DNA of 64,000 nucleotides, from positions 310,001-374,000 of the forward strand of contig KV748249.1 in NCBI GenBank assembly GCA_001692895.1, in the 5' to 3' direction. This DNA is from Cenococcum geophilum 1.58 (taxonomy: Eukaryota > Ascomycota > Dothideomycetes > Gloniales > Gloniaceae). Below, piece after piece: positions 1 to 64,000 of this stretch. The notes below the pieces were generated by a model. The model saw only the letters and a program-made list of their open reading frames with translations. It was not told the DNA's origin and searched no databases. Made by a program: the position numbers and the translations under genes. The first letter of the stretch is position 1, and each line of letters starts with the position of its first letter.

Positions 1-337
1 TATGGGAAATAATAGTATAGCAATCAATCAATCACAAGGACTATATGTCCTGGTAAAGGAAGCAGTGGTTCCTAAGGAGTTTAAATATCTAAGGAGGATA
101 GGACGTAGCCGTAGGCCCGCAGGGCCGCCGCTACGGACAAACATGGCAAAACGGGGTTTTTCATCCTACTGAGGTGGCTCATAGGGTTTTTCCTCCCCTA
201 ACTATAGGGTTTTTCTTCCTGTAAACTATAAGTTTTTCCCCCTATAACGAAGTAGTCTGTGTGGGCCGTATAGGATCCGTATCAGACGTTAAGCAATAAG
301 AATATTATTATTATTATATTAATATTATATCTATACT
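1..337. other. Unassigned AT-rich stretch with GTTTTTC repeats
   Basis: No gene is supported here. Between about 150 and 245 the motif GGGTTTTTC, or a close variant, occurs four times at 25-35 base spacing. A GC-rich patch lies at 105-140 and an ATT-rich run at 300-330. It is probably the edge of another old repeat, but no terminal repeat or coding motif lets me name it. Confidence 0.4.
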
Positions 338-435
338 TATAAGGGTATAGAGAGGCTTTAGAGTAGATTTAAAGGAATAAAATATATTCTATCTAAATCT
401 AGGGGTATAGCTCTTATAGAGAATAAGACGTTGCG
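338..435 (-). mobile_element. Relic LTR fragment of the B family, reversed
   Basis: This segment is the reverse complement of the last ~100 bases of the element B LTR (compare 1690-1788), with transition differences. It stops exactly where the LTR of element A begins (436), so A appears to have inserted into this older LTR. It is the oldest layer I can see in the nest. Confidence 0.7.
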
Positions 436-715
436 TATTACGGCACTAATAGAAAACGGTGGATTATGGCGGATAATTTTAGACAGTTTTATATAGTTGC
501 AGTTACGTGACTAGAGGATCGTATATAGCTTCAAGCGGCGCTCCCCTTCTTCTCCTTTCCTTTTTTTAGCTTTAGATTCTCGTTTATAGACAATCCAATT
601 ATATAGGCTTGCGCGTCCCTTTTACTGTACCCATGCCTTAATTAACTAAGTCGCTAATATTATCTAAAGCTTACTCTACTCTTTCTTCCTAAGAAGGAAC
701 TTAAAAATATTTACA
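436..715 (+). repeat. 5' LTR of element A
   Basis: About 280 bases that align with the reverse complement of the D right LTR (36822-37079), ending in TTTACA. The internal region follows directly. The 5' flank is the relic B-family LTR. Confidence 0.7.
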
Positions 716-1486
716 AGACTATAAATAGGACAAGAACATAAAATAGGACCCTAAGGACATTAATAGGACCCTAAGGACATTACTAGGACTATAAGGATAG
801 GACCTAAAAGAAAAGAATAAAACTATAAGGAAAGGACCTATAAGATATATATAGACTAAAACCCCTAAAGAAATTACCTAATACCTTTACTACTATGCCA
901 CGAAATATAGTAGTAGGTAAAGCAGCTATAGGACCCTTAAATACTTTAGATAAAAAAACAATTAACGTTTTAACCCCCTAGGCGGAGCTTACAGCTACTA
1001 ATACCGAAATTAAATAACTATAAGAGCTGCTTAAAGCTAGAGATACCCCTATATCTAATAATAAGTCATTATTAAACAACTAAAGACTTACTATAGTCCT
1101 TTAGGCCCTATCCTAGCGCCTTAGTAGATCCACTAAGGCCTATATAGTACTAAAGCGGTTAGTAAAGGTTACGGATCCCCTACTACTTATAAACGGAACC
1201 AACCCTATATTTAATAATTGGAAGCTTTAATTACGGAATAAGCTTAAAGTTAATATAGATTACTTCCCTAACGCCTAAGCCAGAATAGCCTATATCTTTA
1301 GCCGTACTAGCGGAGACGCCTAAACGCATTTACGCCCGTAATATACTAAAGACTTAGTAAAACCCTTTATCTCTAAAGAAGAAATAATTAAATACTTATC
1401 TTCTATTTATAGACCCTTTTAAAGTATAAAACGCCCGCCTTAGCTATAAAAGCCTAAATATAAAAACAATAGAGACCTTTTTAGCC

Positions 1487-1788
1487 TGTAACGGGACTAG
1501 CCCAGTTACAGTAGGAATGTCTCGGTGAAACACTCGACAGACGAATTCCGACGCTTTAACCGAATTCTGCTAGATTAATCGAATTACCGAAGTCCGTTAA
1601 AGACCGCGTGCGTATATGCGCACGTATTAACCACCAAGCCCCTAACTATTTAATTATATAATTCTCTTATTATTCCCTTCTCTTCTTTATATAACGTCTT
1701 ATTCTTAGCAAGAGCTATATACCCTTAGATTTAGATAGAATTTATATTATTCCTTTAAATCTTCCTAAAGTCTCTCCGCGCCCTTATA
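1487..1788 (+). repeat. 5' LTR of element B
   Basis: 302 bases starting TGTAACGGGACTAG and ending CCCTTATA (ancestral CA end altered). It is preceded by TSD TAGCC. Confidence 0.88.
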
Positions 1789-4700
1789 TTACGTTGCGTT
1801 AATACTAATACCCTTAAAATAGCAAACGAACTTAAATCCGCTATAATAACTATTATAGCCCTAGTTAGGGAATAAATAACTATAATATAACAGTCCTTTA
1901 TGAATGCCTTAGCCTAGCAATAAACTATACTAGAAGCTTAGCATTAGTAATTGATTAAAGCAATATATAAAGAACTCTACGACGTCAAAGTACTTGCGTT
2001 AGAGACCCTAATAGCAACACCTATAAATAAAATTAAAATAACTGTATATAAACCCAACCTATTAAATATAAACCCTAAACTAGTAATAGTAGCTTAACCC
2101 GTACCTATAATGAACCTAGTGCCTACTATAAAATCTAAAAAGCTCCCTAACCCTCCAATATTTAATAGAAATTAAAATAACCTACGCCCCTTTATAACTA
2201 AGCTCCGTCTTAAACTTTTAATAAACTATAACTAATACCCTACTAAAGCTAGCAAGATTAGCTATAGAATATCTTATTTAAGTAAAGATACTATATAAAC
2301 TATAGACCTATTCTTCCGTAACGCCACCTTTATTAATTTTAAAATCTTTATCTCTCTACTAGAATAAACGTATAATAACACTAGCCGCGAATATATAGCT
2401 GTTACTAAACTTAAAAACCTATAATAACGGAACCGAGACTTTACCAGCTTTTTTTTCGGAATTTTTAGACCTTATTAGTAAACTAGATTAGAATAAAGCC
2501 GCTAAAGTTACTACTCTCCATTAAGCTATTTTAGATAAAATTAGAGCACAGTTAGTAGGTAGAGAATTACTAAAGAACTTACCCAAATTTGCTATAATAT
2601 ATTAACGAATTAATAAGGACCTTTAATATAACAAATAGACTTATTCCCTAAAGCTAACTACACCTTACGTTTAAAACTCTATAAAACTAATATATACCCT
2701 AAAGCGCGACCCGTCTTTAAGACCTAAAAGCCCTATATATAACCCTATAGACCTTAACGCTACTTAATCCTATATACCCTTAGGAACCAACAAATAAAGA
2801 ATATAAGCCGTAAATAGAGAATATTTCGGATGTAGAAAAAGGGATATATTTAAAGGGATTGCCAAACACACCCTTTTAAAAAGGTCTGTTGTAGCTCCTC
2901 TTAGTCCTTAAGTCGCACTTATTCTATAAATTATACTTAGTTGCTATAAAGCATCTTACCTTTAGTTAATTTAGAAAACAAATTATCCTAGGGCTAAGTC
3001 GCGCCTTAGAATAAGAAGTGGAAGAGCATAAATATCTAAGCTCTTTTAGCGCTAATATATAACACAACTCCCTTAATATACTTAGCGAAATTTAAATACT
3101 TAAAAAATAGAAGGAAGTATAAATCCTTATAGATAGCAGAGCTACTAGTATAGGCTTTATTAATACAAACTACGCAAAAACTTAATGCTTAAATTTAAAG
3201 AAACTTAATAAGCCCTAAGGCCTATAAGGCTTTAATAGTAAGCCTTTAATATATAGCAAACTAACGTACTATGCTCTTATAAAGATGCGGATAGGCGAAT
3301 ACCTTAAATATATTTCCCTATTTGTGACACCCTTAAAGCATTATAAGGTAATACTCGGATATAAATAGCTAAAATAATATAACCCTTTAATTAGCTAGGT
3401 TAAAGAAATACTAAAATTCTATATAACCTACTGTCGAAGTTATTGCTTAAAATACTACTTACCCTATAAATATATACACGACTATTTAAATTTAATATAA
3501 TATAAATTGCCCTTACTATAAACCTTAAACTAATATAATAAAGTTACAACTACTAATCGCGGTAAAGAATGCGAAGATAATATATTAAAACCCCTTAAAA
3601 TTTGTATAGTATAAGCCGCACCCTTTTACTTATTAGTAAGAAAACGAGACTATAAGATCTTTACTATGATACTAGAAGATATTAAGAAAGCGTTGGAACT
3701 AAAGCAATATATTAACCTCCGACCCTTTATACCTAAAGAATATTACAATCTAATTAATACGTTTAAGAAATAATTCGTAGACTAACTACCCCCGTATTAA
3801 GATAAGTATGATTTTAAGATAGAACTTAAACTTAGTATAATGCCAAAGTTCGGCCTGTTATACGGTATATTATAAGAAGAGCTGCTTATAATGCGATAAT
3901 ACCTTAAAGAGCACCTAAAGAAAGGATTTATTCGCCCTAGTTAATTACTATTCGCCTTGCTTATACTATTTATTAAGAAACCTAAAGGAGGCTTAAGGTT
4001 CTATGTCAATTATCGAGCCCTAAATATAATTATGATTTAAAACCGATATCTAATTCCTCTACTTTAAGAAACGCTTAACTACTTAGTAAAAGCACAATAC
4101 TTTATAAAGCTTAACGTAGTCACTGCCTTTAATTAAATCCGTGTTTATAAAGGAGATAAGAAGTATATAGCTTTCTATATATAATAGGGACTTTTTAAAT
4201 ACCTAGTAATGCTATTTGGTATAAAAAACGGTCCTAGTATATTTTAGTAATATATTAATAATACGCTTTGCGAATTCCTTAATGTATTTATTACCGCGTA
4301 TATTAATAATATTTTAATTTACTTATCTTCGCTTTCTAAGTATTAAAAGCACGTCTAAATAGTCCTTAAACGCCTGCAAGACGCGGGCTTATAATGCGAT
4401 ATTAAGAAATATAAGTTTTATATATCTAAAGTTATATACTTAGGCCTAATTATATCCCACAACGGAATTAAAATGGACCCTAAAAAAATTACTATAATTA
4501 TAAACCGGGAAAGTTCTAGTAGCGTATAAGATATCTAAGGATTTCTAGGATTCGCAAATTTCTACTATTAATTTATTAATTACTTCTTAAAAATTGTTTA
4601 GCTATTAGTAAACTTAATAAGGAAAAATTTAAAATTTAAATAGACTACTAAATATAAATAAGCTTTTAACGACCTGAAATATTGTTTTATAACTGCTTTA

Positions 4701-7142
4701 ATTCTCGCCCACTTTAATCTGGACCTTAAATACATCGTTAAAATAGACTTGTCTAATTATGCACTAGAAGGAGTGTTATTGCAATATAATAAGAACGGCG
4801 AGCTATACCTAGTAGCCTTTCTCTCCTAGAAACTTACCCCTACTAAATTAAACTATAAGATATATAATAAGGAACTGCTTATAATTGTTAAATGCTTTAA
4901 ATAATAGCGTCCAGAACTTAAAGGATCGCTGTTTTTAATACGCGTATTAACAGACTATAAAAACCTATAGTACTTTATAACTATAAAGCAATTAACGCAG
5001 CGCTAAATTCGTTGGGCCGAATACCTCTTATAATTTAACTTTAAGATTATGTACTAACCTAGTAAACTTAATTAGAAGCCTAACTTATTAATATAATAAT
5101 TATAGAACTTACCTATAAACGCCTCTACTAAACGGATTATAAATTAATCGCGAATTTTACTACCCCCTAAACGCTTTAAAAAACTACGCCCTATATTTTT
5201 AGACGCGGAGCTTAATAGGAATAAATTGGAAATTAATAAGTGGGATATAGAAATTAATAAATTAATAGAGTATAAATATAAGAACGACCCCTAAATAATA
5301 GATATAATAAAAGCGATTTAAATAGGGAAAAGACAATATAAAGATATTATACTCGCTAAATGCAAAATCCGTAATAATCGGTTATACTATTAATAGAAGA
5401 TAGTAGTCCCAAATTCTAAACCCTTACAATTTAAGATACTTAAATTTATATACAATTCCCCTATAGTAGGGCATCCTGGCTGTATAAAGACCTATAAGAT
5501 TATCTAATAAGTATATTACTGGCCTATAATGTACGACTATATACAAAAATACGTTTAAGTATATAGAATATGCGTGCGTAGGAAGACCTCTTATATAAAG
5601 AAGTAAGGAGTACTTTAACCGTTACCAATTCTAATATAAAGATGGCGAGATATCTTAATTGACTTTATAGTTAACCTACTTAACAGTAATAGGTTTATAA
5701 ATGTTATAGTAGTTGTTAACCATCTTATAAAAATGCGATATATAATTTCTATGGACTTAATTAATGCAATATTAGTAGTTGAATGTTTTATTAAGTATAT
5801 CTTTAAGCTATATAGACTCCCTAATTTAATAATATCTAATTATAGAAGCCAGTTCGTTTTAGACTTTTAGTAAGCCCTATATAAACAATTAAGCATATAA
5901 ACACGACTCTTAACTATATTTTATCTAAAGATAAATAGTTAAACTAAAATTATAAACGCGATTATAGAATAATACCTATAAATATACTGCTCCTACCTAT
6001 AAGACGACTGGGAAAAGTGGCTACTATTAGCTAAGTTTACTGCAAATAATATAAAAAACGAATTAATAGGCGTAACGCCGTTCTACGCAACCTATAGATA
6101 AGACCCTTAACTTAGATTTAAACTATAACCCAAAATTAATATAATAGGACCTATAATTAAGAGGATTTAACTAATTAACGCGTATAACATCGCCAATTAA
6201 ATAAAGCAGTTAATAGAACTATTATAAAGTAAATTAGCGTACGCTTAAACGGTATAGGAATAGTATATAAACAAAGAATAAGCTCCCGCATAGGACTTTA
6301 AGAAAGGTAATATAGTTTACCTAAATATATAAAACCTAAAGACTTAATAACCCTTAAAGAAACTAGACTAGAAGTTTATGGGCCTATACTAAGTTAAGAA
6401 GAAACTAAGCCTATACGTTTATAAACTTAAACTACTAACTAAGATAAAAATATATTTAACGTTTTACGTAAACTTACTATAACCCTTAAAGGGTAAACCT
6501 ATAACTTGCGAAGTACCACTGCTACCTTCTATAATTATTAATAACGGCAACGGCTCTTACTTTATTAACTTAATTAACGATATATAATAGAAGATATAAT
6601 CTAAATAATTTAAACTTCTTATTAAATAGGAAGGATATATAAAATATAAACTTGGAAAACCTATAACTAGATTAAAACTAACGCGCCTTCCCTAGTAAAA
6701 AAATTCCATAAAGACCATCCTTCGCGGCCTACTTTAACTAGATAGACACGATATAAAAGCAAATAATTACTATTTAATATAAATACACAAAACATAATAG
6801 CAGGAAGCTTAAAATTAAAAAGAATTTAAAATACGTTATAACGTTTATAATACAATTACGTAATACGTAAGATATTAAGGAACTTTAACTACTAGTTAAA
6901 GTTATCTAATTAGTTAGATCCGCCTTACTAAGACCTACTATAAAAATATTAGTCCTGCTTACCGCCTTAACTAAGCTAATAGTAATTTTCTATTCCGGGA
7001 ATAGAAAATCCTAATTAGCCTATTTAATGATAAAATTAGTAAAACTCTATACTACTACCTAACGCGAAAACATAATACGCAATAAGTTATAAGTCTTAAC
7101 TAAAATTAAATTATTTAGACCTTTAGCTAAAAGGGGGGGTAC

Positions 7143-7266
7143 TATAATAGGACTAGCCTAGTTATAGTAGGAATGTCTTAGTAAAATACTTAATAGACGA
7201 ATTCTAACGCTTTAACCGAATTCTGCTAGATTAATTAAATTACCGAAGTCCGTTAAAGACCGCGTG
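7143..7266 (+). repeat. 3' LTR of element B, left part
   Basis: The first ~124 bases of the 3' LTR, matching 1487-1610 with transitions only as far as I checked. It is cut by insertion of B2 at a GCGTG-like site and resumes at about 14166. Confidence 0.85.
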
Positions 7267-7456
7267 TGTTATAGTGCTGCAATAAAGTAGACTGAATAAC
7301 TACGTTATGGTATAAAGAGGGGAAGAAGGTGGAAAGGGGGTATTGTATATAAATAGTAGGGCTAGCCGCTAAGTCGCTAGTGGTGGGCCAGCTAATAGTA
7401 GGAAATAGTATAAGACAGTATAAAATAGTATGCGTTAGGTCAGTGCCGTAACAGTA
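7267..7456 (-). repeat. 3' LTR of element B2
   Basis: 190 bases, TGTTATAG...CAGTA. It pairs with 13976-14165, and the differences I see are transitions. Confidence 0.87.
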
Positions 7457-10400
7457 CTTCTTTCCCCTAAATAGTTTGGTCCCTAAACTAAATAGATAAC
7501 TTAAAAATAGGTAGTATATAGGGTTGCCTATTTTTTACTATAAAGATATTAGTTCCGCTTACCACCCTTAACTAAGCTAATAGCGATTTTCTATGCCGGG
7601 TATGGAAAATCCTAATTAGTTAGTTTAGTGAGTAAGGTTGGTAGAACTTTACACCGCTACCTAAATTAATCCGCATGGCGTTTCTTAGCGAGAATTTGGC
7701 CAATTAGATAACTTTAACTATTGGTTAAAGTTCTATAACATCTTAACCACCACAAATTTTAATATAGTAGTTAACCATAACCTTAGCGTAACTTTTTCTT
7801 ATCTTATACCTAGTCTAGGGGTCTTAGCTTCTTAGGGTATTACTTATAAAAGCGCTATATAGCTTATTTATAACCCTTTAGGTTTTCCTCTAGCTGCTAG
7901 GTTATATCCTTATAATATTTCCATTTAATCTTATAAGTTAGGCCCTGGGGGTCTTCGTTATATATATTAAGGATTTTCTTAAACTCCTATTTGTCTTCTA
8001 TATTGCCGTTATTATCTCTCTCTACTACTCGTCCTTATATATTATAACGCTCTATAGTATTAATATTTACTTAGCTAGGGATCTCTTTAGCAGCCTAGAG
8101 GCGGATCTTAGATATATAAAAGGATTTATTTACTTAAATATAGTCTAGGAGGTCTACTATAACTGCCCCTTAGTATACTACGAGTATAGGGTACGGGCCG
8201 TCCCATTTATCGTCCTATTTCTTCTTAGGTCTGTTTGTCTTTATATTTTCTAAGCTAACTATAACTATATCGCCTTTGTAGAATAACGCGCTCTCGTCCC
8301 TATAGGTATTAGTATTATTTTTATAGCGTTGCTATAAAATCTAGGCTAGGGCCTTAAACTATATTAATATCCGCTTAAAGCGGTTGGCCATAGAGTCTAC
8401 GCGGAAGAACTCCTTCTTTGCTTATACTAATAGTATTAGTAAGTAGGGGCTAGTAGGCTTAATTCTAAGGTGAGGGTTAAAGCTATAGTTTATAAAAAAC
8501 GGGAAGATGCCTATGCTCTTATTAACTTGGTTATTTATAGTAAACTTAGCGAGCGGTAGGTAGTTAACCTAGTTATCCTATATAAAGCTAACAAAAGCAC
8601 GAAGGTATTTATTTACGGTAGCGTTAATAATTTCGGTTTAGCCATCCGTTTCTAGGTGCTAGGCTAAGCTTAGTTGCAAGGTTATCTTAAGGCGTTTACT
8701 TAGTTATTACTAGAAGTTACTAATAAATTATATACCGTAATCGGAGATAATTATACTTAGTATACTGTAGAGCTTATATACGTTATTAATAAAGCCATTA
8801 ACTAGCTCCTCTATTAAGAGTCCTATTACTAAAATAAGGTATTATATTTTAGTTAGGCGGTCTATAATAATAAGGATATATTTATATACCTTACCGTAGC
8901 GTTAGTATACCGGCAGCGTTATAATATAGTTAATTAAGATATTAGTTTACGGGCGGGTGGGTAATTCCAATAGCTTTAGGAAACTAGGTGGGGTAGAATA
9001 GGGGGTCTTAGTGCAAAAGTATAGGGCACAGTCTTTAATAAAGGTAGCCGTAAACTAGGAGATTCCTAGTTACTAGTATATTTAGTTTAAGAGGTTAAAA
9101 GTTTTAACCCAGCCGGGGTAATTAGCGGGGCTGCTGCTATAAGAGTAATAGGTAACTTCTAAGCGGAGGTCTAGGGCGTTAGGGATAAAGAGATATTAGC
9201 GGAAGTAGATCTATCCGTTAATAATACTATATTCCAACTTATTGTAATAAAGTAGTTTCCTAATCTTCTTTAGCTAATAATAAGCTTTCTAATTACGTAG
9301 GGCTGCCACTATATCTCTTGCGAGTTTGTTCTCCTAGTATCCTAGCCAGATTAACTTATCTAGTAACTTTTTGGCTATTTTAGGGTCTAGAGCGGCTATA
9401 AACTCTACGTTATTAGAGTTACGGGACTTATATAGTAATTCTTCTAAAATTATAGGGTTAACTTTTTAAAGTAGTATAGCAACTTAGGCTTAGTAGCGGA
9501 GGCATTTATTATTAGTATCCTTAGGCCTTATTCCTAGTAGCTAGCTTAGGGCGTTAGGGAGTATAGCTTTGCTATTAGGTCTGTATATAATTATAAAGTT
9601 AAACTATAAAAGGAACTCTGCCCACCAGACTTAGCACTAGTTTAGCTACTTAGTAGTTATAAACGTCTATAGGTTCTTATAGTTAGTAATAATTTTAAAC
9701 GGCTCCTTAGTCCCTTATAGCTTAGGACGCCATTTCTCTAAAGCCTTAACAATAGCTAAAAGTTCTTTATTATAGATTTTATAGTTATACTTTGGCGTAG
9801 AGTACTTTATAGAGAAGAATGCGACTGGTCTTAATTTTCCGTTATTATTATACTGGGAAAGGACTCCGCTGGAAGCCTAATTTAATATATCTATTTCTAC
9901 CACTATTTTCTTTATATAGTTATAGTATGCTAGTACTAGTGCTAAGGTAAAGGCTCCCTTAAGGGCCTTAAATAATTTGGCTTATTCTAGTCCCTATAGC
10001 TATCTAATATCCTTCTTTAGAAGTTTTGTTATAGGTGTAACAATAGCAGAGTAGCCTTAGATAAATTGTCGGTAGAAGTTTATAAAGCCGAGAAATTGTT
10101 ATAGTTCTTTAATTAATATTAGGTTATTCTATTTCTATAAGGCCTATACCTTTTTAGGGTCCATAGTTATACTATTAGTTAAGATAATTAAGCTAAGGTA
10201 TTTTATTTTAGTAGAGTAGAACTTAGACTTATTAATATTAATCTAAAGTCTAGCATTACTGAGTCTTTAGATAACTTTATTTATATGCTTAGTGTACTTA
10301 GTATATGTTTTAGAAAAGACAAGGACGTTATTAAGGTAGGTAGTGCAGTAGTCGTTAAGGGCGTTATGTAGAATATAGTTAATATAGTTTTAGAATATAG

Positions 10401-13400
10401 AGGGTGCGTTATAGAGGCTAAATAGTATAATTAGCATTTTATAGAGTCCGAACCGGGTAATAAATACTATAAGCTATTTATAGCCCTCTATAATCCGGAT
10501 CCGGTTAAACGCAGCAATTATATTAAGTTTAGTAAAGTACTTAGCACTATAGAGTGCGTTAAGTGTCTCGCGGATTAGTAGCAGTAGGTATTAATTCTTA
10601 ATAGTAACTATGTTTAGGCCTTAGTAGTTATAGCAAATTTATACACTGCTACTAGGCTTAGTAGCGAGGAGGAGTAGTACGGCAGCTAGTAAGGTTAATT
10701 CGCGGATAAAACCCTTATCTAGTATCTTATTAATCTACTTCTTTACACACCTAAGTTTAGTAGGTAAGAGTGGTCTATTTTTATAGTATAGGGCCTAGTT
10801 TCTGGGGGTGATCTTAATTTTATAGTCCCATAGTTGGTAAGGGGGTAGCTTATCTACGTTCTTAGGGAGGAAGTGCTTAATATATTTATTAAACTCCTTT
10901 AGTAGGCGTTGTAGAATATCTTTATAGGTTAATCCTAGTTTACCTTTTAGGAATTTTTTAACATTAGTGTCGACTATCTTCCGACGTAAAAGCTCGGGTT
11001 TAGTTTTTAGATTTATCTTAAAGAAGTTATAGAAATAGGGGGGGAGCACTTTACGGGCTTCCTTTATTATATAGTTGCCTTTTACTAGCCAGCGGAAAGA
11101 CCTTTCTAATAGGTACTTCTATTAGGCCTATAGGCAGCTCTTTAAGCAGCTATTAGTGCTTATCTTATTTAACTAGTTCTACTAGCTCCGCTATATAGAT
11201 CCTTATTACCTTTACATCTTTTTATTTATAGAACTGGGTAAAATTAATAGTATAAGTGTACTTAATATCGTCCAGGTTAGGGCGTGTCTAGTTCTCCGGT
11301 ACTATAGCTAGGCTAGCACAGCTTAGTTAGCCTAGGGGGGCGGAAATAAGGCGGCTGCCCTATATAGTACGCGTGGGAGACAGGTATAAGGTTAGGCGTT
11401 ATAGTGGCGCGGTTTCTATTATCTGGGTCTTAGTAGTTCCATAGCTAGTCCTTACTATAACGCGAGCTATAGTATACGCATATAGCATATAGCTTAGTTC
11501 TAGGTATTAGGCTAAGCGGCTAGGGTTTAAATGGTGCCTAGGTTAGGGTTAGATTCTTAGTAGTAGCGGCATAAAGCGGACCTTCTTCCTTAGTCTTAGC
11601 AGGGCTGGCTAGCCTATTATTTTAGTCTTAAGTGCTAGAGTAGTCCAGTCTTCCACTATCTTATTTCTTTGCAGCTATACGGGCTCCCCTTTATTAGGAA
11701 CGTCTTTTACTATTAGGGCTTTATATATAGTCCTAGGCACTAGGCTTAGTAGTACTAAGTATCCATATAAGGCGTCCCTACTAACGTCGGTTATCCCCTA
11801 TAGGAGGCAGTACCTAGAGTAGTAGTCTAAGTTAAAGCAAATCTTAAGTTTCCTAAAGCTGGGACGGGGCTCGTGCTTTTAAAGCCAGGGCATACCTAGA
11901 ATAATTAGGGTAGCGGGCAAGAGTTTAGTAATAAAAAAGAGTATAGCTTTAGTATAGAGGCCGATTAATATTCGGGTGGTAAAGTAGTCCGTAATAAGTA
12001 AAGTTAGGATACTATCTGCGAGGCGCAGTAGCCTAGGTGCCAGTAGCTTCTTAGTTATAATATTATACTTTTTTATAATAAACTCTGCGTCGGTAAATGC
12101 CATTATAGTACTACTAGAGTCCACTAGGCTTACTATATTAATATAAACTTAGGGGTATAGGTTATATAATAAGGAGAGTTAGGTTTAAATAAGGATTAAT
12201 TTCTTATCACTATTTACTAATTTAAGATTAAGTAGCAGTTTACTAATAGAAAGGATTAATTAATTTAGTAATAGGGACCTAATCTTCTTATCTTCCTCCT
12301 TATATAGTTTAGACCCTTAAATATAACTTAGTTTAAGGGTTTACCTTTTAATAACTAGGGTATGGGGCTGTCTTAGTAGGGTGGTCTAGTGTCCGTCTAG
12401 CTAGTAGTATCGGTCTTAGTTTCGGTTAGGGTATAGAAAGACAATACCTTACTAATAATATGGCTATATTCATATTCGCTAGCATAAAGTCGCTAATACT
12501 AGGCGTTATTAATGGGTTGGGCTCCTATATAGGGCATAGTTTGGAGTAACTAAGCCGTAGGGTTAAAGGGGGGGGGGTCGTCCGCCGCGGCTATAATAGG
12601 CTCCGTAGTCGCCGCGTCCATAATAGACTCCACGGTTATTAGTTCGCGTTATTTAACAAAGTAGCATTAGGACTAGGTTTACTGTCTTAGTAGGGTTATA
12701 GGTATTCTTTTAGTGGCCGGGCAGGCCACAGGTAAGGCACAGTTTATTATTAACGCGGCGCTTACGCTCTATATCTAAGATTCCATTAAGGTCTATAGAT
12801 TCTCTAGTTATTGCTAGGGTTAGGGTTAATATAGGGGCAGGGGCTTAGGCAGGTAGGCAGTAGTTAGCGTTCTTCTTAAGGTTAGCTTAGTGTACATAGT
12901 TCGCGAGGTTTTTAGTAAATATATCCATCTACTTACTCTAACCTATATAGTTACTATTATTAATTTTATAGGCAAGTCTAAGTACTAGCTCTTCTATCTT
13001 TAAAGAGATAAACTTTTAGAGTAGGTCCACCTTCTATTCGTCTATCTTCTTAGCGCGGACTATTAGCTTATTAAGCTCTCCCTTCTAGAACCAGTAATTA
13101 CGCTCGCCCTAAGGGAAATAGTTAAGCTTGTTCTTTATAACCTATATTATATTAAGGACCTTATAGTGGGCAGTAAGGTCTTTAAGCATATCTTCCTTAG
13201 TAGGCCATTTCTACATAAATATGTTGTTTAAGTTCTTATATATAAGCTCTAGGCCCTGCTTAATAAACTTATAGGCCTTATCCTCTAGTATATCCGAGAT
13301 ATAAAGGATCTAGAACTAAACTATATTAAAGTAGTCCTAATCCCGGTCAAAGACTCCCTTAATCTTAATATGCTAGGTTTTAAAATTAGCTTATTATTCT

Positions 13401-13975
13401 AGCTGGGTACCTTTTCCGCTAAATATTAGCGGGTCTTTAAATCTCCATTTTTTCTACTAGGTTACTACCATTATTATAGGGGTTAATTATTTTAGAACGG
13501 TAATAGTCTCTATTTAGGAGTTAATAGTTCCTATCTAAAAAGTAATAAGGGCACTAAGGTTTTTGTTGGCTTTCTTATTAGCGGTGTTTGTATTATATAT
13601 ACACTATAGTCTAGCTTTAATATTATTAAGGAACTTGTTGGTATAGTTAACAAGGGTAAGGTAAGCTTTACTAGGCTTAAAGGTCTTAAGGTATAGTAGG
13701 GAGCAGCGGATTGTCTATGCGATATTAGGGTATATCTCTATAAAGAGGTCTATAAAAACGTCACGGGGGTTCTAGGTTTCGGCCATTTCAGCATTATTAG
13801 TGTCGCCTATCTGGGCGCTAGGTAAAAACTAAGGATTATTCTAGGACTGTGCTAGGGACGTATTGGTTTTAGCAGAGGCGCGCGTAGGTCGCGATTGCTC
13901 TAGGGCGGAGGTTAATTAGCTAGGATATAAGGAATTAGTAATCGCAACGGGACGCAAATTAAAGATACTATAAAC

Positions 13976-14165
13976 TGTTATAGTGCTGTAATAAAGTAGA
14001 CTAAATAACTACGTTGTAGTATAAAGAGGGGAAGAAGGTGGAAAGGGGGTATTATATATAAATAGTAGGGCCAGCCGCTAAGTCGCTAGTGGTGGGCTAG
14101 CTAATAGTAGGAAACAGTATAAGATAGTATAAAACAGTATGCGTTAGGTTAGTGCTGTAATAGCA
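13976..14165 (-). repeat. 5' LTR of element B2
   Basis: 190 bases, TGTTATAG...TAGCA, the partner of 7267-7456. It abuts the resumed B LTR. Confidence 0.87.
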
Positions 14166-14345
14166 TGCGTGTATGCATACGCATCAACCACTAAGCCCCT
14201 AACTATTTAATTATATAATTCTCTTATTATTCCCTTCTCTTNTTTACGTAACGTCTTGTTCTTAGCAAGAGCTATATACCCTTAGATTTAGATAAAATTT
14301 ATATTATTCCTTTAAATCTTCCTAAAGTCTCTCCGCGCCCTTATA
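14166..14345 (+). repeat. 3' LTR of element B, right part
   Basis: Continuation of the split 3' LTR, matching 1608-1788. It ends immediately before the TSD TAGCC at 14346-14350, after which the gag region of A resumes. Confidence 0.87.
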
Positions 14346-14762
14346 TAGCCTTTTAAACCCACTTTTTATACCTAGCTAGATAGGCCTAGATTCCCTAAGA
14401 AGATTTACTACTAGACCTCTTTAATAAGCTTACCCTAAACCTATAGCGGGCCGTATTACTAGCTTATACTACGGTATAGATATTAAAGAAACTTATAAAC
14501 TATTGCCTAAATATTAATTAAGGCCTCTATTAAATTAAGGCATGTGCTAATTAGCTAAAAACTAAAAACCTTATAAACTAAGCCGTAAGTATTACGAGTA
14601 CGGCCTATAGTGCCCTAGTATAATCGGCAACTCCTATAGTTAACCTAGTAGCTAGCTACGTAGCTACCCCTACTACGGGCCTCGTTAGGAAAAAATTTAC
14701 CAGCATTTTTATAGCATTTGGCAGCATTTGGCGGCTAAATACGCATTCTGCGTACTATAACG

Positions 14763-14899
14763 TGTAGCATGTTATTGGTCAATCGAGGCACAGACACGAT
14801 AAGAGAGACGCGTAGGCCTATACGGTTGGATTGTCTATAAACGAGGATCTAAAGCTAGAGAAAGGAAAGGGGAAGAACGGAAGCACCGCTTAAAGTTAT
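14763..14899 (-). repeat. 3' (left) LTR of element D, first part
   Basis: Aligns with the right LTR of D (about 36880-37005) and is split by Copia-1 after GTTAT. The first ~55 bases of the LTR are missing or rearranged relative to the right copy. Confidence 0.75.
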
Positions 14900-15029
14900 T
14901 GTTGAAAAGTAATTCATGTTATCTCCCTCCAATCTTGGAGAGCTAGTGGCTATATAATACAATATTGGGGAGGCTGGGTACCCAGCCTCCCTATAATACC
15001 AGAAGGTCGATTCTTAATAAATCTTAACA
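14900..15029 (-). repeat. 3' LTR of Copia-1
   Basis: 130 bases, TGTTGAAAAG...CTTAACA. It contains an inverted GGCTGGGTACCCAGCC palindrome. Confidence 0.92.
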
Positions 15030-18000
15030 CTTCCACTCGAACTAATTGGGGTAGGTTAATAGCTCCCGCTTGAACTAGCGGCGTAAATATAGCTCCCACT
15101 TAATCCTTATGCGGATTTAGATAAATAATAAGACTTCCTTTAGGCCTTATTAAACCTTAAAAAACTCTTAGAAAAAAGGGAAAGAGTACCTTTGTGAAGT
15201 TACAAAATAGATCCGGTCCTGCATCCTTTTCTTAACCGTTATTGTTCGTCCGTGCGACTTCTTAAGATTCATGCGTCCTTAACCCTAACGCGTTCCTAAA
15301 ATTGACAAATTTGTCTTTTGGTAGGGCTTTAATAAGCCCATCTACCACCTATTTTTTAGTGGGGATGTATTATAGGTCTACGTCTCCTTCGGCCTATCTT
15401 TCCCGCACGTAGTGGTGTTAAATCGCGATATGCTTTGTTCTGGAGTGGAACTGGGGGTTCTTAGCTAGGGCTATGGCGCCTTAGTTGTCTCCGTAGATAA
15501 TAGTCGCTGTTAGCTTTTCTAACTTAAGTAGCTTCGCTAGAAGGTTCCTAAGCTAACTGGCTTCCTTAGTGGCTTATATTTCTCCTATGTATTCTGCCTT
15601 ATAGGAGGATAATGCTATAACTAGTTGCCTTTTTAATGACTAGCTAATTGCTCCGCTTCTAATATTAAAGACGTAGCCTGCGGTGGAGCGTCTAGTCGCA
15701 ATATCTCTCGCCTAGTCTGAGTTAGTATATCTAACTAGTTCTTCTAAGGGACTAGAGAAGTTTAGTTCTAGGTTAATGGTACCTTAAAGATATTAGAAAA
15801 TTCGTTTTATAGCTTTAATGTAGGGTTCTCCCGGGTTAGTTATGTAGCGGCTGTAGACTAATACCGCGTATGCAATATCTGGTCTAGTCCCTAGCATGGC
15901 GTATATTAATGACCTGATTGCCCTAGTATACTAGTTCCGGTCCATTTCTATAGCTATAAAGCCTTCCTTAGAGGGTTTTAGTTTATTGGTATCTATAGGG
16001 GTTATAATTGGTTTACACTCCCACATGCTGAATTCTCGTAGTACTTTTTTAATGTACCCCTTTTGGTGAAGCCGAAGGGAGCGGGTTAGTCGGTCTCTGC
16101 GTACTAACATTCCTAGGTAGTAGGTGTAAGGCCCTAGGTTGGTCATCTGGAAGCGTTTACTGAGGGCGTCTTTGATCTTTTATATTTCGCTTTTATTAGG
16201 GCCTACTATTAGTAGGTCGTTTATATAGACTGCTAGGTAAATGTGACCTTTTGCGAACACGCTAAGGTCGGATAAGAGGGGTAAAAAGCCTAGGCCTTTT
16301 AGGAAGAGGGCAAGAGTATAATACTAGATTCGTGGTGATTGTTTAAGTCCGTAGAGTGCCTTATTTAGTTGGTAGACTCTTTTTATCCCATCTTTTAGCC
16401 CCGTTGGTTGCTTAACGTATATTTCTTTGTTAATTGCTCTATATAGGAAGGCTGTCTTAACGTCTATTTGTTTGATTTTAAGGTTAAGGGTAGTGGTAAT
16501 GGCGAAGATTATCTTATAGCTTATTGGTTTAACTACTGATGTAAATATCTTGTTATAGTTAACGCCTTCTTATTGTTTAAATCCGCGTATAACCCAGCGG
16601 GCTTTATACCGTAGTATTTTACCATTTAGTCCTCTTTTAAGTTTATAAACCTATTTCCCTCGTAAGACCCGTCTGTTTAGAGGGGGGTTGACTAGGATCT
16701 ATATAATATTATTAAGTAGGGACTTATATTCGTCCTTTATGGCTATAAGCTATTATTTCCAAGATATATTAGCCCTAGCTTATAGCAGTGTTTTTGGTTT
16801 AAAAGGTTCCGTTACGGCTTTTACCGCTCCTAGGAGCGCTGCGACAAACATATACCTCCTTATTAAGTCCTCTAAGTATTGGTCTTTGGTTGCTCTTATT
16901 AATATTTATAGCTTAGGGTGGCTTTAAAGTGTCTCGCTAGGTACTAAGTGTACATTCTCTATTTTGGACGGTGGTTCCCTACTGTTAGGGTCGGTGTTGG
17001 TTTGGTTTGACGATTCACCCGTATTTTATGGGTCTATTTTGTTATTTCTTTCCGGCGTTTTATTGCTATTTAAGGGGCTTGCGCCGCCCTCCCTTTTAGG
17101 TAATGTCTCCCTTTTAGGTGATATCTCGCTAGTGTTTTCCCCTTTAAAGGTTTTGGAGGATTTAAGGTTTTATAGCCAGGCTAGTGACTCGTCGTCTACT
17201 AGATTTCTATCTTCCCTACTAGTAGGGTATAAATCTTCTATATGAGATACTCTTAGTCGTTTAGGAGCCCTGCTGGGACCTATAGGGTCTTCAGCTGGTC
17301 GCTTATTTAACCGTTTTTGTGTCTCCCCTTTAGTACTTAGGGCGCCTAGATAAGGTCTGTTTTCTATAAATATAATATTTGCGGAGCGAGTGATTGTGCT
17401 ATTTTTGGTTAGGACACGGTAGTTCTAACTTCCTTTAAAGCTAAGGAGTTTGTACGGCATTGTTTTTATATTAGCAAGTTTTCGCCGTTTCTTTTTGGGT
17501 TTTAGTACTAAGTAGTTATATCCTAGTACTCGGATAAAGGATAAGTCTGGCTCCTTACCGTACTAGGCTTTATAAGGTGTTTTACCAATGCGAGCGCTAG
17601 GGCTATAGTTATAGATTTTTACGACGGAGATAAGTATTTCTGGCCACCATTTCTTATATAGATTTGCTTTTAGTAGCATAGGGTAGAGTTTATCCATAAG
17701 GATTCTGTTTAAGCGTTTAGCGGCTCTATTCTATTGGTGCTGCTCTATAGCTGTAACTTTAACATTAATTTCTCTGTCTACGTAGAAGATGTGGAATTTA
17801 TCCAAACGGTTTTTTTCTCCCTAGTTAAGTCTAACGCGTTAATAACGGCGTTCTGGTTAGGAGTACTTTTCTATAAAACGTTGGAAATAGCGGAAGAACT
17901 CGCTTTTCTTAGTAATAGGGTAAGCTTCGGCTATTTATGTATAGTTATTAAGAAACGTAACCTAGTATCGGCTTTAGTCGTAGCCTGTAATGGGGAAAGG

Positions 18001-20596
18001 GCCAGCGATATTAGTGTGGATAAATTCAAGTGGGTAAGTTCCTGGTTTGAACTTCCTTTTATATAGTTTTTCTTTCATTCGTCCTTGGACGCATGGGATG
18101 TATACGCAGTTATCTGGAGGGGGGTCCATTCCGGTTAATATTGTTTTAAGTCTTTGTAGATTTTGCTCCCCTAGGTGGCCCATTCTTTTATGCCAGATTT
18201 TATACTATGCGGTAGTAATCGTATAGGCGGTTAGTCCTAGGGGTGGTTTTAATTGTTAGATATTAAATGCGTATAGGCTATGGAGTAAGGATGCTTTAAA
18301 TTTTGTTTTCTTTATAGTAATGATTATATCGTTATTATTAAAACCTATTTTTGCTCCTTTTGCCCACAGCTTTAATATAGAGATTAGATTAACACCCCAT
18401 TCTAGAACATAGAGAGTATCGTATAGGTAGAGGTCTACGTTTTTATTATTGATAAGGCAGGATAGTTTTATTGTCCTAATTGCTTCTAGTATTGCCCGCG
18501 CTCCTATAAAGCCCCTTAGTGGTCTGCCGGCGTAGCTTTGTAGTTCTATAAAGTCTTCTTTCTGGCAGCTGGAGTGGTGGGAGCAGCCAGAGTCGAGGAA
18601 GAAGGTCGCCGTAAGGTTTATATCTATATCGGCTGTTATAAGGTGAACGGCTTCTATACTATTTGATATGGCGTAGCTTAGACCTGCTATCGGTTCGTTT
18701 TCGTTTTCTTCTATAGGTTTATTATTCCTGCCCTTAGGTCTCTTATTCTCCTTATTATAGGAGTTACTTTATTTCCTTTTCCTTTCCTAATACTTTTCCT
18801 CATGGTATTTTCTTTTAAAGTTTAGGTGTAGTCTCTAATATTTGTCCTTTGTATAATAGAGCTTATAGCAGTATATATAACTTTTTATGTTTTAGGTATT
18901 TTGAGGGATTGCTAGTAGGGCAGTCTTGTTGTCTTCCCGTCCTCTTATATTCTGTTCTTCCCTTTCTGCCGCTTATATAGCTTTATTAAATATTACGGCT
19001 ACTTTTATAATCTTATTCTTTTTATTTCGTTCTAGTAGAAGGGAGTGTTTTTAGTAGAAGGAGGTTAGGAACATGTTGTAGTCCAGGCTGAGTCCCGTTA
19101 GGAATTTATTAACTAGGGAGATTTTACTAATTATGCAGTTAGGGTCGAGCTCCATGATCTCTGTTTGTGCTTCTTATAGCTTTTCCGTATAGCTTATTAC
19201 CCCCTTATAGGTATCTAGGGTAACTTCCTAGTACCATCTTTTAAGATATTAGTAGACTGCACTTCCTGTCAAACAAAAGCGTTTTTGTAGCTTAGTAAGG
19301 ATTTCATCTATATTTTCGATTTCTTTAACTTCCCTTGTGGCGTTGTAACCGAGTTTACTTCGGATGATACTATATGCTTATTCCTGTTTATTAAGCCAGG
19401 TGTCTAACTTAGTTTTATATGCTGTCTCCGATAGGGCCCCTTGTTCTAGTCTTTTTGCGTTCCATTTAAGTAGGTCCCTATACCCGTTTATTGATAAGTA
19501 GAGGCATATCTGTTTAATAAACTCTATCCATCCTATAGTAGATTCCAGCTTCTTTATCTTATCTAGCCCTCCAGTCCCTTTTTTAGCAGTGAAATTTATC
19601 TTTGCCTTAACTGTAGGTGTCTTTGGTAAGACTGGTAGAGGTCTCTTAGGCTTGTTAGGGATAGGTTTAGTCGTTAAGGCTTAGGAGGAGGTTTAGGATG
19701 TTCGGGGGAGATAGGTAAAGGTAATGGTAAAGGTAAAGGTGAGGTGTGAGCGATAGTAGGTTCGGGAGGTTTAGGTAGTTCCGCTAAAGCTTTAGGTAGA
19801 GGGTTGGAGTCCTTAGTGGTAGAGCTAGAGGGGTTTAGTGTTTCCAACCCTTTAAATTTAATAGATTCGTATGTAGTTTCGGAATCCTCTGGCGTATCTG
19901 GTGGGATGGATATAGTAGAGGTCTTAGAAGGTAATTAAGGAGGAGTTCGAACCTTAAGGCCGAAGAGTTCGTTTAAACTGGCTACAGAAAGTATACTGTT
20001 AGATATTAAAGAGTTATCTAAATCACTGGAGTAGACGGGTATAGTGCTGGGGTTAAAGTCTTAATCCTTAAAGTCTTCTGTAAAGATACAAGTATTGTCT
20101 TTGCTAATGTCCTCAACTATATAGGGGTAAAGGAAGGTATTAAGGAAGCGGTGGAACTGTGCTGGTTATAAGGGTTAAGGTCTTAATTAGTATAAAACCG
20201 GTCTTCTAGGTCTTCGGCGTGAACGTTAAGGAGTTAGTTTCTTTACTATTATAGTGGTTTATAACTAGATTATATAGTTATCTCGGGTTTAAAAGCACGA
20301 TTGTCCTGTAACTGAAAGGCTGGTATAGGGGTTTAACGATTTTTGAAGAATTTAAGAGGTTGGGTTTTAGCGTCTTGGCGCCCAGCCTTCTTATAAGGAG
20401 TTCTTCCAGGCCTCCTTTTTACCGTATTTCTTATAATGTTAGGTTTTTGGTAGTGTATATATATATTGCAAAGGTGCGTAGCAGAAGACAACTGTAAGAC
20501 TGTAAAGTTCCTCTAGAATATATTTTTAGTGGATTATATATTTAATTATAAGGTACTATAAGACTTAGCTTATTTGCATAATCCGGGCTTATAACC

Positions 20597-20726
20597 TGTT
20601 AAAAAGTGATTCATGTTATCTCCCTCCAATCTTGGAGAGCTAGTGGCTATATAATACAATATTAGGGAGGCTGGGTACCCAGCCTCCCTACGATACCAGA
20701 AGGTTGATTCTTAACAAATCTTAACA
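20597..20726 (-). repeat. 5' LTR of Copia-1
   Basis: 130 bases, the partner of 14900-15029. The differences I counted (about seven) are all transitions. Confidence 0.92.
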
Positions 20727-20731
20727 GTTAT

Positions 20732-20798
20732 ATATAATCCTCCGGTCACGTAACCGCACTTTGCCATTATGTGACGGCAATTTGCCAGTGCCGTAACA
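20732..20798 (-). repeat. 3' (left) LTR of element D, second part
   Basis: Continuation after Copia-1, ending GTGCCGTAACA. The following TTACCCCCC is the reverse complement of a polypurine tract, in which element C has inserted. Confidence 0.78.
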
Positions 20799-20807
20799 TT
20801 ACCCCCC

Positions 20808-21022
20808 TATAAGGGATATTATTGCGGACACCTCGGGTTACCCTTAGGACAACCCCCGGACGCCCCTTAGATAGTCGCCGGTTATGTGCCAGAGGTATAT
20901 GCCCGTAGTATATAGTCTCTACAATCCTAGAGGCCTTACCTCCTTAAGGATTCATCTCTCTTACTAATCTATCCTATTCCAATCGTATCCTTATAGCCCC
21001 CTATCTATAAGATCCCCTTATA
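20808..21022 (+). repeat. 5' LTR of element C
   Basis: 215 bases, TATAAGGGATATTATTGCGG...CCCCTTATA. It pairs with 31247-31461; about 22 differences, all transitions by my count. Confidence 0.92.
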
Positions 21023-22618
21023 TTTAAATCCTTCCTACTCTTTCTTAGAAGGGTAGTCGGCTTTAAGGACCAGATTGTTTATTTATATCTTTTGTTAATA
21101 ACCACCATTCTCCCTTAAAATCTCGCAATAACCTAAACGGAAACTCTACGGATACCTTATAGAAAGCCGTTGCGTAAAGGCAAGAAGGTCCCTCTAATAG
21201 CAAGAGATTGTGATAATATAACCCTCTAGGCAAGACGGCTAAATAAGCCCTAATACTTAGATGCTCTAGAAGCTTAAAGACTCTTACACACCTATGGTTA
21301 CTGCTGAGGAAAACGTAGATACCCTCTATAACGGTCGTAATACTACCAAAAAGCAACTAGAACCCCTTTAGCCCCACCTAGGCTAATTAGAAAATTAAGC
21401 GCTAGAGGTAACTCTAAGATCTTCCTTTAAGCTAGAAATGCTAGAGAAATATACTAACGCGTCTAACTAGGGAACTAACCGGAACCCTCTTAGAAGACCA
21501 CTAGCCTATAATTGGTATAGTGGCGGTATATAAACTGCTTATAAGCCAAGTAGGCCTACCCCTTTAGGTAATCTAAGCTAATTACTAACTTAGGACCCGA
21601 GCCTTATTGGGAAGCCTATACTAGCTACTAGTACTAACACTACCTCTATAGTAGGAGCCTCCTTAGGCCCAAGTTTAGAAGGTTAAAAGCCTTATACCGA
21701 TCTCCTTTAAGACGGATATTAGGAAGCTGTTATAAGGCTCTTGGAAGCTATGCGGGAGGAAGCTACTAATAAATATATTAGAACCCTCTAAGGGCAAATT
21801 TAGATCTAGTAGGGTCTAATCTAAGCTAGGCAAATTTTTTTATAACCTAGTTAAGGCTAAGGGCTTCCTAGGAGCTACCTAGTACCTACTTAAGGAGGTA
21901 TAGAAGACTTAGAGAGTTATTTACGCTATAAATAGAAAAAGGATATAGACTGACTGGCTAAGGCCTCTAGTAGTTTAGAACTCCGCTATAGACCTAACGC
22001 CCAATAGTTGGATGATTGGGTTTATAAGGTAGACAACTTCTTTAAGATACTAATAATATAAGATAATACCAAAGAGCGTATACGCTAGATTATTAGTAAG
22101 ATTAAAGACCAATTGCTAAACTAGATTATACTTAATTAGCTTAATAAAGAGTAAATTACTATATAGCCATAGCTGCAAACCTTCTTAAAGAAATAGACTT
22201 AAGATCTGTATATTATATAATACGATAATACAAAGCTATTCTAGAATGGGACACAGCTAGACCGCCACAACTTCCGTTAGTTTATAAACTTTATAGAAAC
22301 TCGTGTTTAATAGATAGATCTAGAGCCCTTTAAAAATAAGGACGGTAGTATCTATAAAAAGGAGAAGATCAGGTTTATCTGGGCTAGAATTAAGCTAGTA
22401 ATTTATAATAAAATAAAGCGTATAGGAGCCCTATTGCGGATTACTATATATACGGATTTCGAACGAGTAGTTCTAAACGCTAAAGACGTGGTAAGGAACT
22501 AGACCTCTTCTAGTAGGAAGCTAAAGGGTTACTAAAAGCGCGGGCACTCTAGTACGTCAGGAAAACGGGGGGTGGCGCACGAAATTTAGTTTCGCTAAAA
22601 GTGTTTTTAGGGCCCAGG

Positions 22619-22790
22619 GCTAGCTCTCCGCCATATTAGCTGACCCCTAGGGCTATACGCTAGCTTCCGCCATATTAGCTGACCCCCTAGAGCTCTACGC
22701 TAGCTTTCCGCCATATTAGCTAACCCCCTAGAGCTCTACGCCAGCTTTCTGCCATATTAGCTAGGCCCTAGAGCTGTACGCTAGCATTAT
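22619..22790. repeat. ~41-bp minisatellite in X'
   Basis: About four tandem copies containing CCGCCATATTAGCTGACCCC and a following CTAGAGCTCTACGC segment, close to the left terminus of X'. Confidence 0.85.
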
Positions 22791-22865
22791 GCTAGCTTAT
22801 GGCTATAAATAAATATTATTACTATTATTTGCGTTTATGCTATTAGGGTATTAAAATCCTAAAGG

Positions 22866-22925
22866 CCTCCTAGCAGGCTCCTAGCAGGCTTCCTAGCAGG
22901 CTTCCTAGCAGGCTCCTAGTAGGAC
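22866..22925. repeat. 11-12-bp minisatellite in X'
   Basis: About five copies of a CTCCTAGCAGG / TTCCTAGCAGG unit. Confidence 0.8.
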
Positions 22926-23104
22926 TTTGATTTTCCTAGTTATCTTAATCGTCCTGACAGCGGCCCACAGTGCTATCGGGTCCCCACTATATTCCCGGCA
23001 GCCTCTTCGTGTCTTTGCATACCCCTTATACACCTAAATACCACTTATTTTTCACCCTTCCTTCCATCCTCTCTACCTAGGGAGGCACTACAACGGCAGC
23101 TAGC

Positions 23105-23585
23105 AAGAGGACTGTGGCCAGAACCAGACGACCATTGCCAGAACCAGATGATTATTGCCAGAACCAGACGACCGTCGCCAGAACCAGACGACCGTCGCCA
23201 GAACTAGGTGACTGTCATTCAGGACGACCGTCATCAGGACCAGACGACCGTCGTCACAGGACCAGACGACCGTCGCCAGAACCAGACGGCCGTCGCCAGA
23301 ACTAGACGACCATCGCCAGAACTAGACGACCGTCGCCAGAACCAGACGGCCCGTCGCCAGAACTAGACGACCGTCGCCAGAACCAGACGACCGTTATTAG
23401 GACGACCGTCATCAGGACCAGACGACCGTCGCCAGAACTAGACGACTGTCATCAGGACGACCGTCATCAGGACCAGACGACCGTCGCCAGAACCAGACGA
23501 CCGTCGTCAGAACCAGACGACTGTCATCAGGACGACCGTCATCAGGACCAGACGACCGTCGCCAGAACCAGACGACGATCGTTCG
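23105..23585. repeat. 20-bp minisatellite in X'
   Basis: Over twenty imperfect copies of GAACCAGACGACCGTCGCCA, some shortened. The 20-base period is not a multiple of three, so the 63-codon open frame here is a by-product. The reverse complement of the same unit recurs at 37.82-37.98 kb. Confidence 0.9.
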
Positions 23586-23699
23586 AACAACCAGTCAGCA
23601 ACACCACGAACGACTTAATCGATCGATCGAATCGAACCAGAGCCTCGATATCAGCCCCGCTAGCGAATCAAATTGAATTAGATACCATAGACAGATATA

Positions 23700-23875
23700 G
23701 ACGGTAGGCACAGAACAGGTAGGCATACACAGGTAGGCACAGACAGGTAGGTAACAGATAGGTAGGTATTAGGCAGGCAGGTAGGCAGGCAGGTAGGTAG
23801 GCAGGTAGGCAGGCAAGTAGGCAGGCAGGTAAGCAAGCAGGTAGGTAGGCAGGCAGGCGGGTAGGCGGGTGCTAG
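23700..23875. repeat. GGCA/GGTA microsatellite in X'
   Basis: Tetranucleotide-like tract of AGGTAGGCAGGC units. The reverse complement (CCTG/CCTA) recurs at 37.51-37.76 kb. Confidence 0.88.
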
Positions 23876-24100
23876 GCCTAGTTAGGAAATCAGTACACGG
23901 CCGGTGGATCGTCAGGAATATCGCTAATTGACGATTTGGAGCCTCTGCAAGAGGCTTCCCACTTATTTTAATTAATTGCTTAATACCCAAAATTTTAAAT
24001 TTTAAATTTTATTATTATTTTTATATAAATATTGCAGTTATAGAAAATATTATAACTATTATAGTAAAAAGATATATTATAATTTTTGGGGTTAATATTA

Positions 24101-24178
24101 TTAATATTGCTAATATTGCTAATATTGCTAATGTTGCTAATGTTGCTAATGTTGCTAATGTTGCTAATGTTGCTAATG
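24101..24178. repeat. 9-bp minisatellite in X'
   Basis: Eight to nine copies of AATATTGCT / AATGTTGCT. A stepwise change from ATATT to ATGTT units runs along the array. Confidence 0.88.
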
Positions 24179-25519
24179 GGGCCCGGGGCTAGCGTAAAGA
24201 AGTGTACATGAGCAGATCAGCGGATCCAGCTAAAATGACCCCGGGCCAGCCCCGGGCCAGCCCCTGGCTAGCCCCTACCACTCTCCCGTTTTCCTGACGT
24301 AGTAATATAGGGCAGACCTAACCTTTAAAGAAGCCGTTTTTAAAGAGAACTTTAGAAGGGTTAAAGTTAGGAACCTTAAATAATAGGAAAGACTTCTGGG
24401 GCCAACCTAATACCTATCTAGCACCTTTATGGGAACACTCTAAGAAGTTAAGAGAAAACTCCGGAGGCAGATTTTATTGGAAAAATAAGTAGGGCAATAA
24501 CCGCACTAATAATCTAAAAAAAGAAAAGCCCTAGTTATAAACCTCTCCCAGCTATAACTAGGGCAAGATATAAAAGGAGAGACTCTCTATATTGCTGTTA
24601 AGCTGGAAATAATACTCCCTATAGGTGAGGTATAACAGTTCTAAGCACTATACAACAGCGGCGCCGAAATTAATCTTATACGATATAATTTGGTAAAAGA
24701 GTATAAACTTATCCCATTATAAAGGTGGTAAAAACCTATTATAGGCTTCCTAGATAAGTATTAGATTAAGCTATATAGTGCCTATAAGCTTATAGTATTA
24801 GTGGCCAATATATATAACCGCACTAAGGTAGTTAGCCCGCAACCCTTTTGGGTGGCTAACTTTATAGGTTATAACCTTATCCTTAGATACCCTTAGCTTA
24901 TAAAAGCAGATCCTAAGATACGCTTTAAGACAGGAGCCTTTAAATAGTAGAATAATAAAGATTTGGAAGGGCGTATATTACTAATAAGCCTAAAGGATAT
25001 CCTAGAGAATATAGCCCTAGGCAAAATAGTGTACACTTTACACCTAAAGGAGTATTAAATCCAACCCCTATTTAATAGCAAGATAGGTATAAAGCTTAGT
25101 ATAGGTAACAACTCCTCTATAATAGAGACCCTATAGGGAACTGCTAAACAGGTCGCGGAGACATTATAGGGAGGCGGCGATCTTAAGGATCTTACGAGAT
25201 ACTTTAACCACTATAGGTTACTCTAGCTTAAGTAATATGCAGAGAGTATACTACGGCACCTCAAACGCTGTGTTAAGGAGTTCCCTACCCTTTATTGGCT
25301 ACTATATAAAACGGTTTAACGTACGGTGGCAACTATATATAAGCAACCACCACAGCGTATAACGCTGCCCGCGAGTATTTTAAGGGAGCTCTAGGACCTA
25401 CTTAATAATAACGCGGAGGACAAACGCGACCCCAATTTGTTAAATATTCTAGTAGGCCTAAGGGACTTACTAAGGGTATTTTCGGGCAGGAGAGCTAAAG
25501 TCCTACTATAGAACTTAGA

Positions 25520-25570
25520 GTACGATNANNTAATTAATNTAGAAGAAGGNAAANAACNNCCNAACCTTNN
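25520..25570. other. Cluster of ambiguous bases in element C
   Basis: About a dozen scattered N calls in ~40 bases, unlike a single assembly gap. They suggest that reads from several near-identical copies disagreed here. Confidence 0.8.
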
Positions 25571-28500
25571 TATNTATAACCTCTCGCGTAAAGAGCTTAA
25601 GATCCTACAGGAGTACCTTAATAGCTTACTAGAAAAGGGATAGATCTGGCCTAGTAAGTCGCCGTTAGGCGCGCTAATTCTCTTTATCCTAAAACTAGAT
25701 AGAACTATAAGGCTATATATAGACTATCGCGGTCTTAACAAGATTACAATTAAAAACCGTTACCTACTACTACTAGTTAGTAAAATGCTAGATTAACTAT
25801 CTAGGGCGAAGATCTTTACAAAGTTGGATTTATAAGACGCCTATTATAGGCTCCGTATTAAAGAAGGGGATAAGTGGAAAACCACTTTTAAGACCTAATA
25901 CGGCTACTTTAAGTATCTAGTAATACCTTTTAAGCTAGCTAATACGCTTACGACATTCTAATTGTATATTTATAGAGCCTTAGGGGGATTAGTTAACCGC
26001 ACATACGTTATCTATTTAGATAATATCTTAATCTACTTAGAAGACGAGGATTAACACAAGCAACATATCCGCGAAGTACTGGAACATTTAGATAATTAGG
26101 GCCTCTACGCTAAAGCGTTAAAGTATATCTTTAATACTAAGCAGGTCAAGTTCCTAGGTTACATTATAACGCCTATAGGTGTAGTTATAGACCTAGTACG
26201 GGTATAGACGATTTAAGAGTGGCCAGAGCTAGAGAGCTACTGGGATATTTAAGTATTCCTAGGCTTTACCAATTTCTATAGGCGCTTTATCTATAACTAC
26301 TTAGACGTCGCCTAATACCTATTTAACTATATTATGGAAGCTTCCTAAGACCCAACCCAAGGAGTAAAAAGCTTAAAGGCGGTAAGGAAGAAAACTAAGA
26401 AGGGACCAACTAAATAGTATAAGCCATGGTTATGGCCCGGAAAGGTTTAGGAGGCCTTTTAAGAACTTTGTATAAAGTTTACAGAAGCTCTATTACTGCG
26501 GCATTTTAACCTAGATTAGCTATTAATAATAATAACTAATATATCAAATTTTGCCCTTGCTGGTATCCTACTATAACCTAATAGGCATCCGGACGCTACC
26601 TAGCTCTATTAAAGACTAATAGTATTTTATAGCAGAAAATTCCAGGGACCTAAAGTTAGGTATTATACCCACGATAAGGAACTACTGGCTATAGTTAACT
26701 GCTTTAAACAGTGGTAATATTACCTTAAGCACGCGAGCCATACTACTTATATACTCTTAGATTACTATAATCTACGCTACTTTATAACTACAAAGGAGCT
26801 TATACCTTAACAAACCAGATAGGCAGAGGAGCTTACGTAATTTAATTTTAAGATTAAATATAAGCTAGGGGAAAATAACCCTACTAATAGACCGTTATAA
26901 CGGCTAGACTATGCTAAAGGCTTTAAAACGGGAGAAGGAAAACAGATAATAGATATCTTACTCCTTATATTATAGAATAAGCTCTAGGTATGGGATGCTT
27001 AAGTACCTATAGCTCTATGTATTAAGTCTTAAGCAGTGTAAGCCCTATTAGTTTCTACTAATATTCTAGCTAGTACCCGGTCCGTTACTAATAAGGGTCC
27101 AAATATACCTGGATAGGACGTCCCCAATACATTCTTAGAACCTAGTAATACACCATCCCTAATTGCTAAGCTATTCCCTTAAACTAATAGCGAAGCCATA
27201 GAGTAATCGGAACTTGGAGCCCTATAATAACTAAAGAACTTTAACCTTATAGCGGCCTTCCTAACGTATACGTATTAAAGAGTTATAAGATCTATAGTAC
27301 TATCTAGTTTTATACTTAAAGCAGTATAGGACAAAATAGCTTTTACCCGGGAACCATTTAAAGGGTTAACGGATTTTATCTATAAGGTGCAATAGAGGGA
27401 CGCTTTCTATGCCATTTTTAATACGGAAGTAGACTGGAAACATAACAGAAAGGAAGCTGCTAGGCGCTACTATTAGGAACTAGACCCAATAGGCCTACTA
27501 CATAAAGGTAGTAAGGTTTAGGTGCTATAAGAAGTAAATCTACAACAGAAGATTCTTATAAAGAATTACGATAATCCCCTAGGCGGCCACTATGGTTAAG
27601 TAAAAATAGTGGAATTACTTTAGCGTAAATACTATTGGCCAAGGCTTAATTAGGAAGTAAAGGAGTATATTAGCTATTGCAAGAAGTATTAAGTATATAA
27701 GATCCGTAGGTATAAGCCATAGAGTCTACTTAAATTAGTTCCCCCCGCTAGTAAGCTATAGCAATATTACGCCATAGACTTTATTACGGATCTCCTACTA
27801 TCTAAAGATGGCTAAGGACGAATATATAATTCGGTTCTCGTACTTATTAATAGGTTTTTAAAGTACGTCTAATACCTTCCCGTTAATAAGACGATTAACG
27901 TATAAAAGCTTGCCAACCTAATTAAGGAGAAATGCTTTCTTAAAGTAGAATAGCCGCACTCTATTATCACTAATAGGGGCAGCGTCTTTATAAGCCAGTA
28001 CTAGTCAAATCTATGCTTCCATTTAAAGATAGACTACTATTATAGTATAGCTTTCCACCCGTAGACGGATAGGTAAACGGAACGCCAGAATTAGGAACTG
28101 GAGTCTTACCTATGGATATATTTAAACTACTAGTAAGATAACTAGTGCGAGCTACTTCCGTATACGGAGTACGCTTATAATTTAAAGTAATATATATTAT
28201 ATAAGTATGCACTAATCCAGATTACCTATAGCGTCCAACTATTTGGGTTTAATAGTATACCCAACAATCACTGGCTAAAGCCGCATAATTAGTTATGGGA
28301 TCCTACCAGGAAGTTTAAGAATATCTACCAAAGAGTATAAGGATACCTCTAGGAATAGGAGGAGCAATAGAAGCATGCAAAGCAGAGCCTACAAGATGCC
28401 TAAGAGTAGTAAAGACTTTGGTATAACCATAAGCACCAAAATAAGCATTTTGGAGTAGGCGATGAGGTTTTATTATGTTTAACGAATATTAAGACCCGTT

Positions 28501-28869
28501 AACTATTAAAGAAGCTTAATATAAGATACCTAGGTCCCTTCTAAGTTAAGGAACGAATTAGCAAGCTAGCCTATTGTCTTTAGCTACCCCTATCTATAGC
28601 CCATATATATCTAGTGTTTTACATAAACCTACTAGAGCTATAGCATAGACTACTGCCGGAAAAGAACTTCTATCTAGGCCCAATTAAATACCCTAAGGTA
28701 GTAGGCGAGCGGTATAAGGTTAAAGCTATACTACGTTATAAGTCTGTTAAGAACAAGCTTTAATTTAAAGTCAAATGGCTAGGCTAGCCTGTTAAGGACT
28801 CTATATAGGAACTAGAGGATTACCTTAATTATTATAAAGATATTCTAAAAGAATATTGGGACTAAGGTC

Positions 28870-31230
28870 TATAATCTATAAATTATAGAAAGCGCTTTAA
28901 TACTATGGTGTCATCGCGACCTATAAAGAAAACTCGCGAAAAGAGTAAATAGGTTAAATTAGATATGAAATGGATAAGCTCTAGAAACCATAAGGATTAA
29001 GGCTATATAGCCTAAGGCAGGATGGGTCCTTAGCCTTTTTACGTATATAGCATAGAGTTAATAGGGCATTTTGCTAGAATTATATTCCCATTCATTAATC
29101 TATACCAGAAATATTATTTTTAGGGCTCCCAAGCCCTTTCTAAAAGCCTTCTAAGGCCTTTTTAAGTACCTAATTAAGGTCCTTAATTGCTACTATATAT
29201 AAGAACGAATCCTAAAAGTCCAAACCACAAATGCCTAATCTGAAAAGCCACTACGCCCCATTATCATCAGGAGTAGGATTAGTATCTATTGGGCTACTAA
29301 GTAATGGCTAACAAGAATGGGATCTAGATACCTTAGTAGGCGTACAAGTAGGTATAAAAATAGGGGTAGGACGATGAGGTATAGCTAAAGCAGAGACTCT
29401 TAAATGCTTAACACTAATATTAGGTCTAAACTAATACTAATAAAGCTCTTATAGTGTAAGCTTATAGTTAATAAAGATACACTTAAGCCTAGAATAAATA
29501 GAGACATTAGCTGGCTGGTATAGTCCAGAACCACCGAGACCTTACTACGGTAACTGTCAGTTACCTATCTACTAGGTACCTAAAGGGTAACCTACCTAAT
29601 ACCGCATTATATTATGCTCTTTTAAAACTTAACGCGTATACGCGAACTCCTTCCTATAGTAGATGGCAACCTTCTTCTTATTACCCCCATCCCTTACCCT
29701 ATCCTTAGTATACTAACCTTACTCTTATATTAGGCGTTGCTAGCTAGCTTGCTGGGAATTATAGGTAGTGTAGATGGCTGTAGTATAGTCTTAAATTTGG
29801 CTAAGTTGTTTAGCATTTACGCTAGAATAAGAGAGAGCCCGGGTGATATAGTAGTTAAAGATATTAAAGAAACGTCGCCACTTAGGCCTAGGCTATTATT
29901 AAAGCTTAAAGTTAGCAATAGAAATCTATTAAGGATAGAAAAACTTACCTTAACGTAACTGCCGCTCTTAGTACGCATGCATCAATTATAAGGACTAAAG
30001 GTATTGGATTTAACGTAGTGCGTCTTATTACAAGCCTTTAAAATCCTATCATTAGATTTCTGGTCTTTCGAAGACGTATAGGCAAAATTATTTAGGTAGG
30101 ACTAGTACTAGTTACGGGTTAGTAGGGGTTAGGGTTTTATATGTAAAGGTAGGGCTAGGATACGCTGTGGAATTTACTTAGAAGAGTAGTTAGTAGGAGA
30201 ATGAAGAGGTATATTAAATTATTAATAAAAAAGAAGAAAATCTTAATAATATATTAAAGATACGTCCAAAATTAGACGACGGTTAATGGCGAAAAGTAAG
30301 GTGTTTAAGAAAAGGAGCAGCTTAATAAGTAAGGTGTCTTTATACTTTACCTTCTAATACCCTTCCGGTAAATAACCGTAACCTTGCCGATATAACTCCG
30401 TTATAATAGCGCTATTTAAAAGGAAGGAAACACGCGTATAAGTTATTTAACTATTACTTCCTTATAAAAACTGACTACGCGGCCAGGGGAAGGTAATTAA
30501 GACGTTAAATTAAAGATATATATGGGTTAAATTAGACCTAAAACAATACCACAGTATTAAAGAATAACGTTATAGACGTTTTTGATAATCGCACAATAGC
30601 TACAATTACTATCGCGAAATGTCCCTATTTACTAGGTAGTAGAGCTACGCTAAATATACGGTATAGAACTACTAGATTTAAAACTATATACACCAAATCT
30701 TAAAAGACAAGTCTCTTTAACTAACTAATTAATACCTTAACCGCATCTAATAACCTAAGGGTAAATACGGGAGCAATGCGTTAGTAACGTAGGGGATTAT
30801 AAGAAAAGGATTATAGACTATATTTTAGCAGTTAAAAACAACAGCAAGCCAAGGCTCTATACGTTAAATCCTATACCAAAGGTTTTATAGAACTATACTA
30901 GAACACTAAATTGCCTATAATACTTGTAATTAATTATAGACCGGCATAAAGGCTTAGAAGCAGAGTTGTATAAAAATCCCTATATTAGCCTAAGTAGTCA
31001 CCGGCATGCTTCTAGTAGACTTTTAATAGGTCTCCTAGCAATCCTCGCGTCTTTTCTCCAGTTATATTTTTTTCTTATTAAGGTTTTTTAGGAGTTTAAA
31101 GCAGGGGTTAGATAGATAGATAATATACAGCGGCATGCTAATACCTCTCCGATATCTCTCCGAACCTCTTCCGGGACAAGCCCTTATAATCTCCCTACCG
31201 TAAGGTAATGGCGATCGGGGGCCAACCGCA
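28870..31230 (+). other. Long unassigned 3' region of element C
   Basis: 2.3 kb between the chromodomain-like end of pol and the polypurine tract. I recognise no domain. One 73-codon open stretch (29737-29958) stands out in otherwise stop-rich sequence. It may be untranslated sequence or a relic of an extra 3' reading frame; there is no internal terminal repeat to suggest a further insertion. Confidence 0.5.
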
Positions 31231-31246
31231 AAAAGGGGGGGGGCAA

Positions 31247-31461
31247 TGTAAGGGATATTATTGCGGACACCTTGGGTTGCCCTTAGGACAACCCCCGGAC
31301 GCCCCTTAGATAGTTACTAGTCACGTACCGGAGGCACGTGCCCGTAGTATATAGTCTCCACAATCCCAGAGGCCTTACCTCCTCAAGGATTCGTCTCTCT
31401 TACCAATCTATCCTATTCCAATCGTGTCCTTATAGCCCCTTGTCTACAAGATCCCCTTATA
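31247..31461 (+). repeat. 3' LTR of element C
   Basis: 215 bases beginning TGTAAGGG. It is directly preceded by the G-rich polypurine tract and followed by TSD CCCCC. Confidence 0.92.
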
Positions 31462-34400
31462 CCCCCCCTTTAAGAAAGCCTGCCCTTAGGCTTTATATAT
31501 CCATATTACACTTATAGGGCATTCTTATCTTTATGCTCTTCTAGTAGCTTATTATCTTTATTATACTAGCATTCCATCTATTTATCTAGGTACTTTAGCG
31601 GTTTAGGTTTATTAGGGTAACGGCTATAGAACTTCTAAAGCTTATAGGGACTACCTATAAAGTTCTATATAGGGTACTAAGTAGGGTCTAGGTTATATCC
31701 TTTCTAGCTAATACAATACTTTAGCGTTCCCCTTACAAGTTTATAGGCTAGTATTTCTTTAATTTCCCATTTATCGTCGCCATTAACTTAAATCGGTAGG
31801 GGCGGTTTATTCTTTTATCTAGGTAATAGGTTATTTATAGCCTTTCGTAGCTTATCTAGCGAGAAGATAGGGTAGACCTTAATTAAATCCGGAAGTTTAA
31901 CCTTATATAAGTTGCCTACTTTGTTAAGAATCTTATATAGTCCTGCTATCTTATAGTCTAGCTTATGGCTAGGCCGTTCTATCTTTTAGTTCTTTATTAT
32001 AACCTAGACTATATCGCCTACGGTAAAGTCCGGCTCGCGTCTATACTTATTTGCCTATTATTCTATTAATTTCTGGGCCTTTTCTAGGTTTGTATAGGCT
32101 ACTTTCTAGGCTTCTTTTAAGCGTTTAGCGTACTGCTGGGCTTCCTTATAAGATAGTTTTTCACGTATGGTCTAGGGTCCTTCTGGTTTTTCCCAATTAA
32201 AGCTTATACGGGGTAAATAACCCATTTCTAACTAAATAGGTGCGAATCCTATAGAGTTATGGGGTAGGGTTACCTGGGCGTAGTCTATTAGGGGTAATAG
32301 TTTGCCCCAGTTGTCCTAGAAGTAGTTAATAAATAGCTAGAGTCTCTGGTCTAAGTATTAATTTATAATCTCCGTCTAACCATCTATTTGGGGGTAGTAT
32401 ACTATAGAAAGCTTTAGCCTAATGCCTAAGATCTAGGTAAACTCGTTCTAAAAGGCCGATATAAACTGCGGCCTATAATTAGATACGATAGTATCTAGTA
32501 GTCCGTAGATTCTATAAACATAGTAAATATATAGTTAGGCCGCCTCTTTAGCATTAATATTTTTGTAATAGGGAATTAAGAACAGGCGCTTACTAAAGCG
32601 GCTAACTAGAATTATAACTATATCGTATCCGTTGCGGTTTAGAGGCAGCTTATAGAAGTCTATAGAGATATACTACTAGGGGCGTTCTGGTATTAGGAGT
32701 AGCTTTAATAGTCCTAGGGTCTTATCTCGTAGAATTATAGACCTATAATAGTCGTTATAGTTCCGTATAAAGCGGTTAATATCTATAACCATTTTAGGCC
32801 AGTAGTAGCGCTCGCTAATAATTCTACGGGTTTTATTTTTTCCTAGGTAGGCCGTAGATACCTAGGCATATGCTTTAGCAATAAACCGGGTCCGTAGGTT
32901 CTGTTCCTCTGCTACCACTAGCCGTTTATAGTGCTTAAGTAGTCCATTTTCGAGGGACCATAGGCTAGTAACGTCCTTTGTCTTTTTATAGTACTCTTAT
33001 AGAAACGGGGCTATACGGTTTACCTGTAGCAGTTTATTAATAAGGTTAAGTTCCGTAGAGTTAATAGGATATATCTCGGTATCTATAGAGTCCGTACTTA
33101 GTTCTGTCCGTATTTAAGGGTTAAGGTATTTTAGTTATAGTAGCATCTAAGTCCGTAATAAGATCTTTGCGGCTACCTAATTGTTTAGGTCCTATCCACG
33201 CCTTATAAGGGCGTCCGCACGGTTTATAGCGCCTAGCCTATATATAATTAAGAAGTTAAACTAGGATAGGATGTCCGCCTATTGAGCCTACCGGGCCGTA
33301 AGGGCCTTTGTCGTTATGAAATATTCTAAGGCCTAGTAATCTAAAACTACCTGGATAGGTTCGGGGGTCCCTTTTAGCTATACTCGCCAGTACTAGAAGC
33401 TAAAGATAATAGCTAGCATTTCTTTATCGTGGATAGGGTAGTTTAGCTTAACGTCTATTATAGTCTTTAAATAGTATATAATAGGGTGCTATTTTCCGTC
33501 CGGTTGCTTCTAGGAGAAAACACCAGCTATTACGCTATCTAAGGTATCAGTTTCTAGCATTAAGGGCCGTTCTAGGTTAAAGTAGGCAAGTAGCGGGGCC
33601 GAGACTAGCCGTTTTTTAAGCTTGTTAAAGGCCTACTTACATATAGCGTTAAAGTAGAAGGGCTGGTCTTTTTAGGTAAGGCAGTTAAGAGGCCTAGTAA
33701 TCTTGCTATAGTCCTTAATAAAGTATCAGTAGAAGTTACAGAATCCTAGAAACGATTATACCCCCTTTACGGTCCGTAGGGGTGCCCACTAGGTAATTAC
33801 GGCCGTTTTCTCTAGGTTGGTCTTAATTCCATCTATACTAATAATAAACCCTAGGTACTTTGTACGCTTAACACTAAACTCTAACTTCTTAATATCGGCC
33901 TAGAGGCCAGCCTCGCGGAGCCGTTATAGGACTTTATGGATATACTCCTTATATTCCAGCTTATTCTTAGAGTAGATTATAATATTATCTAGGTAGGCCG
34001 TATAGAAGTTATTAAGGTAGTTAAAGAGTATATTATTTATATACCGCTAGTACGTAGCCAGTCTGTTAGTTAGTCTAAAAGAAAGTACCTTATATTTATA
34101 CGTTCCGTAGCGGGTCTAAAAGGTAGTAAGATCCTTAGACCTAGGGTTTATCCTAATTCGATAGAAGGCCTGGTGGATATTGAGCTTTATAAAGACCTTA
34201 GCTCTACTTATTTGGGCTAAAGTCTTATTAAGTAGGGGCAGCGGATAGCGGTCCTTACGGGTTATATTATTTAGCTTATAGTAGTTAATACAGAAACGGA
34301 GTCCTTTATTTGGCTTTTTGGCAAAGAGAATAGGCAAGTTAAAAGGGGCTTAGCTAGGCTTAATAAAGCCCTTATTTAAGTTGTCGATAAGGTACTACTT

Positions 34401-36821
34401 TATAGCCTATAATTTAGCAGTAGATTGCTGGTAAAGGGGGCTAAAGCTAAGGGTGTTTTCCTTGTCTGGCTTAATCTCGATCTTATAGTTATACGGTTAG
34501 TAAGGCGGGAGTATATTAGACGCTGCCTTAGAGAATATATCCTTAAATTTCCAATGTCAATAGGGTAGTTTCTGTTCTACTAGCTCCTCGTCTATAAGCT
34601 TACTTTCTTACCTACTAAGCTCGCTTTCCTTTTCTTTAATTATTTAATTAATTTCATATAAGCTAGTGGTAAAGGTAATAGTGTTAGGCTAGACTAAGTT
34701 CTGGTAGAATCCTATGGCGCTAATATAGCAAATATTAACTAGTGGGAGGTCCGTGGGTTTCTTTACAGCCGTTTATTAGACCGTATTTTGCGGTTTAGGG
34801 TTTATAGTCTTTCTTAGCTCCTATTCCATCTTCTATAAGTTATCCCTCTAATTTATCAGCTTAGTATAGCGTCTAATACTCCTTATTGTCCTTTATAGCT
34901 ATATAGGGCCTAAGTTCCCCGTGGGGGGCTTAGCTGGGTCGCTACTAACTCCCTAGGTTTCTAGTACGGGTGGCGTAGTATAGGTAGCTTAGGGGCGACG
35001 TAGTATACGGATCCGTTACTAATTACGCCGTACTTCTTTCTTAAAGGCCTGGTCCCTATGCATAGCATCGGCCTAGTAAATAGTATTTATCTAGGGCCGT
35101 ATAAGGTTCTCTATTATAATGCTAATTTCTTTTATAAAGGAAGGGGTTAGGGGTAGGGTTTTGGGCTAAATAAGCCGTCTATTCCGTACGTTGAGCTACA
35201 AGTCTAAATAGGTTAGCCATTTTCTCCCTAAGATTATATTATGGCTTCTAAGGTCCGTAATAAGGAAGGGGATATTATACTGCCTTTATCCGTTAACACG
35301 GAGGTAGATCTACAAGATAGTTATAATAGGTGGCCCTATCCGTCCGTTATAACCGCGAATAGGGATTGGTTTGGGCAGTTCTTTAAGGGGTATATTTAAA
35401 AAGTTAGCCAGTTTTACAGCGTACTTTATATTAATTAAGGTAAAGGTATTTGCTCCTAAGTTAGCTAAAGCAGAGGTTAAAACTTAATATCTATTGCGGA
35501 ATAAAGTATAAGGGATAGTGCAGCTTTTTTTACTAACTAGCCGACCTAGATCGATATATAATATATTAATCCCTTTTAATCCTAGAGAGAAGTCTTCCTC
35601 TAGGGTTCCTTTTTTTCCAGCTCCATACTATCCTCTTAGATTAACAGGACCTCGTTTATCTTTGCCTTTATTAGGCAGTTCCTTATAGGGTAGCCTATTT
35701 AACCGCACGAGAAGCAAGCTCCTTAATCGCTAAGGGCCTATATATAGGGGTCGCTGTATATAGGTTAGGTGTACACTAGGCCCGCAGTAGGGGTAGCTAC
35801 GCGGCTAGCTGCTAGGTTAACTATAGGAGTTACCAATCATGCTAGGGCACTATAGGCCGTACTTATAGTACTTGTGGCCTGGTTTATAAGGTTTCTAGTT
35901 TTTAGCCAATTAGCGCGTGCCTTAATTTAATAGAGGCCTTAGTTAATAGCTAGGCAATAGTCCGTAAGTTCCTTTAATATCTGTGCCGTAGTATAAGCTA
36001 GTAATACGGCCCGCTATAGGTCTAGGGTAAGCTTATTAAAGAGGTCTGGTAGTAGGTCTTCCTAGGGGATCTAGGCCTATCCGGCTAGGTATAGAAAGCG
36101 GGTTTAAAAGGCCGAAAAGGTCTCCGTTGTTTTTATGTTTAGGCTTTTATAGCTAAGGCGGGCGTTCTATACTTTAAAAGGGTCTTTATAAATAGAAGAT
36201 AAGTATTTAATTATTTCTTCTTTAGAGATAAAGGGGTCTATTAAGTCTTTAGTGTATTACAGGCGTAAATACGTCTAGGCGTCTCTGCTAGTACGGCCGA
36301 AAACATAGGCTATTCTAGCTTGGGCGTTAGGGAAGTGGTCTATATTAACTTTAAGCTTATCCTATAATTAAAGCTTCCAATTATTAAATATAGGGTCGGT
36401 TCCGTTTATAAGTAGTAGGGGATCCGCGACCTTTGCCGACCGCTTCGATGCTATATAGGCCTCGGTAGATCTATTAAGGCGCTAGGATAGGGCCTAAAGG
36501 ACTATAGTAAGTCTTTAGTTATCTAATAATAACTCATTATTAGATATAGGGGTATCTCTGGCTTCGAGCAGCTCTTACAGTCGTTTAATTTCGGTATTAG
36601 CAGCCGTAAGCTCCGCCTAGGGGATTAAAACGTTAATTATTTCTTCGTCTAAAGTATTTAAGGGTCCTATAGCTGCTTTACCTGCTACTATATTTTATGG
36701 CATGGTAGTAGGGGTATTAGGTAATTCTGGGTAATTTCTTTAGGGGTTCTGGTCTGTGCGTGTCTTATAGGTCCTTTCCTTAGGGTTCTGTTCTTATCCT
36801 TAGGGTCCTGTTCTGTATTCT

Positions 36822-37079
36822 TATAAATATATTTAAGTTCCTTCTTAGGAAGAAAGAGTAGAGTAAGCTTTAGATAATATTAGCGACTTGGTTAATTAAG
36901 GCACGGACACAGCAAGAGAGACGCGTAGGCCTATACGGTTAGATTGTCTATAAACAAGGATCTAAAGCTAAAGAAAGGAAAGGGGAAGAACGGAAGCACC
37001 GCTTAAAGTTATATACAATCCTCCGGTCACGTGACCGCACTTTGCCATTATATAACGGCAATTTGCCAGTGCCGTAATA
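36822..37079 (-). repeat. 5' (right) LTR of element D
   Basis: 258 bases from TATAAATATATTTAAG to GCCGTAATA. It is followed by TSD TAGCG and then the interior of X. Confidence 0.8.
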
Positions 37080-37094
37080 TAGCGTATAGTATTA

Positions 37095-37330
37095 ACTAAG
37101 GTGCGGCATACTGCCGTATTTAATAATGCGGTACGGTATACTACCGTATTTAATAATGCGATATAGTATACTACTGCATACTGCTATATTTAACAACGCG
37201 GTACAGCTAACTGCCGTATTTAACAATACGGTACAGCTAACTGCCGTATTTAACAATGCGGTGCAGCTAACTGCTGTATTTAACAATATGGTATAGTATA
37301 CTGCCGTATTTAACAATACAGTGCAGCTAA
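37095..37330. repeat. 30-bp minisatellite in X
   Basis: About eight copies of a ~30-bp unit containing CCGTATTTAACAATACGG, itself a near palindrome. It lies just to the right of D. Confidence 0.88.
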
Positions 37331-37514
37331 TTAAGCATTTTACACTTAATGCGCAATTAATATATAATGCCCTCCTCGTGCATTCTGTATATAATGCCCT
37401 CCTCGCGTATTTTATATATCTTGCTCTTCCTACGCACTTAATAGTATTTGCTTGGTTTATATAGTTAGTGCAAAATTATATTATTTTAGATAATTTAATA
37501 TATAGCGACGGTTC

Positions 37515-37557
37515 TCTTCTACCTGCCTACTTACCGACCTACCTGCCTGCCTGCCTA

Positions 37558-37588
<31 letters not shown>

Positions 37589-37765
37589 ACCTACCTGCCT
37601 ACCTACCTACCCGCCTGCCTGCCTGCCTACCTGCCTACCTGCCTACCTGCCTACCTACCTACCTGTCTGTCTGTCTGTCTATACCTACCTGTTTGTCTAT
37701 CTATCTATACCTACCCGTCTATGCCTACCTATCTGTGCCTACCTGTCTGTGCCTACCTGTCTATG
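37515..37765. repeat. CCTG/CCTA microsatellite in X
   Basis: Tetranucleotide tract, the reverse complement of the GGCA/GGTA tract of X'. It is followed by a GATCGAT.GATCGAATCG block as in X'. The 162-codon frame running through it is a repeat product. Confidence 0.9.
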
Positions 37766-37817
37766 TCACCTTNATTCGATCGATNGATCGAATCGTTTAT
37801 CGTGTTCGCTGGCTGGT

Positions 37818-37980
37818 CGTTCGAACGGTTGTCGTGTGGCTCTGGCGACGGTCGTGTGGCGATGACGACGGTCGTCTAGCTCTGGCGACGGTCATCTGGC
37901 TCCGGCGACGGTCGTCTAGCTCTGACGACGGTCGTCTGGCTCTGACGGTCGTCTAGCTCCGGCGACGGTCGTCTGCTGGC
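37818..37980. repeat. 20-bp minisatellite in X
   Basis: About eight copies of TCTGGCGACGGTCGTCTAGC, the reverse complement of the 20-bp unit of X'. The flanking unique block (37980-38115) matches X' 22960-23105 reversed. Confidence 0.9.
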
Positions 37981-38118
37981 TGTCGTTCTGGTGTCTTCCT
38001 AGGTAGGGAGGATGTAAGGAAGGGTAAAAAATGAGGTGGCTACCTAGGTGTATATAGGGGGTATACTTGGCAGAGGCACGTGTAGAGGCTATTGGGAATA
38101 TAGCGGGGACCCGATGCG

Positions 38119-38340
38119 GAGCTTCGTGTAGAGCCTCCGTACACAGAGCTTCGTGTAGAGCCTCCGTACGCAGAGCTTCGTGTAGAGCTTCCGTACGCAG
38201 AGCTTTATGTAGAGCCTTGTGTAGAGCCTCGTGCAGAGCTTTGTATAAGAGCTTCGTGCAGAGCTTCGTGCAGAGCTTCGTGCAGAGCTTCGTGTAGAGC
38301 TTCGCGTAAAGCTTTGTGCGGAACTTCGTGCAGAACTTTA
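38119..38340. repeat. AGAGCTTCGTG minisatellite in X
   Basis: First 27-bp units (AGCTTCGTGTAGAGCCTCCG plus TACGCAG), then 12-bp GCTTCGTGCAGA units. Related units occur at 53964-54075 and 54407-54560. Confidence 0.88.
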
Positions 38341-38477
38341 AACTTTATATAGAACTTTAGGAAAAAATTACTAGCATCTAATTTTACTTTTCTGCCATTT
38401 TAGCATTTTCTAGCATTTAGCTGCTAAATGCTAATACTTAATTATAAATGCAGCATTTGGCGGCTAAATGCTAGTAC

Positions 38478-40910
38478 CAGTGTGTCCAAGAGTCAGCTAC
38501 GCTGTCAGCTTCGCTGCCAAGAGGCTGATAACGTAAGTAGTCAGCGAGCTTATAGAGTTGTGACAGTCAGTCAGCTATAAAACTGCAGCTAGCTGGCAGC
38601 TCGCTGTCTTGGTGGTAAGATTTGGTAGTAAGCTAAAGCTTTTATTAGAAGTTAAGGATATTTAGACCTTTAGCTAAGATCTAGTTAAGCTTACTAGTAA
38701 ATATAAATACTAAGTTGTTAATAAGCGGTTACTATTAGGTAAAGCTCCTATATTACTAATATAAAAGTATAAAGTAATCCTTTTTTAATACGGTCTTTTA
38801 GGAAGAAAGAGGCTCTAGTTTAAAGACTACGCGTTTTACTTATAATTAGTAGTAATAATTATATTAATAAGTATATAAAATTAAAGTATAACCTTATTAT
38901 TAACTCTAAAAGTTATAGTAGTTATAAACGCTAGCCGTTTTAGACAGCTAACTATATTTATATCTATATTAATTAAATAATTCTATAAGATATTACCTTC
39001 CGTTAAGCTATAAGTCCTTTTATACGCGCTCTACTAATATTTAACAGTCTTTAGATCTAGGACTATATTATAAAGGCGCCTATATTACTAAGCAATTAGA
39101 TTAAAATATATTTAAATAGCAACGTATTAATAATAAAGACCTCCTTCTTACTATACTTAGTAAAATTAATCTTATCTATTATATCTAGATATCTATAAAT
39201 AGAATATACTACTTAGTATTGTAGCTTATTATTAATAAAGGTAAAAGGCTTTAATTAGTACTTTTATTACCTTATAAACTATAAGGATTCTACTTTACTA
39301 AAAATATATTAACGGCCCTAGTACTAATAATTTAAAGTAATTAATATCAATAAGCTGCCTCTTAATAGCTAATAATACTAGTAATAATAATAAGCACTAT
39401 AACTACCCTTTATAAAGCCTTCTTAGTAGCTAAAAAGGGGTAGCTTAAGTGCGTAGGCTATATTATTACCCTTAAGCTTAAAGAAAGTCCATTAATATTA
39501 GCTATAATCTAAGAAACGCGTTTAACTTTACTAAGTAGAAATAGTAACCCTAGTAATAAAGTACGCCAAGAGGTATATAGACTCTATTTAATAGCTATAT
39601 TAATAAGTAAGCAAATAAGGAAGATAAGGAACTAGTTAAGCAATATGTAAAAAGGCTCCTTATAAACTAATAATAATAATTATACATAATAAATAATATA
39701 TACAGTTTTCTTAGATATAGGTAGGAGTTTTTCTTCCTTAAAGTATAATTAAAAGCGTATAATAAGCTTACTCTAATAAGCTTTTAACCGCTACTATAAA
39801 TAGAATAGGCTATTAAGTATATACATGTTATTAATAGTATAGTAATAAATAGTTAATAATTAGATTTATAGTGATATATTTGCTATCCCTAATATATACT
39901 AGTAAATTTAGTCTATAATTTTACTTATACGGTATGACATCCGAATTTTACTAGAAATAGCTTGTAAGTTATAAAGCTTTATTCATGGTAAATTATCAAT
40001 AGTAGTATTAAAGCTCTAGATTATATTTAACCATGTAGCAGTTATTAAGAGATTATTAAGAGTTTAAATTATGATAATAAATTTAAGAGGATATCTTAGA
40101 TTAATTAGTAGTAACATAGTTTAAATTTAAGTTATAAATGAGTATATAGGTTAATATTAGTATAGGTAAGAGTTGATTAAGAGAGCTTACTTTCTTTAAA
40201 GTTGAATTTAATTTAATAATATTCTAAATACTACTATAGGTTTTAAACTAGATTATAAAGTTCTATAGTACTTATAAGTGTATTAAATATTATATATTAG
40301 TTATAAGCTAGTATACTAAGTTACTATTAGGTCTAAAAAAGAGAAAGTCTACCTTATAGCTATATCTGTAATAAAAATTTAAGATAAATTATTTAATATA
40401 GATGTAGCGTATATATATAATTAAGGATATTAATTAATATAATAGTAGCTAATTTAGAGCCTTTATAAATATAGTTATACTATTTAACTCGTATTACTTA
40501 CTTTTGTAATACTGTTTATTAACTTTAACTAGAGGATATAAGGCAAGATCTACTATAGTTATGCTAATATCTATTAATAGCTTTAAAGAATTTAATATTA
40601 AAATAGCTAATTTTAAGGCTTTATCATAATATTGATAATTAAGATATTATCTATTTATTGCTTTTATACCTTAGAGCTATATAAGTTATATAGAGAGCTA
40701 TTGTAACAATATATAGTAATTAAGGTCGATTTTTATATATATTATTTTAATATATAGAAGGTACTGCTAAAATCCGCAATAAAATACTATAAAGTCTATA
40801 TTACTTTTTCCTAATTATCCGACAGCTAGCGGACAGCGAGCGATCCAATTGACGCAGTCAGTCAGCTATTTTTCTCAAGATCGCAGCTAAGCTGACTGTT
40901 GGACACACTG
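38478..40910 (+). mobile_element. hAT DNA transposon, decayed
   Basis: 2,433 bp with terminal inverted repeats CAGTGTGTCCAAGAGTCAGC (left) and the reverse complement of CAGTGTGTCCAACAGTCAGC (right). The 8-bp TSD GCTAGTAC is perfect (38470-38477 and 40911-40918). An 8-bp TSD with CAGTG ends is diagnostic of hAT. On the plus strand near 39.37 kb a stretch reads ANNTSNNNKH, matching the hAT DNASNNDT motif with D-to-N changes expected from G-to-A decay. At about 39.44-39.48 kb a segment reading LKCVGYIITL matches the RCLGHIINL motif. The transposase frame is destroyed by numerous stops, and no ORF over 60 codons remains. Confidence 0.87.
39360..39520 (+). pseudogene. hAT transposase core relic
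   Basis: The best conserved part of the dead hAT transposase gene: the ANNTSNNN and LKCVGYIIT motifs are separated by about 20 codons, as in fungal hAT transposases (RNase H-like core, second catalytic Asp region). RIP-type changes account for the Asp-to-Asn replacements. The rest of the gene (roughly 38.6-40.7 kb) is too decayed to delimit. Confidence 0.7.
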
Positions 40911-41449
40911 GCTAGTACTTAGTAATAAATGCAGCTAAATGCTAATACTTAATTATAAATGCCGCATTTGGCGCTAAATGCTAGTACTTAGTAATAAATG
41001 CCGCATTTAGCTGCTAAATGCTAGAAAATGCTAGAAATGCTAGAAAATGCTAAAATGGCAGAAAAGTAAAATCAGATGCTGGTAAATTTTTTCCTGACGC
41101 TAGTATATACCCAGCCTATATATAGCGACCCCTATATATAGGCCCTTAGTAATTAAGAAGCTTACTTCTTATATAGTTAAATACGCTACTTTATAAGGAA
41201 CTGCTTAATAAAGGTAAAGATAAATAAGGTTCTATTAATTTAGGAGGATAGTATAAAGCTAAAAAAAAGAGGAACTCTAAAGGAAGACTCCTCTCTAGGG
41301 TTAAAAGGGATTAATATATTATATATTAATCTAGGTTGGCTAGTTAGTGGAAAAAGCTACACTATCCCTTATACTTTATTCCGCAATAAATATTAAGTTT
41401 TAACTTCTGCTTTAGCTAACTTAGGAATAAATATCTTTACCTTAATTAA

Positions 41450-41612
41450 TGTCACGGTACCGTTACAGACCCTAGTTAGGGGCTCGCTTAGAGACTTGGC
41501 GCCTGTATATAAACGTGTCCTTTCCTCGACCTTCTCTGCTCCTTAGCTTAGTATCTTTATAAGATAGCATTCTATAAGCTTCGGTTTAGAGGCATTTATA
41601 TAAGCCGTCACA
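41450..41612 (+). mobile_element. Solo LTR, 163 bp
   Basis: TGTCACGGTACCG...GCCGTCACA with TSD ATTAA on both sides (41445-41449 and 41613-41617). It interrupts the protease region of A exactly; element D has the uninterrupted sequence. It contains a TATATAAA box. Its base composition is much less AT-shifted than the surroundings. The orientation is arbitrary. It resembles the H LTR only in its terminal TGTCACGG. An alternative is a small non-autonomous element with 8-bp ends. Confidence 0.75.
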
Positions 41613-42151
41613 ATTAACACAAAGTACGCTGTAAAACTGGCTGACTTTTTAAATATACCCCTTAAAGAACTGCCTAAACCAATCCCTATTCGCGGTTATA
41701 ACGGATAGATAGGGCTACCTATTATAACTATCTTGCAGATCTACCTCCGCGTTAATAGATAAAGGCAGTATAATATCCCCTTCCTTATTACGGACCTTAG
41801 AAGCTATAATATAATCTTAGGAAGAAGATAGCTAGCCTATTTAGGCTTATAGCTTAACATATAAAATAGGCAGCTTATCTAGCCCGAAACTATACCCCTA
41901 ACGCCTTCCTTTATAAAAGAGATTAGTATTACAATAGAAAACCTTATACGGCCGTAGATAAACACTATTTACTAGGCCGATGCAATGTATAGGGACTGGG
42001 CTTTTAAGAAGGATATATAGCTTAATCCGCAATAGATCCGTATACTACGCCGCCTCTAAACTACTTATATTACACCACCCGCACTAGAGACTTAGGAAGT
42101 TAGTAGTAGCCTAGATAAGTCCCTAATAGAGAACTTAGGCCCTATATAGCT

Positions 42152-43019
42152 ATAAAGGTTAGCTACTTCTCCTTCTAATCGACTTAAGGCCTAATAGAGT
42201 TAATTAGCTTTAGTTAGATAACGGTTAGTGTTACTAGTTAGCTTATTCTTAAGCTAGCTTAGGAATAATTAAAGCTCTTACCGTTTACTAGTAAATACCA
42301 GAGGGTTAGGTAGCTGTTCGGATTATTACGGTATAGTAGTTAGTTTAGGGTGGATAGCTACTATAGGTTTAGGGCTTACGTTCCGCGTGTTTATCTCTAG
42401 AAATAGTATTTGGTCTTAAGGCCCTAATATAGGCATCTTTAATATGCGGATTTCTTCTTAGAGGTCCTTAATTAATCGCTAGTATCGTGCTTCTTATTTA
42501 GCTTATTATTAATTTAAAGTAGCTTAGTTTTATATAAGGGCGTCTATAAAGGACTTCTATATCTTTACCAGTTGTTCTTAAAGTGCAAATATAATACTAG
42601 TAGCCGTTATAGGGGCTTTAGGGTTATTCTGCATTTTGGAGGTAGTATATAAAGTTAACATAACGTAGTGTCACGGAGTAAGTATAAGCGGCGATAATAT
42701 ATAGTAAGGTAGATATTATTAAGCTATATATATAAACTGTATAAGGAGATTAAGACGTTACGTAAGGAAAGAAGGTAGGAAAATAGGAAGAAAGGGTATA
42801 TATTGTTAACTTAGTTGCTTAGTTAATATGTGCATAGGGTAGAATAGGGTTTAGGTCGTAGTCCTAACAAAACTTAGCAGAATATGGCAGAATGCCGTAT
42901 ATTGCCGTTAGATTGCCATTAGATTGCCATTAAATTGCCATTTCGCGGTTGGTCTCTAATTGCTAAGTTGGTAGAAATAGGTAAATGTATGTAAGGTGTT
43001 ATAGGGGTGTCCCGTAACA
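42152..43019 (-). mobile_element. Element H: 5' fragment of a Ty3/Gypsy element, minus strand
   Basis: A 351-bp LTR (42669-43019; sense start TGTTACGGGACACC, end CCGTGACA) is followed on the minus strand by a short leader and the first ~160 codons' worth of a Gypsy gag region starting near 42634 (MQNNPKAPIT start, PNPLVF motif). It is cut off at 42152, where it meets element A without any repeat. It is a broken fragment with several RIP-type stops. The LTR holds four ATTGCCATTAG-like repeats (42905-42950). Confidence 0.72.
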
Positions 43020-45440
43020 TAGCCCTCGCAATCTCTATAGCCCTTATAATCTCCGCAGTACTATAAATATAAACGAGCGCCTTTCTATCTAAGTGCCGTT
43101 AGTAAATAAATGGTATACTTTAAAAGCTAGTATTTGGGAGAATATAAAGGAAAGTTGCTAGCGGATATTAATACACGTCTAGAATATTAAGGATAGCTTT
43201 AGTAAGCTGCGTAACCCGCTATATACTCTATATAAGAAGTATAGCTATAAATATTATATTTATAAGAAGGGCTCTAGGCTTTATTTTAGGGGTATATGCT
43301 TAAGATATTATATAAGTAGTAGGTCGTGCGGAAAGGTATATACTAATAGTATACTATTATTCTGTCAGCTAACACGTGTATAGAAAAGTTTATTAAATCT
43401 AAAGCCGGTTATACCTTAGGGTAAAAAACATACAAAGTTAGCTTCTGCTAATAGTTTAGCTAAAACGCCTACTAAGAAGGTATAATATCCATATAGCTTT
43501 ATTCTTATACTATTCCCGCCTACGCCACTACGCCTCCCCCCCTACTAAAACCTCACCTCCTATTAAGACCCCTACTTATAGTAATACGCGTAGCTATAGA
43601 GACACCCACTCTACCGCTACTCCTCTAACTCTTTTACTAATTACTAGCATGCTAGGTGCTACTATTACTACTACTACTTCCGCTAGTATGGAATCTATTA
43701 GGGTATATTTAGCAATTACTATTTCTATACGCGTTAATATAGTTTATAAACGGGTAACTAATATAGCAAAAGATATTCGAGCTATAGATCGCTAGTTTAA
43801 TAAGTTTAAAGATTCTCTAAGTAAGATAAAGGATAAGCTTGCGTTCCTAAGGCGTAGTATTATTACATTTATATATAATACTGGGCTACTAAATATTAAA
43901 TATAGGTAGATATTAATTAGCTATTGCTATAGATTAGCTATTATTGCTAGTTTATAATAATAAAATAGTAGCTCTTACCTTTTTATTACTATATATATAG
44001 GAATCAAGTCTCTGCCTTATATTTAATAGATATACTTAATTAATATTATAATATCTGCATAAGCTAAGATAAAGATATTTATATATCCGCATTATAAAAT
44101 AGCTTATTAATACGTTATATACTACGCACTAAGAAGATTATACGCTAGCTGGAGTTAATATTAATATAAAGATAGAAACGTACTATAAGCCTAAGCATTT
44201 AAAAGTCCTCCGGCATATTATCTGTAGCCTTATTAAATCTGTCCTTATAAGGGTTGTATAGTAAACCGCTAATATAAGATATCCGCATATTAAAATTAGT
44301 AATACCGCCCTATAAGAGCCGCTCTAATCTAAGTTAAAAAATAGTAGGTGCCTTAAACCCAACGTCCTGTATACGCTAATGCATAATTAAATCCTTAGCA
44401 ATTATATCTATAAGGGACTGGATATTAACCGCAGGAGACTTAATTGTATAGTTAAATATCGTCCACTTACTAAACATATCCTTAAACTTAGTACAAAGAG
44501 GTCTAATATAGCTTATAGTAAGAACACTCCACCTAAATAGAGAGTCTACTCTAAAGGCTAAGTTTCCGTATAATTGGTATAGCTCCTTTAGCTAAAGATT
44601 TAGTAGCTTATTAAGTTAATTGGCTTTAAAAAAGCTATTTAGCTTTCCGCGATTATTAATTAACCTATTCGCAAGTATAGCCCACTAAAGTACTAAATTA
44701 TATACCTCCATTGCGATTAACCTTTAGAAGTACATTATTTTAGATATATAGTTATTGCTCCTTAATCCGGTAAAGTAAAGGCAAAGGTAAGTAATTGCAC
44801 GCTTTAAAAGGCTGATATCCACATACTTAATAGCGTATTTTAACACTTTATATATTTTAACCACCTATAGATACCAAATATAATTAAAGAACTCTACATT
44901 AACAATTTAAACGGGCTAGCTTATAGTAGTGGAGCCGGGTACTATAAGTAATTAATTTATAATCTAAGAACCTCTATAGGCAGAGGGCTGCGGAGGGACT
45001 AATTTATTAGCCTTACGGCCGACTTTAGAGCTAAAACCCACTGCGTAGATATCCTTAATATACTATAGAAATTACTTAGGCGTTAAGGATCCAATATATC
45101 TTTTAACCGCGCCTTCTTTATAGATATTATGTAACGTAGCCCGCCTCCACGTCGCCATACGGCTAAAAAGACTGAGAGTGCTTGCGAACTTGTCGCAAGC
45201 GCGGCGGGACCTAATATATATACTCTTACATATTAAGCCTATTACAAATATATATTAAAAAAAGCGCAATAATGCGGGTATTAAAACTATGTAGTACTAG
45301 CTCCTTAAAATAATAAAGAGGAGAGCGCTCTATAGGAATATTTTATTGCCTAAGGTAATTTATATAAGTGTAGAGTATAGAGTACTACTACGCATATCTC
45401 TTACCACTAAAGAAAGTCTTTATAATTATATATAGAAAGT
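43020..45440. other. Degraded region G, left part (possible DUF6589-like relic)
   Basis: Heavily decayed sequence continuing beyond element F at 51819. On the minus strand, 45.2-44.2 kb retains long stop-poor stretches; around 44.5 kb one frame shows LFRWSVLTISY followed by a KSPA motif. This resembles, from memory, the C-terminal part of large uncharacterised fungal proteins of the DUF6589 type. On the plus strand 43.1-43.9 kb has a different stop-poor frame, ending in a Pro/Ser/Thr-rich part, that I do not recognise. No terminal repeats were found, so it could be a host gene family copy or an unclassified transposon. I do not attempt a gene model. Confidence 0.35.
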
Positions 45441-45445
45441 TTAAC

Positions 45446-45618
45446 TATTGGTATACTCGCTTTATCAACGTGCACGAATATCACTTGTAGTGGTACGTAT
45501 GCGGTATTAAAGTTGGTAGTTAATTGTTTTTACTAGAAGTAAGGGGTTACTCTAAGGTCAGGTTAGCTAACCTCGCTACGTGGTCCCGTAACCACATTAT
45601 ATAATTAACGTTCCGACA
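45446..45618 (-). repeat. 3' LTR of Copia F
   Basis: 173 bases, TATTGGTATACTCG...CGTTCCGACA, preceded by TSD TTAAC. Confidence 0.88.
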
Positions 45619-48600
45619 CTAAAGCAACTCTAAAAAGAAGACTAATCTACACTTTAAAGTTAAGTCTACTTTTAGGCTATTCGTAGTATATATGCAATAG
45701 CGACTTTCTGCCAAATTCTGCTATATTACTAAATTCTACTAAATTCTAACATGTTACCGAATTCTGCCAAATTCTGCCATAATACCGAATTCTGCCAAAT
45801 TCTGCCGAACCTAACTTCTACTAATTAATTAGGATTTTCCATCCCCGGGATGGAAAATCGCTATTGGCTTGCTTAGTACTAGCACTAACACTAAACTAAA
45901 GTTGAATCCATTCGCTTAACCTACCCTACGGCCTATAATTCGACTTAATTCGTGTTAATAAGCTATAATAGTGCTGTATAGGGCTTACCCTTTATTATAG
46001 CGTCCGCAGGGTTAGTATCTCTATTAATCTACTTAACTTTAGTAATCTGTCTTCGTTTATAAGCTTAGCGAAGGCATATTATATTAATTATTAAGTATTT
46101 CTCTTGCGTAGTTCCTAGTTAAATAAGATAGTCGTATAAAGACTTTAAATCAGTATAGAGAACGAGTAGTAAGTTGACCTATAAGACCTTGTCTAGCGTG
46201 GATTTAATTACAGCGCCTATATTAAAATTATACGCTATGCCGTACAACTCTGAGGCTAATACACTCCTAGTGACTTTTTTGCACTTAATTGAGGACTAGT
46301 GGACGATATTTGCCTTATTTAAGGCGTCTGCTAGTATAAGTACGTAGCCAATTTGCGAAGATAAGTCCTTATTATTGGTGAAGGAAGCGTCTGTAAATAC
46401 TAGGAGTTGTAAGGTATTAACGTCTAGCTTAACAAACTTTAGGCCTCTATTTACGTTCTTAATTTACTAGCTTAATCGCTTATTAAGACTCTTTATATTA
46501 TCTTTAACTGGGTTAATTACCTAGGCAGTAAAGGATAGGTCAAATAAGGCCTCTGGCTGGCAGACTAAGGCGATATAGGCTCCTCTGGCGCGTTAAGCGA
46601 TATATTAGTCCTTTGGCGTAAGCAGGCTACGCGTAATTCCTCTAGAGCTAGTGCTGTCTACTAGCGTAGTGTTAACTATACTAAGGTTCTTATACTGGCG
46701 CTTTTGCGTTAGCGTAATACTTCCGTCTTATATTAATTAAATAAGTCCTCCGTTAAACTTAATTAGTATATTAGCGGTTAATTACTCTCGCTCCTTAGCT
46801 ATAAATTTAGCCTTATATAGTTCGCTTTATTTAGCCTCTATAAAGGTATTATCTGCGAGGAATAGTATATCGTTAGTCTATAGGCCGACGATTTTAAAAG
46901 GCTTGTCGCTGTAGAGTAAGTAAGGGTTATATATGGACTGGTCCATTTACAGCTAATTAATGTGGTGTAAATGGTAGGTCTTAAACTAGTGGTTTCTAGC
47001 TTTAGGTACTTTGTAAAGTGGCTTTATAACCTTTAGAACGGAGTCCGTATTAATTCCCAATTATTTATTTAGCTTATATGGTGGTTATACGTAGAACTCG
47101 CGGTTTAGGTTCGTAGTGGACTAGACATAGGCTTATAAGATATCTTGGAGGTAGAGTCGTGTCTATAGTAGTATAGCAGCGATATAGAGAATTAGCCGCT
47201 GGCTAACCCGTTAAATTGTTAGTAACTAAGTAAGGACTAGCTCTTTCTCTAAATTATTATAGGCCTATATAATAAGTTATAATTTCTTAAAGGCTCTATC
47301 GGTTCCCTTATTCTTAATCTTATTAACGAACCGTAAGTTAAAGAGTCTAACCCCCTTTGGTATATTGCGTAGCTTAATAATCTTAAAGACGCCTTTCTTA
47401 AGTAGGCCTATAACCTCCTTTTATCATAAAGCGCTAAATTAGGTGTTATTATTGTTCTATAAGTAGATAGCGATATTAGCGATATCTACAATATCACCCG
47501 TAAAAGCACCTGTATCTATTGTAGCGTCTATAGTAGCCGTGTCTGCAATAGCCGTAAGTAATAGGTATTTACGGGGGCGACCTCTACCTCGCTTTGGCGG
47601 TAGCTGTGGTTCGGCTTTAGGTAACGATTAAGGTTTAGCTGGTGAAGGTACTAGTTTAGCTGATTTAATAGGCTCTCGTGGTTTGACTGGGTCTTATAGG
47701 TCTAGTAGGTAAGGTTTCACGACCGTAAAGCGAAAGGTTGTAGGCCTATTCGGTAGCTTTATAGTATAGGTCTTACCGTTAACGGTAAGTAGCGTGTGTG
47801 GTCTATCCCAATAACCACTCTGGCTAGTATTACCTTCTCTCTAGACTAAGACAGGCGAACTAGGTAGGAGGCCGTAAATGGCGTTAGTTCGTAGTCCGTT
47901 TTGCATATTAAGAGCATTAGCAATCTATTATTTAGCTCGTAGCTTCTAGATTTCCACTATTGCTTTCTTAATAGCCGCAGCTCGCTATGTAACTAAAGGT
48001 AATAGCGCGTCCAATTTAACTATTCGGGGGTAGGCTCCGAAGACTAGGAGTATAGGGACTAGGCCTTCTAGGCCAGCCGTGTTATTAATAGCTTTAAAGG
48101 CCATTTATAGGGCTATCTCCTTGCTAATTTTAGGGATTTTAGTCGTAATAATTTGGTAGGCTCATCGTAGCGGACTGTAGTAGCGCTCTACCATTCTAAT
48201 AGAATTGTGTGATTCGACTAGAACTGACTTTATGGTTACTCCTATAGTGGCAGCGTAGTGCTTAAACTCCTTACTAATAAAGTTCTTCCCGGCGTCTGTA
48301 GTAATTAGGTTTAGTAGTCCTAAGTAGCTGTTAATCTAGCATATCCGTAGAATGTCCTAAGTATGCTTGGTGCTAATATCTCGTAGCTATCTACTAGCTT
48401 AAAATCGAGTTGCTTTATCAACTATATATAGTAGGGGGGAGCCGCTAATATACATAATGTTAACAATGATATTGTAATTAAAATTGATGTTGTCTTATAG
48501 GGTGAAGCGAAATCTACCTAAAGATCTGCCATACTTCTAGTAATAGTGGTAGAGTCTGGTTAGCTCTTTAATAGCGGATCTATTAGTATTATAGCCGTGG

Positions 48601-48732
48601 CCAGCCTTATTAAGAAGCTTTTATAGTCTATTAACTGACGGGTAACTAAATCAACGGTGTAGACGTCGTAGTTCTATATTAGTTAAGTAGTAAGGGTTTA
48701 TATTAAAAGACTTAACTAAATAAGACTGTAAG

Positions 48733-48807
48733 NAGAAGCTNTATAANAGAAATGGGTGGCTAAATNGTCTAACTACTNGCACCNTTTTAGTGCGAGTNAT
48801 AATGANN
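48733..48807. other. Cluster of ambiguous bases in Copia F
   Basis: About nine single N calls, plus one NN pair, spread over 75 bases. As in element C, this looks like disagreement between near-identical repeat copies. Confidence 0.8.
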
Positions 48808-51118
48808 TCCTTTAGGTTATCGTATTTAATATAGAGTCTATCTATATCTGCTAAGCAAAGTAGGAAGGAAGTATCTGCTTTAATGATATAGAATTATACC
48901 TTGCCTATAGGGCTGTTAACGTCTATAGTTCCAATAGATGTAGAGGCTCCGATCCCAAATTAGATAGTTACTTAGCTTTTAGTTAACGTGTTAAGACTTA
49001 CGGACTTATCTACGGCCTGTAGAGCTTGGAATTAACCGTAGCTAGCTATAGACTTACGCGAAGTACTTATATTAATTATGATTCCTATAAAGACCGTTAA
49101 GGTATATTATGACGCTGTGGCTGTAGCCGTACTGTAGGCAAATGGGTCGGTCTCCGTGTAAGGTTCCGTAGTAGACTCCGTAGTAAGTTTTAAAGCCGTA
49201 AGCAGGTGTATATAAGCCTTATTAGCTAGTTCTACGCTTATAGAGGTTGCTTCCTCTATAGTAAGTGTTCTAAAGGTAGTGATATAGGTAGAACTATTAT
49301 TAGGTTCTCCGGCATCGCTTCTAGAGTTATTAGCGTCGTGTATGTAGGCTTTAAAGTCTAAGTTATCCTCTTTATCTCTTTCGCAGACGGCGACGTATTA
49401 TTTAAAGTGGTTGTCAAAGTTGCCCTTATTGCGGCCCTTGATATTAATAAAACGTCTCTTATAGTCGTCTCTGGACTAATTACGCTCCTCCTCTATATAT
49501 TTCCACGAATGGCAGTCCTCCTTCTTATAGACGTAGCACTTGGCCTTTAGTCTACTGTTGGTTCTATAGGGGCGATTGCTGCCGTAGCAATTGGTGTTTC
49601 GGTCTCAATTCTGGTTATTTTAGTAATAGCGTTGATCCGTAAAGAAGGCTTAATAAGACGATCTTATTAAGGCCTATAGGGGGTGTTCTTTTTCCCACAT
49701 AATAATGGAGGATTATAGCTTGCTGATTAACTAAGAGAGGTCTTCTAAAGGGTTAGAGACAGTAATATGGCATGCTGGTACTCCCTAGTAAGTAGTAACT
49801 AGCTTATTTATAAGAATACGGTTTGTATAGAAGTCTAGGTATAGTCTGTAGCGTTACTTTAGCAGCTTATCTATAAGTAGTTGGAAGTTCTAATAGATTG
49901 ACTTATTAGGGTTCTCATCTATAACTCCTTAGAGGGTTATACTGTTCCACTTTATAAGATTCTTGCGGTAGTATTCTAGCCCTTTAAAGAACTGTCGTAT
50001 ATAGTTATAGGCTTTAGTAAAAGGTCTTGACTTAAGGTTGCTGTTATAGTAGTGGTCCTAAGTAAGCCCTTTTAGTATGCTAGGGAATGCCACTACGTAG
50101 CCTTTTAGTGGTAAGCCAGATCTCTTATAGATATTATAAAAGATAGTCAGCTTAAAGTTAAAGCTGTCGTTGACTCCATTGTACTTTTAGTCGTCTGTGT
50201 AGATCTTTGCAATTATAGCTACCTCCTTACTATATCTAGATCCTTGCTTAGGTCCTTGCTCTACGCTAGGCATAGCTAATTCGGGTGGTATATATATATA
50301 TGGCTGCTGCGGTTACTATAGCTACTACAGTTACTGCTCTCTTAGCTATAGCAGTTGGTTAATAAGAGCGTGGATTTAGTTATAATTAGAGGATTAAGGA
50401 CTAGGAGGGGTAGCGGGGGTAGTAGGGGTAGCAATTAGAGTAGCTAGCGGTGCAGCAATCGGAGTAGATCTGGGGGGGGTAGTAGGGGTAGTAGGGGCAG
50501 CGACCGGGGTAGCTGGCGGTGCTATAATTAGGGTAGCTGGCGGTGTAGCAACCGGAGTAGCTAGTGGTACAGCGGCTGGAATAGCTGGTGGTATAGCGGC
50601 TGGAATAGCTAGTAGAGTTAGTGGAGTACCTAGTGGTGGGGCTAGAGGTATAGCAAGCTTGTCTAAGGTTGAATTAAGTTAGTCTTACAGAGTTATTGTA
50701 ATCATTAGCTTTACCTCTATAAGGGCCGCGATAAGCTCCTTATCCGTCTATTTATAAAACTCTTCTTTATTGGTAACGTCCGTTAGCACCTTGCCAAGGG
50801 TATACCTCTTATCTTACTTAACAACGTATACTCCTTTCTTAACTAGGTAGTTACGGATTCCCGCTCTAGTTTTAGATCGTACTTGTTTAAAGAGCTCTAG
50901 TATAAAGTCTTTAAAGTCTTCCTAATACACTGTCTATAGTGAAAAGTCTATAAGGTTATGTTATATATATAGGTGCATCTTAGTCTCCATATACTCCGCT
51001 AGATTATTATCTATAGCCGTCTCTAAGTTAATTCCGTAGCCATATTTAGCAATTCTTTCCTTCTAGTTAATTTCTATATTATCGTGTCTTTATATATAAG
51101 GGTAGTCGTTGTTTAGAA

Positions 51119-51160
51119 GTTAAGGTTAAGGTTAAGGTTAAGGTTAGGGGTATAAAGGTG
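51119..51160. repeat. Short AAGGTT array
   Basis: Four to five copies of AAGGTT inside the leader/gag border of Copia F. It is not the fungal telomere unit. Confidence 0.75.
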
Positions 51161-51246
51161 AGGGTGTAAGGGTGTGTGCGTGTCCCCTTAACAAATCTAT
51201 AGTTTTTAAAGACTAAAGACTAAAGACGATTCTTAGCAAAGATACG

Positions 51247-51605
51247 GTCCTCTAGGCGATCTTACGCGTTAGCAGTTAAGTTAATACGTGGTCTTAAGCT
51301 TTAAGGTCCTCTAGGCAATCTAACGCGTTAACAGTTAAGTTAATACGTGGTCTTAAGCTTTAAGGGTAACGTAGCTCTCTTTAAGTAAAGATACAATTCT
51401 CTAGGTAATCTTACGCGTTAGTAATTAAGCTAATACGTAGTCTTGAGCTTTAAGGGTCCTCTAGGCGATCTAACGTATTAGTAAGCTAATACGTGGTCTT
51501 AAGCTTTAAGGGTAACGTAGCTTTCTCCTTTAACTAAAATAGGGCGATAGCTCTGCAATCTAACGCGTTAGCAGTTAAGCTAATGCATGGTTTTAAGCTT
51601 TGCTA
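51247..51605 (-). repeat. Leader tandem repeats of Copia F
   Basis: Five copies of a unit containing TCTAACGCGTTAGCAGTTAA and GCTAATACGTGGTCTTAAGC, starting near 51247, 51306, 51397, 51458 and 51549. Spacing varies between about 60 and 90 bases because some copies carry an extra GGGTAACGTAGCT segment. They lie between the 5' LTR and gag. Confidence 0.88.
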
Positions 51606-51640
51606 TTGCGTATTTCCTAATCTATACATCTACTAATTAG

Positions 51641-51813
51641 TATTAGTATACTCGCTTTATTAACGTGCACGAATATTACTTATAGTGGTACGTATGCGGT
51701 ATTAAAGTTGGTAGTTGATTGTTTTTACTAGAAGTAAGGGGTTGCTCCAAGGTCAGGTTAGCTAACCTCGCTACGTGGTCCCGTGACTACGTTATATAAT
51801 TAACGTTCCGATA
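51641..51813 (-). repeat. 5' LTR of Copia F
   Basis: 173 bases, the partner of 45446-45618 with transition differences, followed by TSD TTAAC. Confidence 0.88.
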
Positions 51814-51818
51814 TTAAC

Positions 51819-53935
51819 TAAAGGTGCCAAAGACCTAAAATAGGTAGTACCTAACGGTAGTTATTATATAAGAGCGCGGCCTCCGCCTACTCCCGCTTAT
51901 AGGCGTATATAAGCTTTACGGTTTTCTAATTACTATATACTAAATATAATCGGTCCTAGAAATTAGTATTATAATTAAGTTATAGTTGCTCTAAGAAGAT
52001 CGTCTTAAGTATATAGTAGTTGCTATTTATAGTAGCCTCGCTCTCTATAATAGGGCCTAGGTTTATATAAGTTGTCTTTATAGATAGTAGAATATTAATC
52101 TCCGGTATACGCGGATATTTAAGCTTAGTACTAAATTTAAAAATACTATTTATAGCGGCTAGATATATATTTTATAAAGCATCTATAATTATAAATATAG
52201 ATATCTAATTTTAAACGCTATTATATATATTACTTAGCGCCTTAGCAATATTCTTAATCTAAAGTTATATACGGTTATATAGTATACTTTAAAAAAGGCC
52301 ACTAGGGGGAATATAAGATCCGTAGATAAGCTTTCCAGTAGTATAGAAATAGAAAACACTAGTATCTCTAATTAACTAATATCGTATCTACTTAAAGTAG
52401 TTAAAGTAGTTATATATAATATAGATATCATTAAGAGTAGACATTAATTAAAGGTAGGTCTTTAATAGCGTTAGCGCCAGTATATCCGCCGCTAGTATTA
52501 TAACCTTCCTTAGAGCGTTTAGCTAACCCTATCTTCTGGCAATTAAGCGTTTTATATCCGGTAATAAGCCCTAGTCTATAAAACAGTAATAAAACCTAAT
52601 GCTTTATACTTATACCTTAAAGATAAAGACTAAGAAGCTAAGTAAAATAGTTAGTAGAGCTTTAAGCGCAACCTAATAAAAGGATAGACGTAAGAAAAAT
52701 AACCCGCCCTAAGTGCAGATTTTATAATTTATTAGTTCTTAATTATACCAATAGTCCTTCTATTAGTTAGTAGAGTAAAGGAGTATATTAGCTAATTACC
52801 TTATAGCCCTTTAAGAGTTAAACGTCTTTAAACTTCAGATCTAACTTCTATAGGCTAAAGATAACTGTCTTCTACTAAAGATTACAAATATAACTATATT
52901 AATTAGTTCCGAATAGATATTTACAGTCTCTATAATCGTATTATGGATTTCTTCGTCCCTTAGAAGGGTAGCAATAAGCCCCTTTACCTTCTTCTTTTTA
53001 CCTTCTTTTTTTACACCTCGTCCTTTTTTACGCCTTATCTTCTATTAGTACCAAGTTATAGCCATACTAAAGAAAGGTTATTAAAGGACTATCGCCAGTC
53101 CCGTAAATGCTCTAAAATAACTTTAACCTTTTCTTCCTTTATTACCGGGCGTAATATCTACTTAGGGGATACTCTAGCTGGCGTTTAGATAGGCGTCCGC
53201 CCGTTAACTAATATTATATTTATAGTTAGGGTGGGCAGTTTAACTGTTAATATATTATCCGTTTAGCGGCGCTTTCTACTTAACATCGCGGAGGCTAATA
53301 GGGTAGATATGTCTATTAATTATAGAGCTACTTCTACGGATTAATTTAACGGTATTTCTAAAATAATAGCTATTATAGGGGTATAGATTAATTTTATTAA
53401 AAAAGGTGACTGCTTTTATATATAAATAACGTCGTATCGCTTAAGAAACGTTAGAAAAGTCCCTTAGACCATAGAATTAACTTTTTAACAAAAAAGGTTA
53501 GCAATATCCGCTTACGGATATACGTATATCCGCTAATTAATTCTATAGTCTAAGCTTAACTACTGAGGTAATCTAAAAGCGTTTAGTAAGTTTTATTAAA
53601 AGTATAAGCAAAATCCGTAAAACGGGTATTGCGGATATCTAATTAATTTATTTATATAACGCGTTATTATTACCAAAAGCTAATATAATATTTTTAAGAC
53701 CTAGGGCTTCTAAATAGTATAAATTTTATAATATGGCTATCGCTTAGTCCTAATATTAATTTTGTTAAAGTTAAAAAATGCGTTATTAAAAGCATAAGCA
53801 TATATTATATCTTATTAAATAGTCTGCTAATATAGATAAAATTATACAGATATATAGATATCTACTACTCAAAGCTATTGCAACACTTAGTAGGTGCTAT
53901 AGTTGGGTCCTTCCTTGAAAATATTCTCCCTTAGC
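51819..53935. other. Degraded region G, right part
   Basis: Continuation of the region split by Copia F. Minus-strand stretches near 53.2-53.0 kb look coding (basic, KKKV-rich, after a stop-poor start) and could be the N-terminal side of the same relic gene as 44.2-45.2 kb. From 53.35 to 53.9 kb there is only AT-rich sequence, with several AATTTTRTTAAA motifs. Confidence 0.35.
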
Positions 53936-53963
53936 CCGGAGTGCCTCCACTACTACTAGGGGG

Positions 53964-54075
53964 CAGAGCTTCGTGCAGAGCCTTAGTAGAGCCTCGTGCA
54001 GAACCTTAGTAGAGCCTCGTACAGAGCCTCATGCAGAGCCTCGTGCAGAGCTTCGTGCAGAGCCACGTGCAGGCG
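53964..54075. repeat. AGAGCCTCGTGC minisatellite
   Basis: About nine 12-15-bp units of the AGAGCYTCGTGC type, then CGTGCAGACGTGTAGACG units. They are related to the arrays at 38119-38340 and 54407-54560. Confidence 0.85.
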
Positions 54076-54406
54076 TGCAGACGTGTAGACGTGCAGACGT
54101 TCGTACGGGCGATCAATTGCAGAGACGTTTGCAGAGACGATTATATAGGCAATTGACCGATTGACTATATAGGAGTTTGTACGGGCGTTTGTACGGGCGA
54201 TTGTAGAACCTTCCTAGTATATTAGTGCTGCGTGTTAGTAGAGCTTTAGAGCTCTATATAGGTGAAGAAAAGAGACTATATATACATGAGGTAGGTGGTG
54301 AAACGCTGATAACGATGCTAACGATAGAGCTGACGACTACGATTTATAATTGCCACTGTCGACAACGCCACTTAGTCGGTATTTGGTAATGGGAATCGAC
54401 GATAGG
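54076..54406. other. Intergenic stretch between minisatellites
   Basis: Contains short CGTTTGTACGGGCG and GTTTGCAGAGACG repeats (54095-54205) and otherwise unique sequence of balanced composition. No gene is seen. Confidence 0.5.
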
Positions 54407-54560
54407 GCTTCGAGTAGAGCTTCGAGCAGAGCTTCGAGCAGAGCTTTGAGCAGAGCTTCATGCGGAGCTTCGGGTAGAGCTTCGTGGGGAGCTTCGTGCA
54501 GAGCTTTTGTAGAGCTTTGGTAGAGCTCCGTGTAGAGCTCCGTGNAGAGCTCCGTGCAGG
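54407..54560. repeat. 12-bp minisatellite
   Basis: Twelve to thirteen tandem copies of GCTTCGAGCAGA and variants (later units GCTCCGTGTAGA). The period is a multiple of three, which explains the 74-codon open frame on the minus strand here; I do not call it a gene. Confidence 0.92.
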
Positions 54561-55024
54561 TCTCCCCCTGAGCTTCGTTCCGTAGAGCTCTCGCAAAGCT
54601 CCACAGCTCTACGCAGAGGGCTGGCGGCGTGGGCGTAAGCGTTCAGCGTTGGTGTTTACTGAGCGGCTCGGCGGTAGGTAGAATTAGGGCCTCTACGGCG
54701 ACGAATTCCTCTTAACGTCGCGCGCGTATAAGGAGTTAAAGATCTCATTACTTATAGAGTAGGCTTTTCTCTATAATTTGGTGTAATTTTTATGTCGATA
54801 GGTATTGTGGGGGGGTAGATCAATTTTGTTAAAGTTAATGAGGTCTTCTCATATAAGGCCATATTCGATAACTATCATATATTGGGGGGGCTGATTTGGC
54901 GCGGTTACGACCCTGGTTAATACGAGGTTAGGGCTGACCCCTACTAATAATACGCCCGAACCCCGTACGAGGTCGGGCAGCGACCGCCCCCGAGTACTTT
55001 TGCACGCGATTTTGGGCGAAAAGG
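54561..55024. other. Border between repeat block and gene-bearing sequence
   Basis: Composition rises from AT-rich to balanced across this stretch. No gene is seen. 54790-54835 is a less altered relative of 53350-53395 (differences mostly G/A and C/T), so it belongs to a repeat also present in region G. 54860-55010 is GC-rich and unique in the window. Confidence 0.5.
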
Positions 55025-55026
55025 TA

Positions 55027-55085
55027 AGAGTATGGTGCATTGCGGATGCATATAGACAGAATTTTAAGCGATTTTTGACCAAGTC
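55027..55085 (+). repeat. Left terminal inverted repeat of Tc1/mariner
   Basis: 59 bases starting AGAGTATGGTGC, the mirror of 56441-56499. Confidence 0.93.
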
Positions 55086-55230
55086 AATCTGCAGTAGACG
55101 TGATCACGCCTGCGTACTGTGAATACTGCCGTGACTTGCCGCCTGTTCTCACCAAAATCAAAACATTGACGCGCCCGTATACACCCCCATTACCCCCCAT
55201 TACCCCCCCTTGCTCTACACGTCTTCTAAA

Positions 55231-56355
55231 ATGAGCTCCCCTGCGCGTGGTCCAACGCGTAAAAGCCATATAAAGACTCCAACACGCGTACGAATTCGTA
55301 CTTACGATGAAATGGGACTAACGCAAAGAGAAATCGTTAAAAAGCTAATAGAAGAGCGTGGGGTTAGTGTACACCAATCAACAATCTCTCGCATTATTGC
55401 CTCAAAGCGTAGCAAAAGAATTAAGCCAAAGGGCAAGGAACGCAAGCTATCAGAACGTGCAGTTCGCTATGTTACAAGATTAATTCGCCAGGGCTGGTTC
55501 GGCAGAAGAATGACTTACCAACGACTTATTAAATAGCTGGATCTTAAAGTCTCCCGTTGGACGCTTGGCCGCCCGCTTCGATATTATGGCTGGAAGCGTT
55601 GTGTTGCCTGCCGTTGTCCCTTTATTTCTGAAAAGTAAACAGCTAAACGACTTGATTGGGCCCGCCGACATGTCAACTGGACGGTTAACGCGTGGGCTAC
55701 GGTCATTTGGTCAGATGAGGCTACATTTATGACGGGCGAACGTGGAAGGCTTTATATTACACGTCGCGTATGGGAGAAGTCGCACCCAGATTGCATACAA
55801 TCGGTATATCGCTCAGGGAGAACCTCGTTTATGGTATGGGGTGCAATTGGATGGGGGTGGAAATTAAAGCTGGTGTTCTTGGAGAGACGCCATGGCAAGA
55901 GAGGTATTAATAGTAGAGATTACGCAGAGCAAGTGCTTGAAGTAAGATACCTAATCTCGAATATCTCAAGGCTCTACTAACTAAATCTACCAAAACAGGA
56001 GGTAGTGGGCCCATTTCTCCAAGATATGGAACCCGACACTATCTTCATGGAGGACGGCGCCAAGGTGCATCTTGGCTTTGCAAAAGCTGTTCGTAAGGCT
56101 CTTAATATTCGAGGATTTAGTCAATGGTGGCCACCAAGCTCTCCTGATTTAAACCCAATTGAAAAGGTATGGCGTTGGATAAAGGCCCGAATTACACAAA
56201 TGGATAAGTTTCCAACTACGCTTGATGAGCTTAAGCAAGTCGTTTAGGATCTTTGGGACGAGATGGATCCTTACCGGTTTATTAAACATATCGAGAGCAT
56301 GCCTAAAAAGCTTGAGGAAGTTATCAAACGACGTGGCGGAGCTACTGTATACTAA
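55231..56355 (+). pseudogene. Tc1/mariner transposase, lightly decayed
   Basis: Cut-and-paste transposase of the Tc1 branch. The first ATG in frame is 55231 (upstream in-frame TTG ignored). A 57-bp intron fits 55942-55998 (GTAAGA, branch CTAAC, ACAG), joining QVLE to EVVGPF and giving 355 codons, close to the usual ~340. The N-terminal helix-turn-helix half (residues 10-100) includes GLTQREIVKKL and STISRII. Catalytic residues are D162 (WSDEATF), D256 (MEDGAKVH) and E292 (SPDLNPIEKVW); D256 to E292 leaves 35 residues by my count, one more than the classic DD34E. Three in-frame stops (codons 102, 136, 320) are each explained by single C-to-T or G-to-A changes, so this copy is probably inactive. 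It sits alone between the transposon nest and the NLR gene. Confidence 0.88.
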
Positions 56356-56440
56356 ATTGTGGTATATTTGGAGGCGTTTTGGTGTTGCAAGATATTGGTG
56401 ACGTAATATACTTAGGCGTGATTACAACTACACGCAGACC

Positions 56441-56499
56441 GACTTGGTTAAAAATCGCTTAAAATTCTGCCTATATGCATCCGCAATGCACCATACTCT
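56441..56499 (-). repeat. Right terminal inverted repeat of Tc1/mariner
   Basis: Ends GCACCATACTCT next to the TA duplication. Confidence 0.93.
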
Positions 56500-56501
56500 T
56501 A

Positions 56502-57074
56502 CAACCCCTTGTTTGACGCTTAGCTCATTTTGGTAAGGCGACTGCTAAGAGTGGCGCGGCGCAAGGACCTGACACATTGTCAGACATGGTCGTACAGTAT
56601 TCCGTGGAGGCGCAGCAAGGAGGAACGGGCGGGGTCAGCACAGCCTGCCACACATCGACGAGTGAGCCTGGCGACAGTGTGCATTGCATGGCAAGGTTTT
56701 CTAACAGTATCCAAGCCTCCCAGCTACTCAAAAGGTTTCAAGTTTCTTCGACCCCTTCCTAGAGCGGATGAACAAGGTAGAAGCACTGCGCGCACGGCGT
56801 TAGGATTTATGACCGTTCCAGATGGAATGTGCGCTGTTTCTAATTGTGTGCGAGGTTTGAAACGCAGTCCTACTGCGTGTCGCGCTTATAGCTGCCCCTC
56901 TCAGCTAAGATGCAATGGATTTGGGGGCCAGCCTGATACCCCTCAGTTCCTACTGGGGCGACAAACCGCTCATAGAGTAGAAGCTTTTCTTGGGCTCATC
57001 GGCACATGCATCCTTAAACCCACCTACTCCAGCTACTCAGCCTAGTGCCGGAGAGCTGGGGGATACGCTTCACC
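56502..57074 (+). other. Upstream region of the NLR-like gene
   Basis: 573 bases of balanced composition between the Tc1 element and the NLR start codon. Open frames of 60-171 codons exist on both strands, but none shows a domain or a consistent start context, and they overlap each other. It presumably holds the promoter and 5' untranslated region. I see no clear TATA box; a CT-rich stretch lies at 57025-57045. Confidence 0.45.
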
Positions 57075-60000
57075 ATGGTAAGTTATTCACTAGCGCCATA
57101 CGCGCGGCTACAGGGTTTTGCGCACTCTTGAGGCCATAGGAGCAATTCTCTAATTTTCGCGATTCTAGTCGACACCAAAGAACTTTCTGAAGGTGCTAGT
57201 TCCTGGGACAGATCCAAAGATTGAGTAAGGCCGATTCTTCGCTCCGCACAGCTCTTCTAAGAGGCTGACAAAAGAACAGCATCATTGCTGTGCACGGTCT
57301 GAACCCGAAAAATAAAGAGGACCATGCGGCGAAGACGTGGACGCACGGCGAGAAGCTTTGGTTACGGGACTTTCTGGCGCCGAAGCATCCGGAAGCACGA
57401 ATTCTTCTCTTTGGATACAATTCAGATGTCCTCCGCAACACGAACACAATGCAGGTCGATGATCATGCCGCAAACCTACTGAATAGGCTAGAGCACAAAC
57501 GGAGGGATGACCCCGACCGGGCGATAGTGTTCGTAGCTCACAGTTTAGGCGGGCTTGTCGTGAAGCAGGTATGAACCCTTCCGCGCTTTTCACATCTACG
57601 CGGCTCCCTGAAGAAGCGTCTCTCTAATATTTTATCTCTAGGCACTAGTTGAGGCAAAGAAAAACAAGCGTTATGACCCGATACGTACAGCTACACACGG
57701 GATTGCGTTTTTCGCGACCCCTCATCGGGGAGGTAACCTGGCTTCTCTGGGAAAGATACTCAGCGACATCATCAACAAGAGTACTCGTAATCCGCCCAGC
57801 AAGCTAATAGAAGCCCTGCAGGAGGGCTCGGAGTTCCTTGATAGGCTAGACGCCAACTTCCGGCACCAGTTGGAAGACTACTCTTTCGTTAGCTTCTTCG
57901 AGACCCAATACTATGGTCCTCTCAACGTTGTAAGTATCTACAATCAAACGACCTCTCCAAACCCGAGAATCTGACCTTTCCCAGATTGTTGACCGAAAGT
58001 CTGCCCAGCTCGGTCTTCCCGGTACTCGCGAAGAAATATTGGGAATGGACAGAGATCACAACGATATCTGTAAATTTGCCACCGAAGATGGTGACTATGA
58101 GCAAGTGGAAGGAGAGATTGTGCGGCTTATCGACGGTGCAATAACGTCCGCCATACAGCGAGGATTGCTCAAGACCCCTTCGGAGCAGGATACCCGCCGT
58201 TCATCCCCGTCGCCGTTCTTCAATAGCCCACTCCTCTCATGGGGACGACAGTCCTCTTCTTCTTCTTCCTCTCCAGCCATGAACCCGAACTGGTTTGCAA
58301 GCTCGCTCGGTCTTGCAAGGGTGGACAGCCAAGCGGAAAGCCAAATATTTGAAGTTCCTCACAACAAAAGTCGCAATTTTGTCGGGCGGCAAGACATCTC
58401 ACAAAGACTGGTCGATAAACTCACATCAGATGAAGAACATCACCGAATAGCCTTGTATGGCCTCGGCGGAGTTGGGTGCGTGCTCCATCCCATCTGATGA
58501 ATGTCTAGAAATGGAGACTAATCCACGTAGCAAAACCGACATCGCGATCCAAGCTGCATATGCTATCAAGGAGTCTTTCTCGGATATATCCGTGTTTTGG
58601 ATCCAAGCGAGCAGCTTTGAAAATACCCATCAGTCGATCATGAAAATCGCTCGAGCTCTTGAGATTCCAGGGGTGGAAGCACCCAATGCCGATGTTTTCG
58701 AATTGCTCAAGCACACCTTGGAGAAACGGGAACGTGGCCGATGGGTCATGATAATTGACCACGCAGATGATTCGCAGAGCCTTACGTTGCCACAAGGGGG
58801 TAAGAAGCTGCACAAACGCATACCAGACTGCCTCCACGGCTCGGTTCTTCTCACCACTCGGAACAAGAAGGCTGCGGCTTTGTTCGCCGACAAAGCCGAC
58901 CAAAATGGCCTGGAAGAGGTTCCCCCATTAAGTCAAAAGGAGTCACAAGAGCTGATGCAGCAATTGCTGGACACAAAACAGTATCAGGATGGTGGAGTCG
59001 ACGAGCTGACCAAGCTCTTAAATCATTTCCCACTCGCGATCGTGCAAGCGGCGTCGTTCATTCGGGGCAACGACATTACGGTCGAAACCTATCTCCAACG
59101 TTATTCGGAGAATAAACACGACGCACTTGAGATTTTCGGTCATGGTCACGAGTGGGACGATAGCGAGGCGGTGACGACAACCTGGATGATCTCTTTCAAG
59201 CAACTTCAAGCAAACAGCCAATATGCAGCCGACTTGCTCGCGGTAATGGCGTTTCTGGATTCTAGCGAGATCCCCGAATCCCTCCTTCGTGGAATCGATC
59301 CGAGTAAGACGCCACTTCAGTTCGAGGGAGCCTGTGGAGAGCTCAAAGCGTTCTCTTTCATCTCCGAGACTGCCATTCGGACATCGACATCCTCTAGCGC
59401 GAACTCAACATCGCTCTCCAAATGGTTCAATATCCAACCCATCGTACAGCTGGTCATGCAACAATGGCTTAAGAAACACAATCAAGCGACAAAATGGTCC
59501 GACGCTGCGCTCGTTGCAGTATCGAAAGCGCTTCCTTCCGGAGAGATGTCCAAGGAGCAGTGGAAGGCGTACGAAATGTATCTTCCTCACGTGCAGACAG
59601 TGTTGGAATATATTGATGAGTCTACGCAAGAACAGCAGTCTAGAGCCAACTTGCTGCACAACGTTTCGTGGTACTTCCGGGTCCGTGGATTCCACGACAC
59701 AGCTGCGGGAATGGCACGAGAAGCGATTACCATTCGAGAGAATGTTCTTGGTGAAGAGGACGAAGCTACTTTGGCCAGCATACACAGCCTGTCCCGCATT
59801 CTGTTCGAACAAGGTGAATTGAAGGAATCGGAGGATCTGCAAGTCCCCGCCATTGAGATATGTAAGCGTAAGTTGGGCGAGGAGCACAAGGACACGCTTC
59901 GGAACCAATGCCATCTAGCTGCTATACGAGGAATGCAGGAGAGGTACGAAGAAGCTTTCGAACTGCAGAACAAGATCCTGGACATCAGCACAAGAACCCT

Positions 60001-61255
60001 CGGCGACTGTCCAGAGACTTGGCTTGCCATGCGCGACCTCGCCGTCACTCTAAGCTTCATGAGCCGAAAGCATGAAGCCGAGTCACTGCAGAAATTGGTA
60101 TACGACAAGCGGAAAGAGTGTCTCGGCGAAGACCATCCGGAGACCTTGGTCATCATGAGCGATCTCGCTACTACCTACATAGAGCGATCGTGCTTCTCAG
60201 AAGCTGAAGAGTTGTTGACGAACGTTCTCCAGCACAGCAGGCGTATTCTTGGAGATAGGCATCCGCATACTGTCGCGGCATACGAGGACCTTAAGGAGGT
60301 GCTGAAGAGCCAGGGAAACACCAAGCATGTGCGGAGACTAGAAGAAGCTCTTCGGCGGGTCCAGAGGGAGTGGAAGGAGAAGGAGAATGCGGGAGCTCGG
60401 AAGAGGCCCAACTTCAAGAGGAGCGTGAGTAGCTCGGTCATTACCTATTCGTACCGCAGGCCTTCGACAACTGTAGACGACGGGGATGTCGGCAGCAGGA
60501 ATCGGGCAGGAAGTGAGGGCGTGGGTCTGGGGCTATCTCTTACACGGACCACAAGTACGACTCTGAGTGAAGAGGGAGATGAAGAGGACGGCGACGACGA
60601 GGAAGAAGACGATCCGGAAAGAGAGGAGTATGCGGCCATCAAGAAAGCCCTAGTACTCACGACGAGGGGTATTCTAACAATGCCCTTGATCAACATGATT
60701 CCAGTCGTTCGAGCAGAAGAAGCCTTCACTCCCATCACCCCGATCGATCGAAACCCACGGTCGTCGCTTAGCACACCGCACCTCACCAACGCCGATACCC
60801 CTTCAACCGGCGTCGACCCTGACGTCCTCTCCACCCGACCACGGTCCGCAACCGACGCAACTTCGATAACTTCAGGTTCAGACAAACCAGCATACAGCGC
60901 CAACAAGTTCGTTCGAACTCTCGAGAAGAAAGTCGAACGCAACATCAACAAGGAAACGTACGACAAGGTTGTTGAGATTAATAAGCAGACGTATGATCGT
61001 GTCGCAGATCAGTCGAAGGTCCTGCTTGAGGAGACGAAGACGAAGTGGAAGAAGACGAACTTAAAGGAGATTAGGAAGTCGTGGGTTCCTAGGAAGAATG
61101 AGAGGAAGGACAAGGAGGATGGAGATGGAACTGTGGAGGCTGAGGAGGTGGCGGAGCTTGAGGGTGATGTTGGGGTGATGGCGGAGCTGGGGCCGAAGGA
61201 GGAGATTGAGACGAAGGGTGAAGTCGAAGATGAGGAGGATCTGAAGAAGGATTGA
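57075..61255 (+). CDS. NLR/STAND protein: alpha/beta-hydrolase head, NB-ARC, TPR tail
   Basis: Fungal NOD-like receptor, probably a cytoplasmic signal-switch protein of the incompatibility/defence type. My model: exons 57075-57077, 57169-57224, 57280-57568, 57642-57929, 57985-58475, 58531-61255; all introns are GT...AG with CTAAT/CTGAC-like branch sites, giving 1283 residues. The start is chosen because CACCATG runs straight into GTAAGT and the splice restores MSTPKNFLKVLVPGTDPKID. Residues 20-210 are a lipase/esterase-like domain (AVHGLN at 23-28, nucleophile motif AHSLGG with S108, ATPHRGG at 141-147). NB-ARC: P-loop GLGGVGKT 371-378, split by intron 5; Walker B-like WVMIIDHADD 447-456; LLTTRN 482-487; FPLA 542-545. 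Five LGE.HP.T-type motifs 41-42 residues apart (782-955) mark kinesin-light-chain-like TPRs. The tail (about 990-1283) is low-complexity, acidic, then Lys/Glu-rich. No stops or RIP bias; it looks intact. The triggering ligand is unknown. Confidence 0.88.
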
Positions 61256-62473
61256 AATTGCAGGGAACGCAGAAGGTGAGGGCCGTCTACTTCTGTCGTT
61301 GTGGTTCATTGGAAAGGATCTGTACTCGTATCTCTTCTTATCCGCTTCTGCTTGATCTCGCGTGGTCGGGGTACGGATACACAAGCTTGTCTACCCTCAG
61401 CACCTAATGGATATGTTGTGAAATCCTTTGCATGTCGGATCGCGGCGGAAGCGCGCAGGCATGCGGATCGGATGTGTGCTACAGCACAAAAGGAACGGAT
61501 AGGGCAATGAAATGAGGCAGAAATCAGAGTCAAGGACCATTGACATTTCTTCTCCATAGCCTTGTACAAGCGCCCGTTCCCCACAACCGCTCTCGCACAT
61601 TCGCGAGCTACAAGGGGACTCATGAACGGACTGGAAGTGGGCCCGGGAGCACTGGCCAGCGAAGCGTACCGAAAATTCTTTACGCCCGAGTAATTTGTAT
61701 ATATTTCAAGAACCGTGGATGACTAACTATGCTCTAGTAGTCCACAATCGCCCTCAATCGATCGATATGGCCCCAAAACACCTCAACGTCGCCTCACCTA
61801 TCAAGAACGAGCCCGCACCTACGCTCCACGGTACCGTACGAACATGCGACAGCGATGTGAGGCTGTGATCTCTGCTAGAGGCGGACATACGCCATACTGA
61901 GTCATCAGGCCAGTCAGCATTTGTATGTAAAATACTCTGTAATCAAGACAGCTTCGATGCGCTCCGGGCCCATGAGTCCCCCTTGTAAAACATGCCTCAA
62001 TGCAGGGTGGGGCCATCGGCGCTCGGAGTGCCGCGGTGTTGTGGCTGGAGGCGATCCTCGACATCTCGGCTCGGAACAGAACCCGTCCTGGTGTTGGTAA
62101 AATGAAGAGGGTCAGGCGCCCGTATTAGGCCTTGAAGCGCATAATATAATAACTGCATCAAGGGCGTCGCTGCAGCAACTCAATACAGCAGTCGAGGCGA
62201 ATGCAGCGATGAAGGCTGCGATGAAGGCCGGCCAGTGAGATTCCACGTGTGTGACACCGTGGAGCCAATAACAGCCTTGCGTTTTCCTCTCAAATAAATT
62301 CCCACCAATCTTCTCGATCACCTGTTTCCTTGACCACCTGCCTCATGAGCTGATTCGTACTATACTCTCTCCGCGCTCGTCTCTTTCATTGACCACTGAG
62401 GGCTAAGGCCAAGCAATACAGATTTGTTGAGAAATAAATAGCTTGAAAGTAAAGCGCTAAATGTACTGTAGAA
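61256..62473. other. Intergenic region after the NLR-like gene
   Basis: 1.2 kb without a gene I can support. A short frame from ATG 61769 (MAPKHLNVASPIKNEPAP, 33 codons) has a plausible N-terminal look and could be the first exon of a lost or split gene. GATGAAGGC repeats lie at 62208-62230. The remaining short open frames overlap on both strands. Confidence 0.45.
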
Positions 62474-62809
62474 ATGGAGATCACATATAAAATGGGCACC
62501 GAATTGTTTTCCGATCTAAAGGATGTGATCAATACAGAATCAAGCAACGGCACACGAATCACATCGGTCAATGCCTATGTCAAAGCCGGCGACATAGAAG
62601 CCATTATTCAGCTACCTAAAATTGAATCGAATCCAAAACGTGCAGAGGAAGCTATAAGGAGGGCGGCTGCTAAAACGAGGTTTAATGCTGTTGTCATTGT
62701 TGTCGAACCGATTTATCAGGTGGTAGGGGAAATACAGAACGAAAAAGATGGCCTAGACGATGGGAGGGAGGAGGTGAATGTCCCTATAAGGATGAAGGCC
62801 TTCAGATAG
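62474..62809 (+). CDS. Small hypothetical protein, 111 residues
   Basis: I do not recognise this protein. It starts MEITYKMGTELF and ends VNVPIRMKAFR. There is no signal peptide and no membrane segment. Residues 30-90 alternate a possible strand (SVNAYVKAG), helices (AEEAIRRAAAKTRF) and a hydrophobic strand (NAVVIVVEPIY), which looks like a real fold, and codon use is balanced as in the NLR gene. An in-frame second ATG (residue 7) is an alternative start. It may also be one exon or the surviving end of a longer gene. It lies directly upstream of the LTR of Copia-3, whose insertion could have altered its 3' end. Confidence 0.4.
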   Translation: MEITYKMGTELFSDLKDVINTESSNGTRITSVNAYVKAGDIEAIIQLPKIESNPKRAEEAIRRAAAKTRFNAVVIVVEPIYQVVGEIQNEKDGLDDGREEVNVPIRMKAFR

Positions 62810-62832
62810 CACGACACTTGCGGTATCCATTC

Positions 62833-63053
62833 TGTTGGCCACGGAGGTAGCTTTACTGCAGAGGTGCGACGGGTGCTGTTCGACCTCAGTTTCAACCTGT
62901 ATCATCACTCCCTAGGGACCCCTGTAGGGGGTCAATTCTCTTATGTATATTAGGGCTCTTAGAGCCACCTTAAATAAAACAGATCACTTGTACAATTCTG
63001 TGTCTCTACCTACCAGCTAGCTTACGTCATTCGTGATACCTGGCTGGCTGACA
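62833..63053 (+). repeat. Probable 5' LTR of Copia-3
   Basis: About 221 bases from TGTTGGCC to GGCTGACA; these ends form an imperfect 8-base inverted repeat. The 3' edge is well fixed by the adjacent primer-binding site. The 5' edge is less certain because the partner LTR lies beyond the window. Confidence 0.55.
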
Positions 63054-63066
63054 GTTATGAGCCCGG
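63054..63066 (+). promoter_or_regulatory. Primer-binding site of Copia-3
   Basis: GTTATGAGCCCGG directly follows the LTR. GTTATGAGC is the complement of GCTCATAAC, the anticodon stem-loop of initiator tRNA-Met; Copia-group elements are known to prime from an internal half of that tRNA. Confidence 0.7.
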
Positions 63067-64000
63067 TAACCTTCTGAGCATCAGGGAGATTTTAGTGGCC
63101 AGACGACTACCACTAAGCCTCTTTGAGCATAGTTCATCACGAAATATCGCGTGCTTTACGCGTAAGCGCGTCTCTTTACGCAATCTTAAGAAAACAACAA
63201 AAGCCACCATGGCACCTATAACAACGGACTCTACTAATCCTCTTTTACTGACCCAAAAGGACTGGCCTTTATGGTTTTAATTTATCCGCTAAGAAGTAAG
63301 TTTTGCGAAGATCTGGGACTATGTCGACCCAGATAAGATGGAAGATGAAATTAGGGAAAACACTAAGCCAAATATACCCTTGATAGCAGCAGCTCCTGCA
63401 GCACCCGCAACAGCTCTAGCAGCTCCTGCAGCACCAGCAGCAGCTCTAGCAGCAACTCTATCGTCTACTGGAACAGCTACACCTAGGTTATTAAGTTAAC
63501 AAGGACAATAAACTTAGCAGTCTCTAGAGATATAGAGAATGCTCTTTAAGCTCTATAAGCTCTAACGATAAGACTATATAAAGCGGGAAGAGAAGCTCTA
63601 TACCTTTGCAGCACTATTATATACCACTATAGGCACTAACTTCTCGGGATATCTTAAAAACCTCACTATACTATATTCGATTTTGAGGCAGCTAAAAAAG
63701 GTAGCAAAGCTATCTTAAGCTACGCTACAGTAAATGGTACTAGACGATCTTAAGAAACGGAAACAAGGGCCTAAACGCCAGACACTAGAGTTATAGCTTT
63801 AGCTTTATATTATTATTATATAGAACGGCAAAGAGCTAAAGGAAGGGTTAATAGAGGTAATAAAGAGTAGCGTTGTATAAGCCTTTATCTAGGACTATAA
63901 GGAGATCTATCCAGCTCTATATTATGCCTTTATTTAAAAGGTAACAAAGAGGTTAGAGAAGCTTAAAATGGTAACAATAATTAAGGAATTTAACCTCCTC

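Follow-up and report, generated by a model that had tools for sequence, protein, structure and literature searches.

A satellite-rich candidate DNA transposon within an LTR retrotransposon of Cenococcum geophilum

The window analysed here is a stretch of 64,000 nucleotides from Cenococcum geophilum 1.58, with a RIP-like composition across most of its first 54 kb and a gene-like composition across most of the remainder. Within it an LTR retrotransposon surrounds the segment X' (1745 bp, window positions 22555-24299), a diverged relative of the satellite cassette of X' lies at locus X, and another element, Y, has the same tip as X'. The features are as follows.

20808-31461, + strand: host LTR retrotransposon around X', with LTRs at about 20808-21022 and 31247-31461 and a reverse transcriptase domain
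22550-22554: left flank of X', TAGTA; target duplication TA or TAGTA (2 or 5 bp agree with the reading frames)
22555-22569, + strand: left terminal inverted repeat (TIR) of X', CGTCAGGAAAACGGG
22610-22624, + strand: subterminal motif GGGCCCAGGGCTAGC; the other exact GGGCCCRGGGCTAGC match is at 24179-24193, with no third in the window
22619-22785, + strand: 41-bp tandem array of X'
22867-22923, + strand: 11/12-bp tandem array of X'
22975-23105, + strand: non-repetitive cassette leader, common to X (75.2% identity over 113 aligned bases)
23106-23576, + strand: 20-bp tandem array of X' with a 55/75/95-bp higher order, common to X
23577-23698, + strand: spacer of X', its first part common to X
23699-23866, + strand: 14/15-bp array of X' running into 4/12/16 bp, common to X
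24093-24178, + strand: 9-bp tandem array of X', TAATGTTGC
24239-24275, + strand: GC-rich 11-bp subterminal array of X'
24285-24299, - strand: right TIR of X', 15/15 perfect
24300-24304: right flank of X', TAGTA; target duplication TA or TAGTA
37519-38115, - strand: X, a divergent counterpart of the X' cassette in reverse orientation, no CGTCAGG ends found
38355-41099, + strand: element Y, same tip as X'; right end CGTCAGGAAAAAATT, left tip degraded
14683-14772, + strand: fragment whose Y-type tip adjoins the opposite side of the repeat-R site of Y; its far end is placed approximately
35776-35790, + strand: uninterrupted repeat-R site in R copy A, the empty site for Y

An earlier note on this DNA had described perfect 15-bp inverted ends and matching TAGTA flanks, and both are indeed present (junctions TAGTA/CGTC...GACG/TAGTA). 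The identity of the TIRs stops after 15 bp, and the exact inverted arm reaches 17 bp when the TA on either side is counted. At up to three mismatches CGTCAGGAAAACGGG had two matches in the 64-kb window, both exact and on opposite strands, against 0.61 expected, and two or more matches were reached in 14 of 100 shuffles. The length of the inverted pair alone is weak evidence, because 100 dinucleotide shuffles contained on average 1.44 such exact 15-bp pairs each at a spacing of 0.4-4 kb; pairs with matching 2-bp flanks occurred in 7 of 100. Pairs with at least nine G/C numbered only 2 over a further 100 shuffles, and in the real window there are three such k-mer pairs, one of them X' and two being overlapping k-mers of an element at 55024-56502.

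Stronger support for X' than the TIR length comes from the tip that it has in common with Y. At up to two mismatches ACGTCAGGAAAA had nine matches in the window where 3.63 were expected, a number reached in none of 100 shuffles, and one of these matches (41089-41100, minus strand, one mismatch) is the right end of Y. All 11 of the 11 terminal bases of X' and Y are identical, and beyond the tip there was no BLAST match between the two at E<=1e-3. Y is 2745 bp long and has long, imperfect inverted ends with a 34-bp exact stretch, the right one carrying a tandem array (40934-41065). Its left tip, CTTTAGG, is degraded and adjoins the 12-bp array of locus X, not R. Its right boundary is fixed not by the tip but by the alignment of repeat R, which picks up again at 41100 (opposite 35779). 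When the window was searched for this R site, three places came up and no others: copy A without an insert, GCGGGCCTAGTG; the 14-kb copy, CGGGCCT/CGTTAGG; and copy B, CCTGACG/CTAGTA. Known both filled and empty, the site suggests a 2-bp CT duplication for Y, the CT being pieced together from two different R copies. In the 14-kb copy the Y-type tip starts at 14683, a boundary read by eye because in BLAST the similarity extends as far as 14685, the third base of the tip. Repeat R itself gave no Pfam match. It is also interrupted by a 130-bp LTR-like repeat pair (14900-15029 and 20597-20726, TG...CA) with GTTAT on both sides, between which lies a Pol_BBD match on the minus strand (18256-18768, E=2.8e-10).

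The host of X' is recognisable from its LTRs, which align as direct repeats (20810-21022 to 31249-31461), and from a reverse transcriptase domain downstream of X' (RVT_1, E=6.8e-24); the host pieces adjoining X' gave no gag-type Pfam match. Left of X' (22254-22553) the three frames contain 5, 13 and 12 stops, and right of it (24300-24560) 11, 4 and 10, or 11, 6 and 10 when counted to 24599. By arithmetic on these counts, the frames with the fewest stops can be connected only when X' takes with it a number of bases that is 2 modulo 3 (2 or 5 bp). This agreement is supporting and not decisive, because a longer left stretch (22104-22553) has 14, 15 and 16 stops and prefers no frame. The TAGTA flanks could reflect a duplication of only 2 bp, TA, and three bases that match by chance. 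Thus the earlier claim of a DNA transposon holds as far as a TIR-bounded insertion is concerned, on the ends, the flanks, the tip of Y and the empty site of Y, and is borne out only in part by the host frame. The 64-kb window holds one complete copy of X' and no known empty site for X' itself.

X' is one of three satellite-dense loci in the window. The five or more tandem arrays that had been claimed (41, 11-12, 20, 4 and 9 bp, and GC-rich) are all present, and their hand-merged intervals add up to 986 of 1745 bp (56.5%), so that the description of X' as made almost entirely of satellites was overstated and over half is the better wording. Coverage is 69% at locus X (37081-38353), 54% at the 54-kb locus (53960-54560) and 2.0% of the 60,381 bp outside these three. 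Compared with the rest of the window at E<=1e-3, a weak test for short arrays, the outer 41-, 11- and 9-bp and GC-rich arrays of X' matched nothing. Hairpin-forming units as a common principle of the arrays were not supported (fold z-scores from -3.4 to +1.8 over 18 arrays), and Rfam gave no matches in 22000-42500.

The largest part of the body, a satellite cassette of about 0.9 kb, has its counterpart at locus X. Positions 22975-23248 of X' align to 38115-37831 (minus strand, 75.1%) and positions 23419-23865 to 37975-37534 (minus strand, 73.5%), and the order of leader, 20-bp array, spacer and 14/4-bp arrays is identical in both. The MAFFT alignment of the cassettes split the leader badly, and therefore the leader identity was taken from a separate comparison. 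The arrays that flank the cassette differ, being 41, 11 and 9 bp and GC-rich in X' and 12, 27 and 30 bp in X. The unique leader favours a shared ancestry of the cassettes over independent birth. As no CGTCAGG ends were found around the relative at X, the satellites of X' were probably captured and not made by the element. The suggestion that X' generates minisatellites is thus unsupported, its largest block being common to X in the same order with no such ends found there. Locus X as a whole (37081-38353) consists of 30-, 27-, 4-, 20- and 12-bp arrays between repeat R and Y, with no inverted ends found, and the 12-bp GCAGAGCTTCGT-type arrays of the third satellite locus (53963-54556) match its 12-bp array at 38115-38338.

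The mutation pattern separates the neighbouring repeats from the cassette. Transitions and transversions stand at 106:10, 103:7 and 37:1 in the R copies and 23:0 in the LTR pair, and at 20:8 in the cassette leader, 25:9 in the 20-bp end with the spacer, 23:11 in Y's own ends and, on a poor alignment, 108:62 in the whole cassette. Cautiously put, the neighbouring repeats diverged almost only by transitions, as under RIP, and the cassette pair did not. Of the transitions, 27-33% in R, 52% in the LTRs, 30% in the leader and 8% in the 20-bp end with the spacer lie in CpA/TpG context. Because of these shares RIP as the cause is something that we only infer, and the context test sets just part of the cassette apart from R. 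The composite RIP index is 1.44 and 1.23 in the host retrotransposon and 0.43 in X'; values of 1.32 in the core of X and 0.76 in the left outer part of X' go against a simple reading, and the arrays skew the dinucleotides. X' may have arrived after its host had undergone RIP, its length may be too small or its divergence too great for RIP to act, or the arrays may protect it. It would be a bold and improbable extension that X' persists in a RIP-active fungus thanks to its satellite body, X-type cassettes serving TIR elements as shared, exchangeable armour. On that reading array lengths would shift so fast that two copies would never be colinear over the length required for RIP, and therefore X' would be hardly mutated while its neighbours were destroyed.

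TIR transposons carrying satellites are already known from several groups of eukaryotes, and X' is an unusually satellite-rich one. In the parts of the cited papers available to us, the foldback element Tetris of Drosophila virilis (PMC4079207) resembles X' in having tandem repeats and ends in common with another element, and it is thought to be mobilised by the same autonomous element as that partner. Tetris differs in carrying one repeat type (about 220 bp) within its TIRs, whereas X' has several arrays in its body and TIRs of 15 bp. A foldback structure with repeat-bearing TIRs was rejected for X' itself, the TIR identity ending at 15 bp and the left and right arrays being different. Xenopus miDNA4 and the lepidopteran (GTCY)n MITEs (PMC9659126) are likewise non-autonomous TIR elements with an internal satellite, but as described in the accessible text they have one repeat type each and a MITE size of about 400 bp. 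The Merlin families (PMC8101967), proposed as spreaders of proto-satellites, are DNA transposons with divergent tandem-repeat regions; according to the portion of that paper at hand, the family Sy.k_F1 has a conserved transposase domain, unlike X', in which none was recognised. The MITEs of Mycosphaerella graminicola (PMC4522978) come from a fungal, RIP-affected genome. In the available part of that report 2-bp duplications are given for 9 of 13 families (8 TA, 1 CT), the same two kinds as in X' and Y, and families with the same ends and different interiors are grouped; in contrast to X', satellite-filled bodies are not mentioned in that part. In open-access text we found no description of several unrelated arrays in one fungal element, and the full 15-bp end CGTCAGGAAAACGGG was likewise not found, the papers that came closest containing no more than a 12-base part of it.

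On balance it is somewhat probable that X' is a non-autonomous TIR DNA transposon, that it was moved by a transposase recognising the tip, and that its body came mainly from filler capture. One and the same transposase would recognise the tip CGTCAGGAAAA and would have moved X' into the retrotransposon. The body would derive mainly from captured filler, for example through template switching during repair of an excision gap, an X-type satellite cassette being taken up between the ends, and replication slippage may then have altered the array lengths and added local arrays by both ends. Filler capture in gap repair is known from work on plant elements. The interior of X' (22570-24284, six frames) gave two weak Pfam matches to unrelated families, both below the cut-offs, and no transposase. 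A DDE transposase of the Tc1/mariner superfamily was recognised by Pfam in six frames in neither X' nor Y. The interior of Y is heavily mutated and gave no Pfam match in six frames with stops read through, and because of this Y could not be named as the autonomous partner. With target duplications of TA (or TAGTA) in X' and CT in Y, a TA-specific transposase does not fit both.

Other explanations of the same data have to be weighed against filler capture. In line with the spreading vehicle proposed in the earlier note, X' could belong to an established satellite-bearing TIR family whose body includes the arrays and which spread them by transposition, seeding loci such as X. We see this as a possible but unlikely origin: the same cassette is present elsewhere, at X, satellite density peaks at X', X and the 54-kb locus, and Tetris (PMC4079207) and the satellite-bearing MITEs (PMC9659126), as far as the available text describes them, are published precedents, but X has different neighbouring arrays and no CGTCAGG ends were found there, the outer arrays of X' are without a match elsewhere in the window by the test described above, and the window has one copy of X'. 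Slightly less likely still, in our opinion, the satellites would serve the element itself, the outer arrays being transposase-binding subterminal repeats multiplied by slippage in a foldback-like manner. Consistent with this, the window has just two exact copies of GGGCCCRGGGCTAGC, one at a distance of 55 bp from the left tip and the other at about 106 bp from the right tip, GCTAGC has a density of 5.16 per kb in X' vs 0.42 elsewhere, and the right inverted end of Y has an array as well. However, GGGCCCRGGGCTAGC was chosen post hoc and its number of matches with three mismatches allowed was attained in 6 of 100 shuffles, the density of GCTAGC is partly due to the 41-bp array itself, the left and right arrays differ, and the central cassette is left unexplained. 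The position of GGGCCCRGGGCTAGC near both ends leaves open a putative transposase-binding role.

That the inverted ends are a coincidence, and X' a minisatellite block in a retrotransposon and no transposon, we regard as highly improbable. Satellite loci in which no such ends were found do exist in the window, at X and at 54 kb, and exact 15-bp inverted pairs of any composition readily arise by chance, as the shuffles indicate, but GC-rich pairs are rare among them, the flanks of X' match, the frames agree beside the junctions, and the 11-bp tip is also on Y.

Copies were also sought in two other sequence collections. In viral_contigs the 17-mer TACGTCAGGAAAACGGG occurred at one locus (L001), without an inverted partner, and the 14-mer CTACGTCAGGAAAA in at least 120 stretches (L002-L121). 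Among the matches listed (L001-L121), three (L019, L032 and L121) hold four inward-facing tip pairs with one mismatch in total, no inward pair is free of mismatches at both ends, and past the tip none looks alike by eye; L066 has an exact tip pair that faces outward. The 20-bp array, the two Y-end patterns and the leader had no matches in viral_contigs, exact patterns finding near-identical copies only. In genome_contigs the 17-mer TACGTCAGGAAAACGGG gave 17 loci, none with an exact inverted partner and one (L126) with an inward partner about 0.8 kb off that has one mismatch in the 11-bp tip; none of the 17 resembled the window by blastn at E<=1e-3. The matches in viral and prokaryotic contigs look like chance. 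Two loci in a single Pleurocapsa MAG (L132 and L134) looked promising but were set aside, since by eye two contigs of this MAG overlap at their ends (the first ~140 bases) and so double one chance match.

X' links two repeat classes that are usually studied separately. If it is multi-copy, it would be a fungal TIR element that has acquired an entire series of minisatellites, and it would offer a natural experiment on RIP escape by satellite-like bodies; if it is single-copy, it would document the capture of filler by a transposon.

Two further features lie towards the right end of the window. The element at 55024-56502 shows little RIP signal and has inverted ends some 89 bp long (90%). The helix-turn-helix matches of its short ORF are weak and fall below the cut-off, and downstream of this ORF a broken Tc1-like transposase can be read by eye. 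At 58451-61255, beside a repeat block, there is a 934-aa open frame with a TPR_12 match (E=3.1e-35), which by eye is NLR-like.
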